DNA of 64,000 bases from Ephemerocybe angulata (taxonomy: Eukaryota > Basidiomycota > Agaricomycetes > Agaricales > Psathyrellaceae), in NCBI GenBank assembly GCA_013368325.1, contig JAACJK010000227.1, positions 310,001 through 374,000 on the forward strand, read 5' to 3'. Every line of letters starts with the position of its first letter. Positions within the stretch are counted from its first letter, which is position 1. A model generated the notes under the pieces. That model did not search any database. It was not told where the DNA came from and worked only from the letters and a program-made list of their open reading frames with translations. The position numbers and the translations under genes are program-made. This document shows, piece by piece, positions 1 through 64,000 of this stretch.

Positions 1-393
1 CTTCCCCCAGTTCGTAACAGGAGTTGGCGAAACTTGGCTGCGGGAAACGCGTGTGACTGGGCGAAGGGCGGGGGTGGGCGAGTGACCGGTCAGTCATAGT
101 ACGCCATCCAATTTGAAGCTTTCTTGGGGCAGAACCTGGCAGAACCCAACGAATTCGCCTCACCCCTGACGTCACCCTCCCAAGGCTCTGATCCAACGCG
201 CGCGATTGGCTGATCATTTTCTCTCTGATCCCCGACGGCATCAAAGAAGATCTCATCCTCTCTCCTCTCTCCTCTCCTCCTCCTCCTCCTCCTCCTCCAA
301 CTCAACCCACTCTAACCACTCACAAAGCCCACAGAACTAGAGCAGAGAAACCAAGAAAACTATAACAGAGAAAACAGCAGAAAACAGCGCCCG
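1..393 (+). promoter_or_regulatory. 5' flank of first carbonic anhydrase copy
   Basis: This is non-coding DNA leading into the first CA copy. It contains a CCAAT-like stretch (gattggctgatca, 204-216) and the block ctgatccccgacggcat at 225-241. The same ctgatcNccg block recurs upstream of every CA copy in the window (14452, 22699, 36051 and 55891), usually followed by cccacgctcattcc, so it is probably a conserved promoter element. A pyrimidine-rich tract (about 255-300) precedes the start codon. Short reading frames here are products of the CT-rich repeat. Confidence 0.5.
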
Positions 394-2133
394 ATGCCCC
401 TCCGCACGCTCTTCAACCCATCGCTCTACAGCGCGCCCATCTCCACCGCCAAACTAGTCTTCAAAGCGCCCCTCGCACCGCGCGCCTACGCCAAGCGCGC
501 GCATAGCACAGCAGCGGGTGCCTCTCTCCCCCTCACATGGCGCGACGCATGGTCCGAGCTCTTCCCCTCCCCGTCTGCTCCCACCGCCTCTCGCTCTGCG
601 CCTACCAGCCCATCCGCCTGCTGCCCGCACCCGCACCCCTCCTCCTTTAACGCCGACGCCAACTACTGGCACCTCCGTCGCAGCTCCCAACTCCAAGGCG
701 CACTAGCAGACAAGTTCCACGAGATCGAACAGCTCTACCTCGGCAACGTATCGTACCGCGCGCATGTCGCAGGATAACCCTGGCCTGCTGGAGGGTCTGG
801 CGTTACGGGGGCAGCGCCCGCCGATTATGATCGTGGATAGTAGGGTGAGGGGGCGATATTAGATGCGGACCCCGGGACGGCGGGGAATAGTGCGAATGTG
901 TTTGAAGAGGGAGATGTTAGTTCGTGAGTCGTCGGTCTTGTTTTCTTTCTTTCCTTCCTCCTACCTACCTTTCGTTCGTCCTTCCTTTCGTTGTAACTTC
1001 GTGCTTGGGGGAGAGTTGTGAGCGTGGTACTAACGGCTGGTGTGGCAACGCAGTCCTAACCTACGCCGTCGGAACCCTCAAAGTCAAACACGTCGTCATA
1101 ATGGGCCACTACGGCGGCGGCGGCGTCGCAGCGAGCATGGCGCCCCTCCCCGAAGGATACGCCGAGCGCTGGCTCGGGAATGCGACCCTTCCCCCTCTTC
1201 CATCATCATCGTTCTCCCCTGCCTCGTCCTCTGGCGCTTCGACCTCCATTTCCACTTCGGCTTCCGCGTCGACGTCGGGGTCAGGGGCAGATGAGATCCC
1301 CGCGGACCTCGCAGTGCAGCGCTGGATCCTGCCTATCCGCAAGATCTACGAAACGAGTGGCCTGCCGGAGATCCGCGAGCATCGTGAGCGCGTGCAGCGT
1401 CTTATCTCCTCCACTCCGGAATGGAGTAGGGGGCGTGTTGCGCGCGTGCTCATGGGTGCTGAAAAGGTCGAGAACAGCGGGGAGAATGGGATTGGGGAGA
1501 AGGCAGAGATTGGAGAGGTAAAGCTGCATGATGGGGCGTTTAGGGCGCGTGTGGAGGAGAATGTGAAGGCGAATGTGTGGAGGCTTGGGAGGAGTCGGGT
1601 TATTCGGGAGGTGAGTTGGTGTTTTCTCGTTCTTTTCATTCTCGCTCGTTTCGTTTTCGCTTCGCCGTTCCCTATCGTTCGTTTGTTCCTTCGTGGGCGG
1701 CTGTGTCGCCCAAGGATCGCCGCGTAGAACGCATGGTGTGGCCGGGCTACCCTGTGGAGCAGTGACTGTTTTCGCTTCGCGCCGTCGAAGGCTGGTACCC
1801 CTTCGCGCGGGGCACAACACGCTTTTGCGTTGTGTAGATTCCTGCTTGCTTGCTCGTTCGCCCGTTCTGTGGTTCCGTCTCTCATTCGCTCAATACACTT
1901 TCCCTCTACGAACTCCCCAACTAACACCCCCTCCTCCCCTCCCTCTACAGCACCACGAAACCTACACCAAAGCCCTCCACACTTCGGAGCCGCTGCACCC
2001 CGTGTACGTGCACGGGTGGGTGTACGACCTCGAGACGGGCGTCGTGAGTGATCTCGGCGTGAGCGCGGGCCCGCCTGGGTGGGTCCCCCCGCCGGGGGGC
2101 GTGCAGGGGTTTCCTGCTATGCGGGGGGCGTAG
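394..2133 (+). pseudogene. beta-carbonic anhydrase copy CA1, catalytically dead
   Basis: Three exon-like blocks match the intact copy at 36.4 kb. The first (394 to about 925) keeps an N-terminal extension beginning MPLRTLFNPSLYS that may be a mitochondrial leader. The second runs from about 1053 to 1611. The third (1951-2133) ends in the family C-terminus GFPAMRGA. It is broken in several ways. Nine bases encoding Cys-Ser-Asp of the CxDxR zinc motif are missing at about 830. A further 4-bp loss shifts the frame and meets tag near 863. The second zinc motif reads HYGGGG instead of HYGCGG, so both cysteine ligands are gone. The first exon also ends in an early stop (777). Beta-CAs hydrate CO2 with a zinc held by Cys, His and Cys, so this copy cannot work that way. 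Confidence 0.85.
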
Positions 2134-4023
2134 GTAGAATGGGCGAAGGTCGTTGATGAGGGAAAGCTCGGAGATTTATGGGAGAAAGGGTGAGGGGATG
2201 TAAGTAGAGGATCTATGTAAGCGTGGTTTTATTGATGTTGGCTTGGTTATCGTTGCGCTCTCGTCTGGGCGGCGGTGGGACTTTTGGAGAGTGGGATTGG
2301 GATGCGCTGTGATTTGGGGTCAGGTTTAGATGGTGCCAGTTGCATTTGGGTTGGAGCTGGGTGTGTCGGTGTGGGGCGATGGAAGGGTGGATGGGTCGGA
2401 GACCTCGATGGAGTTGAGTCCCAGGAACTTCGAGGTATTCGCAATGGGAGGTTTGAGGGCGGTGTCAGTTGTGAGGAAGAGAGGAAGAGTCCATTCTGTT
2501 CGGTGAAGATAAGGATGCGAAGGGAGGATTGGCTCGACTCGGAGGATGATAGATGCACCCCATCTCCTATGGGGCTGCACTCTGTGTAGCGTGCCGCTTC
2601 AGACTGGTATCCTTGTGGATGCTCGGAACACGATGGAGCCCCAAGTTCACCTCGATGTTTCGCTGCTCTGCTGCTCTTAGACTGCTGCTGTTGCTAAGCC
2701 CCGGTGAGTATGCTTCCTGTGAGGCGAGCATGGCACGCGGGCGTTGCGGGGTACACTCTGTACTTCTCAGCTTGGAATGAACGGATATCCCTGTCTGAGC
2801 AGTCCGTCAGATACCCTCGGTGCGTGCTGATCGAGTATCCGTCCACACTGCTGTCAAGCGCTTAGCACAGTGTCTCCAGGCAGAGCGCAGTCGCACAGCA
2901 CGGTCGGTCGGTCATTGAGAATGTGCGTTCTACACGTGGGTGATGATGAGACTTGTGCATAGCACGTCGTTTCGGGTTCATACGCTCCTCTCCTGTTCGA
3001 CGGGGAGTTGCATGTGGCTGGTCGTAGAGTTATTTAGAAAGGGTGAAATGAAATTGGGGCTGCAGAAGTGCTTGGGTAATGCCGTTAGAACTTCAATGGA
3101 AGGTTTGGTATCGGGTGTGTGAGCCCACGGTTGGGGTGGGCGCTTATTTGCGTTGCTCAGAGTTGAACCTACACGGCGCCCCATGGTCGCACTTCATGTC
3201 TGAGCCCATCAGGAGGCCACACCGCCTTTTTACCGGATCACATTAAGAGGAACAACATTGAAGCGCTCCATGTGCATGGTCCTGCCTGCCCAGCTTCATA
3301 AGCGCCCACCGCGTAAGATACGTGATATCTCTTCCTATGATACGTACGACTCAGAATAGTACCTTTTACACAAGGACATTAATCTGACACGTCTTGCTAG
3401 GGAAGCGTCCGACCGTAGATAGGGTTTAGTTAATCACACGACTCGGAACCAACTGGGAACGAAATGGGCGCTTAATTGTACCTGTCGACTTCGTCCGTTA
3501 TCACGTACAGTGAAATCAGCACTTCCACAGCCCTTACAGTCCCTGTGCCCCAGAGCAACGCGAAGCATGTTCTCGATCGCTCCCATAGAGCTGCGGAGGG
3601 ACACTCGAGAGAGGCGCGCGCGGGGGATGTCAATGAGCAAGCCTCGCAGGGCGTGAACCCGCCTTCGCTCTGCCCCACGCCTTGTTGGGAGCAATACCAC
3701 CTCGAAGCAAAGTTGGAGGGACTCAGGCCATCGTCATCAACGTATGAGGGAGGTGACTGACGCTGCCAATTTAACTTATGCGTGCATTCCGAGCGCAGCC
3801 CTTGCCTCGCGTTAGCGGTGTGTTTTTGATTCACGGAGGCAGTTCATAGTACACCATTCACCCTCTGCTCCAGACTCTCGACACCACTTTCCTTCGCACA
3901 ATTGGGATGAATGGGACTCAATTATTACAGCTAGGTATACACCAACGAATCAACCCTGTTCACCACTTCCCTCGCTTCTCCCTCAGTGGCCCAGGTCATC
4001 CGTCCTCGTATCTGTGACGAGAA
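2134..4023. other. Non-coding duplicated spacer (CA to ULD)
   Basis: I see no convincing gene here. Stretches recur between CA and ULD in the later units. A block around 2300-2335 (gatttggggt) returns near 25275. A block near 2640-2720 (agttcacctcgatg, then gtgagtatgcttcctgtgag) has counterparts near 17560-17610 and 25470. A block ending in cattgagaatgtg (about 2910) has counterparts near 18075 and 25770. The region is part of the segmental duplication and appears decayed. Confidence 0.6.
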
Positions 4024-4241
4024 CCAAATTGGTCGGAGTTCGAGACGAAATTAAACTTCTTCATCGATCGATCGTAGCTGGAGGAGACTAACTCCACATG
4101 TACAGCCGCATGGTCTATGCCTCGCATGGGACGCGTCTTCCGACTACACAGCAGCCTAATTGACATCTCTTTCCTCTTTCATTGCTCCAGTCTGAATCCT
4201 TCGACCTTCTTTCCCCTCGCTCTTGCGTCCATCCAAGCACA
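4024..4241 (+). promoter_or_regulatory. Probable promoter of ULD gene 1
   Basis: A block around 4030-4060 (ggtcggagttcgagacg, then attaaa) is matched upstream of ULD gene 3 near 27140-27170 (ggtcggagtgcgatgcg, then attaaa). A pyrimidine-rich stretch follows (about 4165-4235) directly before the start codon. The conserved position in two paralogues suggests a core promoter. No transcription start can be placed by eye. Confidence 0.4.
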
Positions 4242-7133
4242 ATGTGGCGACTACTTGAAAACGTCAATCGAGCGTTTTGGTGGGGATGGCAACTCGACGA
4301 GGGTGAGTTCTGTGCACAGGATTGACAACATAGGGCCCTTCATCTAACGCGTCCGTCACGTACTTCAGAGCCTGCCATCTCTCGGATAGTACCTACGGAC
4401 GAGCCCTTAGAACCTGTCACTTCTCCCATGATACCTCCACAACCTTCCTCGGAACCTACCCCCGAAGTAGCGCCTTCACAACCTCTCCCGGAGCCCGCTC
4501 CAGTCAACGGCCAATGGGCTCCACAGATCCTCTGTGGTAGCAGTCACAACTCGTTCGGCTCACTGGCTATCACGACCGTCCAGGGCAACATGATCATACA
4601 CCAGAGTGATTATGATGAACGTACGCCTTCATCCTATGTCCGCTCTGAAGATTTTTGTTCACTTTTTTCTACAGTGAGACGAGCTATCGCCGAAATGCGA
4701 AGAAGCATTCCAGCGATAGTGCGCCATAGCAATGAGAACGCGTTGGTTCTTACCGATGCGTTGGGAGAGACTCTGACTCTCCCGTGGAGTGTTGTGCCGA
4801 CCTATGAGGTTTCGTTAAATCTTTTTCATTTTAACTGAAGCATCTATTGATGATACCGGTTAAACAGGAGTTGAAACGACTGTTGGTGAACCATTTCATA
4901 GGAAAATTGGGAGAGCAGCGTGTCGCAGAGGGGCGTTATTGCATAGGACGGGCAGAAGGATCGGATGATGGATTGGTGGTCAGCGCCGAGCATTGGGTTA
5001 AAATTAGGGACGAGCGTGAGCAGCTGGTAATGAGCATGCTGATTGAACAGGAATTGGACAAGGAACTGAATAGAATGTGTCCAAAATGTGGGAGGACTAA
5101 GCTTGGGACATATGTGGACCAGGGGTGGCGTGTGTGGTATGTCGTTTCTCCTCAGACCTACATGGGAGTCACCTGTTGTCCTCACGTCGAGGCAGTCGGC
5201 GATGTAGGACTCGATATATTCTTCCAACAGACCTAAAGTTAGTGGATGAAGTCCCCGCCAAGCTAGAAGATCTGGAGGAAGTATTACAATTTCGCCATGT
5301 GCGAAAGCAGCCCATTGAAGTATGTTAACATATCTCCATCTTCACATGGAGAGAGTGGGTGCTCATAGCTTGGCGGCTCTTAATGCATAGAGTGTACGTA
5401 CTGTTCTGCCTCGGATACTGATAGTAAAGTGCTCACTGCTTGTGTTCTGAATCTATCCGATTTGAGCCTCTCAATTTACAGAGAGTAAGTCCCGTTGCGC
5501 CTCCGATACGAAGCGTCCGGTGCTCACCAATGGGGGCCTCTCAATTTACAGTATGTAAGTCCCGTTTCGCCTCCGATACAAAGCGTGTGGTACTCACGGA
5601 ACGGGGCTTCTCAATTTACAGGTGGTAAGTCCTGTTTCGCCCCAGATGCAAAGCGTGCGGTGCTCACGGATCGGGGGTCTCACAATTTACAGGGAGTGCG
5701 TCCCGTTTACCTCCGAATACGAAGCGTGTGGTGCTCACGGATCGGGGGCATGCATTTTACAGTTTGTGAGTCTTGTTTCGCCCCTGATACGAAGCGTGTG
5801 GTGCTCACGAATCGGGGTCTCTCATTTTACAGCGTGTAAGTCCCGTTTCGCCCAATACGAATTGTGTGGTGCTCACGAATTGGGACCTCTCAATTTACAG
5901 TCCGTAAGTGCTGTTTCGCCCGCGATACGAAGCGTGCGGTGCTCACGGATTGGGGTCTCCCAATTTACAGATTGTAAGTCCCGTTGCGCCCCAAATACGA
6001 AGCGTGCGGTGCTCACAGATCGGGACTTCTCAATTTATAGGAAGTAAGTCTTGTTTCGCCCCAGATACGAGGCGTGTGGTGCTCACGAATCGGGGCCTCT
6101 CAATTTACAGAATGTGGGTCCTGTTTCGCGCCCGATACGAGGCGTGCGGTGCTCAAGGGCTTCTCAATTTACAGATTAGACATGTAAGTACTGTTTCGCC
6201 ACTCATATGAAGCGTGCGGTGATCACGAATCGGGGCCTCTCAATTTACAGAACGTAAGTCCTGTTCCGCCCGTGTGTGTGGTGCTCACCTATTGGGGCCT
6301 CTCAATTTCCAGATAGTAAGTTTTGCTTCGTCCCGAATCCGAAGTGTGTGGTGCTCACGGAACGGGGTTTCTCAATTTACAGAACGTAAGTCCTGTTCCG
6401 CCCCCGGTACGAAGTGTGCGGCGCTCACGAATTGGGGCCTCCCAATTTACAGCATGTAAGTCCTGCTTCGTCCCCGACATGAAGCGTGCGGTGCTCACGA
6501 ATTGGGGCCTCTCAATTTACAGGCCGTAAGTCCTGCTTCGCCCCGGATACGAAGCGTGTGGTGCTCACGAATTGGGGCCTCTCAATTTACAGGCCGTAAG
6601 TGCTGTTCCGCCCCCAATACGAAGCGTGTGATGCTCAAGGATGGGGGCCTCCCAATTTACAGGATGTAAGTCCTGCTTCGCGCCCGATATGAAGCGTGCG
6701 GCGCTCACGTATCGGGGCCTCTCAATTTACAGGAGGTAAGTCCTGTTTCGCCCCGGATACGACGCGTGTGGTGCTCAAGAATCGGGTCTTCTCCATTTAC
6801 AGTTTGTAAGTCCTGTTCCGCCCCTGATAAGAAGCGTGTGGTGCTCATGGATCGGGGTCCTTGAATTTACAGCTTGTAAGTCCCGCTTCGCCCCCGATAC
6901 AAAGCACCCAGAAACCCGATAACTCACACTCTGGTGTTCTCCTTGCTCTCTAGATCCAGGAAAGAATGCGGGAACAAGCCCAATCCGAGTCCAGGTGTAG
7001 GTTCATTGCATGTATCCTGCGCTCATAACTTAAGAATATCCACGCAGTCGAAGAACTCGATGATCCAGACGAAGAACTCGACGACTCAGACGAAGAATTC
7101 GATGACTCAGACGAAGAATTCCGCCGGCCTTGA
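4242..7133 (+). CDS. ULD gene 1: ubiquitin-like domain protein with 22 micro-exons
   Basis: The predicted product is 346 aa from 29 exons. Large exons are 4242-4302, 4369-4620, 4675-4808, 4868-5136 and 5196-5319. Then come 22 micro-exons (5391-6875), then 6954-6996 and 7048-7133. All junctions keep frame. The order is: start MWRLLENVNRAFWWGW; a Pro/Glu-rich linker; LCGSSHNSFGSLAITTVQGN, typical of the segment before agaricomycete ULD domains; the ubiquitin-like domain with DALGETLTLPWSVVPTY; and a CPKC...CRRC zinc-binding pair. The chain then enters the micro-exon stretch and ends RFEELDD plus an acidic tail. The family assignment is from recalled motifs; these domains are usually presumed to mediate protein interaction. 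Exon lengths of 269 and 124 nt are identical in all three paralogues. The donor after exon 3 (gtttcg) is weak. A copia element lies 149 bp past the stop. Confidence 0.7.
5320..6953 (+). repeat. Micro-exon array 1: 70-bp intron units separated by single codons
   Basis: Units of about 70 bp each consist of a donor (gtaagt; also gtacgt, gtgcgt, gtgagt, gtgggt), a ctcac branch-like site about 25 nt before the end, and an acceptor ttacag or ttatag. Between acceptor and next donor lie exactly 3 nt. The one exception has 9 nt (att aga cat). Micro-exons start at 5391, 5482, 5552, 5622, 5693, 5763, 5833, 5901, 5971, 6041, 6111, 6175 (9 nt), 6251, 6313, 6383, 6453, 6523, 6593, 6663, 6733, 6803 and 6873. 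The first eleven decode as SRYVGFRSIEN and the last six as AADEFL. Intron length varies (59-68 nt, with indels of 1, 2, 6 and 8), yet exon length never leaves a multiple of three. There are no stops. Confidence 0.85.
7060..7130 (+). repeat. 21-bp minisatellite coding the acidic tail of ULD gene 1
   Basis: Three 21-bp copies (pattern gacgaagaactcgacgactca) encode EELDDPD, EELDDSD and EEFDDSD. Genes 2 and 3 have one copy and stop at the equivalent of the first (EELAD and EELDD then tag). Gene 1 has lost that tag and reads on to EEFRRP. Confidence 0.75.
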
Positions 7134-7191
7134 GCCATACGCCTTGCATGTCCCCACGACCTGTGCGCATTTCCTCCTCATTTGGGGTGCC

Positions 7192-7212
7192 CTCACACAC
7201 ACACACACACCT
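7192..7212 (+). repeat. (CA)n microsatellite
   Basis: This is a short ca dinucleotide run in the 3' flank of ULD gene 1, between its stop codon and the copia insertion. Confidence 0.8.
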
Positions 7213-7277
7213 AATATATGACCCAGGTTTTCCTTTTCTATTTCTCTCTCAAGACTCAAACGCCATCTTCAACTCTG

Positions 7278-7282
7278 CTTTC
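7278..7282. repeat. Target-site duplication ctttc, left (copia)
   Basis: The five bases ctttc directly before the left LTR are repeated directly after the right LTR (13163-13167). Five-base duplications are normal for copia integrases. Joining the flanks across the insertion restores the ULD 3' flank seen uninterrupted near 20775 and 34290. Confidence 0.9.
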
Positions 7283-7685
7283 TGATAAACTGCTAAGTTT
7301 ATAAGTCGTTGAAGCCACTGCAAGTGGGAGATAGTTCGATATATTAGTTAAGTTAGATAAAGAGAAATACAGCATGACGCACCTGCAAGTGGGAGATAGT
7401 TCGATAAGGGAACTACCCACTTGCAGTGTAGACTATATACTGTGTGGAACAATAGACGATCCATATCGGGAGAACAATAAAGTACGTACGAATATGGAAC
7501 AATAGAAGTGAGAACAATGCTGTGTGATATATGTGAAATGATGGAATGAATGAACAATGTGATCGTGGATATATATAGAACAAAGAAGCATTAGAACAAT
7601 AGAAAAGTTTGAAAGAGGCAGCGCCTATGTGAAGGTGAAGAGAACAATGGGCGAGCCATGGAGACATGTGCATTGTACTTCAACA
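7283..7685 (-). repeat. Copia 3' LTR
   Basis: This 403-bp terminal repeat (tgataaactg to ttcaaca on the plus strand) is nearly identical to 12760-13162. It contains an internal direct repeat, ctgcaagtgggagatagttc, at about 7319 and 7383. Confidence 0.95.
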
Positions 7686-7698
7686 CACCCCCTCAATG
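7686..7698 (-). other. Copia polypurine tract
   Basis: Read in the element's direction, the bases next to the 3' LTR are a purine run (gagggggtg). This is the usual position for the plus-strand primer in LTR retrotransposons. Confidence 0.65.
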
Positions 7699-7713
7699 CA
7701 ATGTCACAGAAGA

Positions 7714-10700
7714 TTACTCAAGACCAAGAGCGAGACGGTGACGCTGTACAGCGGGTTTGGGGAGTGGTTTGGTGAAGATGTCGGCGATCATGTCGTTGGT
7801 AGGAAGGAAGTGAACCTCAATTTTGCCGCGCTTAATAACCTCTCGTATCCAATGCATCTTGATGTCGATGTGTTTCATTCTGCTGTGGTGTTCGGGGTTT
7901 CGAAGCACCTTGAGAGCAGATTGGTTATCGACCATCAGTCGTGAAGGACCTGTGACTGTAGTCCCAAGTTCCCGAATGAATGACCGCATCCAAATGACTT
8001 CACGTCCTGCCGAGGAGGCAGCAACGTATTCGGCCTCTGTCGAAGAGTCCGCAACGGTTGCCTGCTTCTTGGCAGACCAGCTAACAGCGCCTGTGCCCAT
8101 CTTGATAAGGAATCCAGAGGTGGATCGACGAGTGTCAAGGCATCCAGCATGATCCACATCGGTATATGCCTGGAAGAGTTCTGAGGACAGAGACTCGCCT
8201 TCATTGCGATAAGTGAGTCGTAAGTCCATCGTTCCCTTCAGATAGCGGAACAGATGCTTGACGGCCTTCCAATGGATTGGACCAGGGTTCGAGTTGAACT
8301 GGGCGAGCTTGGCGACGGAGTAGGCGATGTCTGGGCGAGTTCCAATGGCAAGGTACATGAGAGCTCCGACTGTGTTTATGTATGGAACAGTCTTCATCTC
8401 ACGTTGCTCCTGCTTGGAGAGATCGTACTTGGCAAGACTAGTGCCGCTGCCTGGATCCATAGGAGTTGCGACTGGTGTGCAGTTTTCCATGCGGAATCGT
8501 TTAAGGATATCGAGGATGTACTGGCGTTGGGAGAGGTGGAGTGTGCGGTTTTCGCGATCATAATTGACCTTGATACCGAGGAGGTAGGTGGTTGGGCCAA
8601 GGTCCTTGAGAGTGAAGACCTTGGCGAGTGATTCCTTGAGCCATTTGACCTTGTCCTGACTCTTGGAGATGATGGTGATGTCATCGACGAATACTGGTAG
8701 AGTGATTCGGATACCATCAGCTTCCCATACGTAGAAGCTGGGATCTGTTTTGATCTGGGTGAATCCCAATCGTTCGAGTTCCGCTGCTAGCTTCTGATAC
8801 CACAGTCGTCCGCTCTGTTTCAGGCCATAGATACCCTTCTTGAGGCGGCAGACCCATTTCGCTCCGTTGGGGCCTCTGATTTCAAAACCCTCAGGTTGAG
8901 TCATGTAGACCTCGTACTTGTCTTTGATCTCGCCGTTCAGGTATGCGTTGGAGACATCGATGGACTCGATGTATTCCCCTGCTTTAGCAAGAGCGGTACG
9001 AAGGGCAGTGAGACGAGCAGTAGGAGAGAAGATTTGGTCGTAGTCGACACCAGGTTGTTGGGAGTAGCCTTTAGCGACGAGGCGTGCCTTGTAGCGGTCG
9101 ATGGTGCCATCGGACTTGTGCTTGATAAGGAATACCCATCGAGAGCCAATTGCCTTCCTATCGTCTGGTAGCCTGACGATTTCCCAAGTGCCGTTGGCGA
9201 TGAGTGCGTCCATCTCTGTTTGACATGCAGCAGCCCAGAACTCATGGTCTGGTCGAGACATGGCTTCTTTCCAGCTGCGTGGGGAATCTTCTGGCCGTGT
9301 AGCAGCTCCGAAAGCATGTTCCATCTTGTCAGTGGCCATCATGAGAACCATTTCCACAGCTTCATCAGCGGGGATGTATTCTCCTATGTCATAGACGTCC
9401 ATGAGGGCTTGCATGATAGGAGTGGCGAATAGAGCTCTTTCAAGGTCGACGTTGTCATTGTCCCCGTTGTCTTCGTCTTCGAAGTCCTGCGCTGTGAGAG
9501 GTGGCGGATTAAACGGATTTTCATCATCCTTGTCACCCCCTTGATCCGCTGGCGGTTCACCCCCTTGACGTCGTGCAACTGGTTTGGTCGTTCGCCTCGT
9601 ACCCCCAGTTAGTTTGAAGTAATCAGGGACTGCTTTCTGGCGGACAGGGCGCGAGCCTTGTGCCACCATTGGCTGGGTAATGGGTTTCCGAGGGACAGGA
9701 GCAGGTGCAGAAGGAGGAGGAGCAGGAAACGTGGGAGCAGGGATAGGACGTTCAGGCGATGTAGGAGGAGTAGACTTTTGTGGCTCAGCTTTAGGTGTAG
9801 GCGAGGTAGGTGAAGTCGGGTGGAACTGTGGTCGAGACGCTGTTTGCTTGCCGAGAGCTTTCAGGTCCATGGTTTGGGAAGGTGTATGTGGTGGTGCCTG
9901 TTGGGTACTGCTGTTGTCCTCGTCATCATCGTCCTCATCATCCTCGTCATCCTCATCATCCTCATCATCCTCGTCGTCCTCGTCGTCCTCGTCAGATGAG
10001 TCCTCGTCTGATGGAGGTGCTCGTGGAGGTGCAGGAGGTGCAGGAGGTGCAGGAGGTGCAGGAGGTGCAGGAGGTGCAGGAGGTGCAGGAGGTGCAGGAG
10101 GCGGTGCGTCGTCGTCCTCATCCTCGAGGTCAGGCCAGATATCCCCAAGGCCAATGGGTGTGTGTGCCGGTGCCGGCGTAGTGGTCGAGAGACCAGGGAA
10201 TGTGTTCTCATCGAAGATGATGTCGCGTGAGATGTGTGCCTTCTTCGTGATAGGATTGTAGCACCTCCATCCTTTGTAGCCTGTTTCAAAGCCAATGAAG
10301 ATGCAAGGCTCCGTGTGAGATTGGAGGTTCTTGCGATCCTTCCGAGCGATGTTAACGAAAGCTCGGCAGCCGAAGACTCGATAGATGGACAAGTCAGGTT
10401 TCTGCTTGTGCCAGACCTCGTAGGATGTGGTTTTGGAGAGTGCTGATGAGGGTGTGGCATTCAAAACGTCGGTGAGATACAACACAGCCTGTGCCCAGAA
10501 GGATGCAGGGAGCTTTGCTTGGTTAAGCATGGCAATGACACCTTCAGCGAGAGTGCAGTTGAGGCGTTCAGCCACACCATTCTGCTGGGGTGTCACCTTG
10601 ACTGTGTGTTGGCGTGTGATGCCGCGATCTGTGCACCATTTTGCGAAGTCGTTCCCAATATATTCACCCCCTTTGTCGTCTCGAAGCTCCTTGACCTTTA

Positions 10701-12087
10701 ACCCGTGTACTCGTTCGCACTCAGCGACAAACTCCTGGAACTTCTGGAACACCTCTGACTTGCGCTTTAGAGCGTATACTCGTTTGAAGCGGGAATAGTC
10801 CTCGATGAAGGTGACCCAGTACTCGAAACCAGATGGTGTTTGTGGTAGTGGTCCGTGGACGTCGGAGTGGATTCGATCGAGGAGTCCGTTGGCGCGATGC
10901 TGAGAGAGAGAAGGGAAGGGGTCTCGGTGCTGCTTCCCTGCGATGCAGTCATTGCAGAAGTCCTTCATCGTCGTACCGTCCTTGACGAGTATCCCTGTGC
11001 CTAGCTCCTGTCGAAGGAGTGTGTCTAGACGATCCTTGCCTATGTGGCCAAGTTGCTGATGGAGCAGCTCCTTGTCTACCTTCGTCGTGAAGAACGCTGC
11101 TGACTGTGTGTTTATCAGCGTGGTTCCGTCGAGAGTGCCAGTGGTTCCGCGAATGGTAGCTGTTAGGATTAGCTGACCCTTCTTGAAGAACTCTAGTGTG
11201 GAGTCTTCGATGACGATCCGGACTCCGCAGTGACGAACAACGTATAGAAGAGAGAAGAGGTTGGATTGCAAATCAGGGACATATAGTACATTCTCGAACA
11301 CGACAGTCTGCCCGGTCCTCCCATTGATCCTCGGTGTAAAGTACACAGTACCCATCCCGATCGCCCATACAATCTCGTGATTAGCGAGTTTGATGGGGAC
11401 CTTCACCCTGACCATGTTACGGATCCACTCGCAATGGGGCGTCATATGTGAGGAAGCTCCTGAGTCTGTGTTCCATGATGAGTCAGTGGGTGTAGAGGGA
11501 ATTTGACGGGTGAGAGGACTTGCGATGTGAGCGACCTGTGCCATGAGGGCCCTCTCCTGCGGCGTGGCAGGAGACTGGGGAGCGACTTCAGCGACCTGAG
11601 CCTTTCCATTCTGGAAGCGACACTCCTCGTTGGTGTGCGAGTTGGAGCGATGGTACTTGCACTTGTAGGTCTTCTTGGGCTTGGACGAAGCCTGAAGAGC
11701 GGCAGAGGAGGTACCAGCAGCGAGGGAGGTGTTGCGAGCAAGGGAGTTGGCTTTGCGAAGGTGCTCGAGGATCTCAGAGGGGTCGGTTTCACCGTCGGTG
11801 GTGGAGATGTGGTTGAGCGTGTGGCGAAGGAGTTCGTCGTCCTTTCCGAGCCCGATGACGATCATGGCTGCGGAGATGTCGCGAGCGAGGTGTGCCGCAG
11901 TGTAGCCTGCATACCAGTCTGGTAGCTCGCTGTACACCGTTCGTTTCTCAGTGGCGTCACCAACTTTGATCTCCACTTCCTTGGACTTTCCCTTTGTCAT
12001 GTATGGAGCAGAGGTGAAGCAGTGAAGTGAGGCGTGCACCAAGGGCAACAGCCCGCGAGCCAAAGTCTTGATAGGACTCATCCTCAA
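7714..12087 (-). CDS. pol: Copia Pol polyprotein (end of Gag, PR, IN, RT, RNase H)
   Basis: This is a long open frame of up to 1457 codons. A CxxH...HxxxxC knuckle-like segment lies near residue 145. The aspartic protease motif DSGAS is near residue 206. Integrase has its HH-CC zinc region (QQLGHIG...CNDCIAGK) followed by the DDE core (HSDVHGP, DDKGGEY, NGVAERLN). A Pro-Ala and Asp-Glu low-complexity stretch follows (about residues 660-740). Reverse transcriptase has FVDDI near residue 1130 in place of the usual YVDDI. RNase H has STEAEYVA and DNQSAL and ends with IADIFTKPLP. Nothing looks broken inside the frame. It overlaps the Gag frame by 131 bp in another register, so a frame change of +1 type is needed to join them. 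Whether that is programmed or a mutation cannot be told here. Confidence 0.93.
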   Translation of the reverse strand: MRMSPIKTLARGLLPLVHASLHCFTSAPYMTKGKSKEVEIKVGDATEKRTVYSELPDWYAGYTAAHLARDISAAMIVIGLGKDDELLRHTLNHISTTDGETDPSEILEHLRKANSLARNTSLAAGTSSAALQASSKPKKTYKCKYHRSNSHTNEECRFQNGKAQVAEVAPQSPATPQERALMAQVAHIASPLTRQIPSTPTDSSWNTDSGASSHMTPHCEWIRNMVRVKVPIKLANHEIVWAIGMGTVYFTPRINGRTGQTVVFENVLYVPDLQSNLFSLLYVVRHCGVRIVIEDSTLEFFKKGQLILTATIRGTTGTLDGTTLINTQSAAFFTTKVDKELLHQQLGHIGKDRLDTLLRQELGTGILVKDGTTMKDFCNDCIAGKQHRDPFPSLSQHRANGLLDRIHSDVHGPLPQTPSGFEYWVTFIEDYSRFKRVYALKRKSEVFQKFQEFVAECERVHGLKVKELRDDKGGEYIGNDFAKWCTDRGITRQHTVKVTPQQNGVAERLNCTLAEGVIAMLNQAKLPASFWAQAVLYLTDVLNATPSSALSKTTSYEVWHKQKPDLSIYRVFGCRAFVNIARKDRKNLQSHTEPCIFIGFETGYKGWRCYNPITKKAHISRDIIFDENTFPGLSTTTPAPAHTPIGLGDIWPDLEDEDDDAPPPAPPAPPAPPAPPAPPAPPAPPAPPRAPPSDEDSSDEDDEDDEDDEDDEDDEDDEDDDDEDNSSTQQAPPHTPSQTMDLKALGKQTASRPQFHPTSPTSPTPKAEPQKSTPPTSPERPIPAPTFPAPPPSAPAPVPRKPITQPMVAQGSRPVRQKAVPDYFKLTGGTRRTTKPVARRQGGEPPADQGGDKDDENPFNPPPLTAQDFEDEDNGDNDNVDLERALFATPIMQALMDVYDIGEYIPADEAVEMVLMMATDKMEHAFGAATRPEDSPRSWKEAMSRPDHEFWAAACQTEMDALIANGTWEIVRLPDDRKAIGSRWVFLIKHKSDGTIDRYKARLVAKGYSQQPGVDYDQIFSPTARLTALRTALAKAGEYIESIDVSNAYLNGEIKDKYEVYMTQPEGFEIRGPNGAKWVCRLKKGIYGLKQSGRLWYQKLAAELERLGFTQIKTDPSFYVWEADGIRITLPVFVDDITIISKSQDKVKWLKESLAKVFTLKDLGPTTYLLGIKVNYDRENRTLHLSQRQYILDILKRFRMENCTPVATPMDPGSGTSLAKYDLSKQEQREMKTVPYINTVGALMYLAIGTRPDIAYSVAKLAQFNSNPGPIHWKAVKHLFRYLKGTMDLRLTYRNEGESLSSELFQAYTDVDHAGCLDTRRSTSGFLIKMGTGAVSWSAKKQATVADSSTEAEYVAASSAGREVIWMRSFIRELGTTVTGPSRLMVDNQSALKVLRNPEHHSRMKHIDIKMHWIREVIKRGKIEVHFLPTNDMIADIFTKPLPKPAVQRHRLALGLE
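9910..10110. repeat. Coding microsatellites in copia Pol
   Basis: There are two simple repeats inside the integrase-RT linker. The first is a tcctcatca-type run coding Asp/Glu on the minus strand (about 9916-10005). The second is a nine-copy ggaggtgca run coding Pro-Pro-Ala (about 10021-10103). Long plus-strand open frames across them are artefacts. Confidence 0.85.
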
Positions 12088-12460
12088 AGCCAGAGGACTT
12101 CATGCGGAGGGAGATGAGTTCTTGGAGGATGGTGATGCGGGAGCTGGAGTTCTTGGCCTCGTATTGGCCAAGGAGCGTGGTCCAGGTGCCAGGGAGATCG
12201 AGGATGGCGACATCGGAGAGGAGGGTCTCAGTCTGAGAGGCGTCAAGGGTGGAGCGAATGTAGCCAACAAGCTTCGAGCGGCGACCACGGAAGCTCTGGA
12301 TGGTGCGAACATCCGAGGTGGTTGGTTCCGGCTCGATGCCCATGAGGATGTCATAGGCATCGTACTCAAGCGCCTTGTTGATGCATACACGCTTCCATTC
12401 CTGGACGGTGTAGACATTGAGGTGAACGGGCGAAGTGGTGGTTTCGTTGGACGAGGACAT
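11957..12460 (-). CDS. gag: Copia Gag, N-terminal part
   Basis: The frame starts MSSSNETTTSPVHLN and continues through ILMGIEPEP and the helix-rich segment TLDASQTETLLSDVAILDLPG, characteristic of copia Gag (UBN2-type). Its frame closes at 11957. The continuation of Gag is in the Pol frame from about 12000. The true joined protein therefore needs a frame change in the overlap. The overlap lies where the two frames read HDKGK and MTKGK, over an a/g-rich stretch. Confidence 0.8.
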   Translation of the reverse strand: MSSSNETTTSPVHLNVYTVQEWKRVCINKALEYDAYDILMGIEPEPTTSDVRTIQSFRGRRSKLVGYIRSTLDASQTETLLSDVAILDLPGTWTTLLGQYEAKNSSSRITILQELISLRMKSSGFEDESYQDFGSRAVALGARLTSLLHLCSIHDKGKVQGSGDQSW

Positions 12461-12746
12461 GGTGGAGATCGATTGACGATGTGTGAGGGAGAGGGAAGAA
12501 GGGGAACTTCTGGGCGAAAATCACCACAGTAGTGAGGGAATGCTAAGAGGAGTATAACTCCGAGATAGCGGAAGCGAGATCAAACACGCGGCTGGGCGTG
12601 TGATGTGGAGCTGGAGCAAGGCGTCGATGAACGACACGAAGCTGTGATGGAGCGAGGTGTGACCGAGTGAAGAGTGACGAGTGGGCAGTGATAGCGTATA
12701 GAACGCGGTGTCTGATAACGTGTGGTGTCGTGTATCAGAGGAGCCC

Positions 12747-12759
12747 GGGGCTCATAACT
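12747..12759 (-). other. Copia primer-binding site (initiator tRNA anticodon type)
   Basis: Immediately inside the 5' LTR, the element-sense sequence gttatgagccc is complementary to gggctcataac. That is the anticodon stem-loop (CAU) of eukaryotic initiator tRNA-Met. Using a half-tRNA of initiator Met is known from Drosophila copia and several Pseudoviridae. The match is seen by eye; the host tRNA is not in this window. Confidence 0.7.
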
Positions 12760-13162
12760 TGATAAACTGCTAAGTTTATAAGTCGTTGAAGCCACTGCAA
12801 GTGGGAGATAGTTCGATATATTAGTTAAGTTAGATAAAGAGAAATACAGCATGACGCACCTGCAAGTGGGAGATAGTTCGATAAGGGAACTACCCACTTG
12901 CAGTGTAGACTATATACTGTGTGGAACAATAGACGATCCATATCGGGAGAACAATAAAGTACGTACGAATATGGAACAATAGAAGTGAGAACAATGCTGT
13001 GTGATATATGTGAAACGATGGAATGAATGAACAATGTGATCGTGGATATATATAGAACAAAGAAGCATTAGAACAATAGAAAAGTTTGAAAGAGGCAGCG
13101 CCTATGTGAAGGTGAAGAGAACAATGGGCGAGCCATGGAGACATGTGCATTGTACTTCAACA
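12760..13162 (-). repeat. Copia 5' LTR
   Basis: This 403-bp repeat is the promoter-side LTR of the leftward element and pairs with 7283-7685. It is followed by the right copy of the ctttc target duplication. Confidence 0.95.
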
Positions 13163-13369
13163 CTTTCCACACTCTTATGCATCGTTTCGTGTTTTTTCTT
13201 GTATAGGCTGGAAATCTACTGTGTTCTATTTGACAAAATGTACTGTTCGTTCGTTGGTCAGGTTCGGACACTCCGAAGCAAATCCAGCCCCGAAGCAAAT
13301 CCAGCCCAGCGTGAGTGCTGAGGTCAAGGTGCGACCTGAAGATGCACATGGTTCGCACAACCATCCAGT
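13163..13369. other. Displaced 3' flank of ULD gene 1
   Basis: This is the continuation of the conserved downstream block of ULD genes (tttccacactcttatgcat, then gctggaaatct and aaaatgta). It also occurs near 20783, 34292 and 54270. It probably holds the ULD 3' untranslated region or terminator and is now separated from its gene by the copia element. Confidence 0.6.
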
Positions 13370-14339
13370 CGCACAGGGACCGCGAAGTTGCGCTTTGCAT
13401 CTCGACCACCCCCCAAAACACCTCGCCCTCACCAATTCCCTCCGAGTCTCCAATCTGAAGTTCACCCTTCCTGTTTGCTCCAAACCTTCCCCTGCTACCG
13501 CTCGCTCTACACCCATCAAGGTTTGTACAACACGTTCACGGGTCCACGAAGGTCAAGAGACGAGGCATGATGTTCACAGCCTTCGTAGATAGAAAGGATG
13601 CCGCATCGCACTGCGAGGTTCGTGGGGTGTCTGAAGTCACCAATGATGATGCGACGCTGAGCCAGATGCCAATGAGATTCCCAAGAAGAGGAGGGTGAGG
13701 ATGTGGAAGTGGATGCAGAGGTGGGGGAGAAGATGTGCTGCGTGGGGAGAGGTCTATTCTCCAAAGTGTTCCTCGAGCAGAGCGTTGTATTTATCAGGCT
13801 CCGGTATGAAAACACAATTGACTTTAAGCACACCACGTCGGTCAGAAGAGAAGAAAGCAAGAAAGAACGACGACTCACGAAGTAAGGTCCACCTCCTCAA
13901 ACGTATTCACAAATTGCCTGCCGGATCCATCGTCTTAGGACTCGGGTCGAAGATCACACTCGCTTACGCCCTAGCGCTGCAGGCTACGATCTGAACGGCG
14001 GGCACTGGTCACAGACGGGCCAGGCCGAAGCCTCAAGCAATTGAAGCCGGGGCTGTCCTGCTGCATGCATGTGCGGTGGAGGACGTTGGACCTGATCTCA
14101 TGGAGCTCGTCAGCCAGTGCGCCTCGGAGGTGGGGCGTGTGTCGCTGTTCCCAGTAGATGGAGTCCGTGTTAACGGAGGGTCTGGGGGCGATCGAAAGCA
14201 TGTGGATGAAGACATAGTGAACGTAGGGGCGGGGAGAGAGGGTGCTCCCTACTTTACTGAGTGCAGGGTGGGGCGCCGCTTTGACGACGAGCTGGCGCGC
14301 GCTGTCGAACGACAGGTTGAAGAGGGCGTAGATGGGCAT
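13370..14339 (-). pseudogene. Inverted carbonic anhydrase remnant CAinv1
   Basis: Read on the minus strand, the segment starts MPIYALFNLSFDSA and carries GALADELHEI, matching the CA1 leader exon (MPLRTLFNPSLYSA, GALADKFHEI). Next come a decayed zinc-motif region (gcctgcagcgctagg, ACSAR instead of DCSDSR, followed by taa) and the block tttgaggaggtgga with its gtgagt donor. A decayed exon 2 keeps cgcagtgcgatgcggcatcct and cttgatgggtgtagagcgagcgg. No third exon is found. The catalytic HxxC is not recognisable. It stands head-to-head with CA2, so the ancestral unit held a divergent CA pair. Confidence 0.75.
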
Positions 14340-14647
14340 CGTGGTGTCATGTCACACAGTTTAAGATAGTTCTGCGTCCTTTGTATGGAGGAGGTCGAGG
14401 TGGGTAGGGTAGGAGGAGGAGCGCTCAGCCTCAGAGCAAATCCAGCACGCAGCTGATCCCCGGTTTGATCCCCGAAAGACCCACGCTCATTCCATGTCGC
14501 TTCCCGGGTCCCGCTACGTTCCTTCCGTCCGTCCGTCCATCCGAGTCGTCGCGCTCCCTCCTCCCTCTCCAAACTCCTATCCAATCTGGCGCCTCTTCGG
14601 GGAGGATGTGGAACTTTAACATAGCAAGCAAGAGAGAGGACGTCGGA
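14340..14647. promoter_or_regulatory. Shared intergenic promoter between divergent CA copies
   Basis: This is a 308-bp gap between the starts of CAinv1 (minus) and CA2 (plus). It holds the duplicated motif ctgatccccggtttgatccccg at 14453-14474, giving two gatcccc cores 13 bp apart, and cccacgctcattcc. The same block lies between the other head-to-head CA pairs. A bidirectional promoter is the simplest reading. The binding factor is unknown. Confidence 0.5.
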
Positions 14648-17061
14648 ATGCCCTCTGCGCGCGCTTCACAGCGCGCCCATCTCAAGCGCCCTTCTACTCC
14701 TAGCACCTCCTAGCACACGCACAGCGCAGCCACAAGCACTTCCTTTGCCCTAATATGGCGCGATGCATCCCTACCAGACCAATTCCACGAGATTGAACAG
14801 CTGTACTTTAGCAATGTTGAATGTTGTGTCCTCCCGCGCACGCATTTCACAGGATAGCCCGGGCTTGCTGGAGGGACTGGCGCTGAGGGGCCAGCGCCCG
14901 CCGTTTATGGTGGTGGATTGTAGCGATAGAATATGTTTGAGGAGGGAAATGTTAGTTCGTGAGTCGTCTTTCTTCTTCCTTGCCTTTCCTCCCTTCCTTT
15001 CTCCTACCTACCTCCCACCTTCCTTTCGTTCGCTCTTAGTTTAGTTCGTGTCACGGTACTGTGGGCATGATACTGACGGATTGGTGTAGCAACGCAGTCG
15101 TAACCTATGCAGTCGGAACCCTCAAAGTCAAACACGTCGTCATAATGGGGCACTACGGCTGCGGCGGCATCGCAGTCAGCATGGCGCCTCTCCCTGAAGG
15201 ATACGCCGAGCGCTGGCTCGGGCATACCACCCTTCCCTCCCTTCCTTCGTCCCCTTTCTCCTCCTCCCATTCCCCCCCTCCCTCGTGCTCTTCCTCACCC
15301 CATTCTACCACCCCCTCCTCGGCTTCTTCCTCCGTGAGTTCCTCGAGTGCCAGCGGGCAAGGAGAGACGCTTTCGGCGCCGAAAGAGACCCCCGCGGACC
15401 TCGCAGTGCAGCGCTGGATCCTGCCTATCCGCAAGATCTACGAAACGAGTGGGCGGCCGGAGATCCGACAGCACCGTGAGCGCCTGCAGCGCCTTTTCTC
15501 CTCCCCGTCGTGGAGCGAACGTATCGCCCGAGTCTTGATGGGTGCGGAGCGAGCGGTAGCGAGCGATGCGACGCGGCAGACGGAGGGGAGTGAGTATGGC
15601 AAAGGAGAGGCGAGTGGGAAGGGGGAGAGTGGGATTGGGGAGAAGGGTGGGATTGGAGAGGTGACGCTGCATGATGGCGCGTTTAGAGCGTTGGTGGAGG
15701 AGAATGTGAAGGCCAATGTGTGGAGGCTTGGGAGGAGTCGGTGAGTTGCTTTCTTTCGTTCTCTTTTGTTCTGGTTTTGGACTTTGGTTGGGTCGTTGGT
15801 TGGGTCGTTGGTTGGTTGGTTCGTCGGTTTGGGTGTGGAGGTTCGTTCGTTCCTTTCTCTCGATCCTTCCTTCGCGATTTCGGTCGGGATTTGGGTTCGT
15901 CTCTGCGTTCTTACTCGCGTTCTCGCGCGATCGTGCGATCGTTCTTGCGTTTCGGCGGGTTATAGGTTATTGGGTGACGCTCGTGGATTGGTTCTGCTTT
16001 TGGGTGTTGTGGGGTCGGGATCGTGTCCTTCCTCGCGTTTGGCTTCAACTTTGAACGAGTTCACATTGTTGATTCTGCTCGTGCTCGTCGTTCATCTCTC
16101 TCGCTTTCCATCCTTCTGCCACTTCTGCCATTCTGCTTTGCTTGGGGGTCTTCACAACCGCGGATGCGGTCTCGTGGATACTACTCGAGTATGCCTTAGA
16201 CTGTATACATCCCTGCGTTCGAGCGCTTTCAACACTTTGCTTTATTCATTCGTTCGTTCCTCCCTTTCGTTCGATTGCCCGATTTTCCGATTTTCCTTGG
16301 TTTCGTGGGCGCTGCGGTGGGGAATGCATCGTGAGTCTGCTCTGCTGCGTTTATTATCTTGCTTTCGCGTTCTGGTAGGGTGATTATCGCCTGTGCTTTT
16401 TGCTGTCGGGGTTTAATCTTGGGCTTTTGGCTTCGTCCCGTTCGTCTTCTCCCCCGCTCGGTCGTTGAGCCGTTCGTTCGTCCTTCCTCTCTCTTTCGTT
16501 CATTTCTTTGTTCATTTCTTTGTTCATTCGTTCTGGCCTTCGTGTTGCGTGCCCAGTCGTGTCTATCCAGCATGACGATAATATCGTCTCGGGTATGAGG
16601 GTTGCTGTGTGTGACTTGCGAATGCGAATCCATCGAGTGATGGGTTCGATGGTGTGGGATACATCGCACTTGTTGCTCGTGTGGGGTCACCGCTCTACGT
16701 TGGATGCGTTCCAACCGAGGTTTTGTTGCCCGTGCCCTCCGTACTTTCTAGTGTGGTGCGCGCTTGTGCTGCATACCCATCTTCTCTTCCCCCCTCCCTT
16801 CCTCCGTTCACTAGCTCCCTACTCTCTCTCCATCGCATCTCCGAACTCAAAATACTCACTCCCCCTTCCCTATTCTAGCACCACGAAGCCTACGCCAAAG
16901 CCCTCTCCACGGACAAACCGCTGCACCCCGTGTACGTGCACCGGTGGGTGTACGACCTCGAGACGGGCGTTGTTAGCGATCTCGGCGTGAGCGCGGGGCC
17001 GCCTGGGTGGGTCCCGCCGTCGGGCGGGGTGCAGGGGTTTCCTGCTATGCGGGGGGCGTAG
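14648..17061 (+). pseudogene. beta-carbonic anhydrase copy CA2, deleted in the active site
   Basis: The leader region is reduced. The first core exon keeps VDCSD but then loses 67 bp (including Arg of CxDxR and the following IFDADPGTMF segment) at about 14933. This shifts the frame before the donor near 14960. Exon 2 (from about 15091) is well preserved, with MGHYGCGGIA, so the second zinc motif survives. A Ser-rich insertion follows, then the conserved block PADLAVQRWILPIRKIYETSGRPEIR. It ends at 15740, lacking the usual VIRE before the donor. The next intron is over 1.1 kb. The last exon (16879-17061) ends GFPAMRGA. The copy is non-functional as a zinc CA because of the frame break. Confidence 0.85.
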
Positions 17062-18366
17062 GGGGGAGTAGGAGGGGTGACGAGAGGAAAGTGGAAGGTA
17101 GGAGAAGAGGAGTGGGGAGTGGGGAGGGTCCAGGTATGGGCAGATATAAGAATGATATACGGGAGAAGGGGGGAAGGGGACGAGGTGTAGGGAGGGAAGG
17201 TAGTGGGGGGAGGTGTTTAGAGCTGTGATAATGTAAGTGCTGTAATTGACATTTGGAATTAGGTGTGGGACTTTCTGGGTGCGATATAGATGAGGCTTTG
17301 GGTTGTGTTCGGGTCTGTCTGTACGTGTGGATGGATGGATGGGTTGGTTGGTGATTTTGAGGGTTTGAGCTGATATAGGTACCGTGCGTGGGTGTGGTGT
17401 TCGTCCTTCTAGGGCTGTGGGGGGTAAAAGGGGGGCCTCTTCTGTTCTGTGGAGACGTTGATACGGAATCAGAGTCATCTCCTCTCGAGTGCCTGCGACG
17501 TTGCGTCCCTGTTCCGCCCGACATCGTTGCGGATGCTCGGATGGCGATGGAGGCGGAAGTTCACTTCGTTCCTCTATTGCTCTGTTGCTGGTGATATTCC
17601 CAGTGAGGACGCATTCCGTGAAGCAAGTGTGTGATACGGCCGTTGTGGAGTGAAACATGGATGGGTATTTCTCGGCCGTCAATGTCAACGCAGAGAGACC
17701 TGCGTATGGTGGACTGGGTAGGAGCAGATACCTCTTCTTATGCATAAGCCTTATCGAAATCTATACTTAGTGCTCTGCCGTTCACACGGAACTGAGTACA
17801 CAGAGTAAGTGACGGTGCCGAAGGAGTGGACCCGGTGGTCGAAGTCCGCCAGATACTGTCAGTGCGTGTCGATCGAGGATCCGGCGAAGTTCATTTAGAG
17901 TTCACTTACTTGTGTCGACAGGGAACGTGCCGCCGGCGTTCAGTGATTTCTCTTGTCCACCATCTCATCAAACGCAGCTAGATGTGCATTGACGAAGGTC
18001 AGGATCGTCGAGCCCGATGCTCCGGGTGGTGTAAGTGCCCAGTGACAATGACAATGGACATACACAGTCGCTGATTGAGAACGTGGATCCGACCTGGGAA
18101 TGGTGACGAAACGTATTGTGGGATCGATAATGTGAGCCGTCGGCGTTTGTCTCCATACTCGGTCTGGGCGCTTATTGCGCGTGAGGCCACGAGGCTCCAT
18201 TGAGTTGTGGACAGCCATGCGGTCTCCGCCAGCCGATGCCTCATGTCAGATGCGTGTCCCACCTACACAGCAGCCTAATTTACGCTGTCTCGCTGTCTCT
18301 CTTGAATCTTCTTACCCTCATCTAACTACTCTACGTTCTTTCTCCTCGCTCCAGCCTTCAAGTACG
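17062..18366. other. Non-coding duplicated spacer and ULD gene 2 promoter
   Basis: No gene is supported. Blocks near 17560-17610 match 2640-2720. A block at about 18065-18085 (gattgagaacgtgg) matches 2912 and 25775. The last 150 bp are pyrimidine-rich and lead into the ULD start, as in the other two ULD genes. Confidence 0.6.
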
Positions 18367-20636
18367 ATGTGGAAGGTTCTCGTAAACCCATTTCGATCGC
18401 GTTGGAAAGGAAGGAAAGGTGCTAGTGAGTTCCGTGTATAGAAAGTATACCGTGGAGCCATCCAGCTTATGGATACCACCACCTGTATAGGGCATACGGA
18501 AGAGCGCTTAGAGCCTATCGCTCCTCGCATAGTACCTCCACAGCCTTCCTCGGAGAACGCCCCTCATACAGCGCCTACGCATCCTCACTTGGAGCCTACA
18601 CCCCAGTCAACACCAACACAACCTTTCCCAGAGGATGCCTCTTCTTCAGCGCTCGCACAACCTCTCCAGGAGCATGACCCAGTATTTGTGCCTACGCAAC
18701 CTCCCCAGGAGCCGACCCGTAATTTAGCGGCGACAGGGACTCCCCCGGAAGCTACCCCTAATTTCGCACTTACACAACCTTCCCCGGAGCCCCCTCGAAT
18801 CGACGCCCAACAGGCACCACAGTTCTTCTGCGGCAGCAGCAACAACTCCTTCGGCTCACTGGCTATCACCACCGTTCAGGGTACACCAGAGTGATTACGA
18901 TGAACGTACGCCTTCATCTTATGTCCGCTCTGAAGATTTTGCTCCCTTTTTCTCTAGTAAGACGAGCTATCGCCGCAGAAATGCGAAGAAGCATTCCAGC
19001 GATAGTGCGCCATAGCAATGAAAACGCATTAGTTCTCACCGATGCATTGGGAGAGACTCTGACTCTCCCGTGGAGTGTTGTGCCGACCTATGAGGTTTCG
19101 TTAAATCTTTTTCATCCTAACTGAAGTATCTATTGATGATACCGGTTAAACAGGAGTTGAAACGACTGTTGGTGAACCATTTCATAGGTAAATTGGGAGA
19201 GAAGCGTGTCGCAGAGGGGCGTTATTGCATAGGACGGGCAGAAGGATCAGACGATGGATTGGTGGTCAGTTCCGAGGATTGGGTTAAGATTAGGGACGAA
19301 CGTGAGCAGCTGGTGATGAGTATGCTAATTGAGCAGAAATTGGACGAGGAACTGAATAGAATGTGCCCAAAATGTGGGAGGACTGAGCTTGGGACGTATG
19401 TAGACCAGGGGTGGCATGTTTGGTGGGTCCTTTCTCCCTGGAGCTACATGAGAGTCCCCTATGTCCTGACGTCGAAGCAGCCGGCGGTGTGGAACTCGAT
19501 ACATTCTTCCAGAAAACCCCAAAGCGAGGCGTCGGGGCACCGTCCGGGCAGAAGAGCCGGAGGAGGTTTTGCAATTTCGCCATATGCGAAAGCAGCCCAT
19601 TAGGGTGAGTTAACATATCTCTCCATCCTCACCTGAATGTGATAGGCGGTCTGCCTTCAATGGTCATACTTAACTCACGGCTCCATATGGTCCTTGGATT
19701 TATAGAAGGTGAGTTCTGTTTCGTTCCGAATCCCGATAGTTGACTACTCACAGCTCGCTCACCGTTCGGGGCCTTTCACTGTATAGCCTGTAAGTCTCAT
19801 TTCGGGCTGCATCCGAAGCGTGTGGTGCTCACGTATCGGGGCCTCTCAACTTACAGTGGGTAAGTCCTGTTTCGCCCCCGATATAAAGCGTGTGGTGCTC
19901 ACGAATCGGGGCCTCTCAATTTACAGGCCGTAAGTCCCGTTTTGCCCCAGATACCAAGCGTGTGGTGCTCACAGATTGGGGCCTCTCAAATCTACAGGAA
20001 GTAAGTCCCGTTTCGCCCGATATGAAGCAGGTGGTGCTCATGGATCGGGGCCTCTCAATTTGCAGCTTGTAAGTCTTCTTTACCCACGATACAAAGCCTG
20101 TGGTGCTCACGGATTGGGGCCTCCCAATTTAAAGATGGTAAGTCCCGTCACGCCCCAGATGCAAAGCGTGTGGTGCTCACGGATCGTGGTCTTTCAATTT
20201 CCAGGCTGTAAGTACCGTTTCGCCCAATCCGAAGCGTGTGGTGCTCACGGATCGGGGTCTCTCAATTTACAGTTTGTAAGTCCTGTTTTGCCCCAGATGC
20301 AAAGCGTGCGGTGCTCACAGAACGGGATTTCTCAATTTACAGGACGTAAGTCCCATTTTGCCCTGAATGCGAGTGGCATGGGTCGTGGTCCCTCGGAGAA
20401 TAAAGTGTTTGCTCACGAATCGGGCCTGTCAAACTACAGCGTCGGCGCGTAAGTCATGTTTCCATTCGGATACCTCCAGCACCCAGAAACCAGATAACTC
20501 ACACTCTGGTCTTCTCCTTGCGCTCTAGAAAGAGATGTGGGGACAAGCCCGAGCCAAGGCCAGATGTAGGTTCATTACATGTATCCTGCATCCACAACTT
20601 ATAAATTTCCACACAGTCGAAGAACTCGCCGACTAG
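18367..20636 (+). CDS. ULD gene 2: ubiquitin-like domain protein with 11 micro-exons
   Basis: The predicted product is 357 aa from 18 exons. Large exons are 18367-18424, 18491-18880, 18958-19094, 19154-19422 and 19481-19604. Then come 11 micro-exons (19706-20448), then 20529-20565 and 20617-20636. The start is MWKVLVNPF, followed by a longer Pro/Thr linker, FCGSSNNSFGSLAITTVQG, the ULD core DALGETLTLPWSVVPTY and the CPKC...CRRC pair. It ends RFEELAD. An 11-bp deletion removed the NMIIHQ segment and destroyed the frame of the old exon-2 end (a tga would follow). An earlier gtacac donor at 18881 lies in the same phase and restores the frame, so I place the junction there. That junction is inference. 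Confidence 0.65.
19605..20528 (+). repeat. Micro-exon array 2
   Basis: The intron unit is the same subfamily as in array 1 (start gtaagtcctgtttcgcccc, end ggggcctctcaatttacag). Micro-exons start at 19706 aag, 19787 cct, 19857 tgg, 19927 gcc, 19998 gaa, 20066 ctt, 20135 atg, 20205 gct, 20273 ttt, 20343 gac, and 20440 with 9 nt (cgt cgg cgc). They decode as KPWAELMAFDRRR and lead into KEMWGQARAKARFEEL. One acceptor is aaag (20134). Spacing is mostly 68-71 bp; the last units are longer (97 and 89 bp). Confidence 0.82.
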
Positions 20637-21558
20637 GAGTTCCGCCGGCCTTGAGCCTTACGCCTCGCATGTCCCCACGACCTGTGCGCACTTCCTCCTC
20701 TTCTGAAGTGCTCCACTAATATATGACCCAGGGAAGTTTCCTGTTCTATTTATCCTTTCAACGCTGTCTTCAACGCTGCCTTTCACACTTTTATGCATCA
20801 TTTCGTGTTTTTTTTGTTTGTATAGGCTGGATATCTATTGTATTCTGTGTGATAAAATGTACTTCTCATTCATCGGCCACGCGAATATCCATGCTCGGTC
20901 AGCTGTGTTGTGTCCCAGGTTCAGTGCTATGAGACGAACAAACTGACGGCGCCGATGAGACGAACAACGAAAAAAAGGAGCGAAAAGTCGTCCTTCCGTG
21001 ACAATAACCGTGTTTCGCACACACCGAAACGCGCTAGCCTAGTACCGAAGCCAAGGTGCGATGTGAACAAGGAGCACGGCGCGTACAACCATCCAGTCAG
21101 TCATATATAGCTCTCTATGCGCGAACCAGCGAACCAGCGAGCGCTCGGTCGGGACGCGAACGGTACATAGATCAACCAGCGGCCACGAAACAAGCAGAGC
21201 AAAACTGGGATATCGTACCGCCAGGCCTGGGCGTGAAACGAGGGCAGCAGGAATGGCTGAATCGAAAATAGAAGATAGAAAATATAGGGTTTGAAAGAAA
21301 ACGGGTGAACGATATGAAAGAAATGTGACCGCGACGAACATCGAGAAGCGAGCGGAAGGGGCGAACAAACGACCGGACGTAGGACGTACGAGCACTCAAA
21401 AGCGACCATCGCGAACGAACGAACGAACAAGTTGAAGCAAGGGATAAATCGACGAAGGAAGAATAAAGGAAGCTCGAAGAGACGCAAAGGCAAAGCATCG
21501 AATGTGGGGATTGGAAGAAAAAGCAGGACGAGAGGTAAGTATAAGAAACGATGCTCAC
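20637..21558. other. ULD gene 2 3' flank and decayed DNA
   Basis: The first part is the conserved ULD downstream block (ttcacacttttatgcatc, gctggatatct, aaaatgta). The rest has no gene. It is where intron 2 and exon 3 of the inverted CA remnant would be expected, but no exon 3 (HHEAYTKAL) is found on either strand. Confidence 0.55.
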
Positions 21559-22579
21559 CTCCGAATGACCCGAGTTCGCCGAAGCCTCAGTACATTCGCC
21601 TTCACATCCGGCCCAATCCTGGCATCGTGCCCCCACACCTCGCCCACGCCAATCCCCTCCGAGTCTCCAATCTTAAGTTCGCCCTTCCTGTTTGCTCCAA
21701 ACCTCCCCCTGCTACCGCTCGCTCTACACCCATCAAGGTTTGTACCACACGTTCACGGGTCCACGAAGGGAAAGAGACGAGGCGTTGGAAGCGCATGATG
21801 TTCACGGCGTTCGTAGATAGGGAGGATGTCGCATCGCACTGCGAGGTTCGTGGGGTGTCTGAAGTCACCAATGATGATGCGACGCTGAGCCAGATGCCAA
21901 TGAGATTCCGGAGAAGAGGAGGGTAAGGATGTGGAAGTGGATGCAGAGGTGGGGGAGAAGACGTGCAGCGTTAGGAGAGGTCTATTCTCTGGAGCGCTCC
22001 TCGAGCAGAGAGGCCGTTTTCGCCACGACGCGTTCGTATCCATTATGCTCCGGTATGACGACACGATTGACTTTAAGCACACCACATCGGTCAGAAGGGA
22101 AGAAAGCAAGGAATCACGATGACTCACGAAGTAAGCTTTACCTCCTCAAACGTATTCACAAATTGCCTGCCGGATCCATCGTCTTAGGATTCGGGTCGAA
22201 GATCGTCCGCTCGCTTACGCCCTAGCGCTGCAGGCTACGATCTGAACGGCGGGCACTGGTCGCAGACGGGCCAGGCCAAACCCTCAAGCAATTGAAGCCG
22301 GGGCTGTCCTGCTGCATGCATGTGCGGTGGAGGACGTTGGACCTGATCTCATGGAGCTCGTCAGTCAGTTCGCTTGGAGCTCGTCAGTCAGTGCGCTTCG
22401 GAGGTGGTGCGTGTGCCGCTGTTCCCAGGAGATGGAGTCCGTGTTAACGGAGGGTCTGTGGGGCGCTCGAAAGCATGTGGATGAAGACATAGTGCACGTA
22501 GGGGGTGGGAGCGCCGCTTTGACGACGAGCTGGCGAGGGAAATGTCGAACGACAGGCTGAAGAGGGCGCAGATGGGCAT
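21559..22579 (-). pseudogene. Inverted carbonic anhydrase remnant CAinv2
   Basis: On the minus strand it begins MPICALFSLSFD. It shows the same decayed zinc region as CAinv1 (tgcagcgctagggcgtaa) and an exon 2 with cgcagtgcgatgcgacatcct and tgatgggtgtagagcgagcgg. It keeps the exon-2 end (gtgaaggcgaatgtactgaggcttcgg, gtcattcggag) followed by a gtgagc donor, as in forward copies. Stops, frame breaks and lack of the last exon make it a pseudogene. It is closely related to CAinv1, so the two units share a recent ancestor. Confidence 0.75.
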
Positions 22580-22877
22580 CGTGGCGTCATGTCACACAGT
22601 TTAAGATAGTTCTGTGTCCTTTGTATGGAGGAGGTCGAGGTCGGTAGGGTTGGAGGAGAGAGGAGGAGAGCGAGCGAGAAAGGGGCGAACATCGCACAGC
22701 TGATCCCCGCTTTGATCCCCGAAAGGCCCACGCTCATTCCACTTCCTTCCGCGTTTTCCTTCCTTCTCCATCGTCGCGTTCCTCTCCTCCTCCCTCTCCA
22801 AACTCCTATCCACTCTGGCAACTCTACAGGAAGGATTTGGAACTTTAACATAGCAAGCAAGAGAGAGGACGTCGGAA
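22580..22877. promoter_or_regulatory. Shared intergenic promoter between CAinv2 and CA3
   Basis: This is the same arrangement as 14340-14647. The ctgatccccgctttgatccccg block at 22700-22721 is followed by cccacgctcattcc. Confidence 0.5.
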
Positions 22878-24980
22878 TCCCCTCTGGGCGCTTCACAGCG
22901 CGCCCATCTCAAGCGCCCTTCTACCCCTAGCACACGCACAGCGCAGCCACAAGCACTTCCTTTGCCCTAATATGGGGCGCGGTATCCCTACCAGACCAAT
23001 TACACGAGATCGAACAGCTGGACTTGTGTCCCCCCGCCCACGCATGTCGCAGGATAGCCCTGGCTTGCTTGAGGGATTGGCGCTGAGGGCCAGCGCCCGC
23101 CGTTTATGATCGTGGAGTATAGCGATAGTAGGGTGAATGAAGGCGCGATATTCGATGCGGATCCGGGGACGATGTTTACGGCGGGGAATATTGCGAATAT
23201 GTTTGAGGAGGGGGATGTTAGTTCGTGAGTCGTCGGTCTTGTTTCTTTCTTGTTTCCTTTTCTTCCTTCCTTCCCTTTCCTTCCTCCTACCTTCCTTTCG
23301 TTCGGTCTTAGTTTCGTGCTATCGTATTGTGGGCATGGTGCTGACGCGTTTATGTTTATAGAAACGCAGTCCTCACCTACGCCGTCGGAACCCTAAAAGT
23401 CAAGCACGTCGACATAATAGGCCACTACGGCTGCGGCGGCGTCGCAGCGAGCATGGCCCCTCTCCCCGACGGCTACGCTGAGCGCTGGCTCGGGCATACC
23501 ACCCTCCCTGCGCTTCCGTCATCATCGTTCTCCCATGCCTCTTCCTCGTCCCATTCCACCTTGTCCTTGAGTACTTCCCCTTCCTCGGCGGCTTCCTCGA
23601 GTGCTAGCGGGCAAGGAGAGACGCATTCGGCGCCGGAGGAGACCCCCGCGGACCTCGCAATGCAGCGCTGGATCCTCCCCATCCGCAAGATTTACGAAAC
23701 CAGTGGTCGGCCTGAGATCCGTGACCGTGAGCGCGTGCAGCGCCTTTTCTCGTTTCCTTCGTGGAGCCGTGAACGTATTGCGAGTCTTGATGGTTGCCGA
23801 GTGGTTTTCGGGGAGCGAGTGGGAATGGGAAAGGAGAGGAGAGAGAGATCGGGGAGGAGATTAAAATTGCATGATGGCGCGTTTAGGGCGGTTGTGGAGG
23901 AGAATGTGAAGGCGAATGTGTGGAGGCTTGGGAGAAGTCGGGTTATTAGGGAGGTGAGTTGGCGTTTTCTCGTTCTCTGTTGTTCTGGTTTCGGTCGTTG
24001 GTTGGTTGGTTCGGTTTGTCGGTTTGGGTGTTGGATTCTCGGGTTCCTCTCGCGGATTGTTCTTGGTTTTTGGTATCTCGTGGTTTTCCTCGTCATTGGC
24101 TTGGGCGTCGTAGGTGGAGCCCACTTTGGTGGTTGTGCTCGTGTTTTCCTTCTCCTTTCATATCCTCCCACCCCTTTTCTTCATTCTGCTATGCTATAGG
24201 GTGCTGCGCCCCCGTCCGTGGATGGAGTGTAGCGGATTCCTTCCTGGGCCGTGCGGTTTGAGGCTGCGTTTAACACTTTGCTTTATCCGTTCGTTCGTCC
24301 ATTCGTTTGTTTGTTCCTGGTTTTGGCTGCGCTGCGTTGGGCGATGGTGCAGCGTGCGTTGCTCTGCTGCGGCTATCGCTTTACTTTCGCGTTCTGTTAG
24401 GGTGATCATTGCCTGTGCGATGGTGCCTGTGTGCTCTTTCGTGTGTCGGTTTTGATATTGGGCTTTTGGCTTCGTCCTGTTTGTCTTCTGCCTCGCTCGT
24501 TCGATAATCCGTTCGTTCATTCGTTCATTCGTCCTGAGTTGATCCTTCATTCATTCGTTCTGGCTCTCGCATCGAGTGCACAGTCATGTCTATCCGGCGT
24601 GACGATGGTATCGTCTCGGGCATGAGGCCTTCTGCGTTTGACTTTCGAATGCCGACGATCGGTGCTCAAACCGAGACTTTGTACCCCTGTGTACTTTCCA
24701 GCGCATGCGCTGCGTACCCGTCGCCCCCACTTTTCTTCCTCCCCACTGTCTCCGTTGCATCCACGAACCCTCATGCTCATCCCCCCTTCCCTTCTAGCAC
24801 CACGAAGCGTACGCCAAAGCCCTGTACACAGAAGAACCGATGAACCCCGTGTACGTGCATGGCTGGGTGTACGACCTCGAGACGGGGGTTGTTAGTGATT
24901 TGGGGGTGAGTGCGGGTCCGCCTGGGTGGGTCCCGCCGCCGGGGGGCGTGCAGGGGTTTCCTGCTATGCGGGGGGCATAG
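22878..24980 (+). pseudogene. beta-carbonic anhydrase copy CA3, zinc Cys replaced by Tyr
   Basis: The leader ATG has become atc (22877 region). A 1-bp deletion in ctgagggccagc (four g reduced to three, about 23087) shifts the frame just before the active site. The zinc motif itself reads E-Y-S-D-S-R, so the ligand Cys is now Tyr (tgt to tat near 23118), while Asp and Arg remain. Exon 2 (from about 23363) keeps GHYGCGG, the Ser-rich insert and LAMQRWILPIRKIYETSGRPEIR, but its following part is shifted (IASLDGCRVV for IARVLMGAE). It ends VIRE at 23952 before a gtgagt donor. The third exon begins at about 24798 and ends GFPAMRGA. It is the closest of the dead copies to the intact one. Confidence 0.85.
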
Positions 24981-27351
24981 GGGGTAGGGAGGAAGAAGGG
25001 GAGAGAGTGGGGAAAAGGGTGGAAATGGGTGAATGGATGGTTTATGGACGATTTATGGGAGAAAGGAGGCTTATGGGAGACAGGGGGGAGGTGGGAGGGT
25101 GAAGGAGAACTAGGGAGGGAGAGGAGAGGAGAGGTACTCGGAGGGGAGGCGTATAGCGTTGTAAGTAACGATGTAAGTGTGGCTTGTCATTGATGTGGAC
25201 ATGGCTGTTGTTGCGTTGTCTGGTGGCTGGGTTTGGCTCGGAGGATCGGGGTTGGGTGCGCGATGCTTATGATTTGGGGTGATATTCAGATGGCAGCGTT
25301 GAAGGTTCTGATTGACATTTCTCGCAGTCTCCCCGCAGTGGGCGGCGATGGATGGAGGAACAGTCCTTTGGGAGGATCATGGACGCTCGACAAACAATCA
25401 TCGTCTTCGCTCCTTTCGAGTTGTAGCGTGCCTGGACTGAATGACTTCGTTCTGGATGCTCGAAACGCGATGTGGCCCCGAGTTCACCTCCATCATCTAT
25501 TGGGGCGACAGGATGATGCAGATACACCGTGTACCTGCGATTCTCGGGTACCACCGTCAGCGCAAGACAGCTATGTAGCTGCCCTGCCGTCCTCCACCAT
25601 CATAGGAGCTCGGTGTACCGAGCCATTGGCAGTGCTGAAGGAGTGGAATCCGTGGGTTCGGGGAGGTTCGTTGCGCGTCGATCGGGGATTCGGCGACGCT
25701 GGTTTGCGGTTCGCTGTGTCGGCGGGTAGAGCGCAGTCGAGTTTGATTCTATCGAGCCCGTGGGCGGTCGATGATTGACAACGTGCTTCGTATACAGGGG
25801 TGTCGGCGGCAGAGCGCACCTGATCGGGTTCACATGGCATGTTCAGTGCAGGGCGTTGCTGATCGCACACCTCAACTCGAAAGGGTGAAGTGAAAATGGA
25901 GCTGCGGGAACTCTTGGGAGGAGTGTGATTGGGACCATGAGACGACGGTGTGTTTTGCAAGACGGTAAGGGCATTTTTTGTGTGCGCGACCGCGAGACTC
26001 AAATGAACAACGTGGGCGCCTATTGATTGTGACTGGAGCTGAAGGTTCACCAGCACCTTGATTTCTCGCATTTGGATAATCACTGTCAGATATTAGCAGA
26101 ACACTTCGTACATGAACCCTGGATTCGTCACCACGCCACCGCACCAGCGGCGCATGGCGTGTTCATGGTGCTGCGTAAATTAATAAACGCCCGCAATCCG
26201 TAATCTTTCTACGATGTGTAGTAGCTGGCGAATCGGTGCCTCGATGGAACGAGCACTCCAGGTGGTATTGCAAGTAGATTGCTATATAAGATGAGCAATG
26301 TATCACGGTGTTTCATAAGCTGACTGCGGCTGCACCCGCACTGCGTAGCGTTGGGTTCACCTTGGTCAGGGAATGTAACGTTGAACAGTCGAAAGAGGTC
26401 TCCACACACGCTATTATTCTCCCCAAGAGTGCGCATGCGGTGTGTACTCTCAGAATTGAGAAGGGGGGATGGGAGAACGTTTCGTTGCTCTCCGACTCTG
26501 CCACTTTCTGTAATGTGTCACCGGCGTACCTGTTTCATGCATTCACCTCTTGGCGAGGCCGCAGGCCGCAGGTACCCTTTCTCTAATCACACGATTCTGA
26601 GCCTCCGCCCAACTATGAACGTACGCATGATTTAAAAGTTCCAGATCCCAGCCTACCCAATCCGAAGGCAAACAAAGAGGCAAAGGAGACGGTTTCAACA
26701 CTCACGTCGTTGGCTCATCTTTGGAATCAGAGCAAATTACGCGGGTGGGCTCCGAGTCTTCTGCGTTGTCAAACCGAGATAGCGACCCTTCTGGTTGTAC
26801 ACCTGGCACAGTCGATGACTGACGCCAGTATACCAGGGTATCGATCGAACCCTGTTTTACCCAAAATATCTTGAAACGCAGCTGGGTTGACGCAGGGCAT
26901 CGTTATTAACGCATGGAAGGTAGACCATGACCCTACCAGCTCAATTCTCTGGGTGGTCGCGTACGCCGTGCCTCCGACGGAGGCAGGTGGTCGTCCAGTA
27001 ATTACTTGGACGCAGGGGCTCACTGTGTTCCAGTCATTCGCAAAAATCTCTTCCCACCCTCAGGAATAAGAAAGCAGATGATTTGCAGCAATCGTCTAAC
27101 CTATCATCCCTTGGCGCGGATATCATAACACCGAATTTGGTCGGAGTGCGATGCGGGATTAAATTTCATTCTCGTTAGATCGTGACTGAAAAGAAAGGAT
27201 TCTGCATGGATAGACGTTTCGCCTCCTCCCCTACACCTCGCGAGAGAGGCATGCTGTCCAGCTATAACCTGTCAGACTAATCGGCGTTGTCTCTCCCTTT
27301 GCCCCAGTCCGGATCCTTCGACCTTTCTCTTCAATCCTGCAGTCAAATACG
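24981..27351. other. Non-coding duplicated spacer and ULD gene 3 promoter
   Basis: No gene is supported in 2.4 kb. Blocks at about 25270 and 25470 are shared with the spacer after CA1. The final part contains ggtcggagtgcgatgcg (about 27140), matching the ULD gene 1 promoter, and a pyrimidine-rich leader. Confidence 0.55.
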
Positions 27352-30300
27352 ATGTGGTCGATGCTTTCAGGCCTATTTTGGTCGTGCCTTTCGGGTGGGG
27401 GAGCAACCGGTGAGTTCTTGGCACAGAATTATTTCCGCATTATCCTACATCTAAAGAAAACCACCCACATATAGCGCCTACGGATCACCCTTTAGAGCCT
27501 GTCGCTCCTTGCATAGTGCCTCCTCAGATATACTCGGAGCCCGCCGCTTGCCAGAGCCTACGCGCCGCCCCCCAGGAGCCTACCCTCCATTCAGCGCCAA
27601 CGCACCCTCCTCAGGATTCTGCCAGCCATACATTGCATGCGCAGCGTCCCCCAGAGACTGACCACCTGGAGCCGGCCGGGAATTGTGCGCCAACACGGCC
27701 ACTTTCGGAGCCCACTCCATTCGACTCGCAACAGACGTTGCAGATCCCCATGGAACCCGGTCCAGAGCCTACCCCTCCTTTCGCGGCTACGCAGCCTCCC
27801 CCGGAGCCCGCTCCAGTCTTTGCTCAAGGGCCCCAGTTCTTCTGTGGCAGCAGGAACAACACGTTCGGCCAAGTAAACATTACGAACGTCCATGGGAACA
27901 TGAACATGCACCACAGTGACCAGTTGAATGAATGTACGTCCTCATATCGTGTCCGCTTCGAAGAATTGCGTTCGCTAACTTCACTTATATGAACCAGTGA
28001 TACGAGTCGCCGCTGCAATACAAAGAAGCATTCCAGCGATGGTTCGTCACAGCAACAAGAATGCATTGGTCCTTACCGATGCGTTAGGAGAGACCATCAC
28101 TCTCCCATGGAGCGTTGTCCCAACCTACAAGGTAATGTGAAATAACATGTTCCAACTGAACGACCTTTCGATGATATTGTATAAACAGGAGTTGAAACGA
28201 CTGTTGACCAACCATTTCAGGGGTAAAGTCGGAGCGCAGCGCGTCGCGGATGGGCGTTATTGCTTGGGACGGTCAGAGGGATTAGAAGATGGAATGCTGG
28301 TCAAGGCCAGAGATTGGGAGAATATCAGGGACGAACATGTGCAGCTGGTAATGAGTATGCTGGTTGAGGAATATGAAAACGAGGATCTCGAGAGAACGTG
28401 CCCGAAATGTGGCATGACCGAGCTTGGGACATATGTCGACCAGGGGTGGCACGTGTGGTGCGCCATTTTTCCTCGGAGTTATGTAAATATTACCGTACTG
28501 ACAGTGCTGTAGCCGGCAGTGCAACACTCGATTTCTCCTTCCAGGGCTGAGGAGAATGAGAGGCGAAGAATCCGCGCCTGTCGAAGATCCACGGGAGGTA
28601 CTTCAATTTCGCCATGTGCGAAAGCAGGGGGTTTCGGTATGGTTATATATATCCCCATCTCAACATGGGTCTAAGTGCTCACGGCTTGACGTTTCTGTCT
28701 TTGAATGCACAGTCGGCAAGTTGTTTCATCTCGGTACTGATCATAGGGCGCTCACAGCTAGTATTGAATCAATAGTGTACCGACGTGAGCCACCGACCGC
28801 CATTAGTTCTGATGGTCGAGTACTCACTGCTTGCGGTCTTGGCTTGATAGTATGTAAGTCCTGTTCCCCGCGAATACAAAAACTGCGGTCCTCAAGAATT
28901 GATATTTTGAATATACTATAGCGCGTCAGTCCTCGTTCGACCTGAATGCTCATACCTGGGTGCTCACGTCTCGTGCTTGAATTTATAGTTCGTGAGTCCT
29001 CTCGCGTCCTGAATGAATCTTCATGCCTGCTCACAGATTTGGGTCACTCAAATTAAAGCTTGTGAGCCTTGTTTCTCTCGAAATACGAAGAGCGTGTGCT
29101 TACAGCTCGGGGTTTTGAATTTATAGGAAGTAAGTCCCGCTTTGCACCAGAGGCAAGCACTGTAGTTCTCACGGATTGGGGCCATTCAATTGACAGGAAG
29201 TAAGTCCTGTTTCGCACCAACACGAAGAGCGTGATTACAACTATCGTTCTTCTATTTATAGGAAGTAAGTCCTGTCACTGTCTGCCGCGAATACAGGAAT
29301 TGGGGTGCTCACGGATTGGGGTTGCTCAACGTATAGCGCGTCAGTCTCTTTCGTCCTGAATGCTCATACCTGATAGCTCACTACTAGGGCCTTGAATTTA
29401 TAGGAAGTAAGTCCTGTTTCCCCCCAATACGAGGATTGTGATGCTCACGGAGTCGGTGTCTCCAATGTGTAGCGTGTCAGTCCTCTCTCTTCCTGAATCC
29501 TTATAACTGCTCACAGATTGGGGTCATTAAATTGAAAGCTTGTAAGCACTGTTTCTCCCGAAATTCAAAGGGTCGCGCTCACAGCTCGGTTCTTTGAATT
29601 TACAGGAGGTAAGTCCTCTTTTACACCGAATGCAAGCAGCTCACAGATCGGGGGTTTGCAATGTATAGAGCGTTAGTCCTTTTTCACTTGGAACTTGGAA
29701 GTCTCATACCTCAGAGCTCACGGCTCGAGTCTTTCGATTTATAGGAAGTAAGTCCGGTTCCACCCCGAATACAGGAATTGGGTCGCTCACAGACTGGCGT
29801 TTTAATGTATAGCATGTCAGTCCTCTTTAGTTATGAATGCTCGTACCTGAGTGCTCACGGCACGGGCTCCGAACTTATAGCAAGTAAGTCCTATTTCACC
29901 CCGAATGCGAACATTGTGATGCTCACGAAACCGCTGATATTAATGTATAGGCCGTCAGCCCTCTCTCGTCCTCAATCCTCCCTTATCCTTGCTCATGGGT
30001 TGGGATCATTCGATTTACAGATGGTAAGCCCTGTTTCTCCCAACATACAAAGGGCGTTTTCTCACAGCTTGAGTCTTTAAACCCATAGGAAGTAAGTCCT
30101 ATTCCACCCCGAATCCAGGAATTAGGGAGCTCACGGATTACGGTTTATCAATGTATAGCATGTCAGTCCTCTCTCAGCCTGAATACACATACATGAATGC
30201 TCACATCTCGTTCCCTGAATTTATAGCGAGTAAGTCCTGTTTTGGCCCGAGTACAGAAATTGGTGGTGCTCACAGATTGGGGTCAATTTACAGATTGTAC

Positions 30301-32937
30301 GCCCTTTTTTTCCAATAATACAAAGCGCGTGTGCTCACAGCTTGGGTATTTCAATTCATAGGAAGTAAGTCTTGTTTCATACCGAACACAGAGCATGTGC
30401 TCACGCCACGGGTGTTTTGATTTACAGGAAGTTAGTCCTATTTCGTCCCGAACACGAAGATTGTGGTGCTCATGGATTGGGCCCGGGGTTTCAATGTCTA
30501 GCTCGTCAGCCCTATTTTTTCCTGAATGCTTATATCCAAGCACTCACCGCTCGACCTTTGAATTTATAGAAAGTAGGTCCTGTTTTGCCCCGAATACAAA
30601 GATTGTGGTGCTCACGGAACCCGCGTTACCAACGTATAGCACGTAAGTCTTGTTCCGCCCGAAGTACAAAGAGTGTGGTACATCGTAGCAAGTAAGTCCT
30701 GTCTTTACGCCAGTGCGCAAATTGGGGTGCTCAGTGATCGAAGTCTTTACAGGCTGTATGTCCGATTTTGCTTTGAATTCTCACTGCTGAGACCTTCTGG
30801 CTCGCTTCCCTGCCATTTACAGGACGCAGTTGGTCCTGTTTCGCCCCGAATACCGAATATGTGGTACTCACAGATTGTGATCTTTGAAACTCCAGCGTGT
30901 AAGTTTGTTTCACCCGAATACAAGAGTTGGGTGCTGACGGATTGGAGGTTCTCAATTCACAGCGCGTAAGTCTTGTTTCGTCCCAAATACGAAGAGTGTG
31001 GTCTTCACAGGCCGCGGCCTTTCAATTTAGGGAGTAATGCTGCGGCACGCAAGCCAGCGTGTAAGTCTGTTTCACCCGAATACAAGAGTTGGGTGCTGAC
31101 GGATTGGAGGTTCTCAATTCACAGCGCGTAAGTCTTGTTTCGTCCCAAATACGAAGAGTGTGGTCTTCACAGGCCGCGGCCTTTCAATTTAGGGAGTAAT
31201 GCTGCGGCACGCAAGCCAGCGTGTAAGTCTGTTTCACCCGAATACAAGAGTTGGGTGCTGACGGATTGGAGGTTCTCAATTCACAGCGCGTAAGTCTTGT
31301 TTCGTCCCGAATACGAAGACTGTGGTGTTCACGGGTCGCGGCCTTTCAATTTATAGAAAGTAAGCCCTGTTTTGCATTGACTAAGGGCTCACGGCCCTGG
31401 GTTCTTCATCCTCCAATTCACAGATCACACACACACACACAGATAGTAAGTCTCGTTTCGTCCCGAATTCCGGTAGCTGAGTCCTTACGGTTTACGTCTA
31501 TAGCAAGTAAGCCTGTTTGCCCTGAATCCTCGTTGCGGAGAGCTTATGGCTCGAGTTATTTCAATCCACAGCTCGTACGTCCGGTCCTGTCTCAAACCCT
31601 GATAGCTAAGTCCTCACAATTTGGGCCTCTGAATTAATAGACCGTGAGGCATCTATCGTCCCCGTATCTTCATAGATAAGCTCACAGTCCGGGTCTTCGA
31701 TCTTTGGAAATAATAGCAAGTAAGCCTGTTTGTCCTGAATCATTATAGTTGTGTGCTTACGCCCAGTGAGAAGTCCGTCTGCGCCGAGAGGCTCAGATCG
31801 GCTGACAGCGGAAAGTGAGTATGGGAGTCTGCCCTCACAGGCCCATGTCGGACCCTGGGTCTTTATATACATTCATAATACACTATATAGCCCTTTTTCT
31901 CAAAATTCTACTCACTTTCTTACATATATCTACTGAGAGATATCGTTTTCTTGAGATCTAAGCTTCGCGCAATCCGCAAGTTCTGTTGAAAGGCGTGCTG
32001 TGGCGAGTGTACCTAACATACGTCATGCGCTTAAGTCGCGCACTTGGGTGTACCCGTGCACTGTCACTCTCTTCCTCTCCCATCGTTGCAGCACCATCCC
32101 GCCGCAGCGAATTCGCTCCTCCTCTTACTCAAACCCTCCCACACACGCCTGCTCCCGAAGTGCTCTACGATATACGCAGGCATGCACTGGCGATGTCATC
32201 GGCTCGACCTTCACCCAACTCGTAGCCATCATCGCGCTCGTGGGGGCAAGACGCGCGTCGGCGGTGTGCGTGGATATGTGCCATGCGCATGCAGCGGGGT
32301 ACGATGTTGGTACGCGGGAGGGGTGGGGGCAAGGTGGGAGGGGACTAGTGAGGTCGGCGTTTTGGTGAAGTGTTCCTTCTTATGCTGGCGTCTTGAATGA
32401 TTCCTTATCGCATGGCACATCCTGTCAGCCATCTCGCCTTTCGTACGACTGGCGGGGCCACTCCAACCTTATTACACGCTCTTCCTCGTCAACCTCAAGT
32501 CAACCTCGCCGACCTCTTTGATCCCAACCCTCCTTCTCCCCCCTTGGCGTGCATCACCTGCACTTTGCCGGCTATCACCTCCTCTCCCCATTCCCGCTGT
32601 AGGTTCCCTTGCTGTATGTGATATGCACCCGCAGCGCGGCGGTCCCTTGAGCGATAGGGCCATGCTAGCCGGTTGTTCCTCCCGCACTCTGACGGGCCAG
32701 TTTTTGAATGCTTTGGAAATTTGTATCTATATTATTACATGCCCAAATCTGATTAGATTTTTCCATTCCACTGTCGTCCGATCTGGGCCTTTCTGAGAAG
32801 ATATGGACTGTCAAAAAGATGCCCACAGTGCTTTCAAGTGCCTCAGAACGCTTTTTCAAGCGGAGGCTGAGATTACCGCTCTCGTCCGCTCTGGGAAGAT
32901 TGACTTCTCACTGGGGCTTACGCGCTTACGGCCTTTT

Positions 32938-32986
<49 letters not shown>

Positions 32987-34151
32987 ATATGCAGCTTGTA
33001 CGCCCACCTCTGTCCCCATTGCCCAATTTTCACGACTGATGGCTGGGAATTCAAATTTATAGGGGGTAAGTGGTTGTTTCGCTTCAAATACCTGTCGTGT
33101 ACTCACGGATTGGTGTCCTTCTATTTACAGCGTGTATGTCCTGTCTCATTTCGCGTCCTCGTATCTGAGTGCTCACAGCTCGGTCCTTTGTATCTACAGG
33201 CTGTAAGTCGTGTTTTCCGATGGGAAAATGCGTGGTACTTACGAATCGGTGTCCCTATTTACAGCGTGTAAGTCCTGCTTTGACTCCCATACGAGAAGTC
33301 CATTGCTCATGTATCATCGTATTTCTATTTTATAGCTTGTAAGTCCTGTTCCTCCACGAATCCGCATAGCTGGGGGCCTAATGCACACATATTTAAAATT
33401 CTTTCGTAGGAAGTAAGTCTTATTCCGTCCCAAATTCTCATACCTGAGTATTCACATCTCGTGCTCCCTAAAATCATAGATTGTAAGTCCTGTTTTGCCC
33501 CGGTACGAGGATTGCAGGGCTCACGGATTGGGATCTTATAATTTATAGGGTGTATGTCCTGTTTCGCCCTGAGTTTTCTGAGATGATGGCTTACGGCTCT
33601 GGCCTTTCAACATATAGAGAGTAAGACTTGCTGCTTCAAGTCCTCCGACTGAGTGCTCACAACTTGGGCCTCCGTCAATGGACGTTATAGTTCGTACGTC
33701 CTCAGTCTAGCTTTACCCCGAATCCAAATAGTTGAGGTCTCACGGCTCTCTCAATTTACAGCTTGTATGTCCTCGGGTATCCTGACTCCTCATAGTTGAG
33801 CGCTCACAGCTTGGGCCCTGGGACTTATAGGATGTAAGTCCTAACTACCCCCGAAATATAAAGACCGTGATGTTCATGGCTCGAACTCTTTTGAAATATA
33901 GACAGTACGGGCTGTTTTATCCCCAACGGTTCCCATTGTTTGCTCATAGACCGGGCTCGATGAATTTACAGGTTGTAAGTTGTGCTACAACTCGGAAGCC
34001 CCCAGCACACCGGATAACTCACCCCCAATGTTGTCCTTGCACTCCAGAGAAAGATGCAAGAAGAAGACTCTTCCAGATGTAGGTTCACTTAATGTACCCT
34101 GCGTTCACAACTCATGAATACTTCCGCACAGTCGAAGAACTCGACGACTAG
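27352..34151 (+). CDS. ULD gene 3: ubiquitin-like domain protein with 59 micro-exons
   Basis: The predicted product is about 443 aa from 66 exons over 6.8 kb. Large exons are 27352-27409, 27475-27933, 27998-28131, 28189-28457 and 28513-28636. Then come 59 micro-exons (28713-33974), then 34048-34078 and 34132-34151. The start is MWSMLSGLFWSC. A long Pro/Glu linker is followed by FCGSRNNTFGQVNITNVHGN, the ULD core DALGETITLPWSVVPTY and CPKCG...CRQC. The chain then passes through the micro-exon region and ends RKMQEEDSSRFEELDD. Every large-exon junction keeps frame, with lengths 269 and 124 nt shared with the paralogues. The micro-exon part has a leucine-zipper-like heptad pattern. One intron (31720-32994) is enlarged by inserted DNA. 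The large exons are well supported; splicing of the array needs RNA data. Confidence 0.65.
30896..31381 (+). repeat. 162-bp higher-order triplication inside array 3
   Basis: Starts at 30896, 31058 and 31220 are 162 bp apart, with near-identical sequence. Each period carries the codon cgc and, at the junctions, a 30-nt stretch (31031-31060, 31193-31222) between a tttag acceptor and a gtaagt donor. The 30-nt stretch decodes as GVMLRHASQR without a stop. The inserted coding length per copy (33 nt) keeps frame. Confidence 0.8.
31720..32994 (+). other. Enlarged array intron with inserted DNA and poly-T tract
   Basis: The regular array stops after the caa codon at 31717 and resumes with ctt at 32995. 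The 1.27 kb between has no array units and no gene I recognise. At its right end a run of about 50 T (32935-32985, one C) directly precedes gatatgcag and the ctt codon. It therefore sits where a polypyrimidine tract belongs. Short frames within (about 32000-32660) look random. Confidence 0.55.
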
Positions 34152-35264
34152 GAATTCCGCCGGCCTTGAGCCAAACGCCTCGAATGTCCCCCACGACCTG
34201 TGCGCATTTCCTCCTCTTCTGAGGTGACCTACTAATCTATGATTCAGGGTTTCCTTTTCTATTCTATTTCTCCTCTCAACGCCGCCTTCAACGCTGCTTT
34301 CCACACTCTTATGTATTGTGTCGTGTGTTGTTCTGTATATCCTGGAAATCTATTCTATTCTATGTGATAAAATGTACTTCTCATTCGTCAGTCTCGCAAA
34401 TATCCATGCTCGGTCAGCTGTTTTGCCATGTTCCAGGTTCAGTTGCACGATGCGAGCGAACCAACGACGCCGATGAGACGAGCGACGAAGAAAGGAGCGA
34501 AAATGGGCAAGCCGTCCTTCGCGACGATAGCCGTGTTTCGCCGCACACATCGAAGTGAGTCTATTAGCCGAGTGCTGAAGCCAAGGTGCGATGTGAACGA
34601 GGAGCACGGCTTGTGCACCCATCCAGTCACATAGAGGGCGCCCTAGCCACCCCAAAACCTGGTGTCTTGTCTATCTGTATCCGCCCATCTCTATGCGCGA
34701 GCCGCCGAACCAGCGAGCACTCGGTCGGGCGGCGAACTGTACATATATTAACCAGAGGCCACAAAACGAGCATATCGTATTGTATACAGACCCAATGAAG
34801 ATTTGCACAAAGCGACAGAAAAGGAAAAATTCCCATATAAAGCAAGTGGAGTTGCTATATATGGGGAAAAAGCGCCATGGCGCTTTTCGGGCGCTTTGTG
34901 TACTCTAATGTCAATGACTCTGAGAATGCGTGCTGTAGATCACGAGAGCAAAGCTGCTTGGCGAAGGAAAGGAAAAGAAGCGCTGAATCCAAAACAGAAG
35001 GTCGAGCGTACACGGATGGAAGAAAACGGCTGAACGACATAAAAGCATTGTGGCCGCGGCGAACACCGAGAAGCGAGCGGAAGGGGCGAACAAACGACCG
35101 GACGTACGTACGAACGAGCCCTCAAAAGCGACCATTAAAACGAAGGACCGAAGGAGTTGAAGGAAGGAAATAATTGACGAAGGAAGAAGACAGGAAGCCT
35201 GAAGAGACGCGAAGGTAAGGCATCGGATGTGGGGATTGGAAGAAGAAGAGAACGAGAAACGAGG
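34152..35264. other. ULD gene 3 3' flank and decayed unit DNA
   Basis: The first 230 bp are the conserved ULD downstream block (tttccacactcttatgtat, cctggaaatct, aaaatgta). The remainder parallels 20870-21558 of the previous unit (for example the gaacaaacgaccggacgta block near 35090 and 21362). No gene is supported. Confidence 0.55.
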
Positions 35265-35901
35265 TCGCCGAAGCCTCTATACAGTACATTCGCCTTCACA
35301 TTCACCTTCACATTCGCATTCACATCTGCCTTCACATTCGCCTTCACATCTGCCCTAAACGGTCCTCCTGTTCTTCTCCAATCCTTCCATTGCTACCGCT
35401 CACTGTCGCCACAACCATGAATACTCCATTGGTCCACGAAAGAGAAGCGACGGTGCGTCCAGCAGCTGCTCGTGTGGTAGATCCGGCGGCCACGGAGGAT
35501 CCCGCGGGTGTCTGGTCGACAACGACGCTCAGCCAGAGGCCGAAGAACATGACGAAGAAGATGTGGGAGCGCAGGTGGCGGGGACAGTCGTATTCCCGAG
35601 CCCTCCGCGCACCCCTCAGGCAGAGGGGGTATACTCTCCTCGATGCTCCATTTCCCGTAATCCATCGGTATGACAACGTTGAGCACAGCCCATAAGTAGG
35701 TCAGAAAGGAAGAACGAAAGGAAGAACGAAGACCCACGAACTGGGGTTCCCCTCTTCAAACGTACTCGTGCATCCTGGTGTCCACCGAATATTGCGCCCC
35801 CGTTCTCACACTATCACTGCAGTCGATTGCTTGGACGAATAGTAGGCGGTGCAGATGGAAGCGCTGTAGAGCGATGGGTTGACGAGGGCGCAGAGGTGCA
35901 T
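35265..35901 (-). pseudogene. Inverted carbonic anhydrase remnant CAinv3
   Basis: On the minus strand the start MHLCALVNPSLYSASICTA matches the CA1 leader. Most of the first exon is then deleted up to a remnant of the tttgaagagggg block and its donor. Exon 2 reads LTYLWAVLNVVIPMDYGKW, then PPLPEGCAEG, against LTYAVGTLKV...VVIMGHYGCGG and APLPEGYAER in the intact copy, so the HxxC zinc ligands are lost. The end has become a minisatellite of cttcacattcg-type units (about 35292-35350), derived from the codons for VEENVKANV. It cannot be a CA enzyme. Confidence 0.75.
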
Positions 35902-36413
35902 CGTGGAGTGTTGTCGCATTTTCTCTGCAATACTTACGTGTCCTTTGAGTGGAAGAGGTAGAAATGGGTAGAGTTGGCGGAGAGCGGAGGAGGAGAGCGG
36001 AAGGGAGAGGGAGAAAGGGAGAGGGGGAGGCATTGGGGCGGCAGCGCGTGGCTGATCACCGCTTTGATCCCCGACGGCATCAACGACCCACGCTAATTCC
36101 GTGTCGCTTCCTTTCCGCGTTCCTTCCTTCCGTCCATCGCTCTGTCCTTTGGTATCTCTACATGAAGGACATGAAATTATAGCATACCAAGGAGGAAAAA
36201 AGCCGTCAGAATGGCCTCCGCGCGCGCTTCAAACAGTCACCCAACAGCGCGCACATCGCCGCTGCCACCTCGTCTTCAGAGCCCCTCTCCCGCCTAGGCG
36301 TACGCTAAGCGCATACACAGCACCACCGCAACTCATCCCTCGCCAACTTTCACCTCGACAAGTTCCACGAGATCGAACAGCTCTACCTGGGCAACGTATC
36401 GTACCGCGCGCGC
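35902..36413. promoter_or_regulatory. Promoter and decayed leader of CA4
   Basis: The ctgatcaccgctttgatccccg block lies at 36052-36073, followed by cccacgctaattcc. The ancestral leader ATG is present at 36211 (MASARASNSHP), but its frame meets a stop (tag). The frame that continues into the enzyme is closed upstream by taa near 36306. The leader therefore no longer joins the core in one exon. Residues homologous to FHEIEQLYLGNVSYRAR are still readable just before the chosen start. Confidence 0.5.
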
Positions 36414-38203
36414 ATGTCACAGGATAACCCCCGCCTGCTGGAGGGATTGGCCTTACGGGGGCAGCGCCCACCTTTTATGATCGTGGATTGTAGCGATAGT
36501 AGGGTGAATGAGGGTGCGATATTCGATGCGGATCCTGGGACGATGTTTGCGGTGGGGAATATTGCGAATATGTTTGAGGAGGGGGATGTTAGCTCGTACG
36601 TCGTCGGTCCTGTTTCTTTCTTTCTCCTTTCCTTTCCTACCTTCCTTCCCTTTCCTTCTTATTTTCCTTTCGTTCGTCCTTAGTTTCGTTCTTGCGTTTG
36701 AACTGCGAGGATGGCACTAACGCGTTGATCTAGGAACGCAGTCCTAACCTACGCCGTAGGCACCCTCAAAGTCAAACACGTCGTCATAATGGGGCACTAC
36801 GGCTGCGGCGGCGTCGCAGCGAGCATGGCGCCCCTCCCTGAAGGCTACGCCGAGCGCTGGCTCGGGCACACGACTCTCCCTGCACTTCCATCGTCTCCCT
36901 TGTCCTCTCCTTCCTCCTCTGGGTCTTCCTCCTCGGCCCCTTCCTCGACTTCGGCTTCCTCGAGCTCACGCTCGAGTGCGCCGGAGGAGCCCGCGGACCT
37001 CGCGGTGCAGCGCTGGATCCTCCCCATCCGCAAGATCTACGAAACGAGTGGGCGGCCGGAGATCCGCGAGCACCGTGAGCGTGTGCAGCGGCTTCTCTCT
37101 TCTCCCTCCACTTCCACCTCTACCGCTACTCCTGAATGGAGTAGGGAGCGCGTCGCGCGCGTTCTTATGGGTGCCGAGAAACTCGAGGACAGCGGGGAGA
37201 AGGGAGAGATTGGAGAGGTGAAGCTGCACGATGGCGCGTTTCGGGCGCTTGTGGAGGAGAATGTGAAGGCAAATGTGTGGAGGCTTGGGAGGAGTCGGGT
37301 TATTAGGGAGGTGAGTTGCTTTCTTCTTTCTCGTTTATTCGTTTGTTGTTCGTTCGGTTTATCGTTTTAGGTGTGGAGTGAAGGTTGTTTCTTTCCTCCG
37401 CATCTCCCTTTCTCGAGCTCTCGTTCGGGGTGTGGGGTCTCTGTTCTTCGCGTTGTCGCGGAATCGCGCGATCGTACTCGCGTTTCGGGGGGTTATGGGT
37501 TGATGGGTGGCCCTCGTGGATCGTTTTTGCTTTTTGGAGCCGTGCGGTCGGGCTCGGGTTCTTCTCGCCTTTGGCAGATCAGCCCACTTTGTTTGTTCTG
37601 CTCTTACTCGTCGTTTTTTCTTCTACTTCCGTTCGCGTTCTGTTAGGGTGAGCGTTGGATGTGCTCTTTCGTCTGCCAGTTTCGACCTTGAACCTTTCCT
37701 TCGTCCCGTTTGTCAAACCTTTTGTTCGTTCGTCCTTTCGTTCATTCGTTCTGGCTCCCGTTGCGTTCCCAGTCATGCTTATCCCCCATGACGATATCGT
37801 CGCGGGCATGTGGCCTCCTGTGTTTAACCTTCTTCATGCCGAGCGACCAGATAATGGGCTCGATGGTGTTGGCTACATCCCACCTGTTGCTCGTGTGATG
37901 TCATCCCTTGACGTTGGATGCGTTCGAACCGAACTTCCACTTTGCTCTGCGTACTTCACTTCCTTTCTTCCTTCCTCCGTTTGCTAGCTCCCTGAGAACT
38001 AACATACTCGTCCTTTACAGCACCACGAAGCCTACACCAAAGCCCTCTCCACTTCGGAGCTGCTGCACCCCGTGTACGTGCACGGGTGGGTGTACGACCT
38101 CGAGACGGGCGTCGTGAGCGATTTGGGCGTGAGTGCGGGCCCGCCGGGGTGGGTCCCACCGCCGGGCGGGGTGCAGGGGTTTCCTGCTATGCGGGGGGCG
38201 TAG
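36414..38203 (+). CDS. beta-carbonic anhydrase CA4, the intact copy
   Basis: It catalyses reversible hydration of CO2 to bicarbonate. Exons are 36414-36595, 36734-37310 and 38021-38203, giving 313 aa. The donors are gtacgt and gtgagt. Zinc and catalytic motifs are complete: Cys26-Ser-Asp28-Ser-Arg30, and His82-Tyr-Gly-Cys85-Gly-Gly. The flanking text FMIVDCSDSRV and VVIMGHYGCGG is typical of plant-type beta-CAs. A Ser-rich insert (about residues 107-135) that differs in every copy separates the zinc core from ADLAVQRWILPIRKIYETSGRPE. The C-terminus is GFPAMRGA. I chose the ATG in MSQDNPRLLEG because upstream frames are closed, so the product probably lacks the organelle leader seen in CA1. 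An upstream intron could still add one. Intron 2 is long (710 bp) for this genome. Confidence 0.82.
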
Positions 38204-38812
38204 GGGAGGGAGGAGTAGTTGGGGAGGGGATCGAGTGGGATGGGGAGGGGATGGGGTGAGTTAATGACTTGGAGAATCGTGGGAGCCGGGAGTAGAGAAG
38301 GCGAGGGGAAGGGGTGTGAAGGCGATATGTGTAAGTACTTGTGGTTTTGGGATCGATATGCATGTTAGACTGCGTTGCTTGGTGGGCACTGGGTGACGTT
38401 GCGTGTTATATATGATCTGGGGACCGATTCGGATTTGTTATTGTCCGTTGGGCTTGGCTGGGGTGTGGTTCTGAATTGCCTGGCTGTGTCCGCGGGGGGA
38501 TGGGAGGGTGATGGGTCTGTTGGAGTCGACGGTTCGAGTTGAAGGGCAGGTACACGTCGTGATCCGTAGGTCATGTAACCAGGTAATGCCGCAAGTTGAA
38601 ATGGTTTTATTGAGTAAGAATTTCTCTCACTAAAAGGTGCATTGATGTTGACCCAAAAAGTGCTTCGTTCTGACCAATGTAACTCATGCTTATATTAGTA
38701 CGAATGTGTGGGAGGTCTCGTTCAACTCCCGCTGCAGCCAGCGAGTACGCGCCATCGTTACCCGGGTCACCACTGTGGCCCTTCACTTTACGGAGGAGGA
38801 CGGTGCGCTATT
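38204..38812. other. Non-coding spacer after CA4
   Basis: No gene is seen. The first 250 bp resemble the sequence after CA5 (57804 onwards), including gatctgggaccgatt, which confirms that those two units are related. Confidence 0.55.
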
Positions 38813-39074
38813 GCTTGTATACAATTCATTCGGAACAAATGTGATGCAGGGTTATCAGACGATACAACGACACCCACTCCCTCCTCCTCCTTCCCCTAGC
38901 CAGTAGTCAGCGCGGTACAAATGGATCAATCTGTTCCCAGGACCGGGCAGCCTTGACAATAGTCGGCTTGTCCGAGTTGTACTTGACATAATGGCTTGTT
39001 TGTAAGTAGCAATTGAGACTGTACGTATCCCCTGATTCGTCCGTAAAGTAGTAGGCGTAATTGTTGTTAGGGCG
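38813..39074 (-). pseudogene. Truncated copy of the gene at 60.7-61.3 kb
   Basis: The minus strand reads NNNYAYYFTDESGDTYSLNC, then QTSHYVKYNSDKPTIVKAARSWEQIDPFV. This is the last third of the conserved protein encoded at 60697-61292, with its 3' flank (gaacaaatgtgatgc) also shared. Homology stops abruptly at 39074 inside the coding part (ttagggcg). Only the 3' end was copied or retained. Confidence 0.8.
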
Positions 39075-39315
39075 TGTAAAGGGACACCTCAAGCTGTTCA
39101 GAGGCCATAGCTTCGACCGCCTCGAAGGAATCTTCGAGGCTCACTACAACGTGCTCAGCCAGACACTTCCAGATGCAGGGCGTGTTGTGCGATGGGAAGC
39201 ACCAGGAAGGCCGAGCTCAGGAAGGATCTGTTGGCCACTGAACCCTTTAGTAGTTTCCTGTAGCATTCCAAATCAGATCCGTAAAGAATCCTCGACTACA
39301 AAGGGGACATTTGGA

Positions 39316-40411
39316 TTATATTGAGGAACTAGGTAAGTGACTTGCGTCATGTAGCGATGCGACCGGCTCCCCTGACAAGAAGGCCCAGAACTGCGGGACA
39401 CTGAGCAGTCCCTTCCCAATGTCGCGTCTCCACTGTACGGCTCTCTTCCAACATGCCATACACGGGGTTAAAACATCCGCATACTCGGAGTATGCGCACA
39501 GCGAAAAGCTTTCATCCGCCACACTCTCGATGAGCCCGCGAGCTGTACGGGGCATATCTTCAACAGTCAAATCGAAATACCGACTCCAACACACACACTC
39601 CGAGTCGTGCATATGACCTTTTGCATTGTAGTAAGGAGCTGGGTTGAGTGCTTTCTCAGCTGCGACGAGGGATATTTGACGATAGCGTAACTGAGATACG
39701 AGTAAGCGTGCTTGTCTATCTGTGATCGGAAAAAGCTCACCCAAGCATAGAGCAGCCTGTGATCCATTTTAGAAATCTCTTCCATATCTTCCAGTGATGT
39801 GGTGATTGTGTAGGGTGCAGCAGCATTTGCGATGCCTGGATAATCGAATTTGACCGCGTAGCACAAACTCATCGCTGGGTGAGTCGTAACAGTCCCTCTA
39901 AACGCCTCATCAGTCTCTTTGTGTGATTTGGGTAGTGAGAGAAAGAGCTCGCACTTGATGAATTCACGGCACATAGCTATCGCCGAATGTACTATATACT
40001 TCTCTGCTGCCTCCCCCAAATCGAAGATGGTCGCCAGATCCAAACTGGACATGTCCGGATACCGCTGATTATGCATGAACTTCATGAGCAACCTCAGCGT
40101 GTCTCCATCCTCCGACAAGGGAACAGGGTCCAAAGACGGGGTGACTGAGTCCGAGGTGGGAAACCCGTTGCTGAAGACCTCCAAACACTTTCGATGCGCG
40201 CCGATCAGCGATCCATCTACGCTACTTTTCAGTATAACGTCGACTTGGAGGGTGCAGTCGGGTTCAACTGCAGTCACGCCACGTACTCTAGATTTAGTGC
40301 TTATACAACGCTAGAGGTGTTATGGAACTTACGAGGACAGCATGTTGCTTCGGGTCCGGAAGCCGCGTCCTTAGAGGTGTGCTCTGGCGTGTCGTCGGTC
40401 ACAGAACTCAT
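39316..40411 (-). CDS. BTB/POZ domain protein
   Basis: Four exons, read leftwards, are 40411-40333, 40267-39955, 39897-39741 and 39654-39316. They give about 295 aa and keep frame throughout. The start is MSSVTDDTPEHTSKD. The BTB fold runs from about residue 30 (DCTLQVDVILKSSVDGSLIG, AHRKCLEVFS) to LGEAAEKYIVHSAIAMCREF. The C-terminal part, with HPAMSLCYAVKFDYPGIANA and a cysteine pair (TPCMACWKRAVQWRRDI), is typical of the large agaricomycete BTB family of unknown role. BTB domains mediate dimerisation and often link to cullin-3 ubiquitin ligases; no direct evidence for that is present here. The intron-2 donor (gtgcga) is weak, and I set that junction by comparison with the paralogue at 59-60 kb. 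Confidence 0.75.
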
Positions 40412-43400
40412 ATCGAGATGATAAAGCAAGATTACAAGTGCAGGGTTAGGTCGAAGGTAAACGTAGGGAGAAACCTTCCGTCAAGCGTCAATACCCACGA
40501 CTTATGTCTCAGGGCTTACATTGTCTCATTTTGTGGGTACCGGTCATGTGAGATAACCCGGCTTCTGGCCGAACTTGGCACGTGCGTCCAATCTGAGTAC
40601 AGGTAGCCTTGGACTGTTACAGTTCTATGTACAACTACCCCCAATCAAAGCATTTGTGTGTCTTATCCAGGCATTCCCGAATTCCTTCTTGCCTGATGCT
40701 TGATACGCCGATACGGCTCTGCGAGATCTCATGGACCCGATGGGCGCTTAAACGGTCTCTCAGCTGACTTTGACGTCATACATGGATAACCACCATCAGA
40801 CACGAGGCGCCCTCACTTCCACGACGAGTACCACTGACCGTTGAAGAGCGCCACATGGCTGTTGTCCCTGCTGTTCCTACGATTGTGTAAGTCCTCCGAA
40901 TACGTGTCCGAGACCTCAGGAAGGGTTGTGACTGCCCGGAATACCTTGATTGAATGGGATGTCGCTCGCTTTCCCATATGCTTGTTTTCTTACGAGCCAG
41001 GGTATATATATAAAGGCTAATCACGTACATACTATCCAGAAACCCTATATACCCAGGTATGTCCTATAAAATGGTATCAATCCAAACTGAAACCACATCA
41101 CTTGCAATCACCAGCTCCATGTGTTCTTTCCCAGAGCACTCTCCGCACCGTCCCACTCCGCACCGTGCGCACCGTCCCTCTCCTGACTCGCCGCCATCAT
41201 CAAGAGAGCCGGTCCCGCAACCATGTTATCATCCCTAACCGACGACCCGTCCCCCTTGACGATAGAAAGCCACACAGCGCCCTTTCCATCGACGCCCTGG
41301 GGCACAGTCACGGAGAAGCTACCATCGGGAGAAACCTGTTTGAATGGGCTAGATCTGGGTGAATGGAACGGGGAGGACAAGGCGGCGTTCGCTTCAACGC
41401 CGATGCGACGGTGAGTTTCGTTTGGTGGGGTGGTTGGGGTGCGCCATAAGACCACCCACATATACTCAGGGTACCCCTGCATTGACTCTGAAACGGTGTG
41501 TAGATGCAGAGATAGTCTCATTGCCTGTGTGAGGGGGATTGAAAGGAGAAGTGTTCTGTCTCCTTTATGCGCGACTTCGTCGCTCCCCGAGGGTACGTAC
41601 TGACAAGCGGTGGGATTCGGGAATTGCAATCACATCTTACGCAGTCGAGTATTTTACCGTAAATTTGATGCTTATTGAATGGATCTCTGTGAAGGGAGTG
41701 GGGCAAGAGTTGGGATACGAACACAGGAGGCGCGTATGTGCAGTGACCGAATTGTCAGATTCTTTCAAGTGTTCATTTTGATATTTTGGTGCCAGGGATT
41801 CTTTATTACGGCAATAAAGTGGTACAAAATTGATATTAAACTGTAAAAGCGGCCACTAGAGTGGTACTTCTGCGCTGAAAATGCGTATTTTGAGAGAGCG
41901 CTTATCTTATCTTGGGCGCCTAATTCTGATTCTCGTTTTGTTCGCGTGAGATCTTGGCCAAGATTTCACTTTTGGGCCAGATATACTTTAGCACGTCATA
42001 GATAGCACTGCATAGACTGTCTAACTACCTTACCCATCTAAATGCTGGTCGAGATGTCAACTGCATTTGGTGCGCGAGTTTGGCGCGTGTCGGGACTTGG
42101 CACAGGAACTTACCAAAATCTTTTTGATTTCTTTTTCGGTCCCAGGGCTTCACGTATGTAAGACCCGAAATAGCATGGCAGTGAACTCATGTGTGTACGT
42201 ACCTCTGAGTCTATCCATATGGGTGTCTGTCATGCTCTCTAGGCTTGCTCCGGTCGGAGAACTTTACGGAGCGTGATCATGTTGCGCACCGATGGGGGTT
42301 GCTTTAGGAGACTGCGCGCCGCACCAACCTCAAATATCGTGAGATCTGACCGAGCTACAGGTTTGGTACAAACAAGGTGCATGTATCATGGCGCTGCAGA
42401 ACTGTGATGTAGCTTTTGGGGGATGCGAAGAGGCGCCGCGCGCCGTGCTGACTTCATGACTTGTGTGTTTAAGTCACCTAGATTTCCGAATCACCCGCCG
42501 GGTGACGATATCTGAATTCACGCGCTGTTCCCGGTGTCATCGAATCTATTTCAAAACTACAATTCACACATACACACACAATACACTACCCTTACGGTTG
42601 GGGGGTTAGGGGCCAGGCTGACTTAGCGTAAGCTTACCCTAAGTCAGGTCTGCGGGTTCAGCTACGCCAACCGCTACGCAGGGGAGCCCACGCATTGCAC
42701 ACGCGTACTCATGGATATCTGCAACATCCCCGACTCCACGAAGTGGGGAGGGTTCTGTCAGCTAAAAACACGTACGTCCCTAGTATTTCGAGATGGTAAG
42801 CGTGGGAACCTGGAAGGAAGACGGCGAGAGTTCGATTCCCGCCCATGGTCAGTCCCCAACATAATCGAAGACATACGATATATCCCCGACTCCACCAAGT
42901 GGGAGGAGGGTCCATGAAAACGGGAATTTCACTGCCAAAGGACATGGTATGCATGCTGTATCCCAAAGATATTTACTTGCCGTTCGATGCTCGCCCTTCC
43001 TCCCCCTCGACAACCTTTGTTTGGTCACCATTGTCAGAAGCGACCCTCACGCATCCCTGTCCCCTGACTTAGCCGGTCGTGCTAAATACTGCCCTTGCCC
43101 TTTGACGAGTACTTCACGACAAATGACCTCCGTTCTATGTTCTATGACCACTTGGATAATTCTGACCTATGAGTCTATCGCGCCCTCTGATCCAGGACGA
43201 AGATGACTCCAAGGAGGAGTGGTGATTGTGGTCCAGTGGAGGAAGGTTGGAGGTAGTTTAGTTTCAAGCCCTGCAAGCCTGCAGAAGTCCCCATGACGTG
43301 CATCGCTCTAATATCCTGTTTCTCGAGCCGCGAGCGTTGCGAGCTGTGCATTTATCACTCCGTGTAATCTATGGCTTCAGGCCCGGCCCCTTATATCATC

Positions 43401-44468
43401 TTACCGGGAACTATGTGAAGATAATTGCGGAATCAGAGTCTACACGTTGTCTACACGAGAGCTACATAATTGATCCTGCGAGTCGGGGACTGGCGATGCG
43501 AAGCAGCGCCGCTGGGATAGATAAGTAATGCATTCTTTCGTTTCGAAGCACAGTACCCTCAGATGAGCTTGGGTCATCCAAAGTCCCGGAACGCGCTGCC
43601 CCAAAAGCAATCAATTCAATTGACTTCTCAAACGGGCCTAGAGCTCGCGCGGGGGTATTCGTCATCGTCTCGCCCGGTCTTTTCCCGGTCTGAGTAAGCG
43701 AAAGCTGGGCATATTCTCTCTAGGAGCCTCCGCCGAGCCTTCGCAAGATGTGCGAAATATTCGTTGTGGCATCTCGCCCACAATGATTAACGCGTGCCGT
43801 CACTGATCACTCAAATTTGACGGGATACGTTCAACTTAAAATCTTAACCTGGATTTGGACGTTGCCGGGGCGACTCTCACACTGCATGCAACGGTCAGGC
43901 AGCTCGGGAGGAGCGCAGGGAGATTGCGGCCGGTGAGAGGATGAGGGTGTGCGAGGGCCCGGCGCAAAGCGCCGGGCACCCCTGGAACGTCTAGAGGCAA
44001 TGTATGAGCTTCCGGGGAGCGGGAGGTATGAAGTGGGCGTGGACGTACGTTGGAATTGCTTCTGCGAGGATCGTCGGCACAGCACTAGATCGAAGAGTGG
44101 TTAGTCCTGTAAGTCCTGCTCAATTCTAAAATCTCATCTCTCATCTTCTTTTGGACACCCCCGACACGGCTCTATGCCTGCCAACTACTATTCTGAAACA
44201 GTAATCGCATTCGTGCGCTTTTCCGCCCCATCGCACCTGAGGGAGCTGAAAAAAGGGCTCAGAAATTGGTTGGCAGGCCACCATCCAGGAGGCGTTTCGG
44301 TGAGTGATATTGCATTCTGAGCTCAACTCGCGCGCCATCACGCTAACCAAAATACAGGATTCTGTGCACGCCAGGGATCAGCCTTGACGAGTACCCCTCC
44401 TAGTGACAGCATCACAGATGCTCCTCCCACGGAGGGTCACTTCCATTTTAGGACGGATGGGTACGAGA
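40412..44468. other. Long region without a recognised gene
   Basis: Four kilobases hold no gene I can support. A minus-strand frame at 41108-41629 contains SPDGSFSVTVPQGVDGKG, faintly like a Ser/Thr-rich cell-wall protein domain, but no start, intron pattern or partner exon is convincing. Two copies of ccccgactccac(g/c)aagtggga lie 157 bp apart (about 42730 and 42886). A cacaca-rich tract is near 42570. Around 43830-44100 the DNA is GC-rich without a gene. Confidence 0.5.
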
Positions 44469-44922
44469 CTTCCATCTGTTTGCGTTCGCTTGTCTATAAA
44501 TGGATTCGTGTGGTAGGAAAGGACCCCCGTTTATGCCCTAGGATCCCGGAGGCACTTCCGGACAAAAATTTGGGATTTGGGAAACATGCCGGACCCCCTA
44601 TTCCGGACAAAATTTGGCATTTTGGCAAAATGGCTGGGAAAATTTCCCGGACATTTTGACCAAGATGTCGAAAATTTTAGCCTTTTAGAGGACGGGAAAA
44701 AATTGGGGAAAATATGATAAATGCGAAACAATTCTGAATATTTTGAAGACTAGGGGAAAATCGAAAAAAAGGCCGAAACGCCGGAGGATTTTCCGGACAT
44801 TTCCTCCCTTGAGCGGGAGGCATTTCCGGACAAAAGTCCCAAAACCTGCCTCCGGCATCTGGAGGGATAAACGGGGGTCCTGGTAGGAAGTATGGAACAA
44901 GCGAACGCAAACGGATGGAAAG
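44469..44922. repeat. Outer inverted repeat around the hAT-type MITE
   Basis: The 24 bases from 44469 (cttccatctgtttgcg...) return as reverse complement at 44898-44922 with one substitution and one indel. The MITE and its target duplication lie between the arms. Either an older palindromic element was the target, or the arms belong to a larger hairpin. Confidence 0.65.
44520..44881. mobile_element. hAT-type MITE, 362 bp
   Basis: Perfect 15-bp terminal inverted repeats aggacccccgtttat are flanked by an exact 8-bp target duplication ggtaggaa (44512-44519 and 44882-44889). Eight-base duplications are the mark of hAT transposases. The inside is non-coding, with repeated ttccggacaaaa motifs in both orientations that could fold into hairpins. 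It must have been moved by a transposase encoded elsewhere. Confidence 0.85.
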
Positions 44923-44934
44923 CCGAGACTACTC

Positions 44935-45484
44935 TGTGGCGAAGACGCCGGCTGATGTCGGACGAGCGACGAGCAGAGAGCAGAGAGCAGAGGAGCAGAG
45001 GTCGGACGAGCGACGAGCAGTGATGCAGATACAAGGGCTGTATAGTCAAAGGTAAATAGAATACAGGGAATAGGAGCGAAGCGACTATGTACCTGTATAG
45101 TCAAAGAGATCAAGTGGGGAATAATGAACGAGTAGCTACGAGTATATATGTGTCCAGATGATCTCGAACGAAAATAGAACAATAGAATGATCCAAAGAAC
45201 AATAGAGTCCATATGAGTCGATATGACTAAAAGGCAGCGCGCGGGCAGTGCGCCTGAGAACAAAGGTGTGAACAAGGTGTGAATGTGCTGTGCACGAGAA
45301 TAAGAAGCACGAACGTGCTGTGCATGAAGTGAGGGGAAGGCTCAGAAGAGCGAAGGCAGTGTGAAGGTGTGCAAGGGTGTGCAAAGGTGTGCAAGAGTGT
45401 GCAGGAATGCGCACGAATGAATAGTAAAGGAAGAAATGAAAGGAAAAGAAGAGAAAATAGGTAGGCTGACCGGTGTTCACGACA
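44935..45484 (-). repeat. Gypsy 3' LTR
   Basis: This 550-bp repeat runs from tgtggcgaag to gttcacgaca. It contains a short direct repeat (gtcggacgagcgacgagcag twice, about 44960 and 45001) and a gtgtgcaag minisatellite (about 45363-45410). Confidence 0.95.
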
Positions 45485-45518
45485 TTACCCCCCTCCTAGA
45501 ACTCATCGTCCTCGATGA

Positions 45519-48500
45519 CTATGGTCGGGGTGCCATGGGGTGTCGAAGGTGGAACTCCGCAACAGCTTCAGCTGCGTTCCCAAGGTTGGCAAGGGGTTCC
45601 CAAGAGTTCTCGCTGTCGTTGTAGCCCTTCCAGCTAATGAGGTATTCGACCCAGCGCTTTCGTCCACGCTTGACCTCCCTACTGTCCAGCACGTCCTGAA
45701 CTTCAAACTCTGTCCCGTCCTCGAGTTCAACAGGCTCTGGTGGGGGAGGTAGGATGCCGTTCGTGTCATTCCCTTTCCAGGGACTAAGCTTGTCGACGTG
45801 GAAGACAGGATGGAGGCGGGATAGAGACTGAGGGAGTGCGAGACGGTAGTCAAGGTCGCCGACCTTCTCAATGACCTTGTAGGGGCCGAGCTGGAAGTCC
45901 CCAAGCTTTCGAGTGGGCACCTTGATGTTGATGTTTTTGGCGCTGAGCCAGACGTAGTCGTCCACGGCGAAGCTGTGTGCTGTCCGTTTCCCAGCTTCAA
46001 AGGTCGTCTTCTGGCGGGCTTTCTCCATTCGTAAGGCTGCTTCAACATCTTTCCGGGTGTCTAGAAGGTCCTGAATGCGTTCGTCGACACCGCGGACCCC
46101 GGTGGTAGCGCCGATGGGAATGTTGAAGTGGGGGGAGTAGCCGTAGATAACCTCGAAGGGGGAGCGATTATAAGCAGAGTGGATGCGGGAGTTGATAACG
46201 AACTCAGCCATGGGGAGGTGCTGGTCCCAATTGTCCTGTCGTCGACTGACGTAGAAGCGGAGGTGCTTCTCGACTTCCTGGTTTGCACGCTCAGTCTGGC
46301 CATTGGCCTGAGGGTGGTAGGCTGTTGTGAGGTTGGATCCAATCCCGAGGCGTTGGAGGAGGGTGCGCATGACGTTAGAGGCGAACTGGGGTCCTCGGTC
46401 GCTGATGAAACGCAGGGGCAAACCGTGAAGGCGGAAGATTTCTCGGTAGTAGATGTCGACGACTCCTTCAGTTGAGATGGTAGAGGAGCAGGGGAGTGCG
46501 TGGATCTGCTTGGTGAAGAAGTCGGTGAAGACTATGACTGCATCGAAGCCATGGGCAGGTGGTAGCTGTGTGATGAGGTCAACTCCAACAGCCTCCCAAG
46601 GGCCTTCCGGGACGTCCATGGGCTGGGTGAGGGCACGAGGGTGCTGGGCATGCTTGCGTCGAGCACAGAGATCGCAGCCTTCGACGTACTTCTTCACAAA
46701 AGCGCGCATCGTGGGCCACCAGTACAACCGCTCGACCCGTTCGAGGGTTGCATGGTTCCCGGGATGGCCTGAAGTGGGGTCATCGTGGCACTGCTTCACC
46801 ACCTCTCGCCGGAGCTCATCGTCTGCTGGGACGTATACCTTGCCTCTGAACCGTACTAACCCATTCTCCTCTGTCCACTCTGTCAACCCGTTGACGAGTT
46901 TCTGGGGACCAAACTTGCGCAGTTTCTCTAGCCCTCCCAAGACCACAGATTCGCGTGCACTCGCGCGACGAATTCGGTCTTCTAGGGGGTTGGTGAACTG
47001 GGAAGCAGCTGCGAGTTTGGCAAAGTGTTCAGGGCGGAGGACGGTGCGCTGGGTGTTGTTGTCAGAGTCTGAGACGTGATGGTGGGGCATGCGCGAGAGG
47101 GGGTCAGCTTGGGTGTTAGCGGCACCTGGGCGGTGTTCGAGACGGAAGTCGAAGCGAGAGAGGTACAGCGCCCATCTCGCCTGTCGTCGTGCCAGATCTT
47201 GGGCAGTGCGCCAGTACTTCAGGTTAGCATGATCGGTTACGATCCGGAAGGTGTCAGGGAGACCTTCCAGGAACGGGCGCCAATCTTTGAGGGCTTCGAT
47301 GATGGCTAGCATCTCCCGGTCATAGATCTCGTAGTTTCGCTGAGCTGGGTCCATAGACGCTGATCGGAAGGCAACAGGATGCCAGGCGCCATCAGCAGAT
47401 TGCTGAAGAAGGGCACCTCCGGTGGCAAACCCAGAGGCGTTGACTTCGATGCGAGTAGGGCAGTCAGGATCCCAGAGGGCGAGGACAGGGGCCGAGATGA
47501 AGGCGTCACGGAGGGTTTCGAAAGCTTGCTGACGCTCGTCAGTCCATTCGAACACGGTGTTCTTCTTGGTGAGGTCATGGAGGGGGCGGGCGACCTTGGA
47601 GAAGTCCTTGATGAAGCGGCGGTAGAAGTTGGCAAAGCCCAGGAATCCTCGGACTTCGCGGACATTGCGCGGTACAGGCCAGCCACGGACGGCTTGGACC
47701 TTGGCAGGGTCCATGCTCACCTCTCCCTCTCGGATAACCATGCCCAGATACTCAATCTCCTCCTTCTCGAACTCACACTTCTCAGGACGCAGGTAGAGGT
47801 CATGCTGTCGCAAGCGACGGAGGACTTCGTGGGTGATGCGGCGGTGTTCTTCCAGGTCCATGGTGAAGATGAGGATGTCGTCGAGGTAGACCGCCACTTT
47901 GCCGGAGGCGACCAGATCTGAGAAGATCGAGTTCATGAGGCCCTGGAACGTGGCAGGTGAGTTGGTTAGACCGAAAAACATGACTTTGGGTTCGAAGAGG
48001 CCTCGGCTAGTAGCGAACGCAGCTTTCCATTCATCTCCCTCCTTTATGCGGACGTTGTTGTATCCCCAGCGGACGTCAAACTTGGTGAAGTATTTGGCAC
48101 CTCGAAGACGGCTGATGATGTCGGCGACAAGAGGGAGTGGGTAGCGGTTCTTGATGGTGTACTCATTGAGACGGCGATAGTCCTGGATGAAGCGGAGCGT
48201 TCCGTCCTTCTTCTTGATGAAGAAGACTGGGGAGGAGATGGGCGACTTAGAGGGCTGGATGTATCCTTTGGCAAGATTCTCCTGGAGGAACGTATCGAGT
48301 ACGGCTTGTTCGTCTAGGGACATGGGGTAGATCTTGGTGCGGATGTTAGCTGGGGCACCAGGCGTGAGTTCAATGGCATGATCCCAGTCCTTGTGGCTTG
48401 GCAGGCGAGTAGACTCTAGTTCAGAAAAGACAGCGGCGTGTTCTCGGTAGTGGGCGGGGATGATCTCATCGAGGGTTCTCTCCGGTTTACCTTTCTTCGC

Positions 48501-49508
48501 GTCCTCAGCGATCTTCTGGGAGTAGGTGAAGCCAGCCGAACACCACAGTTCCTCATCTGTGCGCTCGATGATGCCAGCTCGAAGCCAGCGGCGTCGAGTT
48601 GTTCGGTTAGCACGGATTCGGCAGAAGGGGGTTTCGGGCTTCTCTTCCACAGGAGGGGGCGGCGACGGTGGGGTAGGTTCAGGAGTTGGAGAGCTGGGGA
48701 GCGTGGGCCAGGAGGCATAGATCTCCTCCAGAATCACTCCGTCAGAGGGTTCCCCTAAGTCCAAACACGGATGTCTTTCCTCCGGCACCTCCTCTACCAA
48801 GGCGCGGGGATGACGGCGTGAAGGTAGGAGCTCTGGAACGGATGTGATGGGGTTTGGGGGTGCGCTCGAGGCATAGATCTCTTCCAGGATAGATCCATTG
48901 GACGGTTCCCCCAGAGCATGGCTTGGGTTCGGGTCCTCCGGAACATCCTCGATGGTGGCTCGGGGGTTGATGCGCACGATACCCTTCGTCCAGTCAATCT
49001 CTGGGTTAACCTGACGAAGCCAGGGGAGTCCCAGGATGATGTTCTCGCCTCCTAGGTCGGTGACAAGAAAGTCCGTCCAGCGGTTGTGGGGTCCGACCGT
49101 GAGGTGAAGACGTGCGAAGTGGGTGATGTCCCCGGCAGTGTTTGGGGAGCCATCAATGTTGCGAAGGAGGATGGGGTGACGGAGTGGGAAGGTTGTGATG
49201 TGATGCTTTAGGACAAAGGGGTGGTCAAGAAAGAGGGCGGTTGCCCCACAATCTATCATGGCTGCTGAGCTAGTGCTCCTGTTGCGACCTCTCAACGTCG
49301 TTCGTACTCGGAAATGGTCTGAAGTGGGATCGATTTCACGAATAGAACTAATGGTACATGATGAGATGGAGTCATAGGAGGAGGTGGAACACATAGCGAT
49401 GGGTACGCGTGCGGCAGTACGGACGGGCACCCGCTTCAAAAACCCGGCTTGTCGTTGGCGAGGAGCCCAAAGAGACGGTTCTGCTCGGCGAGGGCAGCCT
49501 CCAGGCAT
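45519..49508 (-). CDS. pol: Gypsy Pol polyprotein with chromodomain
   Basis: The open frame is 1329 codons and overlaps the end of Gag in another register, so expression would need a frameshift. The protease motif is IDCGA near residue 86 (usually DSGA or DTGA). RT carries QDYRRLNEYT and YLDDIL (about residue 540). RNase H follows. Its first catalytic Asp, normally in DASGFA, is Asn here (NASGFATGG, residue 690, codon at 47439-47441). The change is one transition at a former CpG. Integrase has HHCC (SGHPGNHAT, CDLCARRK) and DDE (VDLITQLP, SDRGPQF, GQTERANQ). A chromodomain ends the protein (WVEYLISWKGYNDSENSWEP). The rest looks intact. Confidence 0.92.
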   Translation of the reverse strand: MPGGCPRRAEPSLWAPRQRQAGFLKRVPVRTAARVPIAMCSTSSYDSISSCTISSIREIDPTSDHFRVRTTLRGRNRSTSSAAMIDCGATALFLDHPFVLKHHITTFPLRHPILLRNIDGSPNTAGDITHFARLHLTVGPHNRWTDFLVTDLGGENIILGLPWLRQVNPEIDWTKGIVRINPRATIEDVPEDPNPSHALGEPSNGSILEEIYASSAPPNPITSVPELLPSRRHPRALVEEVPEERHPCLDLGEPSDGVILEEIYASWPTLPSSPTPEPTPPSPPPPVEEKPETPFCRIRANRTTRRRWLRAGIIERTDEELWCSAGFTYSQKIAEDAKKGKPERTLDEIIPAHYREHAAVFSELESTRLPSHKDWDHAIELTPGAPANIRTKIYPMSLDEQAVLDTFLQENLAKGYIQPSKSPISSPVFFIKKKDGTLRFIQDYRRLNEYTIKNRYPLPLVADIISRLRGAKYFTKFDVRWGYNNVRIKEGDEWKAAFATSRGLFEPKVMFFGLTNSPATFQGLMNSIFSDLVASGKVAVYLDDILIFTMDLEEHRRITHEVLRRLRQHDLYLRPEKCEFEKEEIEYLGMVIREGEVSMDPAKVQAVRGWPVPRNVREVRGFLGFANFYRRFIKDFSKVARPLHDLTKKNTVFEWTDERQQAFETLRDAFISAPVLALWDPDCPTRIEVNASGFATGGALLQQSADGAWHPVAFRSASMDPAQRNYEIYDREMLAIIEALKDWRPFLEGLPDTFRIVTDHANLKYWRTAQDLARRQARWALYLSRFDFRLEHRPGAANTQADPLSRMPHHHVSDSDNNTQRTVLRPEHFAKLAAASQFTNPLEDRIRRASARESVVLGGLEKLRKFGPQKLVNGLTEWTEENGLVRFRGKVYVPADDELRREVVKQCHDDPTSGHPGNHATLERVERLYWWPTMRAFVKKYVEGCDLCARRKHAQHPRALTQPMDVPEGPWEAVGVDLITQLPPAHGFDAVIVFTDFFTKQIHALPCSSTISTEGVVDIYYREIFRLHGLPLRFISDRGPQFASNVMRTLLQRLGIGSNLTTAYHPQANGQTERANQEVEKHLRFYVSRRQDNWDQHLPMAEFVINSRIHSAYNRSPFEVIYGYSPHFNIPIGATTGVRGVDERIQDLLDTRKDVEAALRMEKARQKTTFEAGKRTAHSFAVDDYVWLSAKNINIKVPTRKLGDFQLGPYKVIEKVGDLDYRLALPQSLSRLHPVFHVDKLSPWKGNDTNGILPPPPEPVELEDGTEFEVQDVLDSREVKRGRKRWVEYLISWKGYNDSENSWEPLANLGNAAEAVAEFHLRHPMAPRP

Positions 49509-50707
49509 GCAAACCTAGGGTCCTCGGGCGTCGTTGAAGGGGCAGGGGACGAGACGTTGGGGGCAGAGGTCTCGCCTGGGAAGAGGGTGAAGGGGGTGTC
49601 GCTGGTCGTGGCAGCTGCCTTCTGGGAGCGTCGGGCTCCTCGGCCTTTCTCATTGCCTAGGTACTTGTCCTGGCAGACGGCCTCGATGTGCCCGATGCGG
49701 GCGCAGTATCCACACTTGGTGGCCTCGTGTCCTCCTGCTGACTTCAGGTGGGCCTTGGAGCCACACCCATAGCAGCGACCTCGCATGAGCTTGGTGAAGT
49801 CTTCGCGGGTGCGAGCCGTCGAGCTTCGACTAGCGTCGACATCCATGGCGTAGGGGTCGCGAGCGGCAGTGGGAGGGGAGTAGGCAGTGGAACCCTTGGT
49901 ACGAGGGCCTTCCGCCATGCTGTCGCGCATGTGGAAGTCGACCTTGACGGCGAGCTGGACAAGCTCCTCGAAGCTAGCGGGTGCTTTGGCGAAGGAGGCC
50001 ATGGTCAACCAGGCACGGGCGTCCTTGGAGAGGCCCTGCTTGAAGCGATGGCCGAGGTCCGACTCGGAGTAGTCCGTGCGTCCGGAGACCTCCTGGAAGC
50101 GCGCTGCGTACTGCGCAACCGTCTTGTTGCCCTGGGTGATGGACTCGAGTTCCCTCTGGGCTTCGGCGTTGTTGTCCGAGGCCATGAAGCGGGCCTTGAA
50201 GGCCTTGACGAACTCGTCCCACGATCCGCTGAAGGGGAAAGGGGTGACGGGGACAGCGGTCTGGTTGGCTGCGGTAGCGGCTGCAGCGGCAGCTTGGGTG
50301 GTGGCATGGGCCTCGATGTCTTGGAGGTAGCGGACGGCCCATATCACGGCTTCCCCCTGCAGGAGCGAGAGGGCGTGGATGATCTACTGCTCGGGAGCAA
50401 TCTCGTGGAAGCCGGTGATAGTGTTGAGCTTGTTGAGGGGAGCTTCCTTCGATCGGGCCCACATGGTGTAGTACTGGAGGAATCGCCGGGCGTCGGCAGA
50501 ACCTCCCTTGAAAGGCTCCGGGCGAGCCATACTGGAGCCGGTGGACACGTTGACAGCCCCAACCTGGGTGGTTTTGGTGGCTGGAACAGGTGCAGGTGCA
50601 GATCGGGCTTGGTTTTGAGCTGCGGCCAGCGTGGTCAACTGGTCATTGGTCTTTGTCTGGGCTTCTATGAGCCTCTCGAAGAGGGCTTCGATGCGATCGT
50701 CTGACAT
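49436..50707 (-). pseudogene. gag: Gypsy Gag interrupted by an amber codon
   Basis: The frame begins MSDDRIEALFERLIEAQ and runs to a tag at 50384-50386 (...FHEIAPEQ, stop). It continues in the same frame as IIHALSLLQGEAVIWAV to 49436. The capsid-like part SWDEFVKAFKARF is followed by paired zinc knuckles (CYGCGSKAH, CGYCARIGHIEAVC). The stop is probably a cag to tag change, making this Gag defective. Programmed readthrough cannot be excluded from one copy. Confidence 0.85.
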
Positions 50708-51155
50708 GGCAGGAGGTGGACTTGGGTAGTCAGGGAGCTTTGGGGAGTACGGCGGTGGTAGTGACGATGGGGGTGGGACGCGACTAGGCGGGCTGGTAGG
50801 GTGCAGGTACTGTGGGACTAGTGGTAGGACTAGTTCTCCACGAAGACCAGAGAGGTAGAAGCCTGGAATAGAATCCTGGGTTTCCTTAGCGTGGGGGCAG
50901 GGTTGTTCTGCGCAGTCGGTGTAGACAGTTGAGCCGTTCCGGTCGATATACCAGTAGACTGAGGAGAAGACTGGATCGGTGGTGGATCGGAGGTAGGCGG
51001 AGTCGATCTGTAGGCCGTGAAGGTACGGTGCACAGCTGTCCGGTTCAGAGCCGTCAGAGGTTGCAGGTGAGGGGGAACGGGTGGGTGCGATGGTGCCGGC
51101 TAGCAGGGGCTGCGAGGACGATGGACGTCGGCGCAGTTGGGAGGACTTGATCTAA

Positions 51156-51705
51156 TGTGGCGAAGACGCCGGCTGATGTCGGACGAGCGACGAGCAGAGA
51201 GCAGAGAGCAGAGGAGCAGAGGTCGGACGAGCGACGAGCAGTGATGCAGATACAAGGGCTGTATAGTCAAAGGTAAATAGAATACAGGGAATAGGAGCGA
51301 AGCGACTATGTACCTGTATAGTCAAAGAGATCAAGTGGGGAATAATGAACGAGTAGCTACGAGTATATATGTGTCCAGATGATCTCGAACGAAAATAGAA
51401 CAATAGAATGATCCAAAGAACCATAGAGTCCATATGAGTCGATATGACTAAAAGGCAGCGCGCGGGCAGTGCGCCTGAGAACAAAGGTGTGAACAAGGTG
51501 TGAATGTGCTGTGCACGAGAATAAGAAGCATGAACGTGCTGTGCATGAAGTGAGGGGAAGGCTCAGAAGAGCGAAGGCAGTGTGAAGGTGTGCAAGGGTG
51601 TGCAAAGGTGTGCAAGAGTGTGCAGGAATGCGCACGAATGAATAGTAAAGGAAGAAATGAAAGGAAAAGAAGAGAAAATAGGTAGGCTGATCGGTGTTCA
51701 CGACA
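51156..51705 (-). repeat. Gypsy 5' LTR
   Basis: This is the promoter-side 550-bp LTR. It differs from the left LTR at a few sites, for example agaaccatag for agaacaatag, and gctgatcgg for gctgaccgg. Confidence 0.95.
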
Positions 51706-51939
51706 TACGCAAGGTGATACCCCTGAATCTCGGCAAATCCAAATGCCAATACCCTGGCAATCATTGCAGTCGAGTCAATCAGGCAAGACTCAAGAGCGTG
51801 GAGCAAGTAAGTAAATAAATAAATAAAATTTATATAGCGGCGATCAGTTGGCTCGACAGATGTTGTTCTCATTTCCATACTTCGCTGTATTCATCCGTAG
51901 CAGTGCTGCACGCAGCGCCAGTCCCCGACTCCAGTTGTT

Positions 51940-52690
51940 CTACGGGACTATCATTGAGAGGCCATCACCCCGGCTACACTGTGCCTCGCGAGCTTCAAAT
52001 ATCTGAAGTGGGCGTAGGCAAGCAGCAACAGTGTGACCGTACATGTTCTCAAGATACATAGCTATTGCTTGAAAGCAGTATGCGACGTTCGACGACGGTG
52101 GCAGAAATTGATTTAGGATAATCTCAGTCGGTGTATCTGAAAGACGTTCGCATTCTGAAATGTAGTACCCCGTGACCACAGTACAGTAGTCGGGCTTCTG
52201 GATTTTTCTGTGGATTTTAAATGGGCGGCAGTATCGCTGACCCAGGTCACATAATATGTCTAGTGAAAAATGCTTGAGAGCCTCCATACAGAACGCTTTG
52301 GGCACAGACAAATATGGCGGGTTGTTGTTCAGCATGGAAAACAAGTCGGGAGTGACAAGTGAGGTGCAATGCTCACCCAGCAGTGACTATAACGACCTTC
52401 ACGAAAAATTGACAATGAAATCTTATACGGTGTGCTTTGTCCATTGTAGTATATGCCTCATCCCATGTAACATTGTCAATGGTGAGACCTTGTGGATGGC
52501 GAGGACACGAAATGATGTGGGCACGGAGTGAATTCAATAGCCAACAGTAAAAGCTCTCTGCACAGCGAAATAAATCAGGGTACATGGATGGGTAGTACAT
52601 GGGGTCGTAGTAATCTGGGTATGCATGAATGAAGTGGGGTTTCTCAAACTGTGATATCCAGAACACGCGGGACACGGCTCGGAACGACAA
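51940..52690 (-). CDS. Unrecognised protein-coding remnant, two open blocks
   Basis: I do not recognise the family. A first block (52690-52373) reads FEKPHFIHAYPDYYDPMYY and WDEAYTTMDKAHRIRFHCQF, with amino-acid use unlike random DNA. A second block (52344-51940) reads FSMLNNNPPYLSVPKAF through CSRGDGLSMIVP to a stop. They lie in different frames with a possible gtgagc donor at about 52375, but I find no good acceptor that joins them in frame. It may be a gene with an intron I cannot place, or a decaying copy. The region before it has no clear start. Confidence 0.35.
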
Positions 52691-53290
52691 TTGGTGCTGC
52701 GTGGTTCATGGTTATATTTCACGACTTAACATCGGCAAGATATGTTTCGCTATACTGCGTGCACTCAAAGGCGGCGAGAGGGCTTGAGAGACAGGATGGG
52801 AGGAAGAGGCGAGGGGTCTATGCCAGATAGAGACGAGCTTCTGAAGCTGAAGAAGCGGCCCCACGTTGGCCCCAGGTAAGAAGGTTGTGCGAGTATACGT
52901 CATACTTCTCACGAGTGCCATCGCCAACTACAGAGACATTACGTTTCGTGCAGACAGAACCCTCCTCCAGAGGAGTCGGGGATTCTCATTCTAGGTCACC
53001 CTCAATTATCTGCAATCTTTGCGCATCCCGAGGACCCAGAAGAAAGGGTCGAATGAACTCATGCCCCAGGTGCTTTTGATGTCGAGCTGGCCAGCCACGC
53101 GCACGAGCGTCCAGCAGCATGGTCGTTGTGATCAGTGGTAATCTTATCGCGTGCGGCTCTCGGGGCCCTTGAAACACCCTGGTGACCGGATGAACCAAGG
53201 ATGAACCATTTAAAACCTAGGTATACTTATAACACGAAACTCCTGGTGCCAATTTGATCGTACCTCTATAACCTCTCGCCTTGATACACG
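52691..53290. other. Intergenic DNA before the secreted-protein gene
   Basis: Nothing coding is supported. The last 100 bp, with a tata-like stretch (taggtatacttataac, 53218-53233), is a plausible promoter for the gene that starts at 53291. Confidence 0.45.
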
Positions 53291-53765
53291 ATGCGAGTGT
53301 CTCTCCCCACCCTCCTTTCGGTCGCCATCTCTTTGGTGTCGATTGTCAATGCCCATCAAGATGTAAGTAAGGCCGACACCTGAGTAAAGCTGCGCCGACG
53401 GCCGATGGACACTACTTCTTAACTTGAACTTCAGCACACCCTTGAAGCTAGGGAATACATCGACGAGTTGATTGCACGCGAAGAGTCCTATAACGCGCTG
53501 GAGCGCCGCGATCTCTTCACCGACATCTCGACACGTGAGCTCATCAGCGAGCTCGCTGGTCGCCTCGACCGCCGTTTCCAATACCAGTGCCAACACTGCA
53601 GGGAGGCATTCCTGAGCATGGTACGTTCACTCTATTCACAAACTGAACCCATTCAACGTGGCGAACTGACGGCAATTGATATATTAGGAGTCCCCAAGAA
53701 CAAACTGTACTAGTGGTTCGGCGGAAGATAACAAACATTTCGTCCAAAATTACCCGGCCTGGTAG
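53291..53765 (+). CDS. Small secreted protein
   Basis: Three exons (53291-53362, 53435-53620, 53688-53765) give 111 aa and all junctions keep frame. The start MRVSLPTLLSVAISLVSIVNA is a textbook signal peptide with cleavage expected after NA. The mature part has REYIDELIAREE, ALERRDLFTDISTRELISEL and LAGRLDRRFQYQC, with recurring Arg-Asp/Glu spacing and dibasic Kex2-like sites. Similar N-terminal segments occur in agaricomycete secreted proteins of unknown role. It has three cysteines (CQHC, then NCT). Size, secretion signal and dibasic sites are all that can be said; an effector or pheromone-like precursor role would be guesswork. The last exon is the least certain. Confidence 0.65.
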
Positions 53766-54227
53766 ATTTCAGGTCAACGAATTGGGTTGTTTGCCATGTT
53801 TCCAGTCGTGTGATCGCATCAGAGGTCACAGAAAAATCTTCAACGCTTGGCCGCTAAGGATGCTATTTTCGCCAAGTCTAGCTTCTGGTTCATTCTAGAG
53901 ATTCATAGAAAATGAATGCATGCGTGAATAGGTGGTCGATTGTGGTGGTCATCCACAAAAAGTGCGCCAGCGGCTACGCCCCCTGGGCTACATTATCTCG
54001 GTCAGCCGGCGCTGATTTCAAAGGTGGCCCCACCACGAAGAGGTGCCTTTAATAGACATAGGAAATTTATTCTGATGCCAAACAGTTGGATTTGGGGAAT
54101 TATTCGGGAATATTGAGAGGTCTAGCTAGCCAGTTATGCGCCAGAGGCAGAAACCCTGTGAAGCGTGTACACCATGGGTCCTGGGACTGCGTTCGAGGCT
54201 ATTCCGAGTTGGTCGAACAGTTTATGG
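53766..54227. other. Intergenic DNA
   Basis: No gene is supported. The stretch is AT-richer than its surroundings and carries only short random frames. Confidence 0.5.
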
Positions 54228-54549
54228 CCCAGTGTTTCCTGTTTTATTTATCCTTTCAACGCTGTCTTCAACCCTGCTTTCAACACTCCTATACATCATT
54301 TCATGTTTTGTTTTGAATACGCTGGAAATCTATTGTATTCTGTTTGAAAAAATGTACATACTCTTCATTCGCCAGTCAGTCTTGGACACACTGAAGCGAG
54401 TCAGCGGAGCTGCTGAGGCCGAGCTGCGATCGGTGCGATATCCAGTCACACGACATTATGGCGACTCTCCGTCTGTTTATGCGCGAGCCCCCCACCCAAC
54501 GAACATCCGAACTGCCAATCTAAACCACACGCCAAACGCGGGTTCTGTC
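54228..54549 (+). other. Orphan ULD 3' flank
   Basis: The block gtttcctgttttatttatcc, acgctgtcttcaac and aaaatgtac matches the downstream region of the ULD genes (20745-20870, 34255-34380). No ULD gene precedes it. This unit has lost the gene but kept the flank. Confidence 0.7.
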
Positions 54550-54979
54550 CAAGGGGGTCCCGGCCTTCAAAAATACGACCGGACCTTAGGTAGGTACCCC
54601 CCCCTCCCGGCAGGGAGAAAAAAATTTTATATGTCCCAACAAAACCTAATTCTAGGGCTATTACCAGCCATTTTGGGGGAGAATGCTCATCTATTACCAT
54701 AAAACATGTCTATACATTAATTTTTTACACTTCTAAACAGTTCTATATAGATTTATACCTATGTAGAGGTCAGAATGGTGTGCGCGCACAGCGGCTGTAT
54801 AACCAGCTACCAAATCTGGAAGTCGCAGGAAATTTCCGGTGAGTAATTCGCTTACAAATTTGATGGAATTACCCGATTTGGTGATTTTGATGCTTACATA
54901 GGGTAGGTAGGGTCCCCTTTGAGGTCCGAAAAAAATATTTATACGCTAGGTCAGTTTTTTGAAGGCCGGGACCCCCTTG
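54550..54979. mobile_element. hAT-type MITE, 430 bp
   Basis: Terminal inverted repeats of 24 bp begin caagggggtcccggcc and are perfect. An 8-bp target duplication gttctgtc flanks them (54542-54549, 54980-54987). The inside is AT-rich and non-coding. It is unrelated in sequence to the MITE at 44.5 kb but has the same hAT signature. Confidence 0.88.
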
Positions 54980-55262
54980 GTTCTGTCTGTCTATACCACG
55001 CATGAACCGCCGAACCAGCGAACACTCGGACGGACGGCGAACCGTACGTAGATGAACTAGCGGTCAGTGGTCACGAAATGAGTAGAATAGAACTCGGATA
55101 TCGTATCGCTAGGCTTGTGGGAGAACACGAACACGAGCAGAATGTGTGCCTGACGAATGAAAGGAAGCGCTTAATCAAAAAATAGTGAAAGAACGAAGGT
55201 AAAGCATCGGGGGTGGGGATTGCAAGAAGATGCAGAAAGGCAAGTATAGAAACGACGCTCAC

Positions 55263-55775
55263 GCCCCGAATGACCCGACTCCGCCCAGGCCTGCATGCAT
55301 TACTTAGTCTTCACATTAGCCTTCACATCCGCTCTAAATGTCGCATCGTGCACTTGCACCTCACCCTCGCCAATCCCCTCCGAGCCTCCAATCTCAAGCT
55401 CGCTCCTCCTGTACTTTTCTAACTACTGCTCGTGGGCTCCAGACCCAGCGACACTTGAACTTGTGCCCCCCAGGATCTGCTCGAAGATCGCACCCTCGTT
55501 CTCACACTATTGCTGCAGTCGACAATCTGAGCGGGAGAAGGACGCACTATGTGCCAAGGGCTTCAATGCGAAGCCTTCGACCATCCACGTAGTCTGCGTT
55601 AACGGAGGGCCCCTGAGCGCTCAGAAAGCATGTGGATGGGGACCTAGTGCGCGTAGTTTGTGGCAGCGGACGACAGACGGGGAGAGAGTTGCTGCCTGCT
55701 TCGCCGAGTGATGGGGTGTGAAGATTGCATTGACGACGAGCTGGCTGACAGGCTGAGGAGGGCGCAGATGGTCAA
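55263..55775 (-). pseudogene. Inverted carbonic anhydrase remnant CAinv4
   Basis: On the minus strand the leader has lost its ATG (ttgaccatctgcgccctc for atgcccatctgcgccctc). The far end reads GEVQVHDATFRADVKANV, matching GEVKLHDGAFRALVEENVKANV of forward CAs. It is followed by a stop and a remnant of the exon-2 end (gtcattcggggc, gtgagc). Little of the active-site part remains. Confidence 0.7.
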
Positions 55776-56076
55776 TGTAACGTTATATCACACATTGACT
55801 CTAAGAGAGTTCTGGTCATTTGTGGTCGAGGTGAATTGGGCTGAGGAGATGGGAGGAGGACAGGAGGAGGCGGGCGGACATCTGCGGCGTAGCTGATCCC
55901 CGCTTTGATCCCCGAAAGACCCATGCTCATTCCATGTCGTCCCTCCACTCTTCCTTCCTTCCGCCCATCGTTGTCGCGTTCCTCTCCTCCTCCCTCTGCA
56001 AACCCCTATCCAATCTGGCGCCTCTACAGGAAGGATTTTGACCTCTACCATAGCATGGAAGAGGGAGGACGTCGGA
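55776..56076. promoter_or_regulatory. Shared intergenic promoter between CAinv4 and CA5
   Basis: It contains ctgatccccgctttgatccccg at 55892-55913 and cccatgctcattcc, the block common to all CA pairs. Confidence 0.5.
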
Positions 56077-57803
56077 ATGCCCTCTGCGCGCCCTTCAAAC
56101 CGTCGCCCCTAACGCGCGCAGCGCCGGGCCAAACTCGTCTTTAGACTCTAGAGCGCCTAGGCGTACCCTAAGCACATACACAGCACCCACGCACACCCTC
56201 CCTCAACGACTCTCTCCCCGAAAAGTTCACGAAATCGACTAACTCTACCTGGGGAACGTCTCCTCCCGCGCGCGCATGTCGCAGCATAACCCGGGCCTGC
56301 TGGAGGGGCTTGCGCTCTGTGGGCAACACCTGTCGTTTACTTGATGCGGATGCCGGGATGATGTTTACGGCAGGGAATATTGCGAATAGGTTTGAAGAGG
56401 GGGATGTTAGTTTGTACGTCTTCTTCCTCCAGTTCATTCATTCTTGCGCACTTTCTTTCTTTTTTCTTTCCCTCCTTTCTTCCTCTCTCTCATGCTTTCG
56501 TTTCTGCGTTTGAGCTTTGAGCACGGTACTAACAGCTGGTATAGCAACGCAGTCCTTACCTACGCAGTCGGAACCCTGAAAGTCAAATGCCGTCGTCATA
56601 ATGGGCCACGACGGCTGCGAGGCGTCGCAGCGAGCATGACGCCCCTCCCCGAAGCCTCTCTCTTCCTCCCCTTCCTCTCCCGCTTCCTATTCCTCGACGG
56701 CTTCCTCGGCTTCGTCCTCGACGTCTTCCCCAAGTTCGCCTGTATCCGGTTCGGCGGCTTCCTTATGTGGCAGCAGGCATGGAGAGGCGCTTTCGGCGCT
56801 GGAAGAGACCCCCGCGGACCTCGCAGCCCAGCGCTGGATCCTCCCCATCCACAAGAACTACAAAACGAGCAGACGGCCTGAGATACAGGAGCACCGTGAG
56901 CATGTGTAGCGGCTCTTGTCTTCTCCCTCTTTTTCCACCGGTACTCCAAAATGGACTAGGGAGCGTGTGGCAAGGGTGGATGGGTGCTGAGAAGAGCGAT
57001 GAGATTGGAGAGGTGAAATTGCATGATGGCGCGTTTAGGGCGCTTGTGGAGGAGAATGTGAAGGCGAATGTGTGAAGGCTTGGGAGGAGTCGGGTTATTA
57101 GGGAGGTGAGTTGCTTTGTTGTGTTTTTCTATTTCATTTGGTTTTGGTCGTTCGTTCGGGGGTTCGTTGGGACGTTCGTTGGGTTCGTTGGTCGGTCGGT
57201 CGTTGGTTGAGTCGTTGGTGTGATCTTTGCCTGTGCCGTGTTGTGCGTTCGATATTGAGCTTTTGGCTTCGCCCCGTTTGCTGGTTCGTTCGTTCAGCCA
57301 TCCCTTCGTTCATTCGTCCCTTAGTTTATTCACCCCTTCGTTCATTTCTGCCTTCGTTGATTGACCTGGACTTCGCTCCAGCGTGCTAGTCTTATCACCT
57401 CGGGCATGAGGTCTGCTGAGTTCATTCTTCTTCATGCCGAGCGATCGTGTGACGGGCCCGATGGTGTGAGACACATTGTACCTGTTGCTCGTGCGGCGTC
57501 ACCGCTTGGCGCTGGCTGCGTGCGTACCTTTCGTCCTTTCTTCACCTCTCCCCATTATTCCCTTCTCCGTTCACCAGCTTATACTCTCTCTACATTCCAT
57601 CCACGAACTGCCCATCTCACACCCCTTCTCTATTCCAGCACCACGAAGCCTACACCAAAGCCCTGTCCACCTCTGAACCGCTGCACCCTGTGTACGTCCA
57701 TGGATGGGTGTATGACCTCGAGATGGGTGTCGTGAATGATCTCGGTGTGAGTGCGGGCCCGTCTGGGTGGGTCCCCCTGCCGGGCGGGGGGCGGAGGGCG
57801 TAG
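56077..57803 (+). pseudogene. beta-carbonic anhydrase copy CA5, heavily decayed
   Basis: A leader, core and C-terminal blocks are recognisable. The first zinc motif is deleted (cacctgtcgtttacttgatgcgg near 56326). The exon-2 motif is shifted and altered (gggccacgacggctgcgagg). The block ADLAVQRWILPIRKIYE has become a shifted stretch with an early tag. The end VEENVKANV is followed by tga in place of tgg (57075 region). The last exon (57639-57803) keeps HGWVYDLE, but the GVQGFPAM segment is deleted. It is the most degraded forward copy. Confidence 0.85.
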
Positions 57804-59016
57804 GGGTAGGGAGAAGTAGTTGGGGAGGGGATAGAGTGGGAGGGGAGTGGAGGGCAGTGTTTATTGGCTTGACCTGGAGGATTGTGGGATCTGGAGGAGA
57901 GTGATTGAGAGAAGGCGATGGAAGGGGTGCGTAGGCGATCTAGTAAGCACTTTGGAACTAATATGGCTCCTGGGCTGCGGTGCTTGTGGGTTGACTGGGC
58001 ACTGGGTGCGGTTTTGGGAGGGCTGGGATGTGATGTGTTATATATGATCTGGGACCGATTTGGATTGGTTATTGTGCGTTGGGCTTTGGGTTGTGGTTCT
58101 GCATGGCCTGGCTGTGTCTGCGGAGGGATGGGAGGGTGGTGGGTCGGTTCGAGCTGAGGGCAGGTATCGTGTGTGGGGCTGGTGTCAGTGTCAGTTGCGA
58201 GTCGTCAGAGGAATGGAGAAAGCTTGGTCACGAGGACCCTGCGTACCCCCTATCTCCGCTCTAGATGCTCGGTGGCGTGTTGATATGTACGAACTGGCGG
58301 CGTTGTGGACGTCAGGCGCGAGGCGGTGGCTAGGCTGCTCTCCGGCTGTTGTGAATTCTGTAACTGCGGTGGAAAGTGTACTTATGTAAGTATGTATTGG
58401 ATTGGAATGAGTGGATGCTAGATAGCTCTGCTTGTGCAGTCCGCCGGATATCTTCGGTGCGTGCTGATTTCGGGTAGCCTTGTAGTGACGACGAGTCACG
58501 TGAGTGCGGAGGAGCACTGGACAAAGGCTTCAGGTGATGTACTCACGTAGATGGTAGATAGATGAAATATGATTGATTTGAGGCTAAGTAGTGGTGGTAC
58601 GACGAGAGGGATAGATAAAGTAGAGGGGGGACGAAACAGAGAAACAAGACGGGATGGAACGACTGAACTGGGGGAGACGAAGCACGAAGAGAAAATAAAT
58701 CTAAAGAGTCCATTTATATAGTGAGGAACGAGGGTGCTACGGTAACTCCCGCAGGCTGACCGAGCTTTTAGGGTCCTGATCGGCATCGGCGCTGTGGCCT
58801 AAACCGACAGGATTGTGGGCGCCTATCTGTTGCCGATTCTGTGGCCTCTCAACCCACTACTGAATATCGTTCGGAGCTTGTTTGGAACCATCCCGTCCTC
58901 TCTTACCGCAATTTATAATTCAAACTGGTGCTCTCGCCGCAGAGGAAAATATGACGCGAAACCTCGCATACAAACGTTACATGTATAGTCACAGGCACTG
59001 AGGTCGCCTTAAATTA
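57804..59016. other. Non-coding spacer after CA5
   Basis: The first part parallels the spacer after CA4 (gatctgggaccgattt near 58046). The segment 58380-58990 has no repeats I recognise and no gene. Confidence 0.5.
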
Positions 59017-60082
59017 TCAACAGAACGTATGGAAAGGCTGTATCCCTTGCAGCTGAGATGCAGTCCTGTCGATCCAATCGTTCACCACCTGGAAGCAGTC
59101 ATTATGCCCTGGCACTTTCGGGATGGGGCATCTCGGGAGAGATGGGGCGTTCTTGCTAAACATCCTCTTCAATTCAAATGCATCAAAATTGTTTCCCATC
59201 ACCAGGTTGAGGGATTTGGAAAGGGTCATGGGATAGTATTCCTTGCGAATCATCTTGCGATATTCCTCCCCGCCTTGACACTGTATGTGCGCCACAGTGA
59301 AGCTTGGAGGACCTTCCAATATTTTATTCCAGAATCGAATGTATTCCTCTCGGTAGAGCATCTATAGCGAAAGAACAGAGGCACGGAGTCAGTACGCAAC
59401 TCAACACACAAAATGGGAAGTACTGTACCCAGGCCAAAAGGGCTGACTTGTCCCCTTCGAGGGACTCGCTCATGACCTTAGCATCCAGGGTTATGGTGCA
59501 TGGCACAACAGCGTCAGCGATGTGGGGGTAATCGAACATGGTTGCGTAGCGAAACACTTTCATAGAATGAGTTCTGGACAACTTCCTGTAGTTCAAAATC
59601 CCATCGATATACCGCAACAGACGACAGGAGTCAGAGTACAACTCACATGATGTACTCGCTGCAGGCAGCCATCACCGGATAGACAAAATACTTCTCCACT
59701 GCCTCCGCGAGCTCGAAGACAGTATCGGAAGATCCCAAAGGAGCGAGCGAAACGAACTTTGTCTTGTGCATTCCATGCATAAGGTGCTTCAGAATTTCCG
59801 CCGTCTCGGTGAGATCTACTGGCTCGCGTGTGTCATCAACGGAATCGGCGCTCGGGAACCCGTCGCTATACGTCTCCAGATTGGCCTTGTGTGCCCCGAT
59901 GAGAACCTTGTCGCCCGATCAAAGGACGAGGTCGACGGGAATCTGGCAACCAGATACTGTGGATAGCAAAATCTGAGTGCCTGTATCATACTAAAATGGG
60001 GTTAGAAAAGTGTGCATCGGAACGAACCTGGGCATATTGCTTCCTCTGGTACGACTTCTGTAAGAGTGCGAGCAGGCTCCAT
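59017..60082 (-). pseudogene. BTB/POZ paralogue with a nonsense codon
   Basis: The exon layout equals that of the BTB gene at 39-40 kb: 60082-60028, 59980-59647, 59573-59429 and 59361-59017, for about 292 residues. It reads MEPARTLTEVVPEEAICP, then QIPVDLVL, a tga (59919-59921), SGDKVLIGAHKANLETYSDG, ELAEAVEKYFVYPVMAACSEY and HSMKVFRYATMFDYPHIADA. The tga sits where the paralogue has a sense codon between IL and SS, and a cga to tga change explains it. All other junctions keep frame, so the loss is recent. A sequencing error is possible. Its first donor (gttcgt) is also weak. Confidence 0.7.
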
Positions 60083-60696
60083 TTTCAACCAGTCTTCAAC
60101 GCTCAGCGGTACTCGTCGTGAAAGTATCAAAGCCGTGGGATGAACGTTGAACTATCGGACGTTTCTTATATAACGAATTGATACCGGAGTTTGAGGGCAC
60201 CTCGTGTTGTTTTCCGTGTATGACGTCAAAGTCAGCTGAGAGATCGTTTAAGGGCCCGTCAGGTCCCCGGAGGCGTGTCGCCATTCCAAGCGTCAGATTG
60301 AGAAGAATTTCCGCGAGTCTGCAACAGATGCGCAAATTCCTTTATTGGGGGAAGTTATAGGTAGAACAATATAAGAACAATATAAGACTGTTCCGTACTC
60401 AGAATAGCTGCCCATGCCGAGGGATGGGAGGGGCGGAGCAAGAGAATGGGTGCATACTCGATGAAATGAGGGTGATTTGGGGGGAGTGTAAACATATTTA
60501 CCTTCATAACTTCGGCTCCACCGTCTGAAAATGTATCACGCTATCATTGACTGGGGTGTGAAAGTCGCAGGAAGGTCTTGCTTGTATATAATTCATTCGA
60601 AACAAATGTGATGCTGGGGTACCAGACGAGACAACGACTACCCACTCCCTCCTCCTCCTTCCCCTACCCAGTAGTCAGCGCACAGTCTTTGGGCAG
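60083..60696. other. Intergenic DNA between BTB pseudogene and conserved gene
   Basis: No gene is seen. The part from 60575 (ttgtatataattcattcg, gaacaaatgtgatgct in paralogous form) is the 3' flank shared with the truncated copy at 38.8 kb. Confidence 0.5.
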
Positions 60697-61292
60697 TCAA
60701 ACTGCTACAAATGGATCAATCTGTTCCCAGGACCGGGCAGCCTTGACAATAGTCGGCTTGTCCGAGTTGTACTTGACATAATGGCTTGTTTGTAAGTAGC
60801 AATTGAGGCTGTAAGTATCCCCTGATTCGTCCGTAAAGTAGTAGGCGTAATTGTTGTTAGGGCGGATCCACAAGATATAATCGTAGATGATCCGTGGTTG
60901 AGCGGGCTGGGTAACGCAGTACTTGGCTATATCGAGCTTGTAGAAAACAGCTTCGGAAGGCTGCTTCCAAGAATCGTCACCAACTGGCCAGTGTACATCA
61001 CATTCCACCCTATGGTTCGAGCTACTGGAGTTGATTTCCATTGCTTGAGCCGGTGTGGTGGATACACCATTGTCTGCGTTCGAAGCAATGCTGCCGACGT
61101 AGAATATGTTGCCGTTTGCGCTCGTCGCTTCTTTCCAGATAATATGGGACTCGTCGGGGATGCCGGTGTCAGCGCCACCTAGGTTCTGCGGTATAGCAGC
61201 CCTGAGGAGACAAAGGCACTTCCGTCAGTAGATAATCTTGGTATGTATAACACGCAGACTTACTCATTCAGGATGGGCAATTCAGAGGGCAT
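60697..61292 (-). CDS. Conserved protein of unknown function
   Basis: Two exons, 61292-61264 and 61201-60697, give 177 aa. The start is MPSELPILNEAAIPQNLGG, followed by ADTGIPDESHIIWKEATSAN. It continues through NIFYVGSIASNAD, YKLDIAKYCVTQPAQPRIIY, DYILWIRPNNNYAYYFTDES and HYVKYNSDKPTIVKAARSWEQI to the stop. I recognise no domain. The compact Tyr-rich, Cys-poor sequence without a signal peptide suggests a soluble intracellular protein. A 3'-truncated relative lies at 38.8-39.1 kb, also near a BTB gene, so the two genes may have been duplicated together. Confidence 0.7.
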
Positions 61293-63004
61293 TATGATGA
61301 GATGGAGTGGTTGCAGGTGTGGTAAAGTGACTTGTACTATGAATCCGTATACTAGTAGACATTTGAGCTGCCCTTTATAGCCGCTCAAGGTGGCCCTTTT
61401 CGCTCTAGAGTCTTATGCTCGAAGAGGTGAGAAACGGGAGGAATGGGCTGGGAGCTCACGCATTCATTGTAACTCGCCGTTGGTACACGGAAAATGGAAT
61501 TGCCGACTCGGAGAGGCACTGGTGTTGGTGAGCATCCGGGAAATATCTACCACCGAATTCGAGCTACCCGTCGAACGATGCGGCGCTCCATTCCACTCCA
61601 TTGATAAGGCTGAAGACGAGTATTGAATACCTGCAGGTACCCCCAGGTTGAGCCGTGGGATAACTCGTCTGGGTCACGACCCACGGATCCGGGTGAGCCG
61701 TGGGAACATACCCGTGCGAGTCCGGGTATTGACTTTGGGTGATCAGGTACTCATGCGGGTACTTGTATATAATTTCCTCAAAAGTGTATATAAGCTACCA
61801 TATTATCTATACAACAAAAATCTGGTTATATTCAGCAATTGCATGCGCTCTGACAGAGTCCTGAGGCAGTCGGGAAGCTAGATCAGCCGCGGCGCACGAA
61901 ATTGCTGACAAATCAACCTACCGGTGTGCTTGGGTCCGTTATTAGACAGGCCAGCATATTCAACCGGTGTGCTTCACACTGAACTCGTTTCACTTCACAA
62001 GAAGGTTTTCTAACAGGTGACCCAGGTGAGCACTCTAACGGATATTCAGCAAAGGTTGAACCACCCTGACGCACCCTTGAGGCTGAGCGGGCGAGCTTCC
62101 CGTTTGAGCGGCTGTGCCGTTCTCAGAGTTTTCCGAGATGGGCGCTTGGGCCGGCGGGCCCGTTCCCATAGTTTCAGACACTGCGCACGAAGCACCAGGG
62201 TGAGTCCTAACATTTTGGGTACTCAGAAAACGGGAATTACTCACTTTGAACTAGTTTTCTTGCTTTCAGATGAGGGGGAATGAAGGAGGGGCCGTTGGTT
62301 GGGGCTTGTATGAAGGTGCGTAACCGGGCGTTCTATTTACGGAACGGGCCTGAGACCGTTGATGTCAGCGCAGGTCGAATTCCCATGCCACGTTCAAACA
62401 GCGCCCATGCCAGCAGGGCTTCACGTACCAGGCTGCGGCGCATATAAGCCAGCGCTGGCAGCCTTTTGTCTTCCCACCATTCGCTTTTCCTCCCCCTTCG
62501 CTTTTCCTCCCCCTTCGCCCTCATATCCTCTCCCTCGCGTCTCCTCTACCCCCTTCCCTTCCCTCTTATCTCGTCCACATGGCGTGCTACGCAGCGGCGG
62601 TCACCGTTCAGCGGCGAAACGCTTTCCCTATCCCAATCGGTGAGTGTTCCTTCAGATATCTGTCAGCATCCACCCACCTCCCCCTCTTTTGCGTCCTTGG
62701 CCCCACATTTGGGGTGGAAAAACGGGTCTCCGTTTACCACCCAGCCAATGAGGAGCGCCAGCCGCTACCTCAGTGTGCGCTGCCGCCCGGAACCTCCACG
62801 TACTTCTGCTGATGCAAGATTTCGTTTATAGGTACTCGCTCACGTTGAGACCCGTCGCGCAGGTTCTCCATCCTCCCCTCGTTCTGCTATGCCTCCCGCA
62901 TCCACCGCCGCAACCTCTTCGCCCCCACCCTCGGACGATGAAGACCAACACCCCGTCGCTCCTCCACTCGCACCCGTGTTCCTTCGCGACGCGCTCGCGA
63001 AGCC
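61293..63004. other. Upstream region of hAT transposase gene; no gene seen
   Basis: I see no supported gene. Around 61630-61770 there is a cluster of ccgtggga and cgggta repeats. Around 61910-61970 accggtgtgct occurs twice. From about 62440 the DNA is CT-rich and probably the transposon 5' leader. I could not identify the left terminal inverted repeat. Confidence 0.45.
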
Positions 63005-64000
63005 ATGAGCTCCGAAGACGAGGATACCGAGGCATCCGACGACGACGACGACGACGCACCCGCCCCCATTACCGGACCAACCCCTCTCACCGGCGCTCCA
63101 TCCTGGACCAAAATCGTCGACAAGCGCGAACGCTTTGCCGTCCGATACCGGACTGCGACGCGTTCTCTTGAAGCCGTCCTTGGTATGTGCTATCCCTTCG
63201 GGCCTTGGTTGCCTTTCACTGACGTACCTCTTTCTTCAGCCGACGTCGAGAAAACCTGGAGTGCACCGTGCTATGCTCACTTCAAGCGCGCGGTGCCACA
63301 GGCTGGGGTCAATGGGGGAGACAACAAGTATCTCTTCGAATGCAAGTAGTAAGTTGCCCTTCTCACCTGTCTCCTGGTTTCCAAGCTTACCTTCATCTAG
63401 CTTTCCCTCGAAGGTCGTCGGTCGCGCCTGCCACGATGATAGCACGTCCAACCTCGTCCGCCACGTCGCCGCCTGCCCCGCTTCCCAAAATACTCCCGAG
63501 GCCGGCGCCATGCGCAAGTACGCCCAAGGCACCACCTATACCCCCGGCAAGCAACGCGTCTACACCGCCTACTGGGTGTCCCGTGCGCGTCGACCTTACG
63601 CCATCATCGAAGACCCCGAGCTCCGGACGATGTTCTTGTCGCTCTACTCACGCTATCAACTCCAGAGCCGGGTCACTCTCTCCAGCGACGTCATCGAGAT
63701 CCACGGTATGGCAAAGTCCCATATCCAGGGCATCATTCGAGTATGTTACTTTTTGTTTTCATTCTTTGGGTATGGATACTGACTACCTATTGTGTGATAG
63801 GCCCTTCCCGGGAAGATTCATGTCGGGGCGGATGGCTGGACTTCACCCAACGTGTTCTCCTTCATCGGCGCCACCCTCCACTTCATGAAAGACGGACGCC
63901 TTCAGTCTTTGTTGATGGACTACATCAAGTTGACTGAGGCCCACACCGGCGTCTACCTCGCGAGTCGGTTAGCCGAGACCCTGCACGAGTGGGGCCTCGA
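63005..64000 (+). CDS. hAT family transposase, 5' part
   Basis: Exons 63005-63182, 63240-63348, 63401-63740 and 63801 to the window edge keep frame. The start is MSSEDEDTEASDDDDDD, an acidic N-terminus. A BED-like zinc finger follows, with FECKYFP, then CHDDSTSNLVRHVAAC. The region with SDVIEIHGMAKSHIQ leads into the RNase H-like core KIHVGADGWTSPNVFSFIG, where the Asp of GADGW is the first catalytic residue of hAT enzymes. DYIKLTEAHTGVYLASRLAE follows. hAT transposases cut and paste DNA and make 8-bp target duplications. The rest, including the dimerisation domain, lies outside the window. Nothing is broken in the visible part. Confidence 0.85.

Follow-up and report, generated by a model that had tools for sequence, protein, structure and literature searches.

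The stretch of DNA analyzed here (the window) covers 64 kb of contig C13 of the Ephemerocybe angulata genome (C13:310001-374000) and contains a forward-strand gene whose first five exons encode an N-terminal region, a ULD_2 domain, and a CPKCG...CRRC cysteine motif. The domain (Pfam PF22893) covers residues 125–209 with an E-value of 2.5e-13, and a score of 50.5 bits against a curated cut-off of 24.5 places this gene, the one to which the cut-off was applied, in the ULD_2 family. Exon 5 ends in RKQPIE in phase 0 and is separated from the last two exons by an array of intron-like units alternating with micro-exons. We refer to this gene as gene 1 and to its array as array 1; the exon model with its translation and a chain parser (described below) provide the following features. 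A structure predicted for P0001 had a mean pLDDT of 51.9, and no conclusion was drawn from it.

4242-4302, 4369-4620, 4675-4808, 4868-5136, 5196-5319, + strand: exons 1-5 of gene 1 (4242..5319), encoding the N-terminal region, ULD_2 domain, and cysteine motif
5320..6953, + strand: array 1, 23 intron-like units of 59-88 nt and 22 micro-exons
5391-5393, 5482-5484, 5552-5554, 5622-5624, 5693-5695, 5763-5765, 5833-5835, 5901-5903, + strand: micro-exons 1-8 of array 1 (parser)
5971-5973, 6041-6043, 6111-6113, 6175-6183, 6251-6253, 6313-6315, 6383-6385, + strand: micro-exons 9-15 of array 1 (parser, except that 6175-6183 replaces its 4-nt choice)
6453-6455, 6523-6525, 6593-6595, 6663-6665, 6733-6735, 6803-6805, 6873-6875, + strand: micro-exons 16-22 of array 1 (parser)
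6954-6996, 7048-7133, + strand: last two exons of gene 1, encoding IQERMREQAQSESR and then an acidic tail, with the stop at 7133

In each unit of array 1, a GT donor and an AG acceptor enclose a CTCAC-like branch site. A preliminary description of this DNA had reported a 70-bp tandem repeat between exon 5 and position 6954, and a repeat of period 70 is indeed found at 5466-6905 (20.7 copies). The same description counted 22 introns in 5320-6953; the array is there, but the parse yields 23 introns with 22 micro-exons between them. Direct reading and the parse both reproduce its spacing of 3 nt in 21 of the 22 cases, and the other can be read as 9 nt. This odd micro-exon (6175-6183, ATTAGACAT) is bounded by a CAG acceptor, while the next TAG acceptor would leave 4 nt at the same site, which is the parser's best-scoring solution; of the two, only the 9-nt reading, adopted here, keeps the frame. 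Together the micro-exons of array 1 decode to SRYVGFRSIENIRHNINHAADEFL, 24 codons that are all sense and that, in the spliced exon model, are in frame with RKQPIE upstream and IQERMREQAQSESR downstream. The residues I9, I12, I16, A19, and F23 fall where they had been placed in support of an amphipathic helix, but for array 1 alone the periodicity of such a helix is weak (permutation P = 0.12).

Searching the genome (58.7 Mb in 232 contigs) with one ULD exon returned 15 places, and in seven of the eight that were read beside the site an array occurs at the same exon boundary, following an RHVRKQ-like motif. The eighth, a paralog on contig C214, has neither an array nor the flanking RHVRKQ-like motif in the 1.5 kb read. 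The seven arrays belong to paralogs A, 1, B, C, D, and E on contig C13 and F on contig C52, and range from 10 to more than 50 micro-exons; C and D lie inside the same 64-kb window as gene 1.

Contig C13: array A, 10 micro-exons
Contig C13: array B, 28 micro-exons
19605..20528, + strand: array C, in a second ULD gene, 12 introns and 11 micro-exons (10 of 3 nt, one of 9 nt)
28637..34047, + strand: array D as a whole, in a third ULD gene
28637 to about 31716, + strand: first part of array D, over 40 micro-exons with diverged introns, its end ambiguous in the parse
About 1.1-1.3 kb, + strand: middle of array D, non-unit sequence
32998-34047, + strand: second part of array D, 15 introns and 14 single-codon exons
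30892..31353, + strand: block repeat inside array D, 162 bp x 2.9 at 98%
Contig C13: array E, 12 micro-exons by the parser, 13 by eye
Contig C52: array F, 17 micro-exons

The 162-bp block in array D consists of several units duplicated together. DNA searches with the units of gene 1 match contig C13 only, and those with arrays E and F reach no other array, E matching in addition an 82-bp fragment on contig C117; because the search skips common words, these match counts are lower bounds. The layout is nevertheless intact in the old arrays E and F, where every parsed micro-exon is 3 nt long (12/12 and 17/17). A unit-model search of 13 sequences gave 112 matches, all in arrays, with a model built from units of the same sequences. 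In neither the DNA nor the pattern searches did we find near-identical introns spread over many genes, as is typical of introner-like elements.

The parser scores donor, branch site, and acceptor and leaves exon length free between 1 and 45 nt. It requires GT or GC and AG, scores G+5 and the branch bases without requiring them, and mildly prefers intron lengths close to 67 nt and a distance of about 25 nt between branch site and acceptor; its splice-signal weights, like the helix and hydrophobicity scales used below, are general-knowledge values. Its penalty of 0.2 per exon nucleotide favors 1 over 3 nt, so the predominance of 3-nt exons is not created by the parser. Over the seven arrays, 152 of the 158 internal exons are 3 nt long, three are 9 nt, and there is one each of 6, 4, and 2 nt, the last at the end of D's first part, where the parse is ambiguous; exon length is therefore a multiple of three in 156/158. 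Dinucleotide-preserving shuffles of array 1 yielded at most 3 three-nt exons, compared with 21/22 in the real array, and the maxima for the other arrays were similarly low (E, 4; D, 4; F, 2; C, 2), with multiples of three making up 30-34% of the shuffled exons (30 shuffles for D and 100 for each of the other four arrays). Intron lengths are under no such constraint: 126/158 are not multiples of three, and retention of an intron would break the frame, by length or by a stop, in 147/158 cases. The arrays share with micro-exon genes a run of short symmetric exons but not the exons of about 6-36 nt that carry repeated or coding information.

The signals of a U2-type intron (GT donor, branch site, AG acceptor) are present unit by unit, with one GC donor after the first micro-exon of array D. 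An unguided alignment of 45 units from F, E, D, 1, and C, out of 166 parsed introns, has as its invariant columns G1, T2, G5, the branch T and A, and the final AG, the GT and AG being requirements of the parser. Among units of 55-75 nt (52 from D, 11 from E, 16 from F, and 64 from young arrays), the diversity of the branch T and A is zero in F (16 units), as opposed to 0.46 in the intron body; the corresponding values are 0.04 and 0.46 in D and 0.18 and 0.53 in E. The branch A lies 25 nt from the acceptor in 55/64 young units, 21/52 in D, 5/11 in E, and 11/16 in F, a clustering that counts for little because the parser favored this distance. Donors are exactly GTAAGT, a full match to U1, in 105/166 array introns, compared with 0/5 of the ordinary donors of gene 1. 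The exon base preceding the donor is G in just 15/152 cases, for which pairing on the intron side probably compensates. As for structured RNA in the array introns, this candidate was rejected given the lack of an Rfam match (array 1) and of a conserved fold, and an inverted-repeat hairpin suspected by eye had no covariation support.

The codons behave differently from the introns around them. In the young arrays, diversity at the three exon positions is 0.67, 0.75, and 0.71, where the maximum is about 0.75, compared with a mean of 0.19 over intron columns. In 78 pairs of units whose intron bodies differ by less than 10%, the proportion of differing codon sites is 0.42 for the 5' exon and 0.47 for the 3' exon, while for the most variable intron triplet in the same pairs it is 0.167; the smaller of the two flanking codon differences, 0.23-0.30 of sites, still exceeds the introns, although by less. 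These diversity and pair comparisons include 62 and 60 units, respectively, of normal length only. Either the codons change faster than the adjacent introns or the introns are homogenized while the codons escape, and both readings are compatible with selection for different residues.

We assembled 151 codons over the arrays, adding by eye CAA in D and TGG in E, which the parser missed, and leaving out about 20 codons of D where the parsing is ambiguous (its opening two micro-exons, the part beyond GCT that holds the 162-bp repeat and perhaps 30-nt exons, and the final portion ahead of the non-unit sequence). The set is rich in E, R, A, and L, and array D decodes in part to YRFLEEERERLESEHQAMEHRIEELKHQA, which by eye resembles a coiled coil. 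Mean helix propensity is 0.400, compared with 0.633 +- 0.049 for codons shuffled column by column, which keeps the preferences of each codon position, and none of 5000 shuffles was as low. Forty control registers inside introns have a mean of 0.719, but start at 0.432, so that the best of them is not far above the exons, and this counts against the helix argument. With repeats collapsed per array the bias persists in old (P = 0.0018) and young (P = 0.003) arrays; when each of the 45 distinct codons is counted once it is not significant (P = 0.22). Taken singly, the eight array pieces show no significant hydrophobic moment (P = 0.10-0.70), and the pooled hydrophobic periodicity peaks at 100 degrees with marginal support (P = 0.043, one of 13 angles tried). 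Stop codons are absent from the 151 codons where about 3 are expected, but at P = 0.03-0.04, and with stops also absent from 10/40 intron registers, this test is too weak to carry weight.

Taken together, the length, signal, and codon results suit translated single-codon exons better than a discarded array. We consider it quite probable, on the evidence of the genomic sequence, that the 23 intron-like units of array 1 are spliced out one by one and that the 22 micro-exons, 21 of them single codons, add 24 codons to the mRNA of the ULD_2 gene, and from these results we infer that the micro-exon codons are included in the mRNA. The added codons would likely extend a C-terminal helix. The proposal of the preliminary description, a protein segment whose codons each occupy an exon of their own, is thereby supported, as four predictions derived from it held on six further arrays: splice signals are kept where intron bodies diverge, exons are multiples of three, codons are protein-like, and the layout is common to relatives. 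The third held by residue composition and not by the absence of stops.

A special case of unit-by-unit splicing is that inclusion varies, with skipping of units letting one gene produce many helices that differ in length and phase in place of a single fixed protein. Since 156/158 micro-exons are multiples of three, subsets would keep the frame, and micro-exons elsewhere are often alternative in the accounts cited here (PMC8293314, PMC7392893). The strong and uniform donors of the arrays, most of them GTAAGT, argue instead for constitutive use, and we regard variable inclusion as a tentative possibility, somewhat less probable than not.

Alternatively, the whole of array 1 could be removed, as one long intron or stepwise with the triplets discarded, so that exon 5 joins 6954 and the triplets are never translated. 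The outer splice sites are good (GTATGT at 5320 and CTCTAG at 6953), and the frame is also kept when the array is skipped entirely and exon 5 joins 6954 directly. Such removal would leave unexplained why 152/158 exons are 3 nt long, why the triplets of old and young arrays alike are biased toward helix residues, and why inner donors, branch sites, and acceptors are kept amid diverging intron bodies; we therefore consider it improbable.

A different origin for the arrays, in which mobile copies of an intron entered a helix-coding exon between codons and units were not duplicated, also seems unlikely. It would account for introns that are alike flanking codons that are not, and introner-like elements do exist in fungi (PMC4457414). 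However, it would take more than 150 head-to-tail insertions, each one codon from the next, which is implausible, and the 138-, 162-, and 208-bp periods point to duplication of blocks. Outside the arrays the searches gave a single fragment, the 82 bp on contig C117, and no uninterrupted helix exon was seen, the sole array-free paralog read (C214) being without the flanking motif.

It is very improbable that the arrays are decaying minisatellites in dead genes. Exon 2 of gene C is 11 nt shorter and 1.1-1.3 kb of foreign sequence interrupts array D, so that these two genes may be broken, but the neighboring exon is under purifying selection (dN/dS 0.11-0.41 at dS 0.29-1.34, for 15 pairs among the six genes other than F), and splice signals are kept in the oldest arrays. 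Least credible of all is a host of small RNAs, with array introns carrying them as in snoRNA clusters and the triplets as spacers, for which tandem introns with SNORD115/116 are the precedent in the cited text (PMC11608373), given that 5300-7000 has no Rfam match up to an E-value of 1 and that the consensus fold has 5 pairs (-2.7 kcal/mol) for 56 of the 62 young units and none for 45 diverse units.

The deposited gene models inspected, judged by their translations, stray at the arrays. P0002 and P0003 apparently include one micro-exon and continue into the intron that follows it, while P0017, the model of gene C, reads intron. A protein from a second E. angulata assembly, P0012, is probably the counterpart of F and reads ...EIM-I-E-HSVIKYAG..., a hint that it may contain the residues of F's two leading single-codon exons and then a stretch of intron. 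Relatives in Coprinellus and Candolleomyces are gene predictions and so neither confirm nor deny arrays there.

Both micro-exon genes and isolated 3-nt exons are already known. The micro-exon genes (MEGs) of schistosomes, with exons of up to 36 bp and 9 bp also mentioned, resemble the arrays, as far as the cited accounts go, in their rows of short symmetric exons, a frame that survives skipping, and duplicated gene families (PMC8293314, PMC4015677). As described there, a MEG exon carries sequence (PMC8293314, PMC4015677), whereas here almost all exons are single codons and it is the intron that is repeated and conserved. Isolated 3-nt micro-exons are reported for homothorax and troponin T of Drosophila and for rodent NCAM, and 1-nt exons for plant APC11 and VPS55, demonstrating that a spliceosome is able to splice in exons of only 1-3 nt (PMC7392893, PMC8831610). 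In the account that covers rice, such exons are single or at most two are adjacent (PMC8831610), in contrast to the 10 to more than 50 consecutive ones found here. With regard to how introns multiply, fungal introner-like elements are likewise near-identical introns multiplied in a genome but, as they are described, are not arranged head to tail at one-codon spacing (PMC4457414). In Zymoseptoria tritici, tandem duplication within a gene is given as part of the less than 1% of single intron gains (PMC4457414). A potato RdRp gene has an intron described as created by tandem genomic duplication, as proposed here, but through one event and not as an array (PMC4974935).

The arrays are likely an extreme new variant of the micro-exon gene, with exons below the size characteristic of that class. 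Exons of aphid bicycle and megacycle genes exceed one codon in length, and the introns of these genes do not, to our knowledge, form a 70-bp tandem repeat. These genes share with the arrays a very large number of micro-exons per gene, more than 100 in megacycle by the cited account (PMC9168663). A search of the PMC literature, whose scope excludes most subscription papers, showed no consecutive single-codon exons among the matches listed.

Under unit-by-unit splicing, the spliceosome would remove each unit of about 67 nt singly, by intron definition, using donors that are mostly GTAAGT. Removal would probably proceed in sequence, with a single codon left behind at every step, as a 3-nt exon offers scarcely any room for two complexes at once. 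Once translated, the codons would form a helix after the RHVRKQ-like motif, joining the part with the ULD domain and cysteine motif to the tail. Unequal crossing-over of 70-bp units, one or several at a time, may lengthen and shorten the arrays, and we propose that the higher periods of 138, 162, and 208 bp found in them are traces of this process. Because each unit contributes 3 nt of phase-0 exon, gaining or losing whole units would preserve the frame and add or delete complete residues. Under selection for helix residues the codons would then diverge and the introns remain similar.

With some confidence, if less than we place in the splicing itself, we therefore suggest that the minisatellite may act as a protein-editing device, in which expansion, contraction, and skipping add, remove, or choose helix residues singly and in frame. 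Splicing would hide 67 of every 70 bp, and each gene would have grown its own helix, from 10 to more than 50 residues long. As the deposited models stray at these genes, similar arrays could sit unseen in other genomes. If the reading of the arrays as an editing device is correct, these genes would be the first known case of a sequence spelled out in single-codon exons, and they would set a new limit on exon density, with dozens of consecutive 3-nt exons and one intron per amino acid. How a spliceosome deals with introns that lie nearly back to back would become a testable question. They would also provide a route for the tandem multiplication of introns inside a gene and an example of a protein segment that evolves residue by residue through repeat number.

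Array D, which lies in the third ULD gene (28637-34047), contains a 162-bp block that is present in 2.9 copies at 98% (30892-31353). This block includes two single-codon exons as well as a possible 30-nt exon, and it is probably a recent duplication of multiple units. The array is also interrupted by approximately 1.1 kb lacking likeness to the units (31843-32990), the end of which is a T-rich run of 52 bases (32934-32985); directly past it the units start again, with the acceptor GATATGCAG. The interruption resembles an antisense insertion of a poly(A)-tailed piece.

An 82-bp piece of a unit of array E, a paralogous array elsewhere on the same contig, occurs on another contig of this genome, C117, and comprises branch site, acceptor, codon, and donor; no array was found in the 240 bases read there (C117:2421421-2421660).

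In gene C, the second ULD gene in the window, exon 2 is 11 nt shorter than its gene 1 counterpart (at about 18880-18905). Barring a difference in splicing, the reading frame is thereby shifted, and gene C may be a pseudogene. The EEAAFRHVRKREVEL motif occurs twice in P0008, a ULD protein from a second E. angulata assembly, and this doubling may be a sign of another misread gene model.

Other open frames in the window are as follows.

7714-12099, minus strand: 1461 residues, just downstream of gene 1; resembles a Copia-type retroelement polyprotein in its motifs
921-1727, 15040-15744, and 23345-24199: three mutually similar frames spaced through the window, which we take to resemble pieces of carbonic anhydrase

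One tandem-repeat set is present twice, at 44957-45452 and 51178-51673 (offset 6221 bp), which points to a probable duplication of this part of the window.
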